Origin: an uncultured Alphaproteobacteria bacterium
GTDB lineage: Bacteria > Pseudomonadota > Alphaproteobacteria > Caulobacterales > Parvularculaceae
Direction: 5' to 3'
Length of the DNA stretch: 64,000 nt
NCBI GenBank assembly: GCA_902826095.1
Contig: CADEDN010000017.1
Location: 1-64,000 of the forward strand
This document shows, piece after piece, positions 1-64,000 of the stretch (the stretch's first letter is position 1; every line of letters begins with the position of its first letter). The position numbers and the translations under genes are program-made. The notes beneath the pieces are model-generated. The model saw only the letters and a list, made by a program, of their open reading frames with translations, made no database searches and was not told the origin of the DNA.

Positions 1-113
1 AACTTCTTCAAGGCGCAAAACTATGTTGCAGTTTAATTGCGCGAGGCTCTAGCGCGCCGCGCACGAAGGTGGAGACCGGTTTCGCGCGAAAAGGCGCGCC
101 AAATGAAGAGACT

Positions 114-153
114 AGAACATCGGGCGCGATTCCCATATCGCGCCCGATGTTCT
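114..153. repeat. Perfect 17-bp inverted repeat (hairpin)
   Basis: Positions 114-130 are exactly complementary to 137-153, with the 6-nt loop TCCCAT at 131-136. The outer ends read AGAAC and GTTCT. A run of T follows neither arm, so a classical intrinsic terminator is not supported. It could be a Rho-assisted end, an mRNA-stabilising hairpin or a mobile palindromic unit. Confidence 0.7.
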
Positions 154-262
154 GGCGTTTGACGCGGAAAAGCTGTCGCCCGCTTTCCTGAACTGTCACG
201 CGATCAATCAAGGCGCTTGCGCTCCCGCACGTCGATTGTCCGAAGACGGAGCATGCTCTGTT

Positions 263-285
263 CCTCTCCCTTGGTAAGGGAGAGG
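263..285. repeat. 10-bp stem hairpin
   Basis: CCTCTCCCTT (263-272) pairs with AAGGGAGAGG (276-285) around GGT. The following bases (GTTAGGGGAGGGA) belong to the same type of pyrimidine/purine repeat seen at 41834-41870. This is a common type of extragenic element in alphaproteobacteria. There is no U-tract. Confidence 0.55.
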
Positions 286-399
286 TTAGGGGAGGGATTG
301 GGGCTGTTGCAGCGGAGTCTTTCCAATCTCGCCAATCCCCTCCGGCGCTGCGCGCTGCGTCTCCTTTTCAAGGCAAGGGAAATCAGAGCGCCCCGCCCT

Positions 400-506
400 G
401 TCATCCCGGACAATCGCGCAGCGATTGATCCGGGACCCTGTGAAATTGAGGGCCCTTCAGCTGCGCGGGATCCCGGATAATTCGCTTCGCGAATTTCCGG
501 GAAGAC
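400..506. repeat. REP-like palindromic element, copy 1
   Basis: The element begins with GTCATCCCGGACAATCGCGC and ends with TTTCCGGGAAGAC. It contains internal GATCCGGGACC and GGGATCCCGGATAA blocks and TTCGCTTCGCGAA, so it folds into several hairpins. The same building blocks in the same order recur at 15408-15507, and a shorter related inverted repeat occurs at 16876-16987. Confidence 0.65.
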
Positions 507-541
507 AGGGGGTTGCGGGTCGCGTCGGGACGGCGAGGGAA

Positions 542-1369
542 TTACGTCCTCTCCACCAACCGCAAAAACTCTTCCGGCGTCGTCACTTTCTCAATATCCC
601 GCGCTGAAACCGTGACGCCCCAGGTCTTCGCGATCGCGTCGTAACGGGGCCTGCGCCAGTCGATCAGCCGCGCGAAGCCCCAGCGGATGAAATCGTCGGG
701 ATCGACTTCGCCTTCGCTGACGCCTTTGGCCTTCAAATAATCCGCCCAGATGCGTTTCAGGAACGCCTCATTGTAATACATCGGCTTCGGGTTCTTCGCG
801 AAGCGGTCTTTCAGCGCCTGCGCATGCGCGTCGTCGCCTTCGATACAGACGATCGTGCAAATCTCGGAGAGCGGCTTCAAAACGCGGTCCTCGCGGTCCT
901 CCGGATCGACGATCTCGCAGATCGAGCCGCCGGCGTCGCAGATGAAGCGGTCATAGAAGTAGATCGACTTCGCCTTTTCAATGAAAGCCTTTGTGTCGGC
1001 GAGCGCGGCGATCTCCGCGTCGCGGTGCAGGCGCTGGCGTCGGAGATATTCATCGAATGGAATGCCGCCTTGTTTCGGATCGCCCGGCTTGCCGAGAAAG
1101 GCCGACAGGGGCGCGAGATTGTCGAAGCTGATGTTCGATGAAATGCTGATCGAATCGGAGCGCAGCATGTCGCGAAGCCCCGGCGCCTTCATCGCCTCGC
1201 GCTTGAACTCGTCGACAATCGCCTCGCCGAGATAGCGCGTGCCGATGCGGTAATCGACGGAATAGTGGAACCAGTTCGCCTCGCGCCGGAGCATCGAGGC
1301 GATTCGCGTCTTGCCGACGCCCGACATCCCGATCAAGGCGATCGGCCTTGTCGCATCCGCTTTCGTCAT
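542..1369 (-). CDS. P-loop ATPase/kinase-like protein, function unknown
   Basis: This 275-aa soluble protein opens with a nucleotide-binding P-loop, GMSGVGKT, at residues 14-21, in the position used by shikimate-kinase-like small kinases. A YFYDRFICDAGGS segment near the middle may supply a Walker B-like acidic residue, but this is not certain. Homologues are usually named only ATPase, and I cannot name a substrate. Its ATG overlaps the stop of the serine-hydrolase gene by 4 nt (ATGA), so it is the last gene of a coupled operon that starts at 3442. No signal peptide or membrane segment is visible. Confidence 0.75.
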   Translation of the reverse strand: MTKADATRPIALIGMSGVGKTRIASMLRREANWFHYSVDYRIGTRYLGEAIVDEFKREAMKAPGLRDMLRSDSISISSNISFDNLAPLSAFLGKPGDPKQGGIPFDEYLRRQRLHRDAEIAALADTKAFIEKAKSIYFYDRFICDAGGSICEIVDPEDREDRVLKPLSEICTIVCIEGDDAHAQALKDRFAKNPKPMYYNEAFLKRIWADYLKAKGVSEGEVDPDDFIRWGFARLIDWRRPRYDAIAKTWGVTVSARDIEKVTTPEEFLRLVERT

Positions 1370-2490
1370 GCGCCCCGTCCTGCAACGCTCGCGTCAAGCG
1401 CCGTGAACAGCCGCACCGCGCGCGGGTCGCCGGCGAGCGAAGGCGACATTTTGTTCATCGCATAGGCGGCGGAGAGGCGGCGCGCCGGATCGATCATCGC
1501 CGCCGAGCCGCCAAAGCCCGCATGGCCGAAGGCCGTGCGGCTCGGCCCGAAATGCCCATTGGTGTTCGCCATCAGCCCGGCGGTCCATATGAGGCGAAAG
1601 GGCAGCACGAGATCCTCGCCGCTGATGCGCGGGGCGAGCGCGGCGGCGATCGCGTCTTCCGCAATATCGCGCCGGCCGTTCGTCGCGAGACCGCGATTGG
1701 CGAGCGGGTGCGTGATGGCGGCGAGCGCGCGCGCCGTCGCATGCATGTTGGAGGAGGGAATTTCCGCCGCCATCCACTGTTCGCGATTGACCTTTCCGGC
1801 CGCCGACCACGGTTTCAGAAACGCGATCTCGGTGAAGCGGCTATCCTTGCGATGCGTCGGCGCGGCGGGCGGTTTGGGCATAGTGGCGGCGCGCGCCATT
1901 TCCTCCGCGCGCATCCCGCAGTGAATATCGAGACCCTGCGCGCGCAACATCGCGCCGATCGTCCGGCCGGTCTTGCGCCGCAAAAGCTCGTTGATGATGA
2001 AGCCGCCGGTCTGCGGATGATAGCCGGCGGCCGAACCCGGCGGCCATAAAGGCGCCATCGCGGCGAGGCGCGCGACGATACGGTCCGGATAAATCCATTC
2101 GTCCGGCGGCGTCTCGTCTGGAAAGCCGCAGAGCCCCGCCTGATGCGAGAGGACCATCGCCAGCGTGATCTTGTCCTTCCCTTCGGCGCCGAATTCAGGC
2201 CAGTCCGCCGTGACGGCGCGATCATAAGCGAGCGCGCCGTCGCTGACCGCCGCCGCGACGAGCGCGGCCATCGCCGCCTTGCCGGCCGAATAGAGGCAGA
2301 CGAGCGTCTCCTCCGCCCACGGAATTGTCCTGTCGCGATCCGCCCAGCCGGCCCAGAGATCGGCGATCAGCGCGCCGCCCTCGAAGGCCGAAAAGCGCGC
2401 GCCAAGTTCGGCCCCCTCGCTGAAATTCGCGGCGAATGCGTCAAGCACCGCCGGCGGCGCGAAACCCTTGATGTCGGCGCCGCCGGTCAT
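1366..2490 (-). CDS. Serine hydrolase (beta-lactamase/family VIII esterase type)
   Basis: This 374-aa protein has the fold signatures of class C beta-lactamase-like esterases. The SxxK nucleophile motif is S-A-G-K at residues 68-71, and the second catalytic motif is probably Y158 in YHPQTGG. A GHAGFGGS segment in the C-terminal third resembles the third, KTG-like, box. These enzymes hydrolyse esters, amides or small beta-lactams; the substrate cannot be read from the sequence. No signal peptide is evident, so it is probably cytoplasmic. It overlaps both neighbours by 4 nt (lipoprotein upstream, P-loop protein downstream). Confidence 0.85.
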   Translation of the reverse strand: MTGGADIKGFAPPAVLDAFAANFSEGAELGARFSAFEGGALIADLWAGWADRDRTIPWAEETLVCLYSAGKAAMAALVAAAVSDGALAYDRAVTADWPEFGAEGKDKITLAMVLSHQAGLCGFPDETPPDEWIYPDRIVARLAAMAPLWPPGSAAGYHPQTGGFIINELLRRKTGRTIGAMLRAQGLDIHCGMRAEEMARAATMPKPPAAPTHRKDSRFTEIAFLKPWSAAGKVNREQWMAAEIPSSNMHATARALAAITHPLANRGLATNGRRDIAEDAIAAALAPRISGEDLVLPFRLIWTAGLMANTNGHFGPSRTAFGHAGFGGSAAMIDPARRLSAAYAMNKMSPSLAGDPRAVRLFTALDASVAGRGA

Positions 2491-2792
2491 GCGCCGTCTT
2501 GCCCGCGCGGGCAGCCGAGATTGGCGGCGATGAAGGCGCGGCGGGTCTTCACGTCGGCGCCGAGCACGCGGTCGCGCAAATCCTCGCGCCCGGACGACTT
2601 CTCGACGAGGCGCGCGGCTCTTTTCGCCGCGCGGTCATCGCCGATGCGGCCGGCGAGGCACTTGCTGCGCTCCGGCGACGCGCCCAGCCGCATCAGGCCG
2701 CTTTCAAGCCGCGACGACGCCGGCGCGTCGTCCGACGCGCAGCCGACGAGAGCGGCGCTGATCATCGACAGCATGAAAATCCTTCCCGTCAT
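2487..2792 (-). CDS. Small putative lipoprotein
   Basis: This is a 101-aa protein starting MTGRIF, followed by a hydrophobic stretch and the lipobox AALVGC, so a lipidated envelope protein is predicted. The rest is charged, with two further cysteines, and matches no family I know. I placed the start at 2792 because that ATG overlaps the stop of the upstream isomerase-like gene by 4 nt, as at every other junction of this operon. A longer upstream frame exists, but its extension would be arginine-rich and antecedent to the signal sequence. An internal ATG at 2774 is an alternative. Confidence 0.65.
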   Translation of the reverse strand: MTGRIFMLSMISAALVGCASDDAPASSRLESGLMRLGASPERSKCLAGRIGDDRAAKRAARLVEKSSGREDLRDRVLGADVKTRRAFIAANLGCPRGQDGA

Positions 2793-3442
2793 CGCGGCCG
2801 CTTGCGCAACGCTTTCTGGTCGAGCCGCCAGACGAGCGAGCTGAGGCGGTCCTGTCCGAAAAAGGGCTCGTCGTCGAGTACCATCAGCGGCACGCCCCAA
2901 TGCTGCGCCATTTGCGCCTCCTCATTGCGGGCGATGATCTCGGCGATGCGGGAAGCATTGTCGCCCGCAAAGGCGCGCAGCGCGTCAAGGTCGAGCCCCG
3001 CCTCGCGCGCGGCCTCCGCCATGGTCTTCTCCGCCTGCCAGTTCTCGACCCCGCCCCAGATGCGGCGCGACATGGCGCGCGCGAAGGCAAGGCCCGCATG
3101 CCGCGTTTCTTCCGCCGCGACGCCGAGCGCCATCAACGGCTTCATCAAGGGCTGTTCCGCCTCGACCTTGCCGGTCGCCATGTCCATGACGATCGGATCG
3201 GGACGCGGTAAGGCGAAAGGAACGCCGAGGCGCGCGCTCTCGCGCATGACGTCCTTCACGAGATAAGGCAGCCATTGCGGGCGATTGCGCTCGAAGAAGG
3301 TCGGCTCGCGCATGGCGAGCGGGCGGACGAAGCGGAAGTCGCAGGCGATTTCGTAATCGCGCGCGATCCCGGCGAGGCGGTCAATCGCAAGATAGGAATA
3401 GGGGCTGCGAAAAGACCAGTAGATGTCGAGTTTGGCCGTCAT
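2789..3442 (-). CDS. 2-hydroxychromene-2-carboxylate isomerase family (DsbA-like) protein
   Basis: This 217-aa thioredoxin-fold protein belongs to the HCCA isomerase / GST-kappa group. The N-terminal motif WSFRSPYSYLA contains the Ser (residue 13) that replaces the DsbA cysteine and binds glutathione in this family. The C-terminal motif VPLMVLDDEPFFGQDRL is also typical. Family members isomerise chromene carboxylates in naphthalene breakdown, but most chromosomal copies have unknown glutathione-dependent roles. It is the first gene of the 3442-542 operon and is divergent from the amidase gene at 3529. Confidence 0.85.
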   Translation of the reverse strand: MTAKLDIYWSFRSPYSYLAIDRLAGIARDYEIACDFRFVRPLAMREPTFFERNRPQWLPYLVKDVMRESARLGVPFALPRPDPIVMDMATGKVEAEQPLMKPLMALGVAAEETRHAGLAFARAMSRRIWGGVENWQAEKTMAEAAREAGLDLDALRAFAGDNASRIAEIIARNEEAQMAQHWGVPLMVLDDEPFFGQDRLSSLVWRLDQKALRKRPR

Positions 3443-3528
3443 GCGCGCCCTTTCGTTCTTTCTTGAATCTTCGCGGCTCCGCCCCTAAGCGTCAACGCCA
3501 ATCTTCATGCCGCCTGAGGGAGCCCGAA

Positions 3529-4380
3529 ATGTCCCGGAAATTGCGCGTCGCCGCCCTGCAGGCCGCCTATGGCGATGATCTGAAGGCGAATATCAAAACC
3601 GTCGAAAAGCTCATTCGCGCCGCGGCCAAGGACGGCGCCGAGGTTATCTTGCCGTCGGAGCTCTTTCAGGGCCGCTATTTCTGCAAGCGGGAGGAGACGC
3701 GCTGGTTCGCCGAGGCGCATCCGTATAAGGAGCATCCGGTCGTCGTCGCGCTCAGCCCCCTCGCGAGGGAGCTCGGCGTCGTTCTTCCCCTGTCCATTTT
3801 CGAGAAAGCCGGACAGGAATATTTCAACAGCCTCGTCATGGTTGACGCCGACGGAAAGATAATGGGGCTCTACCGCAAGAGCCATATTCCGGACGGGCCC
3901 GGCTATGAGGAGAAATTCTATTTCAAGCCCGGCGACACCGGCTTCAAGGTCTGGCCGACGAAATTCGGGCGGCTCGGCGTCGGCATTTGCTGGGACCAGT
4001 GGTTCCCGGAAGCCGCGCGCGCAATGATGCTCGAGGGCGCGGAGATACTCTTTTATCCGACGGCGATCGGGTCCGAGCCTGAAAATCCCGGACTCGACAC
4101 GCAAGCCCGCTGGCGGCGCGCGATGATCGGGCATTCAGTGTCGAACGTCGTCCCGGTCGTCGCCGCCAACCGCGTTGGCGACGAGGACGGGCAGATCTTC
4201 TACGGCTCCTCCTTCATCGCCAATGAAGGCGGCGACTTCCTCGCCGAAATGAACCGGACGGACGAGGGCTTCATCGCCGCGACGTTCGATCTTGATCAGA
4301 TCGCGGAGCTGCGCGCCGGCTGGGGCTTTTTCCGCGACCGAAGGCCGGAGCTTTACGGCGCGCTCACCGGCAAAAATTAA
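3529..4380 (+). CDS. aguB: N-carbamoylputrescine amidase
   Basis: This 283-aa nitrilase-superfamily enzyme hydrolyses N-carbamoylputrescine to putrescine, CO2 and ammonia in the agmatine route of polyamine synthesis. The Glu-Lys-Cys triad is visible: E44 in ILPSELFQGRYF, K118 in YRKSHIP, and C154 in GVGICWDQWFPE. SELFQGRYFCKREE and CWDQWFPEAAR are characteristic of this subfamily. An earlier in-frame start exists, but GAGGG precedes the ATG at 3529 and MSRKLRVAALQ is the conserved N-terminus. The agmatine deiminase partner gene is not adjacent. Confidence 0.92.
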   Translation: MSRKLRVAALQAAYGDDLKANIKTVEKLIRAAAKDGAEVILPSELFQGRYFCKREETRWFAEAHPYKEHPVVVALSPLARELGVVLPLSIFEKAGQEYFNSLVMVDADGKIMGLYRKSHIPDGPGYEEKFYFKPGDTGFKVWPTKFGRLGVGICWDQWFPEAARAMMLEGAEILFYPTAIGSEPENPGLDTQARWRRAMIGHSVSNVVPVVAANRVGDEDGQIFYGSSFIANEGGDFLAEMNRTDEGFIAATFDLDQIAELRAGWGFFRDRRPELYGALTGKN

Positions 4381-4471
4381 GAGTTTCGGGCCAGAGGGGT
4401 TCTCCCCGCTGGCGCAAATCATGCTTTGCTGCTCCCCGAATTGGTGTTTGAGGGCAGGGCAGGGTTAACGC

Positions 4472-5737
4472 ATGAGCAAGCCGCAAAGAACAACCGCTGA
4501 AATTGTCATCCTGAATGAAGCGAACGCTGCGGACGACGCGGCGATGCGCGACGCGGTCGCCGCCGCGGAGACGGTCGGCGGCAAATTGGCGGCGGCGCGC
4601 AAGGCGAAGGGCCTGACGCTTCAAGAAGTTCACGAAGGCACGAAGGTCAAGCTCAACCATCTCGGCGCGATCGAGCTCGGCGATCAAAGCGCGCTGCCGG
4701 CCGTGCCGTTCGCCGCCGGTTTCGTCAAAGCCTATGCGCAGTTTCTCGGGCTCGACGCCAACGACTATTCCGCCGCCTACAAGGCCGAATTCGGCGGCGC
4801 GGCGGCGGCGGCGAAAACGCCAGCGCCTCAAATCGAGACAGCCGCTGAAGCGCCAGCCATCGCGCGCGCGCCGGCGGCGCGCAATCCTTTCGTTGCAACG
4901 CCGAAGACCGAGGCTGCGCCGGCGATCTTTCCGCCCGCGCCGGCAGAGCCCGCGCTGAGCGCGCCAGCGCCCGCCGCGGCCGTCGCCGACAAGGCGTCAT
5001 CGCCTGACCGCTTCGTCGCCTATTTCGGCGTCGGGGCGGCGTGCCTTTGCGTCGCCTGGATCGCCGGCAATGCGCTCCTGTCAAACCAGAATGCGCCGGC
5101 GCCGACCGTCACCTTCACCGCCGTTGCGCCAGCCGCCGAACCGCCGGCCGCGCCCGCCATCGTCGCCCAAGCGCCAGCCGCGTCGCCATCGACCGCCGAG
5201 ATCGCCGCCGCGGAAGCGCCGCCCGTCGCCGAGAATGACCTCGCTGCAACCGCCCTCATCGAGCCGCCGAAGGTGAAGCCGACGCCCAAGCCGGTTCGCG
5301 CGCCGTCGCCGGACATGAAGGAAATCATCATCGCCGACGCGCCGCCGGTCGTCAGCAAGCCTGGCGCGGCCGCCGCCGGCGCCGCGCCGATCGTCAGTGA
5401 ACAGATTGATCCCTTCGCGCTGTCGGCGCCGGCCGCCGACAGCGCGTCGCCGACGCTTGATGCGACGGTTGTTCCGGCGAAGCTGACGCGCGCGGCGTCC
5501 CCGAAATATCCCGAGCGCTGCGCGGCGGGCTCGCGGAAAGCGGAAGGCGTCAGCGTCGCTTTCGACGTGACGGTCGAAGGGCGCCCGACCAACGCCAATG
5601 TCGCCGACTCATCCAACAGCTGCTTCAATGACGCGGCGAAAGACACTGTCTATCGCATGCGCTTCTCGCCGCGCATGATCGACGGCCAGGCGCAAATGGA
5701 GTTCGGCAAGCGCGTGACGGTGCAGTTCACGCGCTGA
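4472..5737 (+). CDS. RodZ-like HTH protein fused to a TonB C-terminal domain
   Basis: This 421-aa protein has an unusual domain order. Residues about 35-100 form a RodZ/HTH_25-type helix-turn-helix (GGKLAAARKAKGLTLQEV, then a PFAAGFVKAYAQFLGLD segment). Residues 182-203 form one membrane span. A long Pro/Ala-rich linker follows, and residues 338-421 are a TonB-like C-terminal domain with SPKYPERC, FDVTVEGRPTN and a second cysteine (C350 and C384). RodZ anchors MreB at the membrane; TonB C-termini contact outer-membrane receptors. The predicted topology is cytoplasmic HTH and periplasmic TonB domain. The stop overlaps the convergent sirtuin gene by 11 nt. Function is inferred only from domains. 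Confidence 0.8.
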   Translation: MSKPQRTTAEIVILNEANAADDAAMRDAVAAAETVGGKLAAARKAKGLTLQEVHEGTKVKLNHLGAIELGDQSALPAVPFAAGFVKAYAQFLGLDANDYSAAYKAEFGGAAAAAKTPAPQIETAAEAPAIARAPAARNPFVATPKTEAAPAIFPPAPAEPALSAPAPAAAVADKASSPDRFVAYFGVGAACLCVAWIAGNALLSNQNAPAPTVTFTAVAPAAEPPAAPAIVAQAPAASPSTAEIAAAEAPPVAENDLAATALIEPPKVKPTPKPVRAPSPDMKEIIIADAPPVVSKPGAAAAGAAPIVSEQIDPFALSAPAADSASPTLDATVVPAKLTRAASPKYPERCAAGSRKAEGVSVAFDVTVEGRPTNANVADSSNSCFNDAAKDTVYRMRFSPRMIDGQAQMEFGKRVTVQFTR

Positions 5738-6440
5738 GCCCGGCCAGAAATTCATCAACCCACGCCGGCCCGATTTCGCTTGCGCGCCCATAGCGCGCGT
5801 CCGTGAACGCCCAGGCGTTTTCCGACGGCTCAAGATTAAGCTCGACGCGGGGGACGCCGAAGCCCCGCGCTTCGCCGACAAATCCCGCGGCGGGATAGAC
5901 GCTCCCCGAAGTGCCGATCGACACGAAAAGATCCGCCGCCCTGATCGCTACGGCGATTTCGTCGAGGAACCTCGGAATCTCGCCGAACCACACGACGTCG
6001 GGCCGCATCATATGGCCGGCGCCGCAGTCGGGGCAACGCGTCTCGACGGAGAGATCGTTTGTCCACGGACAAATGAAATCGCAGGCGCCGCAGCGCGCGC
6101 TCATCAATTCGCCATGCATGTGCAAGACCCGGCGCGAGCCGGCGCGCTCGTGCAGATTGTCGACATTCTGCGTGACAAGGGTCAGCCGGTCGCCAAGCGT
6201 TGCTTCAAGCCGCGCCAGCGCCGCATGCGCCGCGTTCGGCTTGGCCGCAAGGACTGAGGCGCGCCGCGCATTATAGAATTGATGGACGAGCGCCGGATCA
6301 GCGGCGAAGCCTTCCGGCGTCGCCACGTCTCGCCAGTCATAAGTCGACCAGACGCCGTCCGGATCGCGAAAGGTCGAAACGCCGGAATCAGCTGAGATCC
6401 CGGCGCCCGTCAGAATGACGACCCGCGTCGGCGGCCTCAC
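5727..6440 (-). CDS. cobB: NAD-dependent protein deacylase, sirtuin class III
   Basis: This 237-aa Sir2 protein removes acyl groups from lysines using NAD+. Visible motifs are GAGISADSGVSTFRD (NAD site), TQNVDNLHERAGS, catalytic His in HMHGE, and a CxxC...CxxC zinc site (CGAC, CPDC). FYNARR carries the Tyr and Arg that in CobB/SIRT5 bind succinyl or malonyl lysine, so desuccinylase activity is likely. The start is a GTG at 6440 that overlaps the TGA of the upstream DUF1993 gene (GTGA). A longer in-frame reading back to 6989 would be out of phase with that gene and is not the real N-terminus. Confidence 0.9.
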   Translation of the reverse strand: MRPPTRVVILTGAGISADSGVSTFRDPDGVWSTYDWRDVATPEGFAADPALVHQFYNARRASVLAAKPNAAHAALARLEATLGDRLTLVTQNVDNLHERAGSRRVLHMHGELMSARCGACDFICPWTNDLSVETRCPDCGAGHMMRPDVVWFGEIPRFLDEIAVAIRAADLFVSIGTSGSVYPAAGFVGEARGFGVPRVELNLEPSENAWAFTDARYGRASEIGPAWVDEFLAGLSA

Positions 6441-6940
6441 CGCGTCATGAAATCGGCCTTGCCGAGCGGCACGCCGGCGTTGCGGAGATTGAGATAGGTC
6501 GCCGTCACATGAAAATAGACGTTCGGCAGCATGAAGTTCTGCAGGAATTGCTGGCGCTTCAGCGTCATCGATGAATCGCGCATCGGCACTGTGATGTCCT
6601 TGTCGGGATCGGCGTCGATCTTCGCCTTGTCGAGATCCTTGATGTGCGCCTGCGCTTTCGCCGTCCGCTCCTTCAATTGCGCGAATGTCGTTTCGGTGTC
6701 CGGGAAAGACGGCGGCTCGGCGCCGGAAAGACGCGTCATGCCGCGCACCGCGATATCGCAGGCGATCTGCACCTGCCGCGCCATGGTGAACATGTCGGGC
6801 GCGAGGCGCCAGCTTGTGTAGACAGTCTCGTCGACGCCGGCGGTCTTGGCGTGCGCGGCCGCCTTGTCGAGCATGATGCGGAGCGCGGCGAACATCTGGT
6901 CGAGGCTGGCGAAGGCGATCGAGGAAGTTGTGTATTGCAT
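6437..6940 (-). CDS. DUF1993 domain protein
   Basis: This 167-aa soluble protein matches the DUF1993 family (SWRLAPDMFTMARQVQIACD, then NFMLPNVYFHVTATYLNLRN). The family is probably a DinB-like helical bundle of unknown function. I chose the ATG at 6940 (MQYTTSSIAF) because AAAGGAC lies just upstream; two earlier in-frame codons give an atypical extension. It is translationally coupled to the sirtuin gene through a GTGA overlap. Confidence 0.85.
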   Translation of the reverse strand: MQYTTSSIAFASLDQMFAALRIMLDKAAAHAKTAGVDETVYTSWRLAPDMFTMARQVQIACDIAVRGMTRLSGAEPPSFPDTETTFAQLKERTAKAQAHIKDLDKAKIDADPDKDITVPMRDSSMTLKRQQFLQNFMLPNVYFHVTATYLNLRNAGVPLGKADFMTR

Positions 6941-7027
6941 AAAGGTCCTTTGCGAGACGGAGGCCGCAACATAGCCCTTCCGCCGACATTGCAACAGCGA
7001 TCGCTCTTCACATAGAAGTCATGCGCG

Positions 7028-7516
7028 ATGAAACGGATACTCTTCGTCTGTCTCGGCAATATCTGTCGTTCGCCAGCGGCGGAAGCCGTCCTTCGCGCTA
7101 AAGCCGCCGCGCGCGGGCTCGGCCTTCACGTCGCCTCGGCGGGAACCGGCGGCTGGCATCAAGGCGGCGGGGCCGATCCCCGCATGGTCCGCGCGGCGGC
7201 GCGGCGCGGTTACGATCTTTCCGCGCACCGCGCGCGGCAGGTCGCTTTCTCCGATTTCTATGAGTTCGACCTGCTGCTCGCGATGGACAACCGCAACCGC
7301 GCCGACCTACTCGACATCGCCCCGCCCAATCGCGATTGCGACATTCGATTATTTCTCGAATTCGCAGGCGGCGAGACGCGCGAAACGCCGGACCCCTATT
7401 ACGGCGGCGCGGAAGGATTTGAACGCGTGCTCGATTTCATCGAGGCTGGCGCAGAGGGATTTCTTTCCTATATGTCCGGCCAATCGTCGACGCCGCAAAA
7501 TCAGAGCCGGCCGTAA
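7028..7516 (+). CDS. Low-molecular-weight protein-tyrosine phosphatase
   Basis: This is a 162-aa LMW-PTP. The P-loop CLGNICRSP at residues 8-16 holds the nucleophile C8 and R14, and the general acid is D122 in DPYYGG. Family members remove phosphate from tyrosine, for example on BY-kinases of polysaccharide export, and also arsenate or other phosphoesters. A degenerate BY-kinase homologue lies at 30162, but the genes are far apart. The 3' end overlaps the convergent oxygenase gene by 16 nt. A 47-bp stretch of this gene (7353-7399) is repeated exactly at 8399-8445, where a second copy of the 3' end survives. Confidence 0.93.
   Translation: MKRILFVCLGNICRSPAAEAVLRAKAAARGLGLHVASAGTGGWHQGGGADPRMVRAAARRGYDLSAHRARQVAFSDFYEFDLLLAMDNRNRADLLDIAPPNRDCDIRLFLEFAGGETRETPDPYYGGAEGFERVLDFIEAGAEGFLSYMSGQSSTPQNQSRP
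7353..7399 (+). repeat. 47-bp perfect direct repeat, copy 1
   Basis: This stretch inside the phosphatase gene is identical base for base to 8399-8445. The spacing of 1,046 bp places the 2OG oxygenase gene between the copies. Homology continues to the right of both copies at lower identity, and almost none is seen to the left. The pattern suits integration by recombination at this site. Confidence 0.9.
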
Positions 7517-8283
7517 AATGTCATGCGCGCCGATTCGGAAAGGCTGACGCCGGGCTTTGAATTATAGGCGAGAACCGCCAGCATGCGCGTCCGACCGCCT
7601 TCGACGGGCGTCACCCGATGCATCGAATTGCGCCCGCGAAACAGCACGAGCGCGCCCGCGCCCATCGACAGCATTGCAGGCGCAACTTCGCCGTCGAGAA
7701 TCCGCCGCGCAAGATCGTCGTTCTCAACGCCCGCGTCAGCGTCCCGCACATCCTTCACATATTCGAACACGCCGCCGCGTTCCGGCGGCTGCACCATCAG
7801 CGTGATGGCGAACGACGAATTGTCGAAATGCCAGCCGAGCTCCTGACCTGCGTCGGCGAAATGAAGATTGACGGCCGACAAAGCGTCAGCATACTCATGC
7901 AGTTCCTTTTCGCCGAGCACGACGCACAAGAACTTGCAAAAATCCCCGGACCTATACAACCGCTTCAGCGGCGACTCATCGGGAATTTGGTCGGTTGTGA
8001 TGCAGCCCTTTGACGAGGCGACTTCATGGTTGCGCACATGGTCGTCCGGGAAATCTGGATTGCGCGGCGTGAGGTAAATGTTGTGGGCGTTCGACGTATA
8101 ATAGGCGCGATGCTTGTTGCTGTCGCCTTCCCGCCTGACCGCATCGACGCAGTCCGGCCGCAAAAAGCCAGGCATCACGAGCGCGCCAGTCTCGTCGAGC
8201 GTTCGTTTGCAGGCGCGGCGAAAATCTTCGTCCGCCAACGGATGGGCGTCAAGATCGACGAGGGACGCAAGGACATTCTGCAT
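7501..8283 (-). CDS. 2OG-Fe(II) dioxygenase
   Basis: This 260-aa enzyme of the 2-oxoglutarate/Fe(II) oxygenase superfamily shows the facial triad as H152-x-D154 (GWHFDNSSFAITL) and distal H222 (MHRVTPVEGGRTR), with R231 or R233 as the 2OG-binding residue. The retained Asp argues for hydroxylation and against a radical halogenase, where this position is Gly or Ala. The substrate is unknown; no biosynthetic neighbours are present. The ATG at 8283 follows GAGAAAGG; a start 26 codons earlier is possible. The gene is flanked by the 47-bp direct repeat, so it may have been acquired as a single-gene insert. Base composition is not visibly different. Confidence 0.8.
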   Translation of the reverse strand: MQNVLASLVDLDAHPLADEDFRRACKRTLDETGALVMPGFLRPDCVDAVRREGDSNKHRAYYTSNAHNIYLTPRNPDFPDDHVRNHEVASSKGCITTDQIPDESPLKRLYRSGDFCKFLCVVLGEKELHEYADALSAVNLHFADAGQELGWHFDNSSFAITLMVQPPERGGVFEYVKDVRDADAGVENDDLARRILDGEVAPAMLSMGAGALVLFRGRNSMHRVTPVEGGRTRMLAVLAYNSKPGVSLSESARMTFYGRL

Positions 8284-8394
8284 GGCGGGCGCGCCTTTCT
8301 CAATGGATCTTTGCGCGCAATCTAACAAAGCGCCCGATTCCCGGCAACCTGACCGCATCAATCGTCAACCCGCCGTCAACGGCGCCACCTGCGC

Positions 8395-8541
8395 CTACTT
8401 CTCGAATTCGCAGGCGGCGAGACGCGCGAAACGCCGGACCCCTATGACAGCGGTCCAGAGGGTTTTGAGCATGCGCTCAATCTCATTGAGACTGGCGCGG
8501 CGGGGATTCTCGCGCGTCTCGACCGGAAAAGCGCGCGATGA
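8395..8541 (+). pseudogene. 3'-end remnant of the LMW phosphatase gene
   Basis: Read in frame, this segment continues the phosphatase from residue 108: L-L-L-E-F-A-G-G-E-T-R-E-T-P-D-P-Y, then a diverged ending (DSGPEGFEHALNLIETG and further) to a TGA at 8539-8541. The first part is identical in DNA to the intact gene and the rest is clearly homologous but divergent. No N-terminal half or start exists, so it cannot make a phosphatase. Its 3' part overlaps the tail of the convergent membrane-protein gene at 8483. Confidence 0.85.
8399..8445 (+). repeat. 47-bp perfect direct repeat, copy 2
   Basis: This copy is identical to 7353-7399 and lies at the left edge of the phosphatase remnant. The base before it (8398) already differs from the intact gene, while two further codons to the left remain similar. 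It marks the right border of the 1,046-bp unit that carries the oxygenase gene. Confidence 0.9.
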
Positions 8542-9406
8542 TGTGATGGGGTTGAAGCCAGTACCGGCTTGCGGCGAATGCAGTGGGGCTGTTTTCTGTG
8601 AGGACGGCTGCGTAGATCGTCGCGAGGTCTTCGCACGTATCCGGGAACGCCTGCTTTTGCGCCATCAATTCAGCCAGTCGATCGCGTCCGAGCGCGCGCT
8701 CGCCGAATGCGATCGCCTCATCGCGCGTGCCCTTTGATACTGGTCTTGTCTTGTCCGGCATAGTCCGGAACGCGAGGTCTGCGGCGCCGTAGAATTCGCT
8801 TGCGGCGTTCGAATTCAACAGGCCTTCGCCCTGCATGAACGCGGCGCACGCCTGCGGATCGACGTCCTTGAGTTTTCTGAATACGCTCTCGTAGCCCTTG
8901 GCGAGAAAATAGAGAACGTTATCGCCGGTCTCGGGCAGTTCGGCGTTCATCCGGTCGACAAAGACGCCGAGCGCCGCGCGCGCCGCCAATTTCGGATTAT
9001 TCACGGACTCGGACTCGATGAATTTTTCGACATAGGCGTCCGTGAGCGACATATCATAAGCGGTCGCGTGGTCATGAAGCATGACCGCTCGCGGGTCATC
9101 TGAGATCAGTTCACGCGCCATCACGTCGATGACGCGGGACACCTTCGTCGCTTCGATCTTATCGGATCGCTGTTCAATCACGGCGGTTCGCGCGAATTGG
9201 CGCAACTTGTCCATTTCACCAGCGAGGCGGAGCTTTTCATAACAGTCGAGGAAGAAAAGGAGAATTGCCGCAATGACCGCCAGCGCCGCCGAACCCGTTC
9301 GCCACAAGCCGCCGCGGGGCGTGAGCCCGATCAGAATGACAACGCCGATGAGGAGGAGTTTCGGCCAGCCGACCACGACCGCGAGATGAATGAATTGTCC
9401 GAGCAC
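8483..9406 (-). CDS. Hypothetical membrane protein
   Basis: This 307-aa protein has two membrane spans near the N-terminus (about residues 5-25 and 33-52) followed by a long soluble, mostly helical, region. I do not recognise the family. I chose the GTG at 9406 because GAGGGG lies 7 nt upstream; an ATG at 9481 would add 25 residues without a convincing ribosome-binding site. The last 20 or so codons are antisense to the phosphatase remnant, so the present C-terminus (SGRDARESPPR) may come from an ancestral convergent overlap. It is divergent from the lipoprotein gene at 9537. Confidence 0.6.
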   Translation of the reverse strand: MLGQFIHLAVVVGWPKLLLIGVVILIGLTPRGGLWRTGSAALAVIAAILLFFLDCYEKLRLAGEMDKLRQFARTAVIEQRSDKIEATKVSRVIDVMARELISDDPRAVMLHDHATAYDMSLTDAYVEKFIESESVNNPKLAARAALGVFVDRMNAELPETGDNVLYFLAKGYESVFRKLKDVDPQACAAFMQGEGLLNSNAASEFYGAADLAFRTMPDKTRPVSKGTRDEAIAFGERALGRDRLAELMAQKQAFPDTCEDLATIYAAVLTENSPTAFAASRYWLQPHHIIARFSGRDARESPPRQSQ

Positions 9407-9536
9407 GGCGTCACCCCTCAAAGATAATGAAGTATTGCGGGCGTTGATTGAGAAATTGCAAAAGACGTGCGCCGTTTTCACGGCTTGGTAGCCAACTCGC
9501 GGCTAGAAGCGGTTTGACCAGCAGGGAGCGGCGAAG

Positions 9537-10661
9537 ATGGCCCTGAAAATGCGCGGGAATGTCGCCTGGATCGCTGTCGCCTTCCTTGCGGCGGCGGCCG
9601 CATCCTGCGGCGGGAAGCCGCCGTCGGCAGGCGACCGGGAGCGCCGGCTGCCGGAAATCCAGCCGAACAGCCTTCATATGGAGCTGCTGTCGACGCCAGG
9701 CCGGGAAATCTCCCTCGACGCGCCCGAGATCGTCTTTCGGAACGCTCTCGGCACGCATGTCACCCAAAGATTCTACGAAGCCGATTTCGCCGAGCTTGAA
9801 CGACTTGCGGCGATCTACCGCGGCGGGATGCTCACCGGCTCGGGCATCGAGAAGCTCGGGCCGTTCTACTGGGCGTTCATTCAGGACATGATCGTTGATC
9901 GCGACGGCGTCGACAAGAAGGCGCCCGATTTGATTTCTGCATGGGCGAACCGTTACCCGATGTCGCCGACGCCCTATATCGCCACCGCCTTCATGTACGA
10001 TGAGGTCGCACGTCGGATGGAAAGCAACGGCGACGCGCCTGCGGGACGAGAACGCAAACAGCGATTCCGCGATGAAGCGCTGAGAAGTCTGACGACTCAT
10101 TGGGACCTCGTGAGAGCCGACCCTTACGCTCACGGCATGAAGATGCGGCTGATTTCCGCCGGCGCGGCCTCAGACGAAACCTGGGAAGAGGCTTTTGAAG
10201 CGGCCAAGCGCGAACATTCGCGCCGCTTCGTCATCTATTTCGAAGCGGTCAATTCCGCGCCGGGGATGAGCGACTCGCCGCTGAGCGCGGGGATCGCCGC
10301 TGAGCGGATCGCGCGCGCGCTCGCCGACACCATGGGCGAGGACGGTGACGCCGGCTACGCCCGCGTCTGGTGGTCGGCCTATAGTCGTAGTTACATCAAG
10401 TATCTGTTCGAAAACGGCTGGGTGAACTGGCCGCGAATCCGGAGCGGCTTCTACAAGATTATCGAAGACTATCCCGAGCCCTGGAATCTCAACAATTTCG
10501 CAAGGTTCAGCTGCATCGTCGGCGACGTGACGACGCTCCGCGCTCTGGCGCCGGCTGTGCGGCGGCACCCGATCGACGATGTGTGGACCTACGAACATCG
10601 CGAATATTGCTTCCTCTTCGCCGACGCGACGGCTGAAGAGATTCCGCTGGAACCGCCGTAA
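9537..10661 (+). CDS. Hypothetical secreted or lipid-anchored protein
   Basis: This 374-aa protein begins with a positively charged N-terminus, a hydrophobic stretch and a weak lipobox ending at C24 (AAASCGG). The mature part is helical and rich in aromatic residues; a PEPWNLNNFARFSC segment near residue 318 recalls proteins with repeat-like helical domains of unknown function. I do not assign a family. A GGGAG sequence precedes the ATG. It stands alone between the divergent membrane-protein gene and the convergent thpR. Confidence 0.65.
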   Translation: MALKMRGNVAWIAVAFLAAAAASCGGKPPSAGDRERRLPEIQPNSLHMELLSTPGREISLDAPEIVFRNALGTHVTQRFYEADFAELERLAAIYRGGMLTGSGIEKLGPFYWAFIQDMIVDRDGVDKKAPDLISAWANRYPMSPTPYIATAFMYDEVARRMESNGDAPAGRERKQRFRDEALRSLTTHWDLVRADPYAHGMKMRLISAGAASDETWEEAFEAAKREHSRRFVIYFEAVNSAPGMSDSPLSAGIAAERIARALADTMGEDGDAGYARVWWSAYSRSYIKYLFENGWVNWPRIRSGFYKIIEDYPEPWNLNNFARFSCIVGDVTTLRALAPAVRRHPIDDVWTYEHREYCFLFADATAEEIPLEPP

Positions 10662-10732
10662 GCGGTCATTGGCGCCTCGCCGGCGTCGAGCCTTGGGATC
10701 TGTCCGTCTTCGTGTGATTGATGCGGCGCCGT

Positions 10733-11296
10733 TCAGCCTGCGGTGGCGATCGCATGGGTTGCGTCGCTCAATCCATAGCTAGCGACGACTTCGTAATGCG
10801 CCGCCTCAGAACCCAAATGCGACTCGTAGAGATGGAACTCTCTGACCGCGAAAGGCTTGGCGGAAAATAATCCGTTCACGGCGCAAAAGCCGGCCGCGGC
10901 TTCCGGCGCGACGCCGCTGAGGTAGGCGAGCGTCACATGCGGCGTGAATTTCCGCTTGTCGAGCGCGAAGCCGGACCGGGTCAGCGCAACGTCGACTTTC
11001 GAATGCAGGCGCGTGAGCGCCGGATTGCTCTCCGCCCCGACCCACAGCGCGCGGGGCTTCCTGTCGCCGAAAAAGCCGCAGCCCTTGAGCCGCAGCTCAA
11101 AACCCGGGGCTGAAAGCGAGCCGAGCGCCGTCGCAATCTCGTTAAGGCCGTGGCGGTCGACCTCGCCGATGAACGCGAGCGTCAGGTGGAAGTTTTCATC
11201 CGGAAGCCAGCGCGCGCCGCGCATGCCGGTCTGCAGGTCAAACAGCGCGTCGATGACGTCTTCGGGGAGTGAAATCGCGACAAACAGGCGATGCAT
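10733..11296 (-). CDS. thpR: RNA 2',3'-cyclic phosphodiesterase
   Basis: This 187-aa protein of the 2H phosphoesterase superfamily has the expected length. The two HxTL motifs are H37 (HLTLAFIG) and H120 (HVTLAYLS), and the N-terminus RLFVAISLPEDV is typical of ThpR. It hydrolyses 2',3'-cyclic phosphate ends of RNA. The gene follows a DUF2147 protein gene on the same strand after a 20-nt gap and may be co-transcribed with it. Confidence 0.92.
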   Translation of the reverse strand: MHRLFVAISLPEDVIDALFDLQTGMRGARWLPDENFHLTLAFIGEVDRHGLNEIATALGSLSAPGFELRLKGCGFFGDRKPRALWVGAESNPALTRLHSKVDVALTRSGFALDKRKFTPHVTLAYLSGVAPEAAAGFCAVNGLFSAKPFAVREFHLYESHLGSEAAHYEVVASYGLSDATHAIATAG

Positions 11297-11316
11297 GGCT
11301 TCGGCTCCTCACGCAA

Positions 11317-11796
11317 CTAGCGCTCGGCGTCGATTTCGGCCTGGACGGGCGTCCAGACCATTTCGCGCGGGCAAATGAATCCAAGGCACCCGGTCGCGGC
11401 GAGCGTTCCGTCGGCGTTTTCGTCAATCTTCAATCCGTACCAGATCAATTTTCCCTTGATCAGCGATTCGTCGATCGCGGCGATCTTGCCGTCGCGATGC
11501 CGGCCGTCGCCTTTCGATTTCAGATCCCTGATGACGACGAAGCCGACGACAGGGTCGCCGCCCGGCAGGGCGGTCCGGCCGGAAGGCCCCTTCGGTTCGA
11601 TCGCCTCAAGGACGGTCGCGCAGGAAAGCGCCGGATCGTCCGAACAGGGATGAAATGCGATATTGAGCGACGCGCCGCCGGCTTCCTTTTCAAGCGACGG
11701 GCCGGTGTTGAAGGCGCCGAAAAGCGTCTCGCCGCGGGCGGGCGCGGCAGGGGCGAGGGCCGCGACGGCGCAAAGCAGGACCGCTGAAGTTCTCAT
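11317..11796 (-). CDS. DUF2147 secreted protein
   Basis: This 159-aa protein has a signal peptide (hydrophobic core, cleavage likely after APARGE) and a DUF2147-type beta-rich domain with paired cysteines (HPCSDDPALSC, CLGFICPREMVW). The function of the family is unknown; members are periplasmic. I placed the start at the ATG at 11796, which GAGG precedes. A GTG seven codons upstream is also in frame. Longer upstream reading is antisense to the SDR gene region and arginine-rich. Confidence 0.75.
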   Translation of the reverse strand: MRTSAVLLCAVAALAPAAPARGETLFGAFNTGPSLEKEAGGASLNIAFHPCSDDPALSCATVLEAIEPKGPSGRTALPGGDPVVGFVVIRDLKSKGDGRHRDGKIAAIDESLIKGKLIWYGLKIDENADGTLAATGCLGFICPREMVWTPVQAEIDAER

Positions 11797-11894
11797 CCAT
11801 CGCCTCGTCTTCACGTCAGCGCCGCCGCAGAGTATCCGTCTGCGGGCGGCGCGGCGCAATACGCCGTCGTCGGGCGAAGGATAGGCTCGACATC

Positions 11895-12767
11895 GTGAAA
11901 AAGATATTATTGCTCGGCTTCGGCTATGTCGCGCGCCGCTTCGCGCGCGGCCTTGGCGCGGGCGGGTGGCGCGTCGCCGGCACGGCGCGCAGCACGGCGA
12001 AGGCGGCCGCACTCGCCGCTGAGGGGCTCGAGCCGATCCTCTGGGACGAAAGCGGTCTCGCCGCCGACGCCTTTGACGGGACCTCGGCGATCCTCGTCTC
12101 AACGCCGCCGGACGAAGACGGTTGTCCGGCCTGCGCCGCGGCCGAATTCCCTTTGATTCAGGACGCGCGGAATTTCTCCTGGATCGGCTATCTCTCGTCG
12201 AACGGCGTTTACGGCGATCATGGCGGCGCGATTGTCGACGAGAATTCGCCGCTGCTTGCGTCCTCGCCGCGCGCGCTCAATCGCCTGTGCGCGGAAGACC
12301 AATGGCGAAATCTTGCGCGCGCGCGCCGTTTGCCGCTCGTCATCTTTCGGCTTCCGGGAATCTATGGGCCGGGCCGCTCCGCGCTCGACACGGTGCGCGA
12401 GGGTCGCGCGCAGCGGATCTTCAAGGAAGGACAAATGTTCAGCCGCGCGCATGTCGACGACATCGCCGCGGCTTTGCAGAAGAGCCTCCAACATCCGGAC
12501 GCCGGTTCCTTGTTCAATATCGCGGACGATGAACCGGCGCCGCCGCAGGACGTCATCGCCTATGCGTGCGAGCTCCTCAATGTCGCGCCGCCGCCGCTTA
12601 TTCGATTTGAGGAAGCGCAATTGTCGGACATGGCGCGGAGTTTTTACGCCGACAACAAGCGTGTTTCGAACGCGCTGATGAAGGAGCGATTGTCGGTCGC
12701 GCTGAAGTTTCCGACCTTTCGCGAAGGGTTGCGCGCGATCCTTGCTGAAGAGCGGTCGCGGGCGTGA
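11895..12767 (+). CDS. NAD(P)-dependent SDR/epimerase-like protein (YeeZ type)
   Basis: This 290-aa protein has an N-terminal Rossmann motif GFGYVARRFA (residues 8-17) and the SSNGVYGDHGG segment of extended SDRs. The usual catalytic YxxxK is not present: the corresponding stretch reads ALNRLCAEDQW. The YeeZ-like group often shows such changes, so it may bind a nucleotide without classical epimerase chemistry. The C-terminal FYADNKRVSN motif is also typical. The start is GTG at 11895. Confidence 0.85.
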   Translation: MKKILLLGFGYVARRFARGLGAGGWRVAGTARSTAKAAALAAEGLEPILWDESGLAADAFDGTSAILVSTPPDEDGCPACAAAEFPLIQDARNFSWIGYLSSNGVYGDHGGAIVDENSPLLASSPRALNRLCAEDQWRNLARARRLPLVIFRLPGIYGPGRSALDTVREGRAQRIFKEGQMFSRAHVDDIAAALQKSLQHPDAGSLFNIADDEPAPPQDVIAYACELLNVAPPPLIRFEEAQLSDMARSFYADNKRVSNALMKERLSVALKFPTFREGLRAILAEERSRA

Positions 12768-12794
12768 CCTGTCGTGATACGCGCCCTGCGGCGC

Positions 12795-13235
12795 CTACCA
12801 ATCATCTTCGCCGCGGATCGCTTCATCGGCGCGCCAGGCGTTGATGCGATCGACGACGCATTTCTTCGCGTCGCCATAGCTTGAGGTGAAAACCAGCGCC
12901 TCGCCGACGCTGACGCAATTGTCGCCGCCTTCGCCCTCGATTTTGTCAGCGAAGATCATGGTGTTGGTGTCGCAGCCGCTCTTGAAATGAAAGAACGCCC
13001 GCCCGCCATCGGCGGTCTTCGTGATCAGCACATTGTCGCGCGAATCATAGGTTTCCTGTTCGGCGGGCGAGGCGATGCAGGCTTCGCCGAGCGCGTCGCC
13101 CATGTTCGCGTCCTCATTCTCATATTCGAAAACCGGCGCCGGCGGCGGCGCTTCCGCCGGCTTTTTTTTCGGTTCCCGCGCATAAACAGACGTCGTCGCC
13201 ACGATCGCGGCGACCGCCAGCAAAGTCCGTTTCAT
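12795..13235 (-). CDS. DUF6491-like secreted protein 1
   Basis: This 146-aa protein has a signal peptide (cleavage near SVYA-RE) and a Pro/Lys-rich linker. The domain of about 100 residues contains the pattern GC...NCVSVGEALVF...KKCVVDRINAW. The spacing of the three C-terminal cysteines and the VGE/PGD-x-LxF block match the paralogue at 13345, so the two form a tandem pair. DUF6491 proteins have no known function. A periplasmic location is inferred. Confidence 0.65.
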   Translation of the reverse strand: MKRTLLAVAAIVATTSVYAREPKKKPAEAPPPAPVFEYENEDANMGDALGEACIASPAEQETYDSRDNVLITKTADGGRAFFHFKSGCDTNTMIFADKIEGEGGDNCVSVGEALVFTSSYGDAKKCVVDRINAWRADEAIRGEDDW

Positions 13236-13344
13236 TTCAGCAATGCCCTCTTGACGCCCCGCCGCGGCGGCGCATTCCCCTTGCGCACGGGCGGGCGCGC
13301 GGAATTTACGCCGACGCCGGCGGCGCCATCAAGCGGCGAACGCG

Positions 13345-13803
13345 TTAATCTTCGGAGGGTTGGTCGGCGTCTTGGCCTTCTTCGGCTTCGGCCGCGTCCG
13401 GATCCCATTTGTAGATTTCCGAAATCGCGCAGCGCGTCGTGTTCGGGAATGAAAAATCGCCAAAGGCCGAGCGGCTGAAGATCAGATAATCGCCCGGCGT
13501 GACGCAGCCGCCGGCCGGCCGGCTGTCGATCGCGACCGCTTCGGCCCATTTAAGCTCGCTGTAATTGCAGGCGCCGATCAGCGTCGCCTTGTACCAGTCA
13601 TTGACGCCCTTCTCCAGCAGCACGGCGTCGTCCTCGCCCTTGATGGTCTTGAAATTGTTGATGTTGCGGCCAAAGCAGATGCGGTCGACCTGCTCGCCTT
13701 CGCGTGCGTCCGCCGCGGTTTCCTCTTCCGCGAAAGCGGCCGCGCCGGCCGTCATAACGCCGCAGGAAAGCGCGGCCAGAAACGCCAAACCGGACCTTGT
13801 CAT
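13345..13803 (-). CDS. DUF6491-like secreted protein 2
   Basis: This 152-aa protein has a clean signal peptide (cleavage near AFA-EE). Its core contains ICFGRNINNFKTIKGEDDAV, which resembles the DUF6491 start, then AC...GCVTPGDYLIFS...RCAISEIYKWD. The tail is acidic. It is paralogous to the gene at 12795 and lies 110 nt upstream of it on the same strand. Its start is divergent from ahcY across a 187-nt gap that contains the palindrome at 13900-13919. Confidence 0.7.
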   Translation of the reverse strand: MTRSGLAFLAALSCGVMTAGAAAFAEEETAADAREGEQVDRICFGRNINNFKTIKGEDDAVLLEKGVNDWYKATLIGACNYSELKWAEAVAIDSRPAGGCVTPGDYLIFSRSAFGDFSFPNTTRCAISEIYKWDPDAAEAEEGQDADQPSED

Positions 13804-13899
13804 GGATCACCTGTCATTTGCGCCCTCGAGCCCCGGGGCGAGGCCGATTTCGGCCTCAATTATGGACGGAACAAGGCAGACCGTCCTCCCGAGGGTGCG

Positions 13900-13919
13900 A
13901 TATAAAGAAATCTTTATAT
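13900..13919. promoter_or_regulatory. Palindromic operator upstream of ahcY
   Basis: ATATAAAGA (13900-13908) and TCTTTATAT (13911-13919) form a perfect 9-bp inverted repeat around AA. It is strikingly AT-rich for this genome and lies 71 nt before the ahcY start. ArsR-family regulators of S-adenosylhomocysteine/methionine metabolism (SahR type) bind palindromes of this general type upstream of ahcY in Proteobacteria. The link to SahR is inference. Confidence 0.6.
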
Positions 13920-13990
13920 GTCCCTTGGCGGAATGAAGGCTGATTGCTATAAGCCCGCCCGACCCATCAACCGGACAAGGAACGACCGTC

Positions 13991-15397
13991 ATGAACGCGC
14001 CCGCCCATCACGACTATTTCGTCAAGGACATGAAGCTCGCCGACTGGGGCCGAACCGAGATCGAGATCGCTGAGACCGAAATGCCGGGCCTGATGGCGAC
14101 GCGGGCGGAATTCGGCAAGTCGCAGCCCCTGAAAGGCGCGCGCATCGCCGGCTCGCTGCACATGACGATCCAGACGGCCGTGCTGATCGAAACCCTGCAG
14201 CATCTTGGCGCGAATGTGCGCTGGGCCTCGTGCAACATCTATTCGACGCAGGACCACGCCGCCGCGGCGATCGCGGCTGCCGGCACGCCGGTCTTCGCGT
14301 TCAAGGGCGAGAGCCTTGAGGAATACTGGGACCTTTGCGACAAGATCTTCGATTTCCCGAATGGCGAAACCGCCAACATGATCCTCGACGACGGCGGCGA
14401 CGCGACCTTGCTCGTCCTCCTCGGCGCCGATGCGGAAAAAGATCCCTCGCTGCTGGCCAAACCCGTAAATGACGAGGAGCGCGCGCTCTATGACACGATC
14501 AAGCGCCGCCTCGCCAAGCAGCCGGGTTTTTACTCAAAGACCAAAGCCAGCATCAAAGGCGTCACCGAAGAAACGACGACCGGCGTTCTGAGGCTCTATC
14601 AGCGCCAGAAGAAGGGGACGCTCCCGTTCCCGGCGATCAATGTCAACGACTCAGTGACGAAGTCGAAATTCGACAACAAATATGGCTGCAAGGAATCGCT
14701 CGTCGACGGCATTCGCCGCGGCACTGACACGATGATGGCGGGGAAAGTCGCCGTCGTCTGCGGTTACGGCGATGTCGGCAAAGGCTCGGCTGCCTCGCTT
14801 AAAGGCGCCGGCGCGCGCGTCCTCGTGACCGAGATCGACCCGATCTGCGCGCTGCAGGCGGCGATGGACGGCTTTGAAGTCGTGACGATGGAGGAAGCCG
14901 CGCCAAGGGCCGACATCGTCATCACCGCGACCGGCAACAAGGACGTTTTGACCGTCGATCACATGCGCGCGCTCAAGGACATGGCGATCGTCGGCAATAT
15001 CGGCCATTTCGACAATGAGATTCAGGTCGACGGCCTCAAGAACTTCAAATGGAAGAACATCAAGGATCAGGTCGACATGATCCACTTCCCCGACGGCAAG
15101 CGGATGATCCTGTTGAGCCAGGGGCGCCTCCTCAATCTCGGCAACGCCACCGGCCATCCCTCCTTCGTGATGTCGGCGTCCTTCACCAACCAGACGCTGG
15201 CGCAGATCGAGCTTTGGACCAAGGGCGATCAGTACAAGAACGAAGTCTATGTGCTGCCCAAACACCTCGACGAGAAAGTCGCGGCGCTCCACCTCGCCAA
15301 GGTCGGGGCCTCCCTCACCAGGCTATCGCAAGAGCAGGCCGCCTATATCGGCGTCGACGTCAAAGGTCCGTACAAGGCGGACCACTATCGGTATTGA
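13991..15397 (+). CDS. ahcY: Adenosylhomocysteinase
   Basis: This full-length 468-aa enzyme reversibly hydrolyses S-adenosylhomocysteine to adenosine and homocysteine, keeping the methylation cycle running. Seen are the substrate-binding [16 protein letters not shown], the NAD-binding [10 protein letters not shown], the [13 protein letters not shown] segment and the conserved C-terminus ending YKADHYRY. The alphaproteobacterial/eukaryote-like insertion is present ([10 protein letters not shown] and following). AAGGA precedes the ATG. The AT-rich palindrome at 13900-13919 probably controls it. A REP-like element follows the gene. Confidence 0.97.
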
Positions 15398-15407
15398 TGC
15401 AATTGTC

Positions 15408-15507
15408 GTCACGGACGCCGCGCCGCGGCGATCCGGGACCCCATGCGGCCGCGATCCGCACCCTCGCGGGATCCCGGATAAATCGCTTCGCGATTTTCCG
15501 GGATGAC
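15408..15507. repeat. REP-like palindromic element, copy 2
   Basis: This is a second copy of the element at 400-506 with the same block order: GTCACGGAC, GATCCGGGACCCC, CGCGGGATCCCGGATAA, ATCGCTTCGCGAT, TTTCCGGGATGAC. It begins 10 nt after the ahcY stop and may serve as its 3' end, although there is no U-tract. Confidence 0.7.
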
Positions 15508-15689
15508 GCCATGGCCATGCCGCGCCGCACAATGCACTGCTCAGTGTTCAGATTGTCGCGCGCCCTCATTATTGCTAGACTGCCGCCCGCAGAGGGCGCC
15601 GGAACGGCAAAGACCAGTTTCGCGTAGCATTCCCAATCGTTCCGGCCATCCGAAAGCGACAAGCGCTTTCGGCATATGGGAGGAGCGCG

Positions 15690-16268
15690 ATGTTTTTCAG
15701 AATGATCTTCGGCCTGCCGGGCGCGGCGTTCGTGACCGGGTTTTTGTTCGTCGCGATGGCGTGGATGATCCGGCAGGACGCGCAGATCGGTCCCCAGATC
15801 GACCCGCCGAAAATCGAAATAACGGCGAAATTGGAACCGAAGCCGCCCAAAGTAACGCCGATCCCGCCTCAGTCCATCGATCCGCCGCCGCCGATCGAGA
15901 TTGAGCCTTCGCCGCCCTCGCCGAATCCAGGCGACAATTTCCTAGTGGAGCCGGTTCCGACGCCAGGGCCTGGAGGAAGAAGTACGATCTTCCCAAGCGC
16001 AATGCAGCCGACCGTGCGCATTCCGCCGCCCTATCCCGACAATTGCCGCGCGCGCGGCGCTGAGGGCGTCGTCATCGTCGAATTCGACGTGACGGCGGAA
16101 GGCGAAGTCGTCAATCCGCGCATCGTCACTTCGGCGAACGACTGCCTCGACCGCACGGTGCTCAACACGATCCAGAAATGGAAATATCAGCCCAAGCAGG
16201 ACGGCAACGGCCGCCCCGTCATGCAGCGCGGCGTCAGGGAGTTCTTCAATTTTCAGCTGACGGAGTGA
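15690..16268 (+). CDS. TonB-like energy transducer protein 1
   Basis: This 192-aa protein has one N-terminal membrane span (residues about 8-27), a Pro-rich periplasmic linker (35-95) and a TonB C-terminal domain (about 108-192) with YPDNCRARGAEG, EFDVTAEGEV and WKYQPK. C119 and C152 could form a disulfide. No exbB/exbD genes are nearby. A GGGAGGAG sequence precedes the ATG at 15690. It is followed directly by a second gene of the same kind. Confidence 0.85.
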   Translation: MFFRMIFGLPGAAFVTGFLFVAMAWMIRQDAQIGPQIDPPKIEITAKLEPKPPKVTPIPPQSIDPPPPIEIEPSPPSPNPGDNFLVEPVPTPGPGGRSTIFPSAMQPTVRIPPPYPDNCRARGAEGVVIVEFDVTAEGEVVNPRIVTSANDCLDRTVLNTIQKWKYQPKQDGNGRPVMQRGVREFFNFQLTE

Positions 16269-16277
16269 TTGCGCGCG

Positions 16278-16868
16278 ATGGACGGCAACCGGCGACTCTT
16301 ACTCTCGTTTGCGCTCGCGTTCGTCGTGACCGTGGTCGCGTTCGTTAATGTGCATGGCGTGTTTGAACGGGAATCCAGAGTTACCAACGGCATTGTCGAG
16401 GTGAGCGATCCTCCTGACGGCGTTTGCGTCGAATGTCTTGAGCCGCCCGTTCCGTGCGTCGATTGCGGATGGCTGCAAAAGCCGGAAGTTGAAATTGCTC
16501 CGCAACCGCTGGATATCTTCCCGCCGACTTCGCAGCTGATCCTCGAGCCGCCGAGCCGGGACATCGAAGTTCCGGAAATAGAAATCGCGCAACGTACGTT
16601 AGGCCGCACGACCGGCCTTCAGAGGCCCGAGTATCCTCAATCCTGTCGCGATAGAGGCGTGTCGGGCCGCGTCCTGTTGGAATTCGATGTCACGCCGGAG
16701 GGGAACGTCGCCAACGCGCGGATCATTGAATCCTCTGATGACTGCTTCGACGCCGCCGCGCTGCGTATGATCGCCGGATGGCGCTATCCATCGTCGACGG
16801 ACGATCAGGGTCGCCCGACTTGGCGGCGCGGCGTGCGCGAGATAATCCGATATGAACTGGTGGAGTAA
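16278..16868 (+). CDS. TonB-like protein 2 with CxxC-x6-CxxC linker
   Basis: This 196-aa protein has a membrane anchor (about residues 7-26), a periplasmic linker and a TonB C-terminal domain (about 115-196: RPEYPQSCRDRG, EFDVTPEGNV, GWRYPS, with C123 and C156). Unusually, the linker contains C50-V-E-C53 and C60-V-D-C63, a four-cysteine arrangement that could bind a metal or form two disulfides. I chose the ATG at 16278; a TTG at 16269 directly after the preceding stop is also in frame. It probably arose by tandem duplication with the gene at 15690 and shares its transcript. Confidence 0.8.
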   Translation: MDGNRRLLLSFALAFVVTVVAFVNVHGVFERESRVTNGIVEVSDPPDGVCVECLEPPVPCVDCGWLQKPEVEIAPQPLDIFPPTSQLILEPPSRDIEVPEIEIAQRTLGRTTGLQRPEYPQSCRDRGVSGRVLLEFDVTPEGNVANARIIESSDDCFDAAALRMIAGWRYPSSTDDQGRPTWRRGVREIIRYELVE

Positions 16869-16875
16869 ACCGAAT

Positions 16876-16987
16876 CCCGCTCATCCCGGCGTAAGCCGGG
16901 ACCCAGTTTTCATGGCGCCGACTTTTGGAAGCGCGTTCAAGTTCAGATGCGCCCTTCTGGGTCCCGGCTTACGCCGGGATGAGCGGG
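16876..16987. repeat. 30-bp perfect inverted repeat, REP-like
   Basis: The left arm (16876-16905) and right arm (16958-16987) are exactly complementary over 30 bp, separated by 52 nt. Each arm contains the smaller palindrome CCCGGCGTAAGCCGGG. The element starts 8 nt after the stop of the TonB-like gene and could end its transcript. It is related to the other GGGATCCCGG-type elements of this window. Confidence 0.85.
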
Positions 16988-17021
16988 GAGGGGTTGCCGC
17001 CATCAACCTTCGGCGTGCGCG

Positions 17022-18584
17022 ATGCTCGTGCAAACCCGCCGCCGAATTTCTCTGGACATTGCGGCCCTCCGCGCCATAGCGTTCGGGCGGGGAAATCGGG
17101 ACGAAGCTCGGGGGAAATCCTTGCATTCGCATATTCGAAACGCGCTCTTCGCGTCGGCGTCACTCGTCTTTTCAACCGGCGCGGCGGCAAAGGATCCGAC
17201 AAGCCTCCTCTCCGGTTCAACCGGCCTCGCCGTCGGCTCCGCGATCGTTCTCGCCCTGATGGGCGGCCTCACCTTTTTGATCCTGACAACGCAACGGCTT
17301 TCAGGATCGTCGCTGTTCAACCGCCTCTTCATCGTCGTCGCGACGACGTCGGCGTTTTTCTCCGCGATTTCCTCCGCCATCGGATTTTCGCTGATCACGT
17401 CGCAGGAGACGTCGGACTTCTTCAGAAACGCGATCCTGCCGCCGGCCTTCGGCGTCTTCGTGTTCTTTCTCGGCGTCGCGATCTGGATCGGCGGCGCGGA
17501 GCTTGTCCGCCATCGCGACTGGTTTCGCGGGCTTGGAAACGGCCCCGGCGCGACGCTGCTGCATTTCGTCGAGCGCTCGGTCAAGATATTCATCATCATC
17601 CCGATCCTCTCAATCATCCTGTTCGCCGTGTCGACCTGGACGACCGTCGTCGGCATCGCCGGCGTCGACGCGGTCCGTCTCACCTATTCTTCCGAGCTTG
17701 AACGCCTGCAGACCGAGTGCGCGGCGATCGTCGCCTGGCGGCAGAAGGATTTGGGCGTCCTAACCGAGCTGACGCAGTCAGTGCGCGATACCGAGAACGC
17801 CGCGCGTCGCGAACGTGAGGGCGGATTTCAGACCGGCTCGGCCGGTCGCGGCGCCGTGGCGGACTATTTTGAAGGCGTCGCGCAATGGTTCGGCTCGGTC
17901 GAAAGGAGCGCCGCGTCGACGATCGAAGGCGCCGATCCGACCGGCGTCAGCCCGTTCGCGACGAACATTTGCGCGAGCAGCGGCGATCGGCTGCGCGCGC
18001 TTCTCGCCGCTGACGCCTATGCGAATTACGACAGGTGGGCGAGCGACTACGAGACGGCGTTCAACGACTTTGCGATCGTCTTGAACCGTTGGCGGCAAGA
18101 CCGGCGCATCGAGTCGCTGCTGCAGGCGCAGCTTGATTCATTCGATCGCGCGAACCCCAAGCCGGTCAGCGGCGTCACGCCGGCGCAGAGCCGCGCGATC
18201 AACGAATTCGCCGAAGAAGTCCGCGACGCGCTCAAGAAATCCTTGAGCGCGCAAAAGCGAAACAAGCCGAGCGTTCCGCTGAAATCGGCCGCTGAAACTT
18301 CACCTGAACGCGGACTCGACATTGTCGCCGCATTTTTCCGCAAGGCGCCGCCCGACGCGGATGGCGAGGCGCCCAAAAAATCGCGCGACGCCGCCGCCGT
18401 CGCCGCCGAGCGCATTCCGGGCGTCTCGGAAATGACGCCGCGCGACGCGGTCTTGAAGCACGCACAGGTCTTTTCCGACGTCTGGGCGCTCGCAATCGCC
18501 TGGGATTATGCGAGCTATGTCCTGATGCTCGCTTTTTTGTTCTTCCCGTCAGCCGAGCGGGCCGCCGGCCGCAAGGATGGGTGA
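17022..18584 (+). CDS. Hypothetical polytopic membrane protein
   Basis: This protein of up to 520 aa has about four membrane spans in the N-terminal half (GLAVGSAIVLALMGGLTFLI, then spans near residues 103-125, 143-160 and 190-215) and a long hydrophilic helical region. A last hydrophobic segment lies near the C-terminus (YVLMLAFLFFPSAERAAG). I do not recognise the family. The start is uncertain: the first 30 codons are poor in hydrophobic residues, and a TTG near 17121 with GGGGAA before it would give a signal-like N-terminus. The final 81 nt have a homologous copy at 19932-20012, beyond the SGNH gene. Confidence 0.6.
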   Translation: MLVQTRRRISLDIAALRAIAFGRGNRDEARGKSLHSHIRNALFASASLVFSTGAAAKDPTSLLSGSTGLAVGSAIVLALMGGLTFLILTTQRLSGSSLFNRLFIVVATTSAFFSAISSAIGFSLITSQETSDFFRNAILPPAFGVFVFFLGVAIWIGGAELVRHRDWFRGLGNGPGATLLHFVERSVKIFIIIPILSIILFAVSTWTTVVGIAGVDAVRLTYSSELERLQTECAAIVAWRQKDLGVLTELTQSVRDTENAARREREGGFQTGSAGRGAVADYFEGVAQWFGSVERSAASTIEGADPTGVSPFATNICASSGDRLRALLAADAYANYDRWASDYETAFNDFAIVLNRWRQDRRIESLLQAQLDSFDRANPKPVSGVTPAQSRAINEFAEEVRDALKKSLSAQKRNKPSVPLKSAAETSPERGLDIVAAFFRKAPPDADGEAPKKSRDAAAVAAERIPGVSEMTPRDAVLKHAQVFSDVWALAIAWDYASYVLMLAFLFFPSAERAAGRKDG

Positions 18585-18782
18585 AGAAGACAGCGCTGCC
18601 GCAACCCCTGCGGGTTATTCGACCAACCACAGAATCGACAGCAAGCTTGTTTGCAACAGACGAAATAATTCGCTTTGCGATTATCCGACTTTGTTGACGC
18701 CCCTCCGCCGGCCAATAATGATGACGAGTGGGCCGGTCGGCTTGGTGTCGCCTGACTGCGACGGCGCGCGTTGGGGGAATAG

Positions 18783-19895
18783 ATGAGCGGCGATTCAAGG
18801 TTGCGTGCGCTGGCGCGCGATATGGTCGTGATCGCGGTCATTACGTTCGCCATGATGGCCGCTGTGGAAATCATCGTGCGTGTCGCGTTTCCGCAAAAAT
18901 TGACGACGCTATATAGGTCCGGCGAAACACTGGGATTGCCGGATCCGGTTCTCGGCCATGTCAATAATCCCGGCGTGATCGCTAATGTGTCGGGGCCGGA
19001 GTTTTCCGTCGATTATCAAATCAGCCCGCAGGGCTTTCGAGGTCCGACCATCTATGGGCCGACGCCCGCGCCCGGCGTCACGCGCATTCTCGCGGTCGGC
19101 GATTCATTCACGTTCGGCGCGTCAAGCGATCATGAGGATATCTGGATCGCCCGGACCGAGGCGACGCTGAAGGCGGCCGGACACAGGGTCGAAATCATCA
19201 ATGCCGGGGTTGAGGGCTATGACACCGCAAGCTCCGTGCTGAGCCTTGAGCGACTCTATGATCAGTACAGGCCTGATATCGTCGTCTACGGTTTCGTCCT
19301 CAATGATCTCTTCACGAACAAGCCGATCGAAATGACGCAATCGGGGGAGCGGGTGTCGCCGGAGGGCCTGTCTCTTGTCGGATTCAAGCAGAGAAAGCGC
19401 GGCCGCCTTCAATCCGTGCGGCTGCTGCGCAGTCTCCTCATGCGCGACGACGCCGCCTACCGCAGAATGTACATGATGACGGCGCGAAAGGAATATTATC
19501 TGAACCCGCCGTCGCCTCGCGTTCGCGCGCAGATTGACGTCACCAAGGACTTGCTGTCGCGCGCGGCGGGCTTTTGCGCGGAAAACGGCGCCCGCTTTTT
19601 TGTGTTGTCGATGCCGCAGCTTTATCAGGTGCTGGCCGAAGCGAATGACGATGGCGCGGCCGGCGGCGGAATCGACCCTGACTATGTCGATGAGGAGCTC
19701 GGCGCCTTCGCCGGCCAAAAGGGATTCGCCTGGGTTCCGACGCTTGACGCTCTGGCGGCGGACTATCGCGCCAAAGGCGAAGAGCTTTATTTCCGGCTCG
19801 ACGGGCATTTGACGCCGGCGGGGCAAGCCATTGTAGCCGATGTCGCGGCCGCAAGCCTCGCGCAGGAAATCGCGGCGACGAAGGCCGATCGCTGA
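18783..19895 (+). CDS. SGNH/GDSL hydrolase family protein
   Basis: This 370-aa protein has an N-terminal membrane anchor (about residues 14-33) and an SGNH hydrolase domain. The nucleophile is S108 in VGDSFTFGAS, an N of block III lies in FVLNDLF, and the catalytic pair is D340-x-H342 (DGHLTPAGQ). Anchored SGNH proteins of this type often add or remove acyl groups on surface glycans, but the substrate is unknown. The gene is bracketed by the 3' end of the upstream membrane-protein gene and a degenerate copy of that 3' end, so it looks inserted. Confidence 0.8.
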   Translation: MSGDSRLRALARDMVVIAVITFAMMAAVEIIVRVAFPQKLTTLYRSGETLGLPDPVLGHVNNPGVIANVSGPEFSVDYQISPQGFRGPTIYGPTPAPGVTRILAVGDSFTFGASSDHEDIWIARTEATLKAAGHRVEIINAGVEGYDTASSVLSLERLYDQYRPDIVVYGFVLNDLFTNKPIEMTQSGERVSPEGLSLVGFKQRKRGRLQSVRLLRSLLMRDDAAYRRMYMMTARKEYYLNPPSPRVRAQIDVTKDLLSRAAGFCAENGARFFVLSMPQLYQVLAEANDDGAAGGGIDPDYVDEELGAFAGQKGFAWVPTLDALAADYRAKGEELYFRLDGHLTPAGQAIVADVAAASLAQEIAATKADR

Positions 19896-19931
19896 TTGGA
19901 CTCCCTGCTGCAAGACGTTTCAGCCGCGCAG

Positions 19932-20012
19932 GATTGCGTGCGCCAAGTCCTGATGATCGCCTGCAGGCTCTTCCCGTCGGCCGAGCGCGCCGCCGGAAGA
20001 AAGGACGATGGA
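19932..20012 (+). pseudogene. 3'-end remnant of the membrane-protein gene at 17022
   Basis: Over 81 aligned bases this segment matches 18504-18584 at 59 positions by my count, without gaps and in the same reading frame. The conserved run is VLM..., then LFPSAERAAGRKD. Many differences are at third codon positions, as expected for diverged coding DNA. The original stop is lost and the frame runs on to a TAA at 20058. No upstream part of the gene is present. Confidence 0.6.
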
Positions 20013-20034
20013 TTCGGCCCAGCGGCGTCGCGCG

Positions 20035-20042
20035 TTAACCAT
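20035..20042 (+). promoter_or_regulatory. CtrA-type half-site TTAACCAT (1)
   Basis: TTAACCAT is one of the known half-site forms bound by the cell-cycle regulator CtrA in Caulobacter relatives. An 8-mer can occur by chance, so the call is weak; the presence of gcrA and a full TTAA-N7-TTAA site at 25626 shows that the regulatory system is plausible here. Confidence 0.25.
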
Positions 20043-20454
20043 TCTGGAGGCGGACGATAAGCCGCATCGCGAGCGGGCGGCGATGCCCTGCCGCGCCGTG
20101 ATCGCTGAAACAGCATTTTTTTGAGTCGGCGCGCGACGGAATCGGCGCGCCTTGCGCGTTGTAACTGAGACAGGGCGACAGCGGCGACCGGCGAATGAAA
20201 GGAGGACGTGCGTGATAAAGGTTCGGCGACAGGCCGGCGGGCGAATGTTCGCGCCCGCGCGGAGGCAGCCGCCGCGAAGGCGCCCCGATCGGGGACATTC
20301 CGCATTTTCCGCAGCATGGCGTCGTAAATTCGCCGGGCATTTGCCCGATGAAGAAGCCAGGCTTTTCGGGCTGGACCGCGCATGGAAAGCCAAACAAACA
20401 GGGAAGAGCCGCGCCAATTGGCCCGGCCTTCGGCGCGCAGCGGCCGCCGTCCAA

Positions 20455-20462
20455 TTAACCAT
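20455..20462 (+). promoter_or_regulatory. CtrA-type half-site TTAACCAT (2)
   Basis: A second exact TTAACCAT lies 102 nt before the start of the secreted-protein gene at 20564, a distance suitable for promoter control. This is weak evidence on its own. Confidence 0.3.
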
Positions 20463-20563
20463 TAGGCGCTCGCTTTTTTGGGGTGTAAAATACGCCTCTG
20501 TCGCGTGCGCCGCAGGCGACGTGCCCGCAGTCGCTGACGCGGCAAACCACGGGGAGACCAATC

Positions 20564-21094
20564 ATGCCCTCATTCGACAAGGCGGTCCGGATCGCCTTCG
20601 CGGCGGCGATCGCGGTCGGCGCGACCATCGCCGCGACGGGTTCGGCGGACGCAAGGCCCAAGAAGTTCAAGCTGATGAACAGCTGCTCGTGCGCCTGCCG
20701 CCAGGACGACGGCGGCGACACGGTCTACATCTCCAACAAGGATTTTTACTCGATCGCCTCCTGCGGTTCCTACAACAACACCTCTTGCGACGTGACTGTG
20801 TCGACCAGCGAGGGCACACACCAAGTGACAGGCACATGGGAAGGCTGCGTCGATCATGGAAAAGTCTGGGTGCGGGTGAGAGCCGCCGCATCCGGCGACT
20901 TGCCGAAATTGACGGTCGATCCCGGCGTCGTCGAACCGGAGCCCGGTCCGTTGAGAGACGCCGTCCGCCCAACCGAGCCGCCATTGACGGCCGATCCCGG
21001 CGCCGGCGAGCCGCCGCCGCCCGATCCTCGCGGCGCCGCGACCGCGCCGCGCGAGACTTTGGAAGCAGCGCCCGCGGACGATACGCCGGACTGA
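20564..21094 (+). CDS. Cys-rich secreted protein with Pro-rich tail
   Basis: This 176-aa protein has a signal peptide (cleavage near residue 30, ADA-RP). The small domain at residues 35-105 has six cysteines (41, 43, 45, 67, 75 and 95), including the dense C-S-C-A-C cluster, followed by a Pro/Glu-rich tail from about 110. Three disulfides are possible. I do not recognise a family. GGGGAG precedes the ATG. The stop lies 2 nt from the convergent pckA stop. Confidence 0.7.
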   Translation: MPSFDKAVRIAFAAAIAVGATIAATGSADARPKKFKLMNSCSCACRQDDGGDTVYISNKDFYSIASCGSYNNTSCDVTVSTSEGTHQVTGTWEGCVDHGKVWVRVRAAASGDLPKLTVDPGVVEPEPGPLRDAVRPTEPPLTADPGAGEPPPPDPRGAATAPRETLEAAPADDTPD

Positions 21095-21096
21095 GC

Positions 21097-22701
<1,605 letters not shown>

Positions 22702-22932
22702 CTAGAAGGGTCCTCCCGAGACGCCTTTACGCTTGAACAGGTTAGTTTTCGCTTGCCGCGGTTATTCCACCGCCGGCCGGCGCGCCGGCTCATAATCCAA
22801 ATAGCGGGCCGAAGCGACCCTCGTCCAACGGATATTTTCGAGAAGAATCACCCGCCCGCAGCGCCAAACGGCCCGCTTGATCGCCAAGACGGCCTCATGC
22901 AAGAGAGCCGCTCGCCCGTTTGGAGAATCGCC

Positions 22933-24648
22933 ATGCCCCGTTTTGGGACGAAATTCGCCGCACTGACCCTCCTAAGCCTCGCCGCCGCCTGCGACGGTTC
23001 AGGCGGCGCGCCCGCCGTCGATCAGTCCGTCCTGAACGCCATCGCCGCGAGCGGCGCAAAATCGGCCGCGGCGCTTGAGGGCGACATCACGGCGGAAGGG
23101 CTCGCCAAGCATATAGCGACGCTCTCGTCCGACGAATTTGAAGGGCGGGCGCCGACGACGCCGGGCGGCGAAAAGACGCGGGCCTATATCGCCGGCGAAT
23201 TGCAGCGGCTGGGCTTTGAACCGGTCAACGGAAGTTATTTCCAGAACGCGGAGATGGTTGAAACGACGGTTGATCCGGCGACCTCTTATCTGCGGATCGA
23301 CGTCAAGGGCGAGACGCGCGACCTCGCCTACAAGAAGGACGCGGTCTTTGCGACGAAACGGGTGAAGTCGGAAGTCGCTTTCGACGCCAGCGACATGGTG
23401 TTTGTCGGTTATGGCGTCGTCGCGCCGGAATATCAGTGGAACGATTACGAAGGGATCGACGTCAAGGGCAAGACCGTCGTCATCCTTGTCAATGATCCGG
23501 GATTCCTCACCAAGGATGACACGCTCTTCTCCGGCCAGGCGATGACCTATTACGGGCGCTGGACCTACAAGTTCGAAGAGGCTGCGCGCCAGGGCGCCGC
23601 CGGGGCGCTGATCGTTCATGACACGGTTCCGGCGGCCTATGGCTGGAATGTCGTTGAGGGGTCGTGGTCGGGCCCGCAGATCGATCTGAAGCGCGGCGAC
23701 GACGGCATGAGCCGCGTCGCGCTTGAAGGCTGGGTCCAGAAAGAAGTCGCAAAATCGCTGCTGGCGGCGTCAGGGCTCGATCTTGACGCGCTGACCGCGG
23801 CGGCGAACCAGCGCGGCTTCAAGCCGGTCGCCATGACAGGCCTCAAGGCGTCGGCGAAAATCACGCAGACGATCAAGCGCTCAAGCGACGCAAACGTGCT
23901 TGGCGTTCTCAAAGGCGCGTCGGCGCCCGACGAATATGTTCTCTACATGGCGCATTGGGACCATTTGGGGCTCAATCCGTCCGACGAGGGCGAGGACAAG
24001 ATCTATAACGGCGCCGTCGACAATGCGACCGGGGTCGCCGGCATTCTCGAAATCGCGGAGAAATTCGCGGCCGGCGAGCGGCCGCGGCGATCGATCCTCT
24101 TCGCCGCGGTGACCGCCGAGGAATCGGGCCTCCTCGGCTCGGCCTATATGGCGGAAAATCCTCCCGTCCCGCTGAAGAACATCGCCGCGGGAATCAACAT
24201 CGACGGCGTTCTTCCTTTGCCGCCGACCAAGGACATGGTCGTCATCGGTTCGGGCGCGTCGGAGCTTGAGGACATCCTCAATGACGTCGCGAGCGCGAAG
24301 GGCAAATATCTGCGCCCCGACGCGGAGCCTGAAAAGGGTTATTTCTACCGCTCCGATCATATCAACTTCGCCAAGAAGGGCGTGCCGATGCTGTACGCTG
24401 ACGGCGGATTCGACCTCGTTGACGGCGGCGAGGCGAAAGGCAAGGCGGCGGGCGACGACTACACCGCGAACCGGTATCATCAGCCTACAGACGAATATTC
24501 CGCCGACTGGGACCTCTCCGGCATGGCGCAGTCGATGAACATTCTCCACGAAGTCGGCGCGCGCGTCGCCAATTCCGACAGCTGGCCGAACTGGCGCGAA
24601 GGCAATGAATTCCGGGCCGCGCGCGACGCCGCGCGCGGCGCCCGATAA
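22933..24648 (+). CDS. M28 family metallopeptidase, lipoprotein
   Basis: This 571-aa protein is a secreted zinc aminopeptidase with a lipoprotein signal (LSLAAAC, C20). A PA domain (VFVGYGVVAPEYQWNDYEG and following) is inserted before the M28 core. The zinc ligands appear in MAHWDHLGL, GAVDNATGVAG and TAEESGLLGS; a later SDHINFAKKGVP supplies the last histidine. The start at 22933 follows GGAG by 7 nt. A very long upstream reading exists in the same frame but is antisense to pckA and is not coding. Likely role: outer-membrane or periplasmic peptide breakdown. Confidence 0.9.
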   Translation: MPRFGTKFAALTLLSLAAACDGSGGAPAVDQSVLNAIAASGAKSAAALEGDITAEGLAKHIATLSSDEFEGRAPTTPGGEKTRAYIAGELQRLGFEPVNGSYFQNAEMVETTVDPATSYLRIDVKGETRDLAYKKDAVFATKRVKSEVAFDASDMVFVGYGVVAPEYQWNDYEGIDVKGKTVVILVNDPGFLTKDDTLFSGQAMTYYGRWTYKFEEAARQGAAGALIVHDTVPAAYGWNVVEGSWSGPQIDLKRGDDGMSRVALEGWVQKEVAKSLLAASGLDLDALTAAANQRGFKPVAMTGLKASAKITQTIKRSSDANVLGVLKGASAPDEYVLYMAHWDHLGLNPSDEGEDKIYNGAVDNATGVAGILEIAEKFAAGERPRRSILFAAVTAEESGLLGSAYMAENPPVPLKNIAAGINIDGVLPLPPTKDMVVIGSGASELEDILNDVASAKGKYLRPDAEPEKGYFYRSDHINFAKKGVPMLYADGGFDLVDGGEAKGKAAGDDYTANRYHQPTDEYSADWDLSGMAQSMNILHEVGARVANSDSWPNWREGNEFRAARDAARGAR

Positions 24649-24704
24649 AATTGCGCCGGCCGTCCTAGCGTCTCGTTAAGGATTGCCGGTCAAAGGTCTT
24701 GGAG

Positions 24705-24956
24705 ATGGAAACGCTCTATGACCTGATGTCGGTCACGCTGTTTGTCGCGACGGCGGGCATCTTCTTTTACCGCTTCAAGAGCGAAAATCCGCCGCTCGCG
24801 CCTTACATGCTGATATCGCTCGTCTGCGCGGTGTCGAACTGGCTCGGCAATAATGGCGGGGGCGTCGGGGCCGTGCTGTTGATGGTCGCCGGGTCGTTCT
24901 ATCTGTTGCACATTGCAAGCGCGCCCTTCGCCGATGAAGGCGAAGAAGCGCGCTGA
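24705..24956 (+). CDS. XrtV sorting system accessory protein
   Basis: This 83-aa membrane protein has two to three hydrophobic segments and the pattern METLYDLMSVTLF...CAVSNWLGNNG...LLMVAGSFYLL, as in the small protein found beside XrtV-type exosortases. Its role in sorting PEPxxWA-CTERM proteins is unknown. The ATG at 24705 gives the conserved METxYD start. The last 58 nt overlap the convergent PEP-CTERM gene. Confidence 0.75.
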   Translation: METLYDLMSVTLFVATAGIFFYRFKSENPPLAPYMLISLVCAVSNWLGNNGGGVGAVLLMVAGSFYLLHIASAPFADEGEEAR

Positions 24957-25552
24957 GCCTTGAGACGCCAGGCGATCGCGGCGAATCCGATGATCATCAT
25001 CGCCCAGGTCTTCGGTTCGGGAGTCGGCGCTGTGACTTCAATGATCTCGCCGTTGACGCTGACATAATCGACAGTCGCGCCCGGCGCGCCGTTTCGCGCG
25101 CGCGTCGTCGTGATCAAGATGAAGTCGCAGCCGCCGAGCGCCGAGCAGCCGCGCTGGAATAGATTGTTGATCGTCAGCCTGTTGCCGGCGTTCACCGTCC
25201 GCGTGTCGACAAAGGTCGGCGATCCGCCATTATACCGGCCAAAACTGATCGTCAGGCGCGCGTTGCCGACCAGCGGCGGCAAGGTGAAGATCGAAACCGT
25301 ATCGCTTCGTCTGACGCCGAAGGGCTGATCGAAAAGCAGCGAAATCCACTGGTTGAGGCCGACGAGTTCGCCGGCGCCGTCGCCGGCGGTTGAGAGCGCC
25401 GTCATCGGTCCCGGCGTGAAGGGCTGCGAGGAATCAAATGTCGCCGTCGCCGCCGCCGCCGGCGTCGCGACATAGACGAAACCGCACGCCGCCAGCGCCG
25501 CCGCCGCGGCGCGCAAACGTGAATTTCTCTTTAATCGACGCAGCCGCAGCAT
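24899..25552 (-). CDS. PEPxxWA-CTERM sorted surface protein
   Basis: This 217-aa secreted protein has an Arg-rich N-terminus and signal peptide (residues 1-36), a beta-rich middle, and a C-terminal sorting signal: PEPKTWA at 178-184, a hydrophobic helix, then WRLKAQR. The exosortase at 31087 should cut near this PEP motif and release or glycan-anchor the protein. Oddly, 17 residues (SSPSSAKG and onward) follow the basic cluster, and they are encoded antisense to the XrtV accessory gene. The start lies about 200 nt from the divergent polysaccharide operon. Confidence 0.8.
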   Translation of the reverse strand: MLRLRRLKRNSRLRAAAAALAACGFVYVATPAAAATATFDSSQPFTPGPMTALSTAGDGAGELVGLNQWISLLFDQPFGVRRSDTVSIFTLPPLVGNARLTISFGRYNGGSPTFVDTRTVNAGNRLTINNLFQRGCSALGGCDFILITTTRARNGAPGATVDYVSVNGEIIEVTAPTPEPKTWAMMIIGFAAIAWRLKAQRASSPSSAKGALAMCNR

Positions 25553-25625
25553 TTCTCCAACCGCAATTCAGAGAACGGAAATCATAGGATGATTTACTCC
25601 GTCTTCGGATTGTGGGGGGGCTCGA

Positions 25626-25640
25626 TTAACTCGGGATTAA
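25626..25640. promoter_or_regulatory. CtrA consensus site TTAA-N7-TTAA
   Basis: TTAA at 25626-25629 and TTAA at 25637-25640 are separated by exactly 7 nt, the full CtrA recognition pattern. The site lies between the divergent PEP-CTERM gene (start 25552) and the glycosyltransferase operon (start 25754), 74 and 114 nt from the two starts. It suggests cell-cycle control of the exopolysaccharide/exosortase locus; binding is inferred. Confidence 0.5.
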
Positions 25641-25753
25641 AAAGTGGCTGGACGTTTTCAGCGATTGCGCGCCGTCGGACGCCGACAGCGGCGTGCGAAC
25701 GCATCATCATTAATGGCCGTCAACCATGATCCCCGCGAAGGGACGGCGGCGAT

Positions 25754-27022
25754 ATGAGCGCTGACGCCGAGCGACGCGTCCTCATTATCGTCGAAAATCT
25801 CCCCGTGCCGTTCGACCGGCGCGTCTGGTCGGAGGCGACGACGCTGGTCGAGGCCGGCTATGAGGTGAGCGTCATTTCACCGATGCTCAAGGGCTACAAC
25901 GCCGAGCATGAAGTCGTGGACGGCGTTCATATCTACAGGCACAAACTGAGCGAAGCCGGCAATTCGCCATTCGGCTATCTCCGGGAATATTCCGGGGCGC
26001 TCTATAATCAGTTCAGGCTCGCTCTGCGCGTCAAGCGCGAGCGCGGCGTCGATGTCATTCACGCCTGCAATCCGCCCGATCTCATCTTCATCGTCGCGGG
26101 CCTCTTCAAGCTGCTTTTCGGGACGCGGTTCATTTTTGATCACCATGATCTTTGTCCGGAGCTGTTCGAGGCGAAATTCGGCAAGCGCGGCCTGCTTTAC
26201 GCCGCCATGCTGATGCTGGAGCGCGCGACCTTCGCGCTTGCGGATATTTCAATCGCCACCAACGACTCTTACCGCGACATCGCCATCGCGCGCGGGCGCA
26301 TGCCGGCGGACCGCGTCTTCGTCGTGCGTTCAGGGCCGCGCCTTGACCGCATGATCATGGGGCCCCCGGACGCCGATCTCAAAAAGGGCCGGCGATTTCT
26401 GGTCGGCTATGTCGGCGTCATCGGAAAGCAGGAAGGCCTCGATTTGCTGGTCGCCGCAGTCTCCCATCTCGTCAATCAAATCGGCAGGACCGACGCGCAT
26501 TTCGCGATCATCGGCGACGGGCCGGAATTGCCCGCCATTCGCGCGCTCGCCGACGACAAGGGCGTCTCGGACTGCTTCACCTTTTACGGACGCATTCCGG
26601 ACGATCTCTTCCTTAGCCTCCTCAACACCGCTGATGTCTGCGTCAACGCCGATCGCTGCTGCGCCATGAACGACAAATCGACGATGAACAAGATTCTCGA
26701 ATATATGGCACTCGGAAAGCCGATCGTTCAGTTCGACCTTACGGAAGGGCGCCGGTCGGCCGGCGGCGCCTCGCTTTACGCGCGCCACGACAACGTCGCC
26801 GATTTCGCGATGAAGATCGACGCGCTGCTCGGCGATCCGGCGCTCCGGCGCGACATGGGCGTCATCGGCCGCGAGCGCATCATTCGCCAGTTCAGCTGGG
26901 CGCATTCGGCGCCGGTTCTGCTCGGCGCCTATGAAAGAGCCTTCGAACCGAAGGCGAGACGGGCGACGAGGCGGCCGGCGCCCTCCCCGCAGGGAGCGGT
27001 TCGTCCGGCGACCCCTCGATGA
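25754..27022 (+). CDS. Glycosyltransferase family 4
   Basis: This 422-aa GT-B enzyme starts with RVLIIVENLPVPFDRRVWSE, typical of GT4 (WbuB/WcaI-like) enzymes in capsule and EPS clusters. The acceptor-side HHDLCPE segment and the sugar-nucleotide-binding MNKILEYMALGKPIV stretch near residue 315 are visible. It transfers a sugar from a nucleotide donor to a growing lipid-linked glycan at the cytoplasmic face. It is the first gene of the operon to 33667 and overlaps the next gene by 4 nt (ATGA). Confidence 0.9.
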   Translation: MSADAERRVLIIVENLPVPFDRRVWSEATTLVEAGYEVSVISPMLKGYNAEHEVVDGVHIYRHKLSEAGNSPFGYLREYSGALYNQFRLALRVKRERGVDVIHACNPPDLIFIVAGLFKLLFGTRFIFDHHDLCPELFEAKFGKRGLLYAAMLMLERATFALADISIATNDSYRDIAIARGRMPADRVFVVRSGPRLDRMIMGPPDADLKKGRRFLVGYVGVIGKQEGLDLLVAAVSHLVNQIGRTDAHFAIIGDGPELPAIRALADDKGVSDCFTFYGRIPDDLFLSLLNTADVCVNADRCCAMNDKSTMNKILEYMALGKPIVQFDLTEGRRSAGGASLYARHDNVADFAMKIDALLGDPALRRDMGVIGRERIIRQFSWAHSAPVLLGAYERAFEPKARRATRRPAPSPQGAVRPATPR

Positions 27023-27882
27023 GCGTCGACATCAGCGTCATTGTTCCCCATTACGATCAGCGGGCGCTGCTCGCGAAATGTCTTGCGAGCCTTGAACGCC
27101 AGACGATCGCGCGCGCGCGCTACGAGATCATCGTCGTCGACAATGGGACGCCGGGCGGCGTTGAAGATCTGCGCAGGCGCTTTCCGGGAGTCAATTTCGC
27201 CGCTGCGGCGGAAAAAGGCGCGGCGCATGCGCGAAATGTCGGCCTCTCGCTCGCGAGCGGGACGTCGCTCGCCTTCATCGACGCCGACTGCGTCGCGGCG
27301 GAGGACTGGCTTGAACGCGGTCTTGAGGGTCTTGCGTCGGCGGAACTTTGCGGCGGGCGAATACTCGTCACGGTCGAGGATGAAGAGCGTCCGACGGCGG
27401 TTGAGGCTTTCGAGCGCGTCTTCGCCTTCCGTCAGCGCGACTATGTCGAACGAAAGAAATTCTCCGCGACGGCGAATCTCTTCGCGCGACGGTGCGCAGC
27501 GGAGGCGATCGGACCGTTTACGAATGGTTTATCGGAAGATGTCGACTGGTGCCGGCGCGGCGCCCTGTTGGGGTTTCATTTAGCATTTAACGATAAGTCA
27601 ATCGTCAGCCACCCAGCGCGTCGGGACTGGAGCGAACTGATCCGGAAATGGGACCGGATGATCGCCGAACGCTGGGCCGGTTTTGGCGGTCGAGGGATGA
27701 TCCGCAATCTGTCATGGATCGGTCTCGCCGTCGCGACAGCGCTGTCCGCGGCGCCGCACCTGCTCGAAGTCTTGACCAGCGCGGAGCTGAAGACCGCGCG
27801 CGACAGGAAAGCGGCCGCGATAACGCTCGCGAGAATCAGATGCTGGCGCGCCTGGCGCATGGCGTCGCTGTTGAGGAGTTGA
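27019..27882 (+). CDS. Glycosyltransferase family 2
   Basis: This 287-aa GT-A enzyme has the N-terminal fold IDVSVIVPHYDQR-type start (here ISVIVPHYDQRALL), the VVDNGTPGG loop, the DxD-like FIDADC motif, and an acceptor-domain EDVDWCRRG motif that supplies the base. It probably adds one sugar of the EPS repeat unit. The stop lies 5 nt before the EpsD-like gene. Confidence 0.9.
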   Translation: MSVDISVIVPHYDQRALLAKCLASLERQTIARARYEIIVVDNGTPGGVEDLRRRFPGVNFAAAAEKGAAHARNVGLSLASGTSLAFIDADCVAAEDWLERGLEGLASAELCGGRILVTVEDEERPTAVEAFERVFAFRQRDYVERKKFSATANLFARRCAAEAIGPFTNGLSEDVDWCRRGALLGFHLAFNDKSIVSHPARRDWSELIRKWDRMIAERWAGFGGRGMIRNLSWIGLAVATALSAAPHLLEVLTSAELKTARDRKAAAITLARIRCWRAWRMASLLRS

Positions 27883-27887
27883 GGGAC

Positions 27888-28754
27888 ATGATGAACAAAG
27901 CCTTCGTCATTCCGTTTCTGGCGATCGCGGCGACGCTCGCCGCGGACGCGCATGCGGAAAAAAAGACCGTCGCCTCCGGCAAGACGCAGGTCGTCGCCAA
28001 GGCGGACGGCAAGGAAATCACTCTGACGGAGCTGCGCATCGAGATGGGCCGGCTCGGCCTTTCGCCGGCGAACCCCAATTCCGAACGCCTTGCGCTTGAG
28101 AGCCTTCTTAATCGCGCGCTGCTTGCGAAGGCGGCGCGCGCCGCCGAACTTCATAGGAAGCCCGAGACCATGGCGCGCATGTACGCCGCGCAGGACCAGG
28201 CGCTCGCCGATTATTATCTGGCGCTCGCCAGTCAGCCCGCCGAACCGACGCGCGAGGAAATCGACGACTATGTCCGCAAGAATCCGTCGCTCTTTGCAAA
28301 CCGTAAGACCTATGAATTCTCGATCCTGTCGATGGAGTCGAAGAATTTCAATGAAGCGGCGCTGACCCCGCTCTTCGATCGCGAGCCCGATTTCTCGCGC
28401 CTCGCCTCGGTGCTCGACAAGGGCGGCGCGCGCTATTCGATTACGAGCGCGACGCAATCCGGCGCGGCGTTTCCAGCGCCGATCCGCGAGCAGCTCGCCA
28501 AATATTCGGCGCGCGACAACATCGTGATCAAGGGCGACGGCGAGGCGCAGATCATGAAGATCATCGCCGCGCGCAAGGAAAAGACCGACGCCGCCGACTT
28601 CCCGCCGCTCGCCCGGCGCATGCTTCTCGAAGAGGCGACGGCCAAGCGCGCCGGCGATTTGATGGCGCGCCTGAAAAAAGAGGCGCGGGTCGCCTATTAC
28701 CGGCCGACGGCGGCGCCGCAGGCGGCGGCCCCGGAAAACAAGAAGCCGCAATAG
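27888..28754 (+). CDS. epsD: EpsD-like peptidyl-prolyl isomerase/SurA-type protein
   Basis: This 288-aa exported protein has a signal peptide (cleavage near AHA-EK) and a SurA-like N-terminal helical domain (ITLTELRIEMGRLG, then ALESLLNRALLAKAA), followed by a shortened parvulin-like region. It corresponds to the EpsD family found in exosortase-associated EPS loci. Folding help for the export machinery is likely. The ATG at 27888 follows GAGGAG by 9 nt; a second ATG follows at once. Confidence 0.75.
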   Translation: MMNKAFVIPFLAIAATLAADAHAEKKTVASGKTQVVAKADGKEITLTELRIEMGRLGLSPANPNSERLALESLLNRALLAKAARAAELHRKPETMARMYAAQDQALADYYLALASQPAEPTREEIDDYVRKNPSLFANRKTYEFSILSMESKNFNEAALTPLFDREPDFSRLASVLDKGGARYSITSATQSGAAFPAPIREQLAKYSARDNIVIKGDGEAQIMKIIAARKEKTDAADFPPLARRMLLEEATAKRAGDLMARLKKEARVAYYRPTAAPQAAAPENKKPQ

Positions 28755-28761
28755 AAGCATC

Positions 28762-30165
28762 ATGGGCGTTCTCGACCTCCTCAACGTCATCAAGCTTCGC
28801 AAGTTCATCGCCTTGTGGGCGCTGGCGATCGGGCTTGCGGTCGGCGTCGCGCTCGCCCTTTTGCTGCCGACCGAGTACGTTTCCGTGGCGAAGGTCCAGG
28901 TCGATTCAATCCAGCGCAATTCGCTGACGGGCCTCGTCGAACCGCGCGTGCGCGTCGCCGAATATCTCGGCCAGCAATCGGCGGTCGCGTCGAGCAGGAC
29001 GGTCGCGCTCGAGGTCTATGACCGTCTCGTCGAAGAGGGATTCATCGCCGTCGCCGATTTCGAAGACCGCTGGCGCAGGGAGACGGGCGGCGAACTTGTC
29101 GGCGGCAACGACCCGCGTCTTTGGGCGGCGGACGAACTGCTCGCGGATCTCGCCGTCACGGCGAACGATATCGGCTCGACGCTCGAACTCGGATTTCGGT
29201 CAGACGATCCTTCGCACGCCGCGCGCGTCGCGAACGCATTTGCGTCCGCCTATATGGCGACCGTCATCGACCAGAAGCAGCGGCGTTTCGCCCGAAAGGC
29301 GGAGAATTTTTCGGACGAGACGCAGGCCCTGGCGCAAGACGTCGTCGACGCTCAAGGCGATCTCGCCGCGTATCGCGAATCGTCGGGCATCCTGCCGATG
29401 GGCGAGAACCGGCTTGAATCAGCGGAGATCGAACTCGCCGCGTTGACCGAACGGCTTGCGCAGGCGCGCGCCGACGAAGCCGAGGCGAAGTCCCTCGCCG
29501 CGCAGGCGGAAGCGACGCCGCGCAATGAACTGATTAACTTTCCCGTGCCGCACGACGCGATCGCGGGCCGACTGGCGCAAGAAAGGCTGGGCCTCGCCGC
29601 CGTCACGCTGACGCGCATCGCGGACCGCTTCGGACCGAAATATCCCGACTATATCGAGGCGGTGAAAGAAAAAGCCGCGCTCGAGGAAAACATTCTAAGA
29701 GCGATGCGCGACCGAGCGGATTACGCGTCGAGCCGCGTCGCGGCGCTCGAAAAGAAAGCCGCCGCGGTGAAATCGGCGGTCACCGGCATGCAGTCGACGC
29801 GCGAGACTTACGATCTCCTCGAAGAGAAGGTCAGGGCCAGTCAGGAGACTTACAACCTTGTGACGACGCGCTCGCTTCAGGAATCGCTGCAATCGCGTGT
29901 CGACACGATCGACGTCTTCCTGCTGTCGCGCGCGACGCCGCCATCCAAGCCCGCGACGCCGCCCTTCTGGGCGATCGTGCTGATCGGCGCCTTCGCGGGG
30001 GCCGCCATTGGCGTCTCAGTCGCGGTGCTCGTCGAACTCTATGAAGGGCGCATCCGCGCGATCGACGTCGTCCGGCGCAATTTCCGCACCTCTGTCGTCT
30101 GCGAAATCGACGCCTTCAAGCAGAAACGGGCGAGGAAGTTCGCGAAATTCAGGTTCGCCGCATGA
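28762..30165 (+). CDS. epsF: Chain-length determinant/polysaccharide co-polymerase (Wzz/EpsF family)
   Basis: This 467-aa inner-membrane protein has a membrane span near each end (about 16-35 and 411-435). Between them lies a large periplasmic region with long coiled-coil helices (residues about 170-385). The TPPSKPATPP motif before the second span is the usual proline-rich signature of Wzz-type co-polymerases. It sets glycan chain length and couples to the outer-membrane exporter. Its last codons overlap the kinase-like gene (ATGA). Confidence 0.88.
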   Translation: MGVLDLLNVIKLRKFIALWALAIGLAVGVALALLLPTEYVSVAKVQVDSIQRNSLTGLVEPRVRVAEYLGQQSAVASSRTVALEVYDRLVEEGFIAVADFEDRWRRETGGELVGGNDPRLWAADELLADLAVTANDIGSTLELGFRSDDPSHAARVANAFASAYMATVIDQKQRRFARKAENFSDETQALAQDVVDAQGDLAAYRESSGILPMGENRLESAEIELAALTERLAQARADEAEAKSLAAQAEATPRNELINFPVPHDAIAGRLAQERLGLAAVTLTRIADRFGPKYPDYIEAVKEKAALEENILRAMRDRADYASSRVAALEKKAAAVKSAVTGMQSTRETYDLLEEKVRASQETYNLVTTRSLQESLQSRVDTIDVFLLSRATPPSKPATPPFWAIVLIGAFAGAAIGVSVAVLVELYEGRIRAIDVVRRNFRTSVVCEIDAFKQKRARKFAKFRFAA

Positions 30166-31076
30166 CAGCCCCCCTCCGCCGACATCCCGAAAGACGCAAC
30201 GTAGCGCCGGCGCGCCCGCCGTCGCCGGCGGAGATCCAGCAGCGCCTTGAGCGCGACCGCCAGCTCGGCGACACGCTGTTGCGCCTCGGCAAACTCAATC
30301 AGGAATCGATGCAGCGCATCGCCGAGATCCAGCAGCAGTCGAACACGCCGTTCGCCAAAGCCGCCTCAAAGCTCGGATTGCTGACAAAGGAAGATTTCGT
30401 CACCGCGCTTGGCGTCCAGAACGGCTTTCTGCGCGAGGGCGAGGGCGAAGGACGCCTTCCTGCAAACGTCGTCATCGTTCGCAGGCCCGCATCGCGGGAG
30501 GCGGAGCAGTTTCGCGCGCTGCGCACGAGGCTGCTGACGTCGAAGGAGAGCGAAAAGCTGAACCTCTTTGCGATCGCCGCGAACGGATCGTCGCGTGAAG
30601 CGGACCACGTCGCGATCAACATGGCGGCTTCATTCGCACAGATCGGAAAGCGCGCGCTGATCGTCGACTCGGACCTGCGATCAACAAGACTGGCGACGCG
30701 TTTCGCTCTGCCCAAGGAGCCTGGCCTTCGGGAGACGCTGCTCGGCGAATCCGACATTCGCAAGGCGATCCGGCCGACGGTCATCACCAATCTCAGCGCG
30801 CTGACGGCGGGCGAAGTCACGCCGAGCGGCCATGAGCTGTTGTCCGGCAATACGCTGCGCCTGACATTCGACTATCTGCGCTGCGCCTTTGACGTCGTGA
30901 TTGTGATGACGGCGCCGTTCGGGCCGATCGCCGACGCCCAACATGTCTGGGCGGCGGCGGGCGCCGCCTTTGTCGTCACGCGCCGCAATCTCGATCGAAT
31001 CAATGCGATCAAGGAGCTGAACGTCGCGCTCCGCCAGGTTGACGCGGACATCATCGGCGCCGCGCTTGCGGGCTAG
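30162..31076 (+). CDS. epsG: EpsG-like BY-kinase homologue with degenerate ATP site
   Basis: This 304-aa protein has the EpsG layout: residues about 35-90 resemble a MshEN-type domain (LGKLNQESMQRIAEIQ, then LGLLTKEDFVTALG), followed by a CpsD/MinD-like ATPase. Walker A is broken: AIAANGSSREADH (138-150) lacks the GKS/T. Walker A' is kept (ALIVDSDLR, 165-173). The Walker B region reads DVVIVMTAPFG, where kinases have an Asp-Thr-Pro. No tyrosine cluster ends the protein. It is therefore probably a non-catalytic partner of the co-polymerase. It is coupled to epsF by a 4-nt overlap. Confidence 0.8.
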   Translation: MTAPLRRHPERRNVAPARPPSPAEIQQRLERDRQLGDTLLRLGKLNQESMQRIAEIQQQSNTPFAKAASKLGLLTKEDFVTALGVQNGFLREGEGEGRLPANVVIVRRPASREAEQFRALRTRLLTSKESEKLNLFAIAANGSSREADHVAINMAASFAQIGKRALIVDSDLRSTRLATRFALPKEPGLRETLLGESDIRKAIRPTVITNLSALTAGEVTPSGHELLSGNTLRLTFDYLRCAFDVVIVMTAPFGPIADAQHVWAAAGAAFVVTRRNLDRINAIKELNVALRQVDADIIGAALAG

Positions 31077-31086
31077 GGAGACGGCG

Positions 31087-31974
31087 ATGCCGTCGGTTTC
31101 ACTCGCGCCGGCCGCCAATCCGCGATCATGGGCGCGGTTCGCGCCGGCCGTCGCGCTCATTCTTGCAGCCGTCGCGCTTTATGCGCCGATCTTCGCCGAC
31201 TTCGCCAAAGGCCCCTGGCGGGAGGACGAGAACGCCCATGCGCTGATCGTCATCGCGATCGCTGTCGGCGCCGCATTCGCACGGCTTTCTTCGGAAAAAT
31301 TCAGCACAAAGGCGAGCGCGCTCGAGACCGCCGCCGGCGTCGCGTTGCTCTGTTTCGGTCTTGGTCTCGTCGTCGTCGGCCGGTCAAGCGAGACCGTGCT
31401 GTTTCTTTCGGCCTCGCTGGCGCCGGCGGCGAGCGGCGTCGCGGTCGCGCTTCTTGGCTGGCGCGGCGCGCGCCGTCTGTGGTTTCCGCTGGCGCTGACT
31501 TTCTATCTGATCATCTGGCCGGGTTGGGCGCTTGAGGCGCTGACCGCGCCGCTCAAGATGTTTGTCTCCGAGATCGTCAGCGACGGGCTCTATGCGGCGG
31601 GTCTCCCGGTTGCGCATGCCGGCGCGGTGATTTCGGCGGGGCCCTACCAGCTTCTTGTCGCCGACGCCTGCTCGGGGCTTAATTCGCTGATCGCGCTCAC
31701 CGCCGTCGGCGCGGTCTATCTCTACGCCGTCAAGCATGGCGACTGGCGCGTCAACGCGCTGGTGCTCGTCTCGCTCATTCCGATCGCGATCGCGGCGAAT
31801 ATTCTGCGGGTGATGACGCTCGTCCTCATCACCCATTATCTCGGCTATGACGCCGGCCAGGGATTTCTGCATGAGGGCGCCGGGCTGATGATGTTCGCCG
31901 CGGCGCTCGCTCTCGTCTTCGTCATCGACTGGGCGGCGCTGCGCGTATTTCGTAAAGAGCGCGGCCCATCATGA
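31087..31974 (+). CDS. xrtV: Exosortase (XrtV type)
   Basis: This 295-aa polytopic membrane protein has about eight hydrophobic segments. The transpeptidase-like catalytic residues are C195 (VADACSGLNSL), R241 (NILRVMTL) and H262 (FLHEGAGLMMF), as in all exosortases. It cleaves PEP-CTERM signals; the protein at 24899 is a substrate candidate. The XrtV subtype is inferred from the accessory gene at 24705 and the PEPxxWA motif. The start at 31087 follows GGGAGA. Confidence 0.88.
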   Translation: MPSVSLAPAANPRSWARFAPAVALILAAVALYAPIFADFAKGPWREDENAHALIVIAIAVGAAFARLSSEKFSTKASALETAAGVALLCFGLGLVVVGRSSETVLFLSASLAPAASGVAVALLGWRGARRLWFPLALTFYLIIWPGWALEALTAPLKMFVSEIVSDGLYAAGLPVAHAGAVISAGPYQLLVADACSGLNSLIALTAVGAVYLYAVKHGDWRVNALVLVSLIPIAIAANILRVMTLVLITHYLGYDAGQGFLHEGAGLMMFAAALALVFVIDWAALRVFRKERGPS

Positions 31975-32633
31975 CCGTGCAGGGCCTCAGAACGCTGTTT
32001 CTCGCGGCGCTGATCGGGCTCGCCGCCGCCGCGAGCGCGGTCGTTCGTCCGGTCGCTGAAGCGCCGCGCGCCGCGCCCGATCTTGAAACGATGTTGCCGG
32101 AAAGGTTCGGCGCCTGGCGGCGCATTGAAATTTCGCAAGCGGTTCTGCCGCCCGAAATCGACCTCGCGCCGGGCGAGGCGGTCGCTTACCGCGCCTATGA
32201 GAACGACGTCGGCCGTGTGGTGACGCTGGTCGCCGCCTATGGCCCGCCGCAAGGAGATTCGGTGCGGCTGCATCGGCCGGAGGCCTGCTATGTCGCGCAG
32301 GGTTTTGAAATCCGCGATCGCCGCGTCAGCGATTTTGACGCGAACGGCGGCAAGGTGTCGATCGTCAATCTTGCGGCGCAAAGCCCCTCGCGCCGCGAAG
32401 CGGTGAGCTACTGGCTTCGCGATGGAACAAATTTCACCACCAGGAACAGCGACAGCGCGTGGCGCCGCTTGCGTGGGAACAGCGCCGGACCGCTCGACGG
32501 CGCCTTGCTGCGCATCTCGACGACCAGCGTCGACGACCAGGAGTTTGTCCTCCACCGCGCCTTCCTGTCGGAATTTGCAGCCGCGCTCGCCCCGGAGCCT
32601 CGGCGCCTATTGCTGGGGAGCGACGGCGCGTGA
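31971..32633 (+). CDS. epsI: EpsI family exosortase-associated protein
   Basis: This 220-aa protein has one N-terminal membrane span and a periplasmic EpsI domain. The family motif around H101 and C106 (VRLHRPEACYVAQGF) is intact. EpsI proteins accompany exosortases, sometimes fused to them, and are needed for EPS export in methylotrophs; the exact reaction is unknown. It overlaps the exosortase gene (ATGA) and the following GT2 gene (GTGA). Confidence 0.88.
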   Translation: MTVQGLRTLFLAALIGLAAAASAVVRPVAEAPRAAPDLETMLPERFGAWRRIEISQAVLPPEIDLAPGEAVAYRAYENDVGRVVTLVAAYGPPQGDSVRLHRPEACYVAQGFEIRDRRVSDFDANGGKVSIVNLAAQSPSRREAVSYWLRDGTNFTTRNSDSAWRRLRGNSAGPLDGALLRISTTSVDDQEFVLHRAFLSEFAAALAPEPRRLLLGSDGA

Positions 32634-33667
32634 GGCAGGAAGCGCGCTTCGGCGCCGTCATCGTCAATTATAATTGCGCGCCGCTCGCGATCGATGCGGC
32701 GCTGAGTTTCATCGGCGCCGGCGGCGCGCGGGCGATCATCGTCGATAACGCCTCGCCGGACGGGTCCGCCGATGTGATCGAGGCCGTGCTCGCGGGGCGG
32801 GCGGCGCATGAAAGCGCGCCTGTCCCCTCGCCGATCGAGGGCGATGAGCCGGAATTGCCGCTCGCGACTTCTCTTCCCGCCGGCGCCTTGCGGCTCGCGC
32901 GTTCGCCGCGCAATGGCGGCTTCGCCTTCGGCTGCAATATCGGCTTGCGCGCGCTCGCCGCGACGCCCGGCGTCGATCGCCTGCTCTTGCTAAATCCAGA
33001 CGCGCTCTTGTCGAAACGCGCGCTCGGGCGGTTCGCGGAAAGACTGCTGGAGGATCGCGCCGGGCTTTGCGGCGCGACGGTCGTCGGCTTTGAAGAGCCG
33101 CATCGCGTCCAGGCGTTTGGCGGCGCGGCGCTTGACCCCGTTCTTCTCGCCGGCCGGAATATCGGGGATGGCGACGCCATCGAAGACGCGCCGCCAAGGC
33201 GGGACGTCGAACGCCGGCTTTCCTATCCGCTCGGCGCCGCGATCGCGCTCCGACGGGATTATCTCTCCCGCGCCGGCTACCTTGATGAGCGATATTTCCT
33301 CTATTACGAAGAAGCCGACTGGGCCCTCGCCGGCGGCGCCGCGAACAGGCCGGTCTGGGCCCGGGAAGCGGTCGTCTATCACCGCTACGGCGCCGCGTCG
33401 AAAAGCCGGCGCGCCGAAATCGGCGCGCCCTCGGAAAGATCGCCTTTGTCAGACTACCACATGACGCGCTCGCGCATTCTCTTCGCCCTGAAATGGCGCC
33501 CCTATCTTGCGCCGCTGGCGATCGCCGCCGGCGGCGCGCAAGCCGCAACGCGGCTTTCGCGCGGCCGACCCGCGAACGCCGCCGCCGTGCTGCGCGGGTC
33601 GATCCCCGGCAGCGCCCGCGACTACCGCGGCGCGCCAATCCGCGAGACCCCTGCGGCGGCCGGCTGA
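32630..33667 (+). CDS. Glycosyltransferase family 2 (rhamnosyltransferase-like)
   Basis: This 345-aa protein has the GT2 start FGAVIVNYNCAPLA, the IIVDNASPDGSAD loop, NGGFAFGCNIG, the DxD-equivalent LLLLNPDALL, and the acceptor motif YFLYYEEADWA. These are typical of WbbL-like transferases. An insertion of about 30 residues (APVPSPIEGDEPELP) lies between the first two blocks. The GTG at 32630 overlaps the epsI stop. It is the last gene of the operon; nothing encoding a flippase or polymerase follows. Confidence 0.88.
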   Translation: MRQEARFGAVIVNYNCAPLAIDAALSFIGAGGARAIIVDNASPDGSADVIEAVLAGRAAHESAPVPSPIEGDEPELPLATSLPAGALRLARSPRNGGFAFGCNIGLRALAATPGVDRLLLLNPDALLSKRALGRFAERLLEDRAGLCGATVVGFEEPHRVQAFGGAALDPVLLAGRNIGDGDAIEDAPPRRDVERRLSYPLGAAIALRRDYLSRAGYLDERYFLYYEEADWALAGGAANRPVWAREAVVYHRYGAASKSRRAEIGAPSERSPLSDYHMTRSRILFALKWRPYLAPLAIAAGGAQAATRLSRGRPANAAAVLRGSIPGSARDYRGAPIRETPAAAG

Positions 33668-33839
33668 GGTCGTATACGGACAAACGCACGACGGGCGCGC
33701 CGGCGGGCTCGGCCGTTTATGGTCTCGGATGACCTCCCCAATCCGTGAAATCGGGGCCTTTGTCAGCCGGCGGGCGATCCTGTATAAGGGCGCGGGGCCG
33801 GCGCTTGCGACCGGGTTCGGGGCAGGTTGAGGAGACATT

Positions 33840-34382
33840 ATGATCAGGCATTTGATTGTCGCCGTTGCGGCTGCGGCCGGGCTTGCCGCATGCGCGACTT
33901 CGACGCCGTACCAGCCGGCGTCAGGAAAAAATCCCTACGGCTTCACCGACCAGCGAATCGAGGACAATCGCTACAGGATCGTCTTCCGCGGCAATTCGTC
34001 GACGACGCGCGAGGCGGTCGAGACTTTCCTGCTCTACCGCGCCGCCGAGCTGACCGTCCAGAACGGGTTCGACTATTTCGTCGTGACCGAGCAGGACACC
34101 GAGGCGAACAAGCGCTATTCGTCCTCGCCTAATCCGGCTTTCTACGGCCGTTATTACTACGGCTATGGACCCTATTGCTGTGCGTTCCCCTACTACGCTT
34201 ACGGCTGGGGTTGGGGATCAGGGTTCAATGATTATGACGTCCGCGAATATACGCGCTACTCGGCGGTCGCCTTCGTCACCATGCATAAGGGAGCTAAGCC
34301 CGCCGACGATCCGCAGGCGTTCGATGCGCGCTCGGTCATGGACAATCTGAGATCCTATGTGATCCGCGAGCCGGCGACCTGA
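33840..34382 (+). CDS. CC0125/CC1285 family lipoprotein
   Basis: This 180-aa protein has a lipoprotein signal (AAGLAACATS, C19) and the conserved segment YGFTDQRIEDNRYRIVFRGN and LLYRAAELTVQNGFDYF of this Caulobacter-defined family. A central patch is extremely aromatic (YYYGYG, YYAYGWGWG). The function is unknown; an outer-membrane lipoprotein is likely. GGAGA precedes the ATG. Confidence 0.85.
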   Translation: MIRHLIVAVAAAAGLAACATSTPYQPASGKNPYGFTDQRIEDNRYRIVFRGNSSTTREAVETFLLYRAAELTVQNGFDYFVVTEQDTEANKRYSSSPNPAFYGRYYYGYGPYCCAFPYYAYGWGWGSGFNDYDVREYTRYSAVAFVTMHKGAKPADDPQAFDARSVMDNLRSYVIREPAT

Positions 34383-34395
34383 TCGCGGCCCAAAG

Positions 34396-34425
34396 AAAAA
34401 GGCGCCGATCGTCTCGATCGGCGCC
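34396..34425 (-). terminator. Intrinsic terminator for the PilZ gene
   Basis: GGCGCCGATCG (34401-34411) and CGATCGGCGCC (34415-34425) form an 11-bp stem. On the minus strand the stem is followed by five T (34400-34396), so it ends the PilZ transcript 39 nt after its stop. It may also act on the plus-strand lipoprotein transcript, without a U-tract. Confidence 0.8.
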
Positions 34426-34463
34426 GACATCGTCACTTATTGGAAGTCCTGCAGGTCCGGGTT

Positions 34464-35078
34464 TCAGACCGCGCGCAGTTTCGGCATCGGCTTTCCGCCG
34501 GCATCTTTTGCCAGCGCGCTCTTTTCGTAAATCGCGACAAAGCCGCGCGGCGTGTGGCGGATAACGATCGCGCGCTGACGGCCGACATGGATCGCGGCGC
34601 CGACGGCGGGCTTTCGCGGCGATTCGACCGCGACGCCGTCGACCGACTGATCAAGCACGCGCACGTAAAGCGACCCGCCGTCCGGAAGGCGGCAAACCAT
34701 CCGCTGTTCGTTCGCCTGGTGGCGCGGCGCCGTGCGGCGGTCGCTGAGGCCGGCCGAGAAATTCGGGTTGGCCCGCAGCATCAATTGTTCGGTCAGCAGC
34801 GCGCGACGGCTTCGCGAAAGCAGGAAGGAGAGGGCGAACCCGTCCGGAAAAGTCCTGGCGATGCGCCCTTCGATGACATCAAGGCCCGCAATGTAGATCA
34901 CGGCCGCGTCGCCTTTCATCGTGCGAGCGTCAACCTTGATCGCCAGATCGCCCGGCGAAATGTTGACCAGCCGGCCCTCATGTTCGTCGATGCCGTTGAC
35001 GATGATGCGCGCCGGGAGATCGAGCGGAATCCGCCGGTACCGGCGCTGTTCGGACTTGTTCATTTTCATCGGGTGCAC
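34464..35078 (-). CDS. Protein with two PilZ domains
   Basis: This 204-aa soluble protein contains two PilZ-like domains. The first (about residues 10-85) begins RRYRRIPLDLPARI and has LVNISPGDLAIK. The second (about 113-190) begins DRRTAPRHQANEQRMV and has VLDQSVDGVAVES. The RxxxR and D/NxSxxG c-di-GMP-binding patterns are approximately present in both, with the first using N-I-S-P-G-D. Binding of c-di-GMP is inferred. The GTG at 35078 follows GAGG by 9 nt; ATG codons at 35069 and 35063 are alternatives. Confidence 0.75.
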   Translation of the reverse strand: MHPMKMNKSEQRRYRRIPLDLPARIIVNGIDEHEGRLVNISPGDLAIKVDARTMKGDAAVIYIAGLDVIEGRIARTFPDGFALSFLLSRSRRALLTEQLMLRANPNFSAGLSDRRTAPRHQANEQRMVCRLPDGGSLYVRVLDQSVDGVAVESPRKPAVGAAIHVGRQRAIVIRHTPRGFVAIYEKSALAKDAGGKPMPKLRAV

Positions 35079-35372
35079 GAAATGTTGCCTCGGCGGGTCC
35101 CGTGCAGACTATGTGCCGGGGCTCAAACCTTCGCTAAGCCGCTCTCTAAAAGTTTAGAATTCACGCTGTCGCGCGAGCCGCAGCGCGGCCTTTCATGGTT
35201 AAGCGCGTATTGATTTCATCCGGAGCGCCGCAAGGCGGCAACGGTTCGCCGCACGGCCGCCGCCGCAATCATTGCACGAAAACGGAACACCTGATTATCC
35301 TCCATAGCGTTTCAGCGCGGGGCGCGCCGATCTCGGCCGCCAATTTCGGATTTCAGACAGAGGGGTCTCAAA

Positions 35373-37502
35373 ATGATCAGACAAGCCGCCATGGCGGGCG
35401 CCGCCGCTCTTGCTCTTGGCTCCGCCTATGCGAAGTCGCCGGAAGACCCGTATCTCTGGCTTGAGGACGTCGAAGGCGAAAAGGCGCTCGACTGGGTGAG
35501 AGCCCAGAACAAGGCGAGCCTTGGGGTTCTCGAAGCCGATCCCCGCTTCAAGCCGATGGTCGACGAGGCGAGCGCGATTTTGAATTCAACCGCCCGCATC
35601 CCGGACGGACAAATTCACAACGGCCATGTCTACAATTTCTGGCAGGATTCGACGCATGTCCGCGGGCTTTGGCGGCGGGCGAGCGTCAAGAGCTACAAAT
35701 CCGGAAAACCGCAATGGGAAACGCTGATCGACTATGACAGGCTGGCGGCGAATGAAGGCAGGAACTGGGTGTCGGGATCGATCGCCTGCCTTTCGCCCGC
35801 TTATGTCCACTGCATGATCGAAGTGTCCGACGGCGGCAAGGACGCCGGCTCCTGGCGCGAATTCAACACGCAGACGAAATCCTTTGTCGACGGCGGCTTC
35901 AGCCTCGCGGAAGGCAAGTCGAATGTCGCCTGGGTCGACGAAGACACGCTGCTCGTCGGCGCCGATCTCGGCGAAGGCACGGTGACGACATCCGGCTATC
36001 CCAAGGCGCTGCGGCTGTGGAATCGGGGCGGGGCGATCGCTGAAGCGCCGTTCTTCGCGGAGGGCGCTGACACCGACGTCTCGGTCTATCCGCAAGTCGC
36101 GCATGACGGCGAGACGGTTCATCTATTCGCCAATCGCGCGGTGACGTTTTTTGAAAGCGAATATCACTATGCGCGCGCCGGCGAGAGCGCGACGAAGAAA
36201 TTGCCGCTGCCGCCGCAGTCCAATCTCTTTGACGTGCTTGACGGGCGTGCGATCGTTCTCCTCCGCGAGCCATGGAGCCATAAGGGCAAAGACCACGCCT
36301 CGGGAACGCTGATCGCTTATGATCTTGAGGCGGACGAGGCCGAGATCGCATTTGCGCCCGCCGCCAACCAGGCGATTGACGATGAGAGCGTCGAAGTCGG
36401 CAAAAGCGATATCATCGTCCGCTATCTGGAGGACGTCTCCGGCAAGGCCGCGCGCCTGTACCGCGACAAGAAGTCCGGGACGTGGAAGACCAAACCGATC
36501 GACCTGCCGGCCAACGGCGTCGTCAAGATCGTCTCGGCGGGCGGCGGCACGGACGAGGCGCTGCTCACTTATGAAAGCATGACCGCGCCGACGACGCTTT
36601 ATCACGTGTCGAAAAAGGACAAGATTGCGAAAGTCATGGAGGCGCCCGCCTTCTATGATGCGACAGGCGTCGTCGTCGAACAGCGTTTTGCAACCTCGAA
36701 AGACGGCGCGCGGATTCCCTATTTCATCATGGCCAAGGAAGAGGTTCTGAAAGCCGGGAACGCGCCGACGATCCAGTACGGCTATGGCGGTTTCCTCAAT
36801 CCGATCCTTCCCGTCTATTACGAAGATCCCTCGCGCCCGCAGCACGGCGCGCTCGCCGGCAAATTGTGGATTGCGCGCGGCGGAGTCATCGTCTTGTCGA
36901 ACATTCGCGGCGGTTCTGAATATGGGCCCCAATGGCACGCGGCGGCGCTGAAAGAGAATCGCCAGAAATCATTCGACGACTTCATTGCGATTTCGGAAGA
37001 CCTCATCAAATCGGGCGTCACAAGCCCGCAAAAACTCGGCGCCATCGGCCGTTCGAATGGCGGCCTGCTCATGGGCGCGATCCTCACGCAGCGGCCCGAA
37101 CTCTATGCCGCGATCGATTGCGGCGTGCCGCTCTTCGACATGAAGCGCTATTCGAAACTTCTCGCCGGCGCATCATGGATGGCGGAATACGGCGATCCCG
37201 ACATCCCGGAAGAATGGGCCTATATTTCTCAATACTCGCCCTATCAAAAGCTTGCGAAGGGCAAGCCCTATCCGAAAGTCCTTTTCTACACCTCGACCAA
37301 AGACGACCGCGTCCATCCCGGCCACGCGCGAAAAGCCGTCGCGAAAATGACGGCGCTCGGCTATCCGCTCTTTTATTACGAGAATATCGAAGGCGGCCAT
37401 GGCGGAACGGCGAACCAGGACCAGCTCGCCCATCGCACGGCGCTCGAATACGCGTATTTCGCGCATATGCTGATGGGGGACACGAAAACGGATCGCCAAT
37501 GA
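35373..37502 (+). CDS. Prolyl oligopeptidase family serine peptidase (S9A)
   Basis: This 709-aa exported protein has a signal peptide (cleavage near SAYA-KS). A seven-blade propeller region precedes an alpha/beta-hydrolase domain. The catalytic residues are S561 in GRSNGGLL, Asp in STKDDRVHPGHARK and His in IEGGHGGTANQD. The N-terminal PYLWLEDVEGEKALDWVRAQN is typical of S9A members. It cuts proline-containing peptides, probably in the periplasm. A TTAA-N7-TTGA sequence lies near 35199 upstream. Confidence 0.9.
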   Translation: MIRQAAMAGAAALALGSAYAKSPEDPYLWLEDVEGEKALDWVRAQNKASLGVLEADPRFKPMVDEASAILNSTARIPDGQIHNGHVYNFWQDSTHVRGLWRRASVKSYKSGKPQWETLIDYDRLAANEGRNWVSGSIACLSPAYVHCMIEVSDGGKDAGSWREFNTQTKSFVDGGFSLAEGKSNVAWVDEDTLLVGADLGEGTVTTSGYPKALRLWNRGGAIAEAPFFAEGADTDVSVYPQVAHDGETVHLFANRAVTFFESEYHYARAGESATKKLPLPPQSNLFDVLDGRAIVLLREPWSHKGKDHASGTLIAYDLEADEAEIAFAPAANQAIDDESVEVGKSDIIVRYLEDVSGKAARLYRDKKSGTWKTKPIDLPANGVVKIVSAGGGTDEALLTYESMTAPTTLYHVSKKDKIAKVMEAPAFYDATGVVVEQRFATSKDGARIPYFIMAKEEVLKAGNAPTIQYGYGGFLNPILPVYYEDPSRPQHGALAGKLWIARGGVIVLSNIRGGSEYGPQWHAAALKENRQKSFDDFIAISEDLIKSGVTSPQKLGAIGRSNGGLLMGAILTQRPELYAAIDCGVPLFDMKRYSKLLAGASWMAEYGDPDIPEEWAYISQYSPYQKLAKGKPYPKVLFYTSTKDDRVHPGHARKAVAKMTALGYPLFYYENIEGGHGGTANQDQLAHRTALEYAYFAHMLMGDTKTDRQ

Positions 37503-37598
37503 TGTCGCCGCGCGCCCTTGTGTGACTTTCGTGACATTCAGAGGCCCGGAGCGCGCGCAATAGGCTTCTCCATGGTGTGACGTCGGGGGGGAGGGCGC

Positions 37599-38561
37599 AT
37601 GGCGGAGGACCCGAAGAAAGACGAGGTGAAGCGCAAGGTTGATCCCAAACCTTGGGAGGTGACCCTGCGAATCCTCTTCGCCGCGCTCTTCGTTTCCGCG
37701 ATCATGTCAGTCGTGCTTGGGGGGAGTTTCTTCACTGACGTCTTGCCGTCTGAGAAAGAACTACAGAACTTCCGATTCACGCTCCCGCTCGTCGTCGCGT
37801 TGGCCGCCGTCGTCTGGTCCGGAGCGGTGCTGCTTTACCTTTTGTTCCCAAACGGCCCAATTAAGACCGAGGAAATCTCAAGAGCTTCGTATACGACATT
37901 CATCGGTGTCGTGACGGGGGCGTTTGCGGCCGCCAGCTATTCCGTATTATCGCAAAATGGTCCCACCATCGACAAACTTTTCGATACGCAGAAGGACCTG
38001 ATAGCGAATTTGAACGCATCCGTGGAAAAGCAGACTGAAATGGCGAATGCGCTTCAAGTAACCTTGACAGAAGTGAAGGCGATCGATGATTCATTGAATG
38101 AGGCGGCGCATGCAGTTACAAAATCCGCGCAAGCGGCTGCCGATACTGCGCGGCTACTCAAAGATTTCGCCGCCTCGGACGCGCGGACAGCGAACGCGTT
38201 GGCGTCAATGAACCGCCAATTGTGCCGTCAGGCGCTCTATGCCGCGATCGAAGCGAAAGAAGGCCGTCGCCAGCTTGCCGCGCTGACCGACAAACAGGAT
38301 TTGAGCGCGACGGTCGCCCGGCAGGAATTCGAAACGCGGCTTGACCTCGAACAACGGGACATCTTGGACAGGATCGCCAATTTTGTCGTCGGCCGCGCGC
38401 CGCTGCACCCCGCGCCTTCGACATCCGGCGCCGTCGACCCAAAACCAGGCGCGCAAAGCGCGGCCGGCACCGGTCCGGTCGGAGCGGCGCTGCTTTCCGC
38501 TTGCGACGATCCCGCAGAACTCGACGCCTTGCTCGGAGGGCTCGCGGACAGCCATGGTTGA
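37599..38561 (+). CDS. Hypothetical membrane protein with coiled coil
   Basis: This 320-aa protein has three probable membrane spans (about residues 24-45, 62-85 and 100-118) and a following helical region rich in Ala, Glu and Thr (about 125-270), suitable for a coiled coil of the methyl-accepting or stator type. The tail is Pro/Ala-rich. I do not recognise the family. It lies between the peptidase gene and ffh, with 240 nt to ffh. Confidence 0.6.
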   Translation: MAEDPKKDEVKRKVDPKPWEVTLRILFAALFVSAIMSVVLGGSFFTDVLPSEKELQNFRFTLPLVVALAAVVWSGAVLLYLLFPNGPIKTEEISRASYTTFIGVVTGAFAAASYSVLSQNGPTIDKLFDTQKDLIANLNASVEKQTEMANALQVTLTEVKAIDDSLNEAAHAVTKSAQAAADTARLLKDFAASDARTANALASMNRQLCRQALYAAIEAKEGRRQLAALTDKQDLSATVARQEFETRLDLEQRDILDRIANFVVGRAPLHPAPSTSGAVDPKPGAQSAAGTGPVGAALLSACDDPAELDALLGGLADSHG

Positions 38562-38743
38562 TTCCGCCTAAAGAGTTGAGCGCCGCCATACGGGCGGCCG
38601 TCGGCCGACTGCTGAGCAACTCTTCATGACCTTGCCATCCCGGCTTCCCCAGCCTATAGACCGCCGCTCAAATCCGGAAGTTCGTCTTCCAGGCTTTGCC
38701 GGCACGCCCCCCTGACAGGAAAAAGGGACGGGGCCGGGAGGCC

Positions 38744-38774
38744 GCCGCTGTCGGGGTGACGCCCTCACAGCGGC
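38744..38774 (+). other. Hairpin in the ffh leader
   Basis: GCCGCTGT (38744-38751) pairs with ACAGCGGC (38767-38774), and an inner GGGG/CCCT pairing extends the stem around a TGACG loop. It lies 29 nt before the ffh start and could be a leader structure or the end of an upstream transcript. There is no U-tract and no SRP-RNA signature. Confidence 0.35.
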
Positions 38775-38802
38775 CGATGTCGTTTGGCGTCACGAGGCGT
38801 TG

Positions 38803-40323
38803 ATGTTTGAAAGTCTGAGCGACAAGCTTGGCTCGATCTTCGAGAAGCTCCGCGGAAGGGGGGCGCTCGAAGAAAAAGACGTCGACGCCGCGCTGCGCGA
38901 GGTGCGCGTCGCGCTGCTTGAAGCCGATGTCGCCTTGCCGGTCGCCAAGGACTTCATTGCAAAGGTGCGTGAGCGGGCGGTTGGCGCCGAGGTTCTGCGC
39001 TCGGTGAGCCCGGGCCAGCAGGTCGTGAAAATCGTCCATGACGCGCTCGTCGACACGCTCGGCCGCGACACGGATGAAGGCGCGCTCAATCTCGCGATGG
39101 CGCCGCCGGCGCCGATCCTGATGGTCGGCCTGCAGGGCTCCGGGAAAACGACGACGACGGCGAAAATCGCGAACCGCCTGCAGGCGCGCGATAAGAAGCG
39201 CGTCCTCATGGCCTCGCTCGATACGCGCCGGCCGGCGGCGATGGAGCAATTGAAAATTCTCGGCGAGCAGACGGGCGTCAAGACGCTGCCGATCGTTCCG
39301 GGCCAGTCGCCGCAGCAGATCGCCGCGCGTGCGATGGAGGCCGGGCGCCTCGGCGGCTATGACGTCGTGATGCTCGACACCGCGGGCCGGCTCTCGATCG
39401 ATGAAGAGCTGATGACCGAGGTCGCCGACATTCACCGCATCGCGCAGCCGATTGAAACGCTGCTCGTCGTCGATGCGTTGACCGGTCAGGACGCGGTCGT
39501 CACCGCCGACAAGTTCAAGACGCGCCTTCCCGTCACCGGCATTGTGCTGACGCGTATCGACGGCGATGCGCGCGGCGGCGCGGCGCTCTCCATGCGCGCG
39601 GTCACCGGCAGGCCGATCAAGTTCATCGGCGTCGGCGAGAAATTCGACGCCATTGACATTTTCGACGCGCGCCGCATGGCGGGCCGCATTCTCGGCATGG
39701 GCGATATTGTTTCGCTCGTTGAAAGAGCGGCAGAACAGATCGACGCCGAAAAGGCGGAAAAAGCCGCCCGGAAGATGGCCAAAGGCGAGTTCGATCTTGA
39801 CGATCTCGCCGACCAGTTCCGCCAGATGCGCAAAATGGGCGGCATGGGCGCGATCCTCGGCCTGCTTCCCGGCATGGGCAAGATGAAGAAGGCGCTCGAT
39901 TCCGCGGGCGGCTTCGAAGACCTGGAAATCAAGCGCCAGGAAGCGATCATTTCGTCGATGACGAAGGATGAGCGCAAGAAGCCGGCGCTGTTGAACGCCA
40001 AGCGCAAGATTCGCGTCGCGGCGGGTTCCGGGACAAGCGTGCAGGACGTCAACAAGCTTCTAAAGGCCCATCGCCAGATGGCGGACATGATGAAGAAGCT
40101 TGGGCGTGGCGGCATGAAGGGTCTCGCCGCGCAAATGGCGGGGATGGGCGGATTGGGCGGCGGCATCGGTATGTCGGGCGGCGGACGTGATCTGTCGGCG
40201 CTGGGCTCCGGCAAAGCGCCGCAGACGGAAGAAGTCGATTTCGACGCGCTCGAACGCGCGATGAAGGGCATGGGCCCGATGCCAGGCGGCCTCGGTCTGC
40301 CGGGGATCGGGAAGAAAAAGTGA
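38803..40323 (+). CDS. ffh: Signal recognition particle protein
   Basis: This 506-aa GTPase binds 4.5S RNA and signal sequences and delivers ribosomes to FtsY at the membrane. The N domain spans about 1-90; the G domain has [10 protein letters not shown] (109-118), DTRRPAA, DTAGR and the TKxD-like [10 protein letters not shown]. The Met-rich M domain runs from about 320 to the end, with [15 protein letters not shown]. The ATG at 38803 follows GAGG; a TTG codon directly before it is not needed. rpsP follows 31 nt downstream. Confidence 0.97.
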
Positions 40324-40354
40324 CTCGTTTTTGGAATCAAGAAAGGAAAACCAA

Positions 40355-40717
40355 ATGTCTTTGAAACTTCGCCTCGCCCGCCGCGGCACCAAGAAGCGGC
40401 CCTATTATCACATCGTCGCGGCGGACAGCCACGCGGCGCGCGACGGGCGCTATATCGAAAAGCTCGGCGTGTTTGATCCCTTGATGGGCAAGACCGACGA
40501 AAAGCGCGTGCAGTTCGACGCCGAGCGCGTGAAATACTGGCTCTCGAAAGGCGCGCAGCCTTCGGACCGCGTCGCGCGCTTTTTGACGGCGCAGGGCCTT
40601 GCCAACTGGAAACACGGAAACAATCCGGAGAAGGCGCAGCCCAAGGCGAAGGCGCAGGAACGCGCCAAGGAAAAAGCCGACAAGGCCGCGGCGGCCGCTG
40701 AAACGCCAGCGGCGTAG
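40355..40717 (+). CDS. rpsP: 30S ribosomal protein S16
   Basis: This 120-aa protein has the S16 core [25 protein letters not shown] and [12 protein letters not shown], with an Ala/Lys-rich C-terminal extension usual in alphaproteobacteria. The ATG at 40355 follows AAAGGAAA; an upstream in-frame start adds non-conserved residues. In most relatives rimM, trmD and rplS follow; here they do not, and a terminator-like hairpin comes 43 nt later. Confidence 0.97.
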
Positions 40718-40759
40718 GTCCAGCGGCGTAGGTTTTGTACGGATGATCGGACTGGCGGG

Positions 40760-40781
40760 AGGGCGGGTTAAAACCCGCCCT
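40760..40781 (+). terminator. Terminator-like hairpin after rpsP
   Basis: AGGGCGGGTT (40760-40769) and AACCCGCCCT (40772-40781) form a strong stem with a very short loop. Only two T follow the arm, so the U-tract is poor. The position 43 nt after the rpsP stop supports a transcript end. Just before it, 40717-40735 carries a short tandem copy of AGCGGCGTAGGT. Confidence 0.55.
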
Positions 40782-40894
40782 TCGCGTCCGTGAGCGCAAA
40801 TCTCCAATCCGCCGCAATTCCGCCGCTGGCGCGGCCAGGTTCGACGCGATAGACTGCGCATTGCAGTACGCCGCGCTTGCGGCAGGAGGGGCGA

Positions 40895-41815
40895 ATGTCG
40901 GTTCAATCACGCACAATCTTGAAATCTTTGCTGACCTCTGGCGCCTTGTTCGCGCTTGCCGCCGGCTGCTCGCAGCAGAGCGAAAAAAGCGACTCCTATG
41001 GCGGCGCGGCGCCGGCCGAAGCCGTCGCCATCGCGCCGCAGGCGAGCCGCGTCGCCTATGACAGCGTGATGCCGATCGATCCGTCGCCGCCCCCGGGGCC
41101 GGGCGGCAATGTCGCGAACGCCGGCGTGATGCTCGCCTATTCCTATTCGATGGGCGTTGAAGCGCCAAAGGAAGCCGTCGCGCCGCTCGTCGCCGCGCAT
41201 GAGCGCGCCTGCATCGATGCTGGGACGAAAGTCTGCCAGGTGATGGGCTCGTCGGTGAACACCTATGGCGAGGATCAGGTCTCGGGATATCTGAACCTTC
41301 GCGCCGAACCCAAATGGCTTGAGAAATTTCGCGGCGCGGTCGCGACAGACACCGAGAAGGCCGGCGGCGAAGTGACCGCCAATACGGTGTCGACGGAGGA
41401 CCTCACCCAGTTCATCATCGACACGGGCGCCCGTCTTGAGGCCAAGAAAGCCCTCCGGGAGCGGATCAGGGCGCTGCTTGAAACGCGCGAGGGAACGCTC
41501 AACGACGTGCTCGCGGCGGAGCGCGCGCTCGCCGAAGTGCAAGGCGAGATCGATTCGATGACCCAGTCGCTCGACGCCGCAAAGGCGCGCGTCGCCATGT
41601 CAGCGCTGTCGATCTCCTATGCGTCGGACCCGGAAAAATCCTACAGCATGTTCAAACCGCTGACCGAGTCGTTCAAGTCCTTCGGCCGGACATCGATGCA
41701 GTCGCTTGCGGAAGCCGTGAATTTCATCGCCCGCACCTGGCCGTTCTTCATCCTCGGCCTCATCGTTCTCGCGATCTTGCGGACGTGGTGGATGGGTCGT
41801 CGCCGCAAGGCCTAA
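40895..41815 (+). CDS. DUF4349 lipoprotein
   Basis: This 306-aa envelope protein has a lipoprotein signal (FALAAGCSQQ, C25). The DUF4349 region contains a long coiled-coil segment (about residues 170-235), and a membrane span near the C-terminus (about 280-298) is followed by a basic tail. The family has no defined function; some members are reported in cell-surface stress contexts. The ATG at 40895 follows GGAGGGG, which fixes the start. Confidence 0.82.
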   Translation: MSVQSRTILKSLLTSGALFALAAGCSQQSEKSDSYGGAAPAEAVAIAPQASRVAYDSVMPIDPSPPPGPGGNVANAGVMLAYSYSMGVEAPKEAVAPLVAAHERACIDAGTKVCQVMGSSVNTYGEDQVSGYLNLRAEPKWLEKFRGAVATDTEKAGGEVTANTVSTEDLTQFIIDTGARLEAKKALRERIRALLETREGTLNDVLAAERALAEVQGEIDSMTQSLDAAKARVAMSALSISYASDPEKSYSMFKPLTESFKSFGRTSMQSLAEAVNFIARTWPFFILGLIVLAILRTWWMGRRRKA

Positions 41816-41833
41816 AATTCAAGCGATCGCGGC

Positions 41834-41870
41834 GCCCTTTCCCTAACCGTTTCCGGGTTAGGGAAGGGCG
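41834..41870 (+). terminator. Hairpin terminator after the DUF4349 gene
   Basis: CGCCCTTTCCCTAACC pairs with GGTTAGGGAAGGGCG apart from one bulged T, around a GTTTCCG loop. The stem is followed by CATCGG and TTTT (41877-41880). It lies 19 nt after the DUF4349 stop and 22 nt before the next small gene. Confidence 0.6.
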
Positions 41871-41891
41871 CATCGGTTTTGGGGTCCTCTG

Positions 41892-42065
41892 ATGAGCAAT
41901 CTCTCCAAGGCGCTTGCGCTTACGGCTGCGCTTCTCGCGACCAATGGATGCGTCCTGGTCGCTGCGGCGGGCGCCGGCTATCTCATCCATGACGAGGCGA
42001 CGGAGAACGACGGCAAGTTCGACCCGCTCGAGGACGTCCGCGACGTCGAAGACGGGAAGAGTTAG
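41892..42065 (+). CDS. Small lipoprotein (57 aa)
   Basis: This short gene reads M-S-N-L-S-K-A-L-A-L and continues through a hydrophobic stretch to a lipobox-like LATNGC (C20), then VLVAAAGAGYLIHDE and an acidic tail ending DVEDGKS. Small Gly/Ala-zipper lipoproteins with an acidic FDPLE tail occur in Caulobacterales. No clear Shine-Dalgarno is seen beyond GGGGTCCTCTG. The frame is closed by a TAG at 42063-42065. The function is unknown. Confidence 0.6.
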   Translation: MSNLSKALALTAALLATNGCVLVAAAGAGYLIHDEATENDGKFDPLEDVRDVEDGKS

Positions 42066-42088
42066 ATCCGGCCGCGATCATCAGGCTG

Positions 42089-42481
42089 TCAAGGAAGCAG
42101 CGCGACGGCGTCAATCTCGATTTTCCATGCAGGATCGACAAGCCTGGATACAAATACCGCCGTCGAGGCCGGCCTATGCTCGCCGAGATATTTGGCGCGC
42201 GCCTTTCGAACGCAATCGTCGCCGTCGTCATCCTCCGTCAGGAAGGTCGTGAGCTTGATGATGCTCGTCGGCGCCGCGCCGCGCGCTGCAAGCACGGCGA
42301 CAATGTTTGAATAGACCTGATCCGCCTGCCCGGCCAAAGTGGGCGTCACCGTTCCGTCACGCGCGACGGGGACCTGGCCGGACAGGAAAAGAAGGCCGGC
42401 GCCGACCGGAACTTCGACGACATGCGAATACCTGCCGAGCGGAGCGGTCACCGTTTCCGGATTGTGGAGGCGAAGACTCAT
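42089..42481 (-). CDS. RidA family protein
   Basis: This 130-aa protein of the RidA/YjgF family shows FLSGQVPVARDG, the QADQVYSNIVAVLAARG segment, and the C-terminal Arg/Glu region RPASTAVFVSRL...KIEIDAVA. RidA proteins hydrolyse reactive enamines made by PLP enzymes. The Arg in RPASTAV is the probable substrate-binding residue. The gene lies 14 nt downstream of the PQQ dehydrogenase on the same strand and may be co-transcribed. Confidence 0.9.
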   Translation of the reverse strand: MSLRLHNPETVTAPLGRYSHVVEVPVGAGLLFLSGQVPVARDGTVTPTLAGQADQVYSNIVAVLAARGAAPTSIIKLTTFLTEDDDGDDCVRKARAKYLGEHRPASTAVFVSRLVDPAWKIEIDAVALLP

Positions 42482-42495
42482 TTGAACGCCGGCTC

Positions 42496-43659
42496 CTACT
42501 GCGCCGGCGTCAGTCGAAGAACCTTGCCGATCGGCGCGCCGTCATGATCTTCGGTCGTGACGTAAATCGCCCCGTCCGGCCCTTCGCGCACGTCGCGGAT
42601 GCGCTGCCCGTCGAGATATCGCTCTTCGCCGACGACCTTCCCGTTGTCCAAGTCGAGACGGTGGAGGGCGGTCTTTGCGAGCGCGCCGACGAGAAGATCG
42701 CCTTTCCAGCCCGCGAAGAGCTCGCCTTGATAGACGGCGAGCCCTGAAGGGCCGATCGAGGGGACCCAATATTTCTCCGGCTGCCTCGTCCCCTCATATT
42801 CCGTAAACGGAGAAATCTGCGCGCCGGAGTAGTCAAGACCGTAAGTGGCGATCGGCCAGCCGTAATTGGCGCCGGGCTCGATGATGTTCAATTCGTCGCC
42901 GCCCTGCGGCCCGTGTTCGGTCTCGAAGATCGCTCCCGTCGCCGGGTCGACGGCGAGGCCTTGCTGGTTGCGATGGCCGTAGCTGTAGGTCTCAGGAAGC
43001 CTTCCCTCGACCGAGGCGAAAGGATTGTCCGCCGGGATCGACCCGTCGAGATTGACGCGCACGATCTTGCCGAGGCCGCTCGACAAATCCTGCGCCTGCT
43101 CGCGGAAATTGAAGCCGTCGCCGACGGTGATGAGAAGCGTTCTGTCCGGCAACAACGCAAGACGCCCGCCATAATGGACGGGCGTGTTCTTCATCGGCCG
43201 CGTTTCAAATATCGTCTTGATGTTGGAGATGGATGAGCCGTCAAAGGTCGCGGAAATGACGCGAGTCGCATTTGCTTCGGGCGTTCCCGCCGCGTAGGAA
43301 AGAAAGATCGTGCGATTGGTCGCGAAATCGGGATGCAGCAGCACGTCAAAGAGCCCGCCCTGGCTCTTCACATAAGGAGAAGGCAGGCCGGCGACCGGGT
43401 CCTTAACCAGCGCGCCGTCCCTGATGATGCGGAGCTTGCCGTCTCGTTCGGTGACGAGGATCGACCCATCCGGGGGAAACGCCAGACTCCAGGGATTGAC
43501 CAGCCCTTCCGCGAGCGTCTCGATCTTCAGCGCGACAGCGCCTTCGGGCGACGCGGCGGCGCTCGTCGTCTGGACTTTTCTCGCCTCGCTCGCGGGCCCA
43601 TTGCAGGCGGCGGCGAAAGCAATCAGCGCGATCATCGACGCGCGCGACAAATGGCTCAT
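42496..43659 (-). CDS. PQQ-dependent sugar dehydrogenase, lipoprotein
   Basis: This 387-aa six-bladed propeller protein of the soluble aldose sugar dehydrogenase (YliI-like) type has a lipoprotein signal (AFAAACNG, C19). Typical motifs are NPWSLAFPPDGSILVTERDG, GGLFDVLLHPDF, the YGHRNQQGLAVDP and EHGPQGGDELN blocks, and PSIGPSGLAVY. It oxidises aldoses with PQQ in the periplasm. PQQ synthesis genes are not in this window. Confidence 0.92.
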   Translation of the reverse strand: MSHLSRASMIALIAFAAACNGPASEARKVQTTSAAASPEGAVALKIETLAEGLVNPWSLAFPPDGSILVTERDGKLRIIRDGALVKDPVAGLPSPYVKSQGGLFDVLLHPDFATNRTIFLSYAAGTPEANATRVISATFDGSSISNIKTIFETRPMKNTPVHYGGRLALLPDRTLLITVGDGFNFREQAQDLSSGLGKIVRVNLDGSIPADNPFASVEGRLPETYSYGHRNQQGLAVDPATGAIFETEHGPQGGDELNIIEPGANYGWPIATYGLDYSGAQISPFTEYEGTRQPEKYWVPSIGPSGLAVYQGELFAGWKGDLLVGALAKTALHRLDLDNGKVVGEERYLDGQRIRDVREGPDGAIYVTTEDHDGAPIGKVLRLTPAQ

Positions 43660-43755
43660 AAAGTCTCCCTTTAGGGGCGTGTCGGCCGCGATTGGCCTTG
43701 GCTCGATCAGGGCGTAGTATAGCCGCAGCGCGGCGCAGGCAAACAGGGGCGATCA

Positions 43756-44196
43756 GTGACAGCGATAAGAATTGTCGTGGGTTATCTATTGGCGGTCGTC
43801 GCAACGACGGCCTTCGCCGCCGCGTTTCACACGCACATGGTCGTCGCTGGGCTGAAGAAATCGGGCGCGGCAATTCCGGTCAATGCTCAGCTCGGCATGA
43901 CCGCGAGCGATCTTGCGGGTCTCGCCCCGCAATATGGGATGGTCATCGGGATCGCGTTGCTGGTCGGCTTTCTGATCGCCGCGCTCTTGCGGCGCGTCCT
44001 CAAACCCCTCGCGCTGATCGCCTATCCGCTCGCCGGCGCCGCCGCGATCGCGGTCGCGCTGACAGCGATGGGAATGGCGTTCGACGGAATAACGCCGATC
44101 GCCGGCGCAAGGTCGGCCCTGGGCCTTGCGCTGCAGTGCCTCGCCGGCGCGATCGGCGGGCTGATTTTCTCGATGATCGCGGTCCGCAAGGGCTGA
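43756..44196 (+). CDS. Hypothetical four-span membrane protein
   Basis: This 146-aa protein has four predicted membrane spans (about residues 5-27, 60-80, 85-108 and 120-140). The first loop contains FHTHMVVAGLKKSG. I do not recognise a named family, though similar small proteins occur next to housekeeping genes. The start is GTG at 43756. The stop lies 39 nt before rimO, so it may share that transcript. Confidence 0.65.
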   Translation: MTAIRIVVGYLLAVVATTAFAAAFHTHMVVAGLKKSGAAIPVNAQLGMTASDLAGLAPQYGMVIGIALLVGFLIAALLRRVLKPLALIAYPLAGAAAIAVALTAMGMAFDGITPIAGARSALGLALQCLAGAIGGLIFSMIAVRKG

Positions 44197-44235
44197 GCTT
44201 TCATCCCCGGGTCATCTGCGCTAGAGGCGGCGCCG

Positions 44236-45576
44236 ATGGCAAAGACAGCTCCCATTGCGCCGAAGATCGGAATCGTCAGCCTTGGCTGCCCGAAGGCCCT
44301 TGTCGATTCAGAGCGGATCATCACCCGTCTCAGGGCGGAAGGCTACGAGATTGCGCCCGATTACAAGGGCGCCGACGCCGTGCTCGTCAACACTTGCGGA
44401 TTTCTCGATTCCGCCAGAGCCGAGTCGCTCGATGCGATCGGTGAGGCGATTTCAAAGAACGGGCGCGTCATCGTCACGGGGTGCCTCGGCGCGGAGGAAG
44501 ACGTCATCCGCAAGACGCACCCGAAAGTGCTCTCCGTCACCGGGCCGCACCAATATGAAGCGGTGATGGAGGCCGTTCATGAGGCGGCGCCCGCGCCGCA
44601 TGATCCGCTCTTTGATCTCGTGCCGCCGCAGGGCGTCAAACTGACGCCGCGCCATTACGCCTATTTGAAAATTTCCGAAGGCTGCAACAACACATGCTCA
44701 TTCTGCATCATCCCCTCGATGCGCGGAAAACTGAAGAGTCGGCGCATCGACGCCGTGCTCAGGGAAGCCGAAAAGCTCGTCGAGGCGGGCGTCAAGGAGA
44801 TCCTCGTCATCTCGCAGGATACGTCCGCCTACGGACTTGATCTCAAATATGCGCCGTACAAATGGCGCGACGCCGACTATGAAACGCGGTTTTTCGATCT
44901 TGCACGCGGGCTATCATCGCTCGGCGCGTGGACGCGGCTCCATTATGTTTATCCCTATCCGCATGTCGACGACGTCATACCGTTGATGGCCGAGGGGCGC
45001 CTGCTCCCCTATCTCGACATCCCCTTCCAGCATGCGAGCCCCAAAGTGCTCAAAGCGATGCGCCGACCCGCGCATCAGGAGCGAACGCTCGAACAGATCC
45101 GCCGTTGGCGGACGATCGCGCCGGACCTCGTCTTGCGGTCGACTTTCATCGTCGGGTTTCCGGGCGAAACCGAGGAGGATTTCGCGCTGCTTCTCGACTG
45201 GCTGAAAGAAGCCCGGCTCAACCGCGTCGGCTGCTTCAAGTTCGAGCCGGTGAAAGGCGCAAGCGCGAACGCGCTCGCGGGCGCCGTCGCGGACGCGGTG
45301 AAGGAAGAGCGCTATCATCGCTTCATGGAAGCGCAACAGGCGACTTCCGAAGACATCCTCAGGGGCTGGATCGGGCGGGATGTCGATGTCCTGATCGACG
45401 AGGTCGATGAAGACGGCGCGATCGGGCGCTCTTACGCCGACGCCCCGGAAATCGACGGCGCCGTCATCCTCGAAGGAGAAACCGACCTCGCGCCCGGGGA
45501 CATGGTGCGCGCAAGGATCACCGGGTCGGACGAATATGATCTCTGGGGCGAACGCCTCGCGAATGGGAGGCCTTAA
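44236..45576 (+). CDS. rimO: Ribosomal protein S12 methylthiotransferase
   Basis: This 446-aa radical SAM enzyme adds a methylthio group to Asp88 of ribosomal protein S12. The N-terminal MTTase domain has cysteines C18, C54 and C83 ([23 protein letters not shown]). The radical SAM cluster is C150-x3-C154-x2-C157 ([14 protein letters not shown]). A C-terminal TRAM domain ends the protein. The stop is directly followed by the ATG of the DUF885 gene. Confidence 0.96.
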
Positions 45577-47334
45577 ATGATGAAAGAATTCGCCGCGATC
45601 GGCGCCGCTTCAACATTGCTGATCGGCGCGGCGTTCGGCGCCGGTCCGGAGAGCGACAGCCTCGATCGGATCATCGAGGATCATTGGGCCTGGACGCTCG
45701 AACAAAATCCGACCTTCGCGACGTCGGTCGGCGTGCGCGACCATGACGACCGTCTCGGCGATCCTTCTCTCGCCGCCATTGATGCGTCGATCGAGGCCGA
45801 AAAGAAATTCCTCGGCCGCCTTGAAGCGATCTCCCGCGACGGGCTGAGCGAAGAAGACAGGCTCAATTACGACCTCCTTGCGCTTGATCTCAGCAACGAC
45901 ATTGAGGGCGCGAAATTCGGCGGCAAATATCTGGCGATCACCAATCGCGCCGGCCCGCACACCTTCCTCATGGGCCTCCCCGACGACCTGCCGTTTTTCA
46001 CGAAGGCTGATTACGAAAGCTATGTGACGCGGCTCGGCGCGGCGCCCGCCTATATTGACGCTGTGATCGCGCGGCTTCAGGCCGGCGTCGGCGCCGGCTG
46101 GACGCAGCCCTGCGCGCCGATGGAAGGCTATGAAAAAACGATCCGCTTCCACCTTGTCGAAAAGCCGGGCGACAGCGCGCTGATGCGTCCGTTCGCGGCC
46201 AAGCCCGCGACCATCGCCGACAAGGATTGGAGCAGGCTGAAATCCGCCGCCGAAACCGCGATCTCGTCGGCGGTTCTGCCCTCATTGACGACGTTCGCGG
46301 ACTTTTATGAACAGACCTACAAACCGGCATGCCGCCAGGATATTGGCGCGTCGACTTTCCCTGACGGCGCGGATTATTACGCCTATCGCGCTCGCCTCTT
46401 CACGACGACCGACATGTCGCCGGCGCAAATCCACACGCTTGGCCTCAAAGAGGTTGCGCGCATTCGGAAGGAAATGGCGACAGTCATCAAATCGGCGAAG
46501 TTTGAGGGCGACTTCAAGGCGTTTCAGGATTTCCTTCGAACTGACCCGCGCTTTTACGCGAAATCGCCGGCGGAGCTGATGGAGAAGAACGCGATCGTCG
46601 CCAAGAGGATCGACGGCGAACTGCCGAGGCTTTTCACCCGTCTGCCGCGCATGCCCTACACGCTGAAGGAAATTCCAGCCGACGTCGCGGAGGGGACGAC
46701 GACAGCCTATTACGAGCAGCCCGCGGGCGACGGATCGCGGGCCGGCGTTTATCGCGTCAACACCGCGAAACTTGAAACGCGCCCCTTTTATGAAATTGAA
46801 GCGCTGACCCTGCACGAGGCGGTTCCTGGCCATCATTTCCAGATCGCGCTGGCGCAAGAGCTTGATCTGCCGGAATTCCGCCGGTTCGGCGGCTTCACCG
46901 CCTTCGTCGAGGGCTGGGGGCTCTACGCGGAAAGCCTCGGCCTTGATGTCGGGTTTTACGCGGACCCCTATTCGAATTTCGGCAGGCTGTCTTACGAAAT
47001 GTGGCGCGCTTGCCGGCTTGTCGTCGACACCGGCATGCATTCAAAGGGTTGGACCCGCGAACAGGCGATCGACTATATGAAAGCCAATACGGCGTTGTCC
47101 GAGCACAACATAAAAGCGGAGGTCGACCGCTATATCGCCTGGCCCGGCCAGGCGCTCGCCTATAAAATCGGCCAGCTCAAATTTCGGGAATTGCGGACAA
47201 GAGCGGAAAAGGCGCTCGGTCCGAGATTCGACTTGCGGCGGTTTCATGACGCGCTGCTCGAAGACGGCGCGTTGCCGCTGTCGCTGGTCGACGCGAAGAT
47301 CGATCGCTGGATCGCCGCCGAAAAGGCGAAATAA
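45577..47334 (+). CDS. DUF885 family metallopeptidase-like protein
   Basis: This 585-aa exported protein (signal peptide to about residue 22) belongs to the DUF885 family. The zinc motif H413-E-A-V-P-G-H418-H419 and GWGLYAESLG are visible, as in M32-like carboxypeptidase folds. It probably acts as a periplasmic peptidase. The ATG directly abuts the rimO stop, so the two are translationally coupled. phoR follows 12 nt later. Confidence 0.88.
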   Translation: MMKEFAAIGAASTLLIGAAFGAGPESDSLDRIIEDHWAWTLEQNPTFATSVGVRDHDDRLGDPSLAAIDASIEAEKKFLGRLEAISRDGLSEEDRLNYDLLALDLSNDIEGAKFGGKYLAITNRAGPHTFLMGLPDDLPFFTKADYESYVTRLGAAPAYIDAVIARLQAGVGAGWTQPCAPMEGYEKTIRFHLVEKPGDSALMRPFAAKPATIADKDWSRLKSAAETAISSAVLPSLTTFADFYEQTYKPACRQDIGASTFPDGADYYAYRARLFTTTDMSPAQIHTLGLKEVARIRKEMATVIKSAKFEGDFKAFQDFLRTDPRFYAKSPAELMEKNAIVAKRIDGELPRLFTRLPRMPYTLKEIPADVAEGTTTAYYEQPAGDGSRAGVYRVNTAKLETRPFYEIEALTLHEAVPGHHFQIALAQELDLPEFRRFGGFTAFVEGWGLYAESLGLDVGFYADPYSNFGRLSYEMWRACRLVVDTGMHSKGWTREQAIDYMKANTALSEHNIKAEVDRYIAWPGQALAYKIGQLKFRELRTRAEKALGPRFDLRRFHDALLEDGALPLSLVDAKIDRWIAAEKAK

Positions 47335-47346
47335 GAATTGGGCGCG

Positions 47347-48750
47347 ATGCAGCACGATCTCGCGGCGCTGATCCGCAAGACCGCATCACAGGTGCGGACG
47401 CGCGATTTCGTCTGGTCGGCGATGATCTCGGCCGGCATCGGCGTCGCGATCGTCATCTTGCGGCCCGAAGCGGAAAAGTCGCTTGTTCTCATCGCCTGGG
47501 CGGTGTTCCTCGCGTCGTTGTTGATCCGCTACCGCCTGTCGTCTGGACGCGAATGGGCGCAGCCGGTCGAGCGCGTCGTCGCGAGCGAGATCAACGCGCA
47601 GCAGTCGGAACTGGCGACCTTGCGCCTGGCGGAGGGCGTCGCCGAAGCCTTGCCCGAGCCGCTCTTCATCCTTGATGAAAGCGGCGTCGTCGAACACGCA
47701 AATCCGGCGGCGGAGGATTTCCTGAACGCAAAGAGCGTTGAAGGGCGTCACTTCGCGGCGACATTGCGCGCGCCGAATGTGTATGAAGCGGTCGAGGCGA
47801 TCGCGAAGGGAGAACCGGCGCGCATCGTCGATTTCTCGACGCTCGGCTCGGTCGAGCGGCATTGCCGCGCCTTCGTCGCGCCGCTGAAGGGCGCGGGCCA
47901 GCGCGAGCGCATCCTCGTTTACGTGCGCGATCTGACGAGCGAGCGCCGCGTCGAGCAGATGCGCGCCGATTTCGTCGCCTCGGCGAGCCACGAATTGCGG
48001 ACGCCGCTCGCCTCGCTTCTGGGCTTTATCGAGACGCTTCGAGGACACGCGAAGGACGACCCCGAGGCGCGCGAGAGGTTTCTGGCGATCATGCAGGCGC
48101 AGGCAGAGCGCATGCAGCGGCTGGTCGCCGATCTCATGTCGCTGTCGCGCATCGAGCTTCACGAGCATGTGCCGCCGCGCGAGCAGGTCGATCTCGCCGC
48201 CATCGCGGAGGATGTGATCGAGAGCCTGCGCCCGATGTTCGAGCAGTCTTCGGCGATCGTCGATTTTGAAAATCTCGCCGACGGCCCGATCTTCGTCGTC
48301 GGCGATCGCGACGAATTATTCCAGTCGATCCAGAATCTGATCGATAACGCCGCGAAATACGGCGGCGAGCCGGCGATGATCAAGGTCAAGACGGGTCGCG
48401 GCGTCGGGCCGTCGCTCGCCCAGGACGGCGAGGTCTCCCACCGCAGCGGCGACACCGCGGCGCAGGTCGCGGGGCGCATCGGCCGCGCCGTCGGGGAGAT
48501 CGCCTTCGTGCAAATCCGCGACTTCGGCCCCGGGATCGAGCGCGGCGACCTCCCGCGCCTCACTGAGCGGTTCTATCGCGTCAATATCGAGCGCAGCAAG
48601 AAATCAGGCGGCACGGGGCTCGGGCTCGCGATCGTCAAACACATCATCAATCGCCATAAGGGCGGCCTGCAGGTCGAAAGCCGCCTTGCCGGCGGCACCG
48701 CCTTCACCTGCTATCTGCCGGCGTCGGTCGAACCGCCGCCCGTCGATTAA
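47347..48750 (+). CDS. phoR: Phosphate regulon sensor histidine kinase
   Basis: This 467-aa kinase has one or two N-terminal membrane spans (about residues 22-60), a PAS-like domain (about 95-195), a HisKA domain with phospho-acceptor H215 in SASHELRTPLASLLGF, and an HATPase domain with NLIDNAAKYG, DFGPGIE and GTGLGLAIVKH. It senses phosphate status and phosphorylates PhoB. A 60-residue insertion rich in Gly (GRGVGPSLAQDGEVSHR and following) splits the ATPase domain between the N and G1 boxes. The ATG at 47347 was preferred over a TTG at 47338. Confidence 0.9.
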   Translation: MQHDLAALIRKTASQVRTRDFVWSAMISAGIGVAIVILRPEAEKSLVLIAWAVFLASLLIRYRLSSGREWAQPVERVVASEINAQQSELATLRLAEGVAEALPEPLFILDESGVVEHANPAAEDFLNAKSVEGRHFAATLRAPNVYEAVEAIAKGEPARIVDFSTLGSVERHCRAFVAPLKGAGQRERILVYVRDLTSERRVEQMRADFVASASHELRTPLASLLGFIETLRGHAKDDPEARERFLAIMQAQAERMQRLVADLMSLSRIELHEHVPPREQVDLAAIAEDVIESLRPMFEQSSAIVDFENLADGPIFVVGDRDELFQSIQNLIDNAAKYGGEPAMIKVKTGRGVGPSLAQDGEVSHRSGDTAAQVAGRIGRAVGEIAFVQIRDFGPGIERGDLPRLTERFYRVNIERSKKSGGTGLGLAIVKHIINRHKGGLQVESRLAGGTAFTCYLPASVEPPPVD

Positions 48751-48853
48751 AGGGGCGGGCGCACAAATTGCAGGGCGAATCGCGCTTCCGACAAGAATCT
48801 GTCACACAATTCGCAGATGGAAGAGTTGAACTGATTCACCGGAGCGCCCCCGC

Positions 48854-49573
48854 ATGGCGATTGTCGCCTCCGCCAACGACCTGACCGCGCTTCGCGCGCT
48901 CGCTGTCGAGTTTTCGCAGATGGCCGCCCTTGTCGAGATGCAGCTCGGCGAAGCGATCAACGCGTTTGAGCGCCGCGACATCGCGGCGGCCGAGCGGATC
49001 GTCAAGGCCGACGCCAAGGTCGATTTGCTGAACCGGCAAATCGATGAAAAAGTGTTGGCTGTTCTAAAGACCGGTCCAATGCCGGACCGGCAGCTGCGGC
49101 AGGTCGTCAGCTACATGAAGCTCGCGGGCGAACTTGAGCGCGTCGGCGATCTCGCCAAGAACGTCGCCAAGCGCACGCTCGTCGTCAGCCGCGAGCAGCC
49201 GTCCCAGTCGTCGATTTCAGGCGTCGTCCGCATGGGGCGCGCGAGCCTTCGGCAATTGTCCGACATCATCAGCGCCTTCCAGGATTCGAACCTGACCGCG
49301 GCCGCCGCCATCTGGGGCGGGGACAGCGATCTCGACGAACTCTATAATTCCCTCTACCGCGACCTCATGCAGTCAATGACGGAGGACTCGCGAAGAGTGG
49401 CGGCCGGCGCGCATCTGCTTTTCATCGCCAAAAATTTCGAGCGGATCGGCGATCACGCGACCAACATCGCCGAGGCGATCCATTTCGTCGAAACCGGCGC
49501 TCCCTTCGCGGAAACCCGTCCGAAAGGCGACGACACGTCGGCGATAACGGTCGCATCGCGGAACGCGACCTAG
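48854..49573 (+). CDS. phoU: Phosphate transport regulator
   Basis: This 239-aa protein has two PhoU helical repeats, each with the metal-binding E/DxxxD motif (ELERVGDLAKNVAK near residue 95 and NFERIGDHATNIAE near 197). PhoU links the Pst transporter to PhoR and restrains phosphate uptake. Usually pstSCAB genes precede phoU; here the phoR gene does, after a 103-nt gap that contains CTGTCAC at 48799-48805, a weak Pho-box-like half. Confidence 0.94.
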   Translation: MAIVASANDLTALRALAVEFSQMAALVEMQLGEAINAFERRDIAAAERIVKADAKVDLLNRQIDEKVLAVLKTGPMPDRQLRQVVSYMKLAGELERVGDLAKNVAKRTLVVSREQPSQSSISGVVRMGRASLRQLSDIISAFQDSNLTAAAAIWGGDSDLDELYNSLYRDLMQSMTEDSRRVAAGAHLLFIAKNFERIGDHATNIAEAIHFVETGAPFAETRPKGDDTSAITVASRNAT

Positions 49574-49584
49574 GTGAACCATTC

Positions 49585-50274
49585 ATGGCGAAGACCAAAG
49601 TCCTGATCGTTGAAGATGAAGAAGCGATCTCAACGCTTCTCGACTACAATCTGACGCGGGAGGAATTCGATACCCGCATCGCGATCGACGGCGAGGACGC
49701 CCTTGCGAAATTGCAGGAGTTTCACCCCGATATCGCCGTCATCGACTGGATGCTGCCGAAAGTGTCCGGAATCGAATTGTGCCGCCGCATCCGGCAAAAT
49801 CCCGAGCTGAAAAACCTCCCGGTCATCATGCTGACGGCGCGCTCGGAGGAGGCCGATCGGATCCGCGGCCTTGAAACGGGCGCCGACGATTACATGACCA
49901 AGCCGTTTTCGACCGCCGAGCTCATCGCCCGTGTCAAGGCCGTGCTTCGGCGCATCCGTCCCGCCCTCGTTGAGGATGTCGTCACTCATGGCGATCTCAA
50001 GGTCGATCGAACCGCGCATCGGGTCTGGCGCGACGACCAGGAAATCCACCTGGGCCCGACGGAGTTCCGGCTCATCGACCATCTGATCCAGCATCCAGGC
50101 CGGGTTTTTTCCCGCGAGCAATTGCTGAACGCCGTCTGGGGATCGGATGTCTTCGTTGAGGTGCGGACAGTCGACGTTCATGTCGGGCGCCTCAGAAAAG
50201 CGCTCGTCAAATTCGGACACGAAGACCCGATCCGGACGGTCCGCGCCGCCGGCTACGCGCTCGATTTTTCGTAA
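49585..50274 (+). CDS. phoB: Phosphate regulon response regulator
   Basis: This 229-aa OmpR-class regulator has a receiver domain with phospho-acceptor D54 (AVIDWMLPK) and TKPFS, and a winged-helix DNA-binding domain (SREQLLNAVWGSDVFVEVRTVDVHVGRLRKAL, seen in part). When phosphorylated by PhoR it activates phosphate-starvation genes. It follows phoU by 11 nt and converges with gcrA. Confidence 0.95.
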   Translation: MAKTKVLIVEDEEAISTLLDYNLTREEFDTRIAIDGEDALAKLQEFHPDIAVIDWMLPKVSGIELCRRIRQNPELKNLPVIMLTARSEEADRIRGLETGADDYMTKPFSTAELIARVKAVLRRIRPALVEDVVTHGDLKVDRTAHRVWRDDQEIHLGPTEFRLIDHLIQHPGRVFSREQLLNAVWGSDVFVEVRTVDVHVGRLRKALVKFGHEDPIRTVRAAGYALDFS

Positions 50275-50282
50275 AGGCAAAT

Positions 50283-50302
50283 CCCCGGCGCCGCCGCCGG
50301 GG
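50283..50302. terminator. GC-rich hairpin between phoB and gcrA
   Basis: CCCCGGCG (50283-50290) pairs with CGCCGGGG (50295-50302) around CCGC. It lies 8 nt after the phoB stop and 20 nt after the gcrA stop on the other strand, so it may serve both transcripts. No U-tract follows either arm. Confidence 0.5.
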
Positions 50303-50322
50303 AGATCACGCCAAGGAAATCG

Positions 50323-50835
50323 TCAGTTGGCGGCGCGACGACGCGCGGCTTCCGCGATCATGCGCGCGGCAGGCTGCGCCGGGCGGTCGGCGCGGCGCTG
50401 GGCCGGCTGGAAAGCCACCTGGGCGTGATAACCGCAATAGGGCTTGCCGGTTGGCGCGGACTGTCCGCAAAAATGGAAGTCGTCCTTGGCCGGGTCGCCG
50501 ATCGGCCATTTGCACATATTGCCCTTGAGCGTCGCCACGGTCGCCATGTCGCCGCCTGAGAGGATGGCGGGGGCGACGAATTCAGGCTCGACGATGAGCT
50601 TTTCGATCTCCGTCCGCACGAAGGAGACGCTGGCCGGCTCCTCATATCGGCTTTCGGGTTCACAGCCGCGCTGGGGCTTTGCCGGCGTCGCCCGCCCGGA
50701 AAGGCCGAGCCGGTGGACTTTGCCGATCACCGCATTGCGGGTCACCCCGCCCATTTTCGAGGCGATCTGGCTCGCCGAGAGACCTTCCGACCAATATTTC
50801 TTCAGCAGCTCGACCCGCTCGTCATTCCAAGCCAT
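50323..50835 (-). CDS. gcrA: Cell-cycle regulator GcrA
   Basis: This 170-aa protein has the conserved N-terminal DNA-binding domain MAWNDERVELLKKYWSEGLS and GGVTRNAVIGKVHRLGLSGR. The C-terminal region with CKWPIGDP...FHFCG and PYCGYHAQVAFQP is the sigma-70-binding segment. GcrA activates promoters methylated at GANTC by CcrM and is specific to alphaproteobacteria. The ATG at 50835 follows AGGAGCT-type sequence; a longer frame to 50910 adds non-conserved residues. Confidence 0.95.
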   Translation of the reverse strand: MAWNDERVELLKKYWSEGLSASQIASKMGGVTRNAVIGKVHRLGLSGRATPAKPQRGCEPESRYEEPASVSFVRTEIEKLIVEPEFVAPAILSGGDMATVATLKGNMCKWPIGDPAKDDFHFCGQSAPTGKPYCGYHAQVAFQPAQRRADRPAQPAARMIAEAARRRAAN

Positions 50836-51086
50836 AGGAAGCTCCTTGTTCCCTCCAAGGGACCGAAAAATCGCTGAACATTGGTCCGGCGCGGCCCTTG
50901 CCCTGATCACAATATCTTGTGGCTATCTGAATTCGCCACCTTCGACCCTCAAAATATAGTAGCTCAGCGCCGTAAAATTACAACATGGCGCCGGCGTCGA
51001 ATTTTGCACACTAGATATAGCAGGGCCAAAGGACGGGCGCCGCGCCCGCGCTTGACCCTCCTTCCTGCCCGGGCGACACCCCCTCA

Positions 51087-51950
51087 ATGTCAGCCGAAGC
51101 CCTTTCGACGGCGCCCGCGCGCGCCCCCGCCGCCCCGCCAGCCCGCGCCTTTGGCGAGCGCCGTTTTGGCGCCGTCAACTGGTTCGGCCTGCAGACGCTG
51201 CTCGCCAAGGAAGTGCGCCGCTACCTCAAAGTGTCGTTCCAGACGATCGTCGCGCCGCTCATTTCGACGATCCTGTTCTTGATCGTGTTCATCCAGGCGC
51301 TCGGCTCGTCGCGATCAGTCGTCGGCGATGTTCCGTATGTGGAGTTTCTGGCGCCGGGCCTCATCATGATGGCGATCTTGACCAACGCCTTCGCGAATTC
51401 TTCCTCCTCGATCATCATCGGCAAGGTGCAAGGCTCGATCGTCGACGTGCTGATGCCGCCCTTGTCCGCCGCCGAGCTCACGGTCGCCTTCGTTCTCGGC
51501 GCCGCCAGCCGCGGCATGCTCGTCGCGGTCGTGACGGCGCTGACTTGCGCCGCCTTCATGGCGATGTCGTCGACGCCGATGCATGTCAGTCATTTCTGGG
51601 CGATACTTTATTTCTCGCTGGCTGCGGCGCTGATGTTCGGGATGCTCGGCGTCATCGGCGGCGTCTGGGCCGACAAATTCGATCAGCTGGCGGCGTTCAC
51701 GAATTTCGTCATCACGCCGCTGACCTTTCTTTCCGGCACATTCTACGCCGTCACGCGGCTGCCGGAGCCGTTCTTGACCTTCAGCCGGATCAACCCGGTT
51801 TTCTACCTGATCGACGGCTTTCGCTACGGCTTCACGGGCTCGGCGGAGGCGTCCCTTGCGACAGGCGTCGCGGTGACGCTGGCGCTCAACGCCGCGCTCG
51901 CCGTCGCCTGCTACGCGCTCCTCAAGAGCGGATACAAATTGAAGAGCTAG
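51087..51950 (+). CDS. ABC-2 type transporter permease
   Basis: This 287-aa membrane protein has six spans and the ABC-2 signature. TLLAKEVRRYLKV precedes the first span, and FLAPGLIMMAILTNAF, LPEPFLTFSRINPVFYLIDGFRYG matches the NodJ/YadH export-permease pattern. A cognate ATPase (YadG-like) gene should lie next to it but is absent here; upstream is the gcrA promoter region. The substrate is unknown. hslO starts 6 nt after its stop. Confidence 0.88.
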   Translation: MSAEALSTAPARAPAAPPARAFGERRFGAVNWFGLQTLLAKEVRRYLKVSFQTIVAPLISTILFLIVFIQALGSSRSVVGDVPYVEFLAPGLIMMAILTNAFANSSSSIIIGKVQGSIVDVLMPPLSAAELTVAFVLGAASRGMLVAVVTALTCAAFMAMSSTPMHVSHFWAILYFSLAAALMFGMLGVIGGVWADKFDQLAAFTNFVITPLTFLSGTFYAVTRLPEPFLTFSRINPVFYLIDGFRYGFTGSAEASLATGVAVTLALNAALAVACYALLKSGYKLKS

Positions 51951-51955
51951 ACGTC

Positions 51956-52861
51956 ATGCGGCAAGGCGACGACGTCATCATTCCTTTCCAGGTCGGCGCC
52001 GGCGCCGTGCGCGGACGGATTGTGCGCCTCGGCGCCGCGATCGACGAGATTCTGTCAGCGCACCGATTTTCAGAGCCGGCGTCCGAGCTTCTCGGCGAGG
52101 CCGCGGCGCTGACGGCGCTGATGGGCGCATCGCTGAAATTCGAAGGCAGATTGATTTTTCAGGCGCAAGGCGACGGCGACGTCGGGCTTCTCGTCGCCGA
52201 TTATGCGTCGAGCGGCGCCTTGCGCGCGACCGCTTCGGTGAATGGCGCTGCGGCGATCCGCGGGCTCCCGGCGCTGATGGGCAAGGGCCATCTCGCGCTG
52301 ACGATCGATCAGGGCCCCGACATGGAGCGCTATCAGGGCGTGACGCCGCTCGAGGGAAAGACGCTTGAAGAGGCGGCGGTCGCCTATTTCGACCAGTCCG
52401 AACAGATCCCGACTGCCGTGCGGCTCGCCGTCGGCAAATCCGTGCTGAAAGGCGAAGGCGAGCGCTGGCGCGCCGGCGGCGTCATGGTGCAGTTCGTGCC
52501 CGGCGAAGGCGGCGCGCGCGAGCGCGGCGAGGCGGTCTTGTCGTCGGCGCAGGATCGGGAGGCCTGGGACCGCGCCGCCGCGTTCCTTTATACGACGCGC
52601 GCCGATGAGCTTCTTGATCCGGAATTGTCGCCGCATGAGCTGCTCTATCGTCTTTATCACGAAGACGGCGTGCGCGTCTTCGAGGCGAAGACATTGCGCG
52701 CCGCGTGCTCGTGCAACGCGGAGAAAATTGCGGCGGTGCTGTCGCGCTACGCCGCCGAGGAACTCGCCGGCCTGGCGGAATCGGGCCGCATCAAGGTGAG
52801 CTGCGAATTCTGCCGGCGCGACTATTATTTTGACGAAACCGGACGCGAGGCGGCGCCATGA
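51956..52861 (+). CDS. hslO: Redox-regulated chaperone Hsp33
   Basis: This 301-aa holdase is activated by oxidative unfolding. The C-terminal zinc centre is C251-x-C253 (CSC) and C283-x2-C286 (CEFC), which releases zinc on disulfide formation. The N-terminal core carries ALTALMGASLKFEGRLIFQ and QIPTAVRLAVG. The ATG at 51956 was chosen because the conserved domain begins there; an in-frame extension upstream is antiparallel to nothing functional and lies inside the permease gene. Its stop overlaps the ppk2 start (ATGA). Confidence 0.93.
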   Translation: MRQGDDVIIPFQVGAGAVRGRIVRLGAAIDEILSAHRFSEPASELLGEAAALTALMGASLKFEGRLIFQAQGDGDVGLLVADYASSGALRATASVNGAAAIRGLPALMGKGHLALTIDQGPDMERYQGVTPLEGKTLEEAAVAYFDQSEQIPTAVRLAVGKSVLKGEGERWRAGGVMVQFVPGEGGARERGEAVLSSAQDREAWDRAAAFLYTTRADELLDPELSPHELLYRLYHEDGVRVFEAKTLRAACSCNAEKIAAVLSRYAAEELAGLAESGRIKVSCEFCRRDYYFDETGREAAP

Positions 52862-53649
52862 ACAGCGAGGAATTCGAGAATGAGATCGGCGACATCGAAT
52901 TCGAACTCGCCAAGCTCCAGGAGACCGTGTCGCGCAAGGGCGTAAAAATCGCGATCGTGTTCGAAGGGCGTGACGCCGCCGGCAAGGGCGGCGTCATCAA
53001 GACGATCATGAACCGGATGAATCCGCGGATCTGGCGGGTCGTCGCCCTTCCAAAACCGTCGGACCGCGAGCGGACGCAATGGTATTTCCAGCGCTATGTC
53101 GCGCATTTGCCGGCGGCCGGCGAGATCGTCTTGTTCGACCGCTCCTGGTATAATCGCGCGGTCGTCGAACCGGTCATGGGATTTTGCGACGCGGAACAGC
53201 ATGAAGCGTTCATGCGCGAGGTTCCGCTATTTGAGAAAATGCTGGTTGATTCCGGCGTCATTCTCATCAAGTATTGGATTCACGTCTCCGCCGACGAGCA
53301 GGAAAAGCGGTTTCAGGATCGCGCGTCCGATCCAAGAAAGCGCTGGAAACTGTCGCCGATTGATCTCGAAGCGCGAAAGCGCTGGGCGGAATTTTCAAAA
53401 TACCGGGACAAAATGTTCGACCTGACGCACACTGATCATGCGCCTTGGCGGGTCGTCGACGGCGACGACAAGGAGAAAGCGCGCCTGAATTGCGCACGCT
53501 CGATCCTCGACATCGCGCCTTACGAATACAACAAAGAAGCGTTTGCGCCGATCGCGCTGCCCGCTCGCCAGACGGCGCAAGAAGCCGGCTACGCGAAATC
53601 GGGCGTGAAGGATCGCCTCCTGGTCAAGGATTACTACGCCGGCCGCTGA
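52858..53649 (+). CDS. ppk2: Polyphosphate kinase 2, class I
   Basis: This 263-aa kinase transfers phosphate between polyphosphate and nucleoside diphosphates. Walker A is GRDAAGKGG at residues 37-45 and Walker B is DRSWYNR at 94-100; the lid segment RASDPRKRWKLSP is also typical. A single PPK2 domain of this length fits class I, which mainly makes GTP or ATP from polyphosphate. The gene is translationally coupled to hslO by a 4-nt overlap, linking polyphosphate to the Hsp33 chaperone. Confidence 0.93.
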   Translation: MNSEEFENEIGDIEFELAKLQETVSRKGVKIAIVFEGRDAAGKGGVIKTIMNRMNPRIWRVVALPKPSDRERTQWYFQRYVAHLPAAGEIVLFDRSWYNRAVVEPVMGFCDAEQHEAFMREVPLFEKMLVDSGVILIKYWIHVSADEQEKRFQDRASDPRKRWKLSPIDLEARKRWAEFSKYRDKMFDLTHTDHAPWRVVDGDDKEKARLNCARSILDIAPYEYNKEAFAPIALPARQTAQEAGYAKSGVKDRLLVKDYYAGR

Positions 53650-53662
53650 TCCGCCGCGGGCG

Positions 53663-54958
53663 TCAGCCGCGCCTTGACGCGACGATGATCGCTTCCGCGT
53701 CGTCGCGGGCGCGCTCGGCGAGCGCCGGGTTGAGCGCGGGGTCGCGCAAGAGCCCCTCCCATTTGGCGACGACGGCGGTCGCGACCGAATTTCCGACGAC
53801 ATTGGTGGCGCTGCGCCCCATATCGAGGAACTGGTCGACCGCGAGCAGCAGCAAGAGCCCTTCTTCTGGAATGCCGAAAGCCGAGAGCGTCGCCGCGATG
53901 ACGACGAGCGAAGCGCGCGGCACGCCGGCCATTCCTTTCGACGTCACCATCAAGAAGAGGAGCATGGTGATCTGCTGCGCGGCCGGCATGTCGATCCCGT
54001 AGGACTGCGCGATGAACAAGGTCGCGAAGGTGCAATACATCATCGACCCGTCGAGATTGAACGAATAGCCGAGCGGCAGCACGAAGCTCGCGATGCGGTT
54101 GGCGACGCCGAAGCGCTCGAGTTTTTCCAGCAGCTTCGGGTAGGCGGCCTCCGAACTCGCGGTCGAAAAAGCGATGGCGATCGGCTCGCGGATCATCGAC
54201 ATCAGCTGGCCCGTGCGCTTGCCGATGACGATTCTGCCGGCGAGCGCCAGAAGGCCCCACAGCATGAAGAGTGAGAAATAAAAGCCGCCGACAAACTTTC
54301 CATAGTCTACGATGACGCCAAGGCCCTTGGTCGCGATGATGCCGGCGAGCGCCGCGAAGACCGCGAAGGGCGCAAGCAGCATCACATATTCGGTGACTTT
54401 CAGCATCACATAGGCGACCTGCTCGGTGATCTCGACGACTTTCTCCGTCTTGTCCCCGAGCTTGGCGAGCGCGACGCCGGCGAACACCGAGAAGATCACG
54501 ATCTGCAGGATTTCGTTCGTCGCCATCGCCTCGATGATCGAGCGCGGGACAAGATGCGTGACGAACTCGGCGAGAGTGAATTTCGAAACGTCCGGCGCGC
54601 CTGACCGGTCGGCGGGGAGGGTCGCCTCGAACCCGGCGCCCGGCTGAATGAGATTCACCATCAACAGGCCGAGCCCCAGCGACACCAGCGAAGCGGTGAT
54701 GAACCACAGCATGGTTCTAAGGCCGACCCGGCCAAGCGCCTTTGAATCGCGCATATGGGCGATGCCGACGATCAAAGTCGTCAGCACCAGGGGCGCGATG
54801 ACCATCTTGATCAGCCGCAAGAAGATGTCGGTCACGATCTTGAAATAGCCGGCGATGACGCTCGCCTCTTCCGGCGTCGCTGACCGATGGATGACCGCGC
54901 CGACAAGGACGCCGAGAACCATCGAAACGAGGATGATCTGGAAGAGACGCTTCGCCAT
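53663..54958 (-). CDS. Dicarboxylate/amino acid:cation symporter
   Basis: This 431-aa transporter of the DAACS family (GltP/DctA) has eight spans and two re-entrant loops. The serine-rich loop is AFSTASSEAAYP, the metal/substrate motif is SFNLDGSMMYC, and MVTSKGMAGVPRAS lies in the second loop. It imports C4-dicarboxylates, glutamate or aspartate with Na+ or H+; the sequence alone does not separate these. It stands alone and converges with ppk2. Confidence 0.9.
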   Translation of the reverse strand: MAKRLFQIILVSMVLGVLVGAVIHRSATPEEASVIAGYFKIVTDIFLRLIKMVIAPLVLTTLIVGIAHMRDSKALGRVGLRTMLWFITASLVSLGLGLLMVNLIQPGAGFEATLPADRSGAPDVSKFTLAEFVTHLVPRSIIEAMATNEILQIVIFSVFAGVALAKLGDKTEKVVEITEQVAYVMLKVTEYVMLLAPFAVFAALAGIIATKGLGVIVDYGKFVGGFYFSLFMLWGLLALAGRIVIGKRTGQLMSMIREPIAIAFSTASSEAAYPKLLEKLERFGVANRIASFVLPLGYSFNLDGSMMYCTFATLFIAQSYGIDMPAAQQITMLLFLMVTSKGMAGVPRASLVVIAATLSAFGIPEEGLLLLLAVDQFLDMGRSATNVVGNSVATAVVAKWEGLLRDPALNPALAERARDDAEAIIVASRRG

Positions 54959-55075
54959 AATTTCTCCAGTGCGGCGGCAGGGGCGGGATGATTTTGGGCC
55001 GGAATCCGGCGGACAGGGCGGAACTGGCGACCGGAATAGTCGGTTCGCGCCGTGTTTGCCACACCGCCAGCGGCT

Positions 55076-57508
55076 TTAAAACCGCTCCAGCAGCCGTTCG
55101 AGATATCTGATTTCGTCCTCGGTGCGCTCGCCGTCGGCGAGGCGCCGGCGCAGTTCGTCGAGCAATTCGCGCGCCCGCTGCGCTTCGGATTTTTCCGGAA
55201 CGTCGACATTCTGGCCCGACGCCTCGCCGATCGGGCGGCCGAGCGGGTCGCGGATCGGCTGGCGCCCGCCGCTCTTTCCGCGCGCCGCCGCCTTCGCCTG
55301 CTCGCCCTGCGCCCTGGCGAGTTCGCCGGCGCCTTCGCGCAGTTCAGCGATGGCGCGCTCCATGGCGTCATTGGCCGCCTCGAAATCCTCGCCGCCGAGC
55401 GCTTCTTGCGACTTGCGCATTTCATTGAGCGCGCGCTGCAGCGCGCGCGAGGCTTTGCCGTCCCGGTCCGCCTCTCCGCCTTCAAGCGATTTCATGAAGG
55501 CTGAAAGATCGCCGGCAAGCTCGCCCTGTTCCTGCCCGAGATCGTCGCCGACCGCGCCCCTTGTCTGCCCGCGTTCGAAGGATTTGTCGGCGAGTTCGCG
55601 CTGGCGGGCGATGAGATCGCCGGCCTCGCCCGCCGGGCCGCCAGATTGTCCCTCGCCGGATTGTCCCTCGCCGCCGCCTTGCGAGCGGTTCGACAGGCGG
55701 AGGTTGTCGAGCAGGTTTTCAAGATCGGACAGCGCCTGGCGCGCGGCCTCGCCCGCGCCTGATTTGGCGAGATCGCGCACCTGGTCGAGCATGGCGTCAA
55801 GGTCGGCCGAATTGACAACTTCATCAGGGGGCGGACCATCTTGCGGCGTCTCGCCCGACTGCGCCAGCGCCTGCAGATATTGCTGAAGCGCCGCCCGCAT
55901 CTCCTCGGTCAGCCGTTCAATTTCATTGTCCGGGGCGCCGCTCTCCAGCGCGTTTTTAAGCGCCTCCCTCGCCGCGTCGAGGCGGCGGCGCGCAAGCTCC
56001 AGCGCCTCGTCCTCAAGCTGCAACGCGAGCGGCCAGAAATCGGCGACCGTCGCCTTGTAGTCGCCGCCGCCCTCCTTGTTGATTCGCCACATGGCGGTGC
56101 GCAGCAGAAGGTACTCGCTCGGCTTGTCGAAAAAATGCTCCGGCCCGAGCGTCATGCCGTTGAACGCCCATTCGGCGCGCCGCCATTCGTTCGGCGCGAC
56201 GGCGAGCGACTGGCGCTGTTCGACGACAGCGCGCGCGAGCGGATTGAAGAAGCGCTTGGCGGGAAGCGTGACGGTCTCGGGCAGGCTCTCGCCGGTCTGG
56301 CCGGCGGCGTCGGTCGCGACAAAGGTCGCGATGACGCCGAGACCCGCCCACGGATCCGACTGCAAATCGATGACGACGGCGCGCGCGCCGGAAGGGCCCG
56401 CGACCCCTTCGATCGGGATGAGGCGGCTTTCGGATCTGGCGTCGTCGCTGAAGGCGGGGGCGTCGAGCGGCCGCTCTTGCGCGGTGTCGAGGCGAAGGCG
56501 CAGCGCCGCGGACGCCGCGCCGTAATCATCGTCGATCTTCACGGAAACGAGGAGCCGGCCGTCATCGTCTGGTTTCGGCGGCTCGACGAATTCGACGTTT
56601 GGCGCGCGATCATCGATGACATTGATCGGCCAGCGGCCGCTGCGTCCGCCCGCGCTCAAGATCAGGACGCCGCTTGCATCGAGGGAAAGGCTCGCGCGCG
56701 CCGACCGCTCGCCGCCGTCGCGAACGCCTGGGATCGTCTTGCCGTTCTGCTTCAGGGCGAGCCGGAAACGCGATCGCGCATTGACTTGCGCGCGCACGAT
56801 CGATCCTTCGGGCGCATCAATTTGCGCCCTCGCGCCGGGCAACGCGTCGCTCGCGCGGAGAAGATAGATCGGCGCCTTGCCCGTATAAGCGGGCGGCTCA
56901 AGCCAGAGATCGGCGAACCCCGCGGCGCCGGCGCGCGGGTCGCTCGGGATGAAGCCCGCAAAGAGACGCTGACCGGCGTCGGCGCCGGCGGCGATCCATG
57001 CAACCGCCAGAAGCGCAAGCGCCGCGTACCGCACGCCAAATGGGTCGGTCCTGTTCGCGGTCATGCGCGGCGCGGCGAGCCGTGCGCCGCGCGCCGCCTC
57101 GCGCATCGCCGCGACATGAGCGTCCCAAAGCGGGCTGGCGCCAGCGGCGGGCGCATCTTCAATGGCGCGCAGCGCGTCATGCCGAACGCCGCCGTCTTTC
57201 TCCAGGCGCGCGAGCGCTTCGGCGCGGGTCGGCCGCAGTTTTTCGCGCGGCGCCCGCAAGGCGAGGCTGACCGACAAAGCAAGCGCGGCGACAAGCGCGA
57301 TCGCATGCGCCCATTGCGGCGTCGCGCCCCAAAAATCAAACAGGCTCACCGCGACGATCAGCGCAAGCGGCGCGCCCACAAGAACAGCGATCGGCGCCAG
57401 CCTTTCGACAAACAGCGCCGCGCGCGCGAGGAAAATCGCGACCGGCCCCGGCGCCCGCCGGCGGTTGTGCGCGATTGGTGGCGCTGCTTGCGTCAAATTG
57501 GCCGTCAT
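55076..57508 (-). CDS. TIGR02302 (DUF4175) membrane protein
   Basis: This 810-aa protein of a family widespread in alphaproteobacteria has N-terminal membrane spans (about residues 35-55 and 66-85) and a third near 158-175. A large beta-rich periplasmic region follows (AYTGKAPIYLLR and following). The C-terminal third is helical and rich in Glu, Gln and Gly (RQRELADKSFERGQTRG; SGGPAGEAGDL). The function is unknown. The length is close to the family's usual 850 residues. Confidence 0.85.
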   Translation of the reverse strand: MTANLTQAAPPIAHNRRRAPGPVAIFLARAALFVERLAPIAVLVGAPLALIVAVSLFDFWGATPQWAHAIALVAALALSVSLALRAPREKLRPTRAEALARLEKDGGVRHDALRAIEDAPAAGASPLWDAHVAAMREAARGARLAAPRMTANRTDPFGVRYAALALLAVAWIAAGADAGQRLFAGFIPSDPRAGAAGFADLWLEPPAYTGKAPIYLLRASDALPGARAQIDAPEGSIVRAQVNARSRFRLALKQNGKTIPGVRDGGERSARASLSLDASGVLILSAGGRSGRWPINVIDDRAPNVEFVEPPKPDDDGRLLVSVKIDDDYGAASAALRLRLDTAQERPLDAPAFSDDARSESRLIPIEGVAGPSGARAVVIDLQSDPWAGLGVIATFVATDAAGQTGESLPETVTLPAKRFFNPLARAVVEQRQSLAVAPNEWRRAEWAFNGMTLGPEHFFDKPSEYLLLRTAMWRINKEGGGDYKATVADFWPLALQLEDEALELARRRLDAAREALKNALESGAPDNEIERLTEEMRAALQQYLQALAQSGETPQDGPPPDEVVNSADLDAMLDQVRDLAKSGAGEAARQALSDLENLLDNLRLSNRSQGGGEGQSGEGQSGGPAGEAGDLIARQRELADKSFERGQTRGAVGDDLGQEQGELAGDLSAFMKSLEGGEADRDGKASRALQRALNEMRKSQEALGGEDFEAANDAMERAIAELREGAGELARAQGEQAKAAARGKSGGRQPIRDPLGRPIGEASGQNVDVPEKSEAQRARELLDELRRRLADGERTEDEIRYLERLLERF

Positions 57509-57631
57509 GCTTTTTGCACAATAGCGGCAGGCGTCGCCGCCGTCGACGAATCCCGACGCGCGGCGATGTCAATTCGCCGCCCGATGTCGCCGAGGCGGTT
57601 CACATAAAGGTTAATTCGAGGGGCTGCCGTC

Positions 57632-58006
57632 TTGGTCTGGTTCATCCTGTCGAAAGCGCGCCGGTCGCTGCTGGTTGAAGACGCCGCGGCGGCCCGAACC
57701 GGCCGCCGCAATGTCGCCTTCGCCTTCGGCCTCGTCGCGCTCTATAACCTCGTCGGCGTCTTCGACATCATTTCGACGATCGCCGCCATCGAACTCGGGG
57801 TCGCCGAGGAAGCCAATCCCCTGATGCGCTATGTGATGGACAATCACGGGATCGGCTGGATCGCCGCCAAGCTTGTCCTGCAATTGATAATTTCGGCGAT
57901 GGTGTTGTGGTTTCCGCACCGCATCGTGCTGTTCATCTTCGCCTTCGCCGTCTGGACCAACGGTTTCATCGTCCTCAACAATTTCCGCATCGCGCTCGGA
58001 CTCTAG
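57632..58006 (+). CDS. DUF5658-like small membrane protein
   Basis: This 124-aa protein has three membrane spans (about residues 28-48, 72-90 and 95-115). Between the first two, DIISTIAAIELGVAEEANPLMRY matches the DUF5658 pattern of small integral membrane proteins. The start is probably TTG at 57632 with GAGGGG 8 nt upstream. The stop overlaps the convergent esterase gene by 4 nt. Confidence 0.65.
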   Translation: MVWFILSKARRSLLVEDAAAARTGRRNVAFAFGLVALYNLVGVFDIISTIAAIELGVAEEANPLMRYVMDNHGIGWIAAKLVLQLIISAMVLWFPHRIVLFIFAFAVWTNGFIVLNNFRIALGL

Positions 58007-58938
58007 CCGAGCGCATCGCGCACCGCCCTAGCAGCGTCGGCGATCGCGCCTTCCGCCGCGGTCGAAAAGGCGGTGAACGAGACGAAGCCGTGGATCTGGT
58101 CGGGATAATCGACATGGCGGCAGGGAACGCCCGCGGCCGTCAGCGCGTCTGCGTAGTCGCGGCCTTCATCTTTCAGCGGATCAAACCCCGCGGTGACGAC
58201 GAGGCCAGGCGCCAGGTTTTTCGGCGGCGGCGTCAGCAAGGGGGAAACGCGCTCATCGAGGCGATCGACCGACTTCGGCAAATAATGGCCGTCGAACCAG
58301 GCCATCGTCTCTTCCGTCAGGAAATAGCCGACGGCGTATTTCTCGCGTGACGGCGTCTGGCGGCCGGACTGCGTCACCGGATAAAAGAGCAGCTGGAATT
58401 TGATTGGCGGGCCGCCCTTGCGCGCGGCGGCGCGCGCGGTGACCGCCGCAAGATTGGCGCCGGCCGAATCCCCGCCGAGCGCGACGCGGGCAGGGTCGAC
58501 GCCGAATTCGCGATGGCGGGCGATGACGTCGTTTGACGCCGCCCAGGCGTCATCAGGCGCCGCCGGAAAAGGATGCTCCGGCGCGAGGCGGTATTCGATG
58601 GCGATGACGCGCATTCGCCCCGCCAGCGTCAGCCGCCGGCAGAGCGCGTCATGCGATTCAAGATCGCCGAAAACGAAACCCCCGCCATGAAAATAGATGA
58701 GCGTCGGCCGCGCGGCGCCTTCTTCGACGTCATAGAGGCGCGCCCGGATCGGCCCCGAGCCGCCGGCGACCTCCATGTCGCGAATGACCGGAACCGGCGC
58801 CGCGGGCGCGTTCAGCAAGTCGCGGCTCTTCGCGCGCATGTCCCGGAATTGCTGCGGCGTCGTTTCGCTCAAGGGCGGGCCGCCGATCGCCGCCATCATG
58901 TCGAGCAGCATGCGGATTTTCGGGTCGATAGGATTCAT
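58003..58938 (-). CDS. Alpha/beta hydrolase (hormone-sensitive lipase family)
   Basis: This 311-aa esterase has the oxyanion-hole motif HGGGFVFGDLESHD, the nucleophile elbow GGDSAGANLAA, an Asp in AGFDPLKDEG and a final His in QIHGFVSF. It cleaves short acyl esters. Its ATG overlaps the lysA stop by 4 nt (ATGA), making it the last gene of the argH-lptM-GFA-lysA operon. Confidence 0.92.
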   Translation of the reverse strand: MNPIDPKIRMLLDMMAAIGGPPLSETTPQQFRDMRAKSRDLLNAPAAPVPVIRDMEVAGGSGPIRARLYDVEEGAARPTLIYFHGGGFVFGDLESHDALCRRLTLAGRMRVIAIEYRLAPEHPFPAAPDDAWAASNDVIARHREFGVDPARVALGGDSAGANLAAVTARAAARKGGPPIKFQLLFYPVTQSGRQTPSREKYAVGYFLTEETMAWFDGHYLPKSVDRLDERVSPLLTPPPKNLAPGLVVTAGFDPLKDEGRDYADALTAAGVPCRHVDYPDQIHGFVSFTAFSTAAEGAIADAARAVRDALG

Positions 58939-60209
58939 CGCTTTTCCTTCAGGGACGCAAAGACGGGGCTGCGCTCCGCTTTGACCATCTCATCAAAATC
59001 GGGCCTCGCGCGGATGACGGCGTAGCGGTCGCCGCTGACGAGGATTTCCGGGGCGAGCGGGCGCGAGTTATATTGCGACGCTTGCGCCGCGCCATAGGCG
59101 CCCGCGGACATGAAGGCCACGAGATCGCCTTCCCGGACGGGCGCCAGCGCGCGCGCGCGCGCAAAGAGATCGCCGGTCTCGCATACCGGACCGACGACAT
59201 CGACGACGAGCCTCTCGCCGGCGCGCCGCCGCACCGGCTCGATCGCGTGATAGGCGTCATAGAGCGCCGGACGGATGAGGTCGTTCATGCCGGCGTCGAC
59301 GATAAGGAATTTGCTCCGCTCGCCCTCTTTCAGATAAAGCGCGCGCGCGACGAGGATGCCCGCATTGCCGACAATCATGCGCCCCGGCTCGAATATCAGC
59401 TGGGCGCCGAGCGGCCTCGCGATGCGCTTGATCAGCGCGGCGTATTCGTCCGGATGCGGCGGATCGGTCGCGTCGCCATAGGCGATGCCGAGACCGCCGC
59501 CAAGATCGAGCCGCTCAATCATATGGCCGTCGGCGCGAAGCTCGCGGACCAGCTGGGCAACGCGCTCGAACGCGCGCTCAAACGGCGCAAGATCCGCGAT
59601 CTGCGAGCCGATATGGACGTCGACGCCCTTGACGGCGACGCCCTGAAGGCTCGCCGCATGGGCGTAAAGCGCGCGCGCGCGGGTCCATGGAACGCCGAAT
59701 TTGTCCTCCGCCCTGCCGGTCGAGATTTTCTCATGGCCGCCGGCGGATATGTCCGGATTGACGCGCAAGGCGATCGGCGCACGCGCCGACAGGCTGAGCG
59801 CGACCTCGTTGAGCGCTTCAAGCTCCGGCGCCGATTCGACATTGAACTGAAAAATTCCGGCGCTGATCGCCGCCGCCATTTCGGCGCGCGTCTTGCCGAC
59901 GCCCGAGAAGACGATTTTCCGCGGATTGATCCCCGCTTCAAGCGCCCGCGCCAGCTCGCCGCCTGAAACGACGTCGGCGCCGGCGCCTTCCTCGCGCATG
60001 ATCTTCAGGACGGAAAGATTGGGATTTGCCTTCGCCGAATAGGCGATGAGCGGCTTGATGTCCGCAAACGCATCGCGGAAAACCCGGATATGCCGCCGAA
60101 GCGTCGCCTCGGAATAGCAATAAAACGGCGTTCCGACCTCCGCCGCGAGCGCTTCGAGATCGATGTCCTCAGCGTGAAGGACGCCGTCCCTGTATTCAAA
60201 ATGATGCAT
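58935..60209 (-). CDS. lysA: Diaminopimelate decarboxylase
   Basis: This 424-aa fold-type III PLP enzyme decarboxylates meso-diaminopimelate to lysine, the last step of lysine synthesis. The PLP lysine is K60 in AYSAKANPN. DVVSGGELARALEAG, the LDLGGGLGIAYG glycine loop, EPGRMIVGNAG and the catalytic GPVCETGDLFAR cysteine are present. It follows the GFA gene by 9 nt. Confidence 0.96.
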   Translation of the reverse strand: MHHFEYRDGVLHAEDIDLEALAAEVGTPFYCYSEATLRRHIRVFRDAFADIKPLIAYSAKANPNLSVLKIMREEGAGADVVSGGELARALEAGINPRKIVFSGVGKTRAEMAAAISAGIFQFNVESAPELEALNEVALSLSARAPIALRVNPDISAGGHEKISTGRAEDKFGVPWTRARALYAHAASLQGVAVKGVDVHIGSQIADLAPFERAFERVAQLVRELRADGHMIERLDLGGGLGIAYGDATDPPHPDEYAALIKRIARPLGAQLIFEPGRMIVGNAGILVARALYLKEGERSKFLIVDAGMNDLIRPALYDAYHAIEPVRRRAGERLVVDVVGPVCETGDLFARARALAPVREGDLVAFMSAGAYGAAQASQYNSRPLAPEILVSGDRYAVIRARPDFDEMVKAERSPVFASLKEKR

Positions 60210-60218
60210 GACAATCGT

Positions 60219-60623
60219 CTACCAGATGCGGTCGACGGGTTCGATCTCCTTGATCCCGACCCAAGCGTGCTTTCGTTCTTCGTAGACGGAAAAGCGCGGC
60301 GGCGGAAAGGCAGGATCGGCGAATGCGCCAAGCGTCACGGCGACGAGATCCGGCTGATCATCGATCGTGTACCAGACGGTCGCGCCGCAATCGCCGCAAA
60401 AACGGAATGTCGCCTTGCCGCCGCTGTCGCCGACGCGGTCGAATGTCCGCGGGTCGCCGGCGATGAAGTCGACCTTGTTTTTCGGAAAGCGCGCCTGCGC
60501 GCCGAAAGCGCTGCCCGTGCGCCTCTGGCACTCAAGGCAATGACAGACGGAAATGCGCAAAGGCTCGCCGGAGCAGGCGAGGCGAAGGCGCCCGCAGCTG
60601 CATGACGCCTGGCGGACGGTCAT
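60219..60623 (-). CDS. GFA family protein
   Basis: This 134-aa zinc protein is related to glutathione-dependent formaldehyde-activating enzyme. The zinc cysteines are in CSCGRLRL, CHCLECQRRTGSAFG and RFCGDCGATVWY. Most GFA-fold proteins have unknown roles; formaldehyde chemistry is not proven. The ATG overlaps the stop of lptM (ATGA). Its place between lptM and lysA looks like an insertion into an otherwise conserved argH-lptM-lysA order. Confidence 0.9.
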   Translation of the reverse strand: MTVRQASCSCGRLRLACSGEPLRISVCHCLECQRRTGSAFGAQARFPKNKVDFIAGDPRTFDRVGDSGGKATFRFCGDCGATVWYTIDDQPDLVAVTLGAFADPAFPPPRFSVYEERKHAWVGIKEIEPVDRIW

Positions 60624-60730
60624 TGATCCCTGTCTTCGGCCGGATCCGACGTTGGCGTCCGGAGCGGGGCTTTCTTTCCGCAGGCGGACAGGAAAAGAAG
60701 CGCGGCGAGCGCAGCCATTACGAATTTCAT
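60620..60730 (-). CDS. lptM: LPS-assembly lipoprotein LptM
   Basis: This 36-aa protein, [10 protein letters not shown] and onward, has a lipobox [10 protein letters not shown] with C17, directly followed by the lysine-rich KKAPLRTP segment of LptM (YifL). In E. coli LptM mimics LPS and helps oxidative maturation of the LptD/LptE translocon. The gene overlaps argH (ATGA, 60727-60730) and the GFA gene (ATGA, 60620-60623). The position between argH and lysA is the usual one in alphaproteobacteria. Confidence 0.85.
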
Positions 60731-62139
60731 TTCAGCTTCTCCTGCCAGCGCGCGACTTCGGCGCGAACATTGTCCGGCGCCGTGCCGCCATAGGATGCCC
60801 GCGCGGCGACGGACGCGTCAACGGTCAGGCGCTCAAAAACATCGGCGGCGACGCGCGGCTCGATCTGGCGGAGATCGGCGAGCTTCAGCTGATCGAGGCG
60901 TTTGGCGTTTTTCTCGGCGATCGCGACGATGGCGCCGGTCGCGTGATGGGCCTGGCGGAACGGCATGCCAAGTTTCCTGACGAGATAGTCGGCGAGATCG
61001 GTGGCGGTCGAAAAACCGCGCATCGCCGCCTCGCGCATCGCCTTCTCGTTGACGACGAGATCGCCGATCATGCCCGTCATCGCCGCAAGCGCGAGCCCGA
61101 TGTCGTCAATCGCCTGAAAGGTCGCCGCCTTGTCCTCCTGCATGTCTTTCGAATAGGCGAGGGGAAGGCCCTTCATCACGATCAGCAGCGACTGGAACGA
61201 GCCGGCGATGCGTCCGACCTTGGCGCGGCAAAGCTCCGCGGCGTCGGGGTTTCTCTTTTGCGGCATGATCGACGAACCGGTCGAGAATGCGTCCGTCAGC
61301 CTCGCAAAGCCGAAATGCGGCGAGGTCCACAAGACGATTTCCTCGGCGAGCCGCGACAGATGGCCGGCGCAGATCGAGGCCGCGGCGAGCGTTTCGAGCG
61401 CGAAATCGCGCGAGGAAACGCTGTCGAGCGAATTCGCGGTCGGTCGGTCGAACTTCAGCGCCTTCGCGGTCTTCTTGCGGTCGATCGGATAGGGAACGCC
61501 CGCGAGCGCCGCCGCGCCGAGCGGGCATTCGTTCATCCGCTTGCGCGCATCGAGAAAGCGCGTCCTGTCGCGCTCCAGCATTTCGACATAGGCGAGGCAG
61601 TGATGCCCGAACGTGACGGGCTGCGCCGTCTGAAGATGCGTGTAGCCCGGCATCACCGTCGCCGCGTGGAGCGCCGCTTTCGCGACGAGCGCGCGCTGCA
61701 GCTCCCTGATCGCGTCGCCGATCTCGTCGCAGGCGCGGCGGACATAGAGGCGAAAGTCGGTCGCCACCTGGTCGTTGCGCGATCTTGCGGTGTGAAGCCG
61801 CAGCGCCGGCTCGCCGATCAGGTCCTTGAGCCGCGCCTCGATATTCATGTGAATGTCTTCAAGCCGCTTTGAAAAGACAAAGTCGCCGGAAGCGATTTCG
61901 CCGGCGATCATGTCGAGTCCCTTTTTGATGGCGCGCGCGTCGGCCGCCGAAATGATGTTCGCCGCGGCCAGCATGGCGCTGTGCGCCTTCGATCCTTCGA
62001 TATCTTCGCGCCACAGCCGCTTGTCGACATCGATCGAGGCGTTGATCTCCTCCATGATGGCGGCGGGCCCGCGCTCAAAGCGCCCGCCCCACATTTGGCT
62101 TTTCCGGTTCGCTGATTTATCTGGCGGGGTCTTTTTCAT
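60727..62139 (-). CDS. argH: Argininosuccinate lyase
   Basis: This 470-aa enzyme splits argininosuccinate into arginine and fumarate, the last step of arginine synthesis. The fumarase/aspartase signature [12 protein letters not shown] is intact, as are [25 protein letters not shown] and the N-terminal [10 protein letters not shown]. It opens the operon to lptM, GFA, lysA and the esterase. Only 12 nt separate its start from the divergent TlpA-like gene, so the two promoters must overlap or lie inside coding DNA. Confidence 0.97.
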
Positions 62140-62151
62140 CTGGAGCCGCTC

Positions 62152-62781
62152 TTGCGCGTCCTTTTCAATTCCCGCCTCTGGCTCTTTGCCTGGCTTGGCG
62201 TCGGCGCGGCCGCTCTCCTTTACGTGATCCTCGCGGCGGCGTTAAGCGGCGACAGCGGGAAATCGGCGGCGCGGTCGGCGGCGATCCTTCATGACCAGGC
62301 GCTCCTCGTCGGCGAGATGGCGGATTTCGTCTACGCCGCAAGTCCGCGCTCGGCGCCCACGGAAGCCTTCCTGCATGAAGGGCGCGAAATGACGCTCGCG
62401 GACTTTCGCGGCAAGACCGTTCTCGTCAATTTCTGGGCGACCTGGTGCGCGCCCTGCCTGAAGGAGCTCCCCTCGCTCGACGCCCTTGAAGACGATCTCG
62501 GCGGCGCGGATTTCGCCGTCGTCGCGGTCGCGGCCGATCCCAAGGGTCCTGACGCGGCCGCCGAATTCCTCGCAAAGCTGAAGCTCGCTAATCTCAAACT
62601 CTACGCCGATCCAAAGCTCTCGCTGACGATCGCCATCGGCGGCGCGGGCGTGTTGCCCGTGTCGGTGCTCTATGACGCGCAAGGCCGCGAGATCGGGCGC
62701 CTCGTCGGCGAAGCCGACTGGACATCAAAGGAAGCGAAGGCGCTGGTCAGGGCGGCGATAAAGTCGGCAAGCGGCGGATGA
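62152..62781 (+). CDS. TlpA-like membrane-anchored thioredoxin
   Basis: This 209-aa protein has an N-terminal membrane span (about residues 8-32) and a periplasmic thioredoxin domain with active site [31 protein letters not shown] supplies the cis-proline region. TlpA/ResA-like proteins reduce disulfides, for example in cytochrome biogenesis. The start is TTG at 62152 with GGAG 6 nt before. The position next to argH and lptM is common. The 3' end overlaps the convergent mnmH gene by 35 nt. Confidence 0.9.
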
Positions 62782-63820
62782 TTTCCGCGGCCCGGCGCGC
62801 GACGTCTTCGACGCCCTCCGGGGAAAGCGTTTGCGCGCTGATCGTTGCAAACGGCGTCCGGTCATCCCGCTTGCGGCTGCGGTCGTAGAGCGGGTCGTAA
62901 TGATCGCGCATCAGGGCGATGGCAAGGTCGCGATAGCGGCCCTCCTCGGCGAGCTTGCGCCAGGTCTCAATCATTTCCTTCGCATGGAAAGGCTGGAGAC
63001 AGTCGATCGAGTGTGCGAGCGCGCCCGGCGCGGCGATGGTGTCGGCATAGGCGCGCGGCAGATAATCGGCGCGCGCGTCAAGGCTTGCGTCAATCGCGAG
63101 CCGCGGCGCGGCGCGCATCGCGTTCCAGAAGCGCTTGGGAACGACGACGCGTCCGATCATGCTCGATTCGGCTTCAACAGCGATCGGCCGCGTCGGATCC
63201 AGCGATCGCAGCCGGTCGAACAGACGCGACTCAAATAGTTTTTGCGACGGCTGTGCGCGCGCAAGGTCCGCGCCGAAGACCGAGCCTTTGTGCGCGGCGA
63301 GGCCCTCAAGATCGATCGCCTGCGCCACTTGCGACGGCAGAAGCCGCAGGATGTCGGTCTTCGCCGACCCCGTCTGGCCGTCGATCAGAACGAGCGCGAG
63401 CGGCGAAGGGTCGTCGATGAGCGCCGCGACGACCGCGCGCCGCCAGGTCCTGTAGCCGCCCTTGAGGACGCCGACCCGCCAGCCGATCTGTGAGAGGATC
63501 GTCGCCATCGCGTTCGAGCGCATGCCGCCGCGCCAGCAATAGATCAGCGGGCGGAATTTCGCGTCGCGGTCGGCGAGCGCGGTCTGCAAATGCGCCGCGA
63601 CGTTTTTTGCGACATAGGCGGCGCCGATCCGGCGGGCGCGAAAGCGGGATTCCTGCACATAGATCGCGCCGACCTCGGCGCGCTCTTCATCGCTGAGAAC
63701 CGGGAGGTTGATCGCGCCTGGAATATGGTCTTCGGCGAACTCGGCCGGCGAGCGCACGTCGATGATCGCGTCGTGGAGCGCGAGCGTCCGGGCGTCCAGA
63801 TCGCCGATTTCTTCAATCAT
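62747..63820 (-). CDS. mnmH: tRNA 2-selenouridine synthase
   Basis: This 357-aa protein has an N-terminal rhodanese domain with catalytic C95 (LIYCWRGGMRSNA) and a C-terminal P-loop domain. It replaces sulfur by selenium at U34 of certain tRNAs, through a geranylated intermediate. The P-loop reads GQTGSAKT (148-155), with Ala where Gly is standard before the Lys. The ATG at 63820 starts the conserved domain; longer readings overlap the divergent selD gene. selD, its selenophosphate supplier, begins 73 nt away. Confidence 0.92.
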   Translation of the reverse strand: MIEEIGDLDARTLALHDAIIDVRSPAEFAEDHIPGAINLPVLSDEERAEVGAIYVQESRFRARRIGAAYVAKNVAAHLQTALADRDAKFRPLIYCWRGGMRSNAMATILSQIGWRVGVLKGGYRTWRRAVVAALIDDPSPLALVLIDGQTGSAKTDILRLLPSQVAQAIDLEGLAAHKGSVFGADLARAQPSQKLFESRLFDRLRSLDPTRPIAVEAESSMIGRVVVPKRFWNAMRAAPRLAIDASLDARADYLPRAYADTIAAPGALAHSIDCLQPFHAKEMIETWRKLAEEGRYRDLAIALMRDHYDPLYDRSRKRDDRTPFATISAQTLSPEGVEDVARRAAEIIRRLPTLSPP

Positions 63821-63893
63821 GCGCTGATCTAGCGGGTCCGCGGCGAGGCAAGCAAGATTGCGCGCGCGCCCCGCCTCAGGCATAGGACCGCGC

Positions 63894-64000
63894 ATGACCG
63901 ACGAACCCAGACTGACCTCGCTCGCCCATGGCGGCGGCTGCGGCTGCAAGCTCGCGCCGGACGTTCTTTCCGACATTCTCGGCGGGATGCCGTCCGGGCT
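63894..64000 (+). CDS. selD: Selenide, water dikinase, 5' part (runs off window)
   Basis: Only the first 35 codons are present: [11 protein letters not shown], then [14 protein letters not shown]. The H-G-G-G-C-G-C-K block is the SelD active-site loop, with the nucleophile C16 (Sec in some organisms, here TGC cysteine) and K19. SelD makes selenophosphate from selenide and ATP for MnmH and for selenocysteine synthesis. It is divergent from mnmH. The gene continues past position 64000. Confidence 0.85.

Follow-up and report, generated by a model that had tools for sequence, protein, structure and literature searches.

The question raised by this locus is how a single enzyme gene came to lie between an intact LMW phosphatase gene (PTP) and a second, headless copy of the 3' end of the same gene. 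The window, i.e., the 64-kb stretch of DNA that was analysed, contains in order PTP, an oxygenase gene, the PTP remnant, two hypothetical genes and a LigT-type gene. Comparisons were made across 62 genomes of the family, in which G000 denotes the window genome and G001, G003, G004 and so on denote sampled relatives; G001 belongs to the same genus as the window genome and G003 is a sister species. The features on which the argument depends are as follows.

7028-7516, forward strand: PTP, a hybrid gene with a G003-like 5' part and a G001-like 3' end (Pfam LMWPc; mosaic test)
7353-7399, forward strand: left copy of the 47-bp repeat, within PTP (exact match to 8399-8445)
7400-7516, forward strand: new PTP 3' end, closest to that of G001 (DNA identity; informative sites 11:4)
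7501-8283, reverse strand: Fe(II)/2-oxoglutarate oxygenase gene, HalD family, HxD motif (Pfam HalD; alignment with solved lysine hydroxylases)
8284-8364, no strand assigned: spacer from the oxygenase gene to the LigT stub (homology with the spacer of G001, 84 bp)
8365-8394, reverse strand: probable LigT 3' stub, nine codons and a stop (same place and stop as in G001)
8395-8398, no strand assigned: junction between the putative incoming block and the PTP remnant (break in the LigT frame; exact repeat starts at 8399)
8399-8445, forward strand: right copy of the 47-bp repeat (exact match to the left copy)
8446-8541, forward strand: putative native PTP 3' end, now a headless remnant (derived bases in common with G003; C-terminal ending)
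8483-9481, reverse strand: hypothetical gene, left member of a putative older two-gene insert (in comparison with G017 and G019, homology ends at residue 311 of 332)
9537-10661, forward strand: hypothetical gene, right member of the two-gene insert (divergent neighbour of the 8483 homologue in G017 and G019)
10733-11296, reverse strand: intact gene for a LigT-type RNA 2',3'-cyclic phosphodiesterase, predicted ancestral convergent partner of PTP (TIGR02258, 153.7 bits; family synteny)

Bases 7353-7399 and 8399-8445, with an offset of 1046, were identical at 47 of 47 positions, as claimed in a preliminary description of the locus, and formed the longest exact repeat of the window. Apart from it, exact repeats of 24 bp or longer were represented in the window by just one inverted pair of 31 bp, at 16876 and 16957. 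Both 47-bp copies were read in the same PTP frame, the left one within an intact gene of 162 codons (Pfam LMWPc, 134.8 bits) and the right one within a headless copy that was recovered independently by a protein search (8386-8532, residues 105-153, 61% identity, E=9e-14). The earlier account of an intact phosphatase gene followed by a second 3' end was thus borne out, and its example of divergence to the right of the repeat (PYYGGAEGF versus PYDSGPEGF) was also correct. In that direction, 19 of 63 sites differed between the PTP copies (7400-7462), and the probability of zero differences in the first 47 bases, assuming an even spread, was 6e-6, which indicates that the boundary is real rather than a product of the decay of a simple duplicate. 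Among the sampled relatives compared, a headless PTP 3' end was seen in the window genome alone. No hairpin beyond those of shuffled sequences was found in the 47-bp repeat or in the 52-bp repeat of G013 described below.

In 24 relatives PTP and the LigT-type gene were convergent with overlapping stops, the overlap being 25 bp in most, while the two stops of G003 were 32 bp apart; together these genomes are read from gene order as 25 empty sites. In G001 the oxygenase gene was found between PTP and LigT. The expectation that an oxygenase-bearing relative should carry PTP directly beside the oxygenase gene, with an ending like the new 3' end of the window, was therefore realised in G001. The accompanying expectation of empty sites held in the 25 relatives noted above, but with LigT rather than gene 8483 as the partner of PTP, and none of the sampled relatives had an empty site with PTP convergent on gene 8483. 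The recipient state PTP-8483-9537-LigT lacking the oxygenase gene was likewise absent from the sampled relatives, which counts against the explanation preferred below. A rearranged form of the locus was noted in G004 (L035 3245-5470, G004:C26), where a RodZ-like gene lay between LigT and PTP and neither Sir2 nor DUF1993 was detected next to PTP. Direct repeats above the level of shuffled sequences were not detected at the PTP/LigT junctions of G001 and G004.

The PTP gene of the window is a mosaic. At positions distinguishing G001 from G003, the 5' part was G003-like at 42 and G001-like at 26, whereas the new 3' end was G001-like at 11 and G003-like at 4 (15 informative sites in a short segment) and the remnant was G003-like at 10 and G001-like at 4 (14 informative sites, also in a short segment). 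DNA identity of the new 3' end over aligned codons was 0.78 to G001 and 0.69 to G003. A change point fell in the interval from about 7306 to 7345 (best p=0.00034, permutation p=0.0025), and the left crossover was only coarsely placed, since several of the nearby G001-like sites are changes private to G003. When bases were polarised with outgroups, the derived bases of the remnant included 6 in common with G003 and 0 with G001, those of the new end 6 with G001 and 4 with G003, and those of the first 278 PTP bases 8 with G001 and 22 with G003. The C-terminal ending of the remnant, ILARLDRKSAR*, was comparable to that of the PTP of G003, FLARFDKSGR*.

In a species tree built from proteins encoded in a different 20-kb part of the window, G000 and G003 were joined with 100% support and G001 was placed with G004 and G008; at 2649 common protein sites, G000 matched G003 at 1992 and G001 at 1840. 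With G000 and G003 together and G001 elsewhere in the tree, neither the distribution of the oxygenase gene nor the new PTP end agrees with the species tree. LigT was strongly G003-like (91:45), in keeping with the genome background. On the left side of PTP, neither Sir2 nor DUF1993 showed a preference for G003, and this counts against the preferred explanation.

Between the oxygenase gene and the remnant, bases 8284-8394 aligned with the oxygenase-LigT spacer and the LigT end of G001 (z=9 relative to shuffled sequences). The spacer measured 81 bp in the window and 84 bp in G001, and the frame that followed, AQVAPLTAG* in the window and AQESRLSAG* in G001, occupied the same place and ended at the same stop. 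Bases 8365-8394 are thus probably the tail of a LigT gene, nine codons with the stop, a grade given because the stub is short; the alignment score of 8356-8394 alone was reached by 3 of 2000 shuffles. The LigT frame is interrupted at 8395-8397 and gives way to the phosphatase copy, with the exact repeat running from 8399. Bases 8390-8398, where microhomology of a few bases would be looked for, partly fitted both LigT and PTP, and the exact sequence of the donor lies outside the sample. Bases 8395 and 8398, just to the left of the repeat, differed from the left copy, which is a further point against the preferred explanation. The block as a whole, judged by its likeness to G001, probably consists of a PTP 3' end, the oxygenase gene, the spacer and a LigT stub in the order of G001, ending inside LigT.

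The oxygenase gene was present in 2 of the 62 family genomes, G000 and G001, the two proteins being 86% identical. Homologues in public genomes were taken from the best 80 of 433 confirmed loci. Among these best 80, the next relative was 71% identical, relatives of 56-71% identity were scattered over Proteobacteria, and direct repeats flanking the gene were found in none of the 80 other loci; a LysR-type gene was beside the oxygenase gene in 16 of 79 loci from the same best 80 of 433, with no other fixed neighbour. In the comparison with G001 at fourfold sites, the oxygenase gene gave a value of 0.64 and ordinary genes values of 0.57-0.66. Being as distant from G001 as ordinary genes are, it points to a relative of G001 rather than G001 itself as the donor. 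A close donor would lie outside the sample, and vertical inheritance of the gene with losses may also be envisaged; both points count against the explanation preferred below.

The oxygenase gene is a genuine one, given its 86% identical homologue in G001 and a score of 59 bits against Pfam HalD (cut-off 26), which places the predicted protein in the HalD/BesD family of 2-oxoglutarate halogenases and lysine hydroxylases. Its GWHxD and MHR motifs aligned with those of solved lysine hydroxylases. The protein differs from the halogenases in having HxD for HxG, the metal motif being HFD, aligned with HWD of the solved lysine hydroxylases, and in scoring far below the NCBIfam BesD equivalog cut-off (20.7 versus 450 bits). 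An HxG metal motif marks halogenases, and HxD in this superfamily goes with hydroxylation. Our best guess from these motifs is that the substrate would be a free amino acid. A search for defence-system membership of the oxygenase gene and of the 8483/9537 pair gave nothing notable, just a general 2OG match.

The two hypothetical genes to the right of the remnant had no Pfam or NCBIfam match, and gene 8483 was in no other sampled genome of the genus. A divergent pair of neighbours related to 8483 and 9537 (25-36% identity) was also noted in G017 and G019, at unrelated places, and the pair has the look of an accessory module of two genes. The homologous part of the 8483 protein came to an end a few bases past the stop of the native PTP, the last codons of the gene running antisense through the PTP remnant. 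By this comparison the pair would be an accessory insert of its own, located immediately after the PTP stop.

These results are probably best explained by insertion of a fragment with the G001 arrangement into the PTP gene of a G003-like recipient through one homologous and one non-homologous joint. The fragment, comprising a PTP 3' end, the oxygenase gene and a LigT end, would have come from a relative with the G001 arrangement, a direction of transfer suggested by the mosaic gene and the empty relatives. Its PTP end would have recombined homologously with the recipient PTP, within or just to the left of the 47-bp tract, to leave a hybrid gene that is still complete and presumably encodes a functional phosphatase. 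The other end, broken inside the 3' end of LigT, would have been joined, without extended homology, to the recipient PTP about 50 bp upstream of the crossover. The expected outcome is that found in the window, i.e., an oxygenase gene between 47-bp direct repeats, accompanied by a LigT stub of nine codons and by a native PTP end that lacks the head of the gene. Recombination inside the phosphatase gene, as first proposed, is thus retained at its core together with the mosaic PTP and the G003-like remnant, except that the block would also have carried a LigT stub.

Two single-crossover routes would give the same gene order, namely homology-facilitated illegitimate recombination of a linear piece, or circularisation of the fragment followed by one crossover. 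The linear route would duplicate the recipient DNA between joint and crossover and so produce exact identity over 47 bp with sharp edges on both sides, whereas the circle route would require prior identity or conversion over the tract. The small circle or linear fragment of the preliminary description accordingly fits the structure, with the circle as just one of the two routes. As to how the DNA might have entered, a genome search found one ComEC gene and did not detect Ku. Natural transformation is thus possible, with the proviso that ComEC is common also in bacteria not known as competent.

A transfer in the reverse direction would make the order PTP-oxygenase-LigT native and would bring in a PTP 3' end, genes 8483 and 9537 and LigT from another relative, with an illegitimate joint at the native LigT stub on the left and a homologous joint in LigT on the right. 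This is unlikely, although it agrees with an oxygenase divergence from G001 equal to that of ordinary genes, with the foreignness of the 8483/9537 pair in the genus and with the G003-likeness of LigT (91:45). The last is equally a property of the genome background, and the reverse direction leaves unexplained both the exact 47-bp identity beside 30% divergence and the switch from G003-like to G001-like sequence inside PTP; it also requires loss of the oxygenase gene in G003 and G004 with both gene ends cleanly repaired. Tandem duplication of a unit running from the PTP 3' end through the oxygenase gene to the LigT end, with subsequent loss of the second oxygenase gene and fast decay of the second PTP end, would give the observed repeat layout, and a remnant free of selection would be expected to decay. 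Yet the differences were absent from the 47 bp and dense beyond it (p=6e-6), the remnant was G003-like rather than a decayed copy of the new end, and a second oxygenase gene was not found in the genome. Duplication with decay is rejected on the distribution of differences, and we regard it as very improbable overall.

A 47-bp tract that is an att site or target-site duplication would imply site-specific or transpositional insertion, a reading suggested by the single gene between direct repeats and by a junction in G013 at which a TIR-type gene lies between perfect 52-bp repeats. It is nonetheless highly unlikely, as the one gene between the repeats is the oxygenase gene, with neither integrase nor transposase, no tRNA gene occurs in positions 1-20000 of the window, and a transposon would be expected to leave a short target duplication rather than one of 47 bp. 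Moreover, the 47-bp and 52-bp repeats differ in sequence and in position (inside PTP versus the LigT/PTP overlap), the oxygenase gene of G001 has no such repeat, and the insert bears the ends of both neighbouring genes, which points to homologous transfer. The absence of an integrase in the insert and of a tRNA gene in 1-20000 also removes the analogy, drawn in the preliminary description, to 3'-end repair at tRNA islands. Finally, two strain variants might have been joined in assembly through the 47-bp identity, the repeat length being equal to an assembly k-mer size. Such an artefact is hardly credible, since a chimera formed through 47 bp cannot create the junction of LigT stub and PTP at 8394/8399, which lacks a long overlap, and the estimated contamination of the assembly was 0.07% at a completeness of 98.67%.

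Occupation of the same junction was noted in another genus. In G013 (L042 869-2434, G013:C67), a different single gene of 346 aa, which matched the PADLOC TIR effector model (E=2e-23) and had a weak SLOG-type Pfam match, was found at the PTP/LigT junction. It was flanked by a perfect 52-bp direct repeat by which both overlapping genes get complete ends. The site has thus been used at least twice. An insert that spares two genes with overlapping ends must duplicate the overlap, so selection alone may explain the G013 repeat. A scan for repeats covered about 845 kb of G000 and 600 kb of G013, in which most other repeats of similar size appeared to be intergenic interspersed elements or tandem paralogues; being mostly of different kinds, these indicate that gene-end duplications are uncommon. 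At a separate locus of G013 (L243 990-4405, G013:C17), a glycosyltransferase 3' end was doubled around 3.3 kb of other genes, by eye glycan-type genes and an FkbM-like methyltransferase gene, with a 49-bp exact tract inside the diverged copy. Exact tracts of 38-67 bp were shared by a pair of roughly 230-bp stretches in G000 (L270 12325-19315, G000:C4); the stretches, separated by 6759 bp, ran into the start of a coding frame and are possibly an old tandem duplication. It is conceivable but quite improbable that in this family convergent PTP/LigT ends are a recurrent landing site which single genes, the oxygenase gene in G000 and the TIR-type gene in G013, reach through an unrecognised process that is adapted to convergent gene ends, works without an integrase and leaves about 50 bp in direct duplicate. 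A literature search on single-gene hotspots returned nothing relevant, and a broader one gave the meningococcal case described below as its sole precedent.

The significance of insertion through one homologous and one non-homologous joint is that the locus would be a clean fossil of the gain of an enzyme gene independent of any mobile element, at a place where both convergent neighbours need to stay whole. With the donor-like, the empty and the inserted state each represented among the genomes, species can be compared for how long the homology was, where the crossover fell and how much was duplicated; since the PTP/LigT junction was used more than once, a preference for it as a landing site can also be put to the test.

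The features expected of single-crossover or illegitimate insertion were present, i.e., a mosaic gene at the homologous joint, a non-homologous joint at 8394/8399 and both empty and filled relatives. Homology-facilitated illegitimate recombination in competent bacteria and in E. coli conjugation, where both fates of linear DNA have been described (PMC3240628), similarly combines a homologous and a non-homologous joint on a linear fragment with gain of foreign DNA. Those cases come from laboratory selections, whereas the process is read here from a natural locus at which circularisation and one crossover would look alike. The earlier remark that such capture is unusual in a protein gene is contradicted by published precedents with a truncated remnant (PMC5349592, PMC5361080). 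In the meningococcal capsule island, the incoming galE1 is complete and the truncated native galE2 clusters with the alleles of empty strains (PMC5349592). This agrees with the window in the insertion within a protein gene, the complete incoming copy and the truncated native remnant, but the island spans 24 kb with a large invertible inverted repeat, as opposed to one gene with a 47-bp direct repeat. Arrays formed by displacement of T6SS effector/immunity modules in Vibrio cholerae, also explained by homology-facilitated illegitimate recombination (PMC5361080), share with the window an upstream homology anchor, entry of a new module and old 3' pieces pushed downstream; whole and possibly useful immunity genes are left there, a headless gene end here. 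The logic of the insertion is therefore already published, and the present case, as read from its sequence, is a smaller one that is unusually complete in its evidence rather than one of a new kind.
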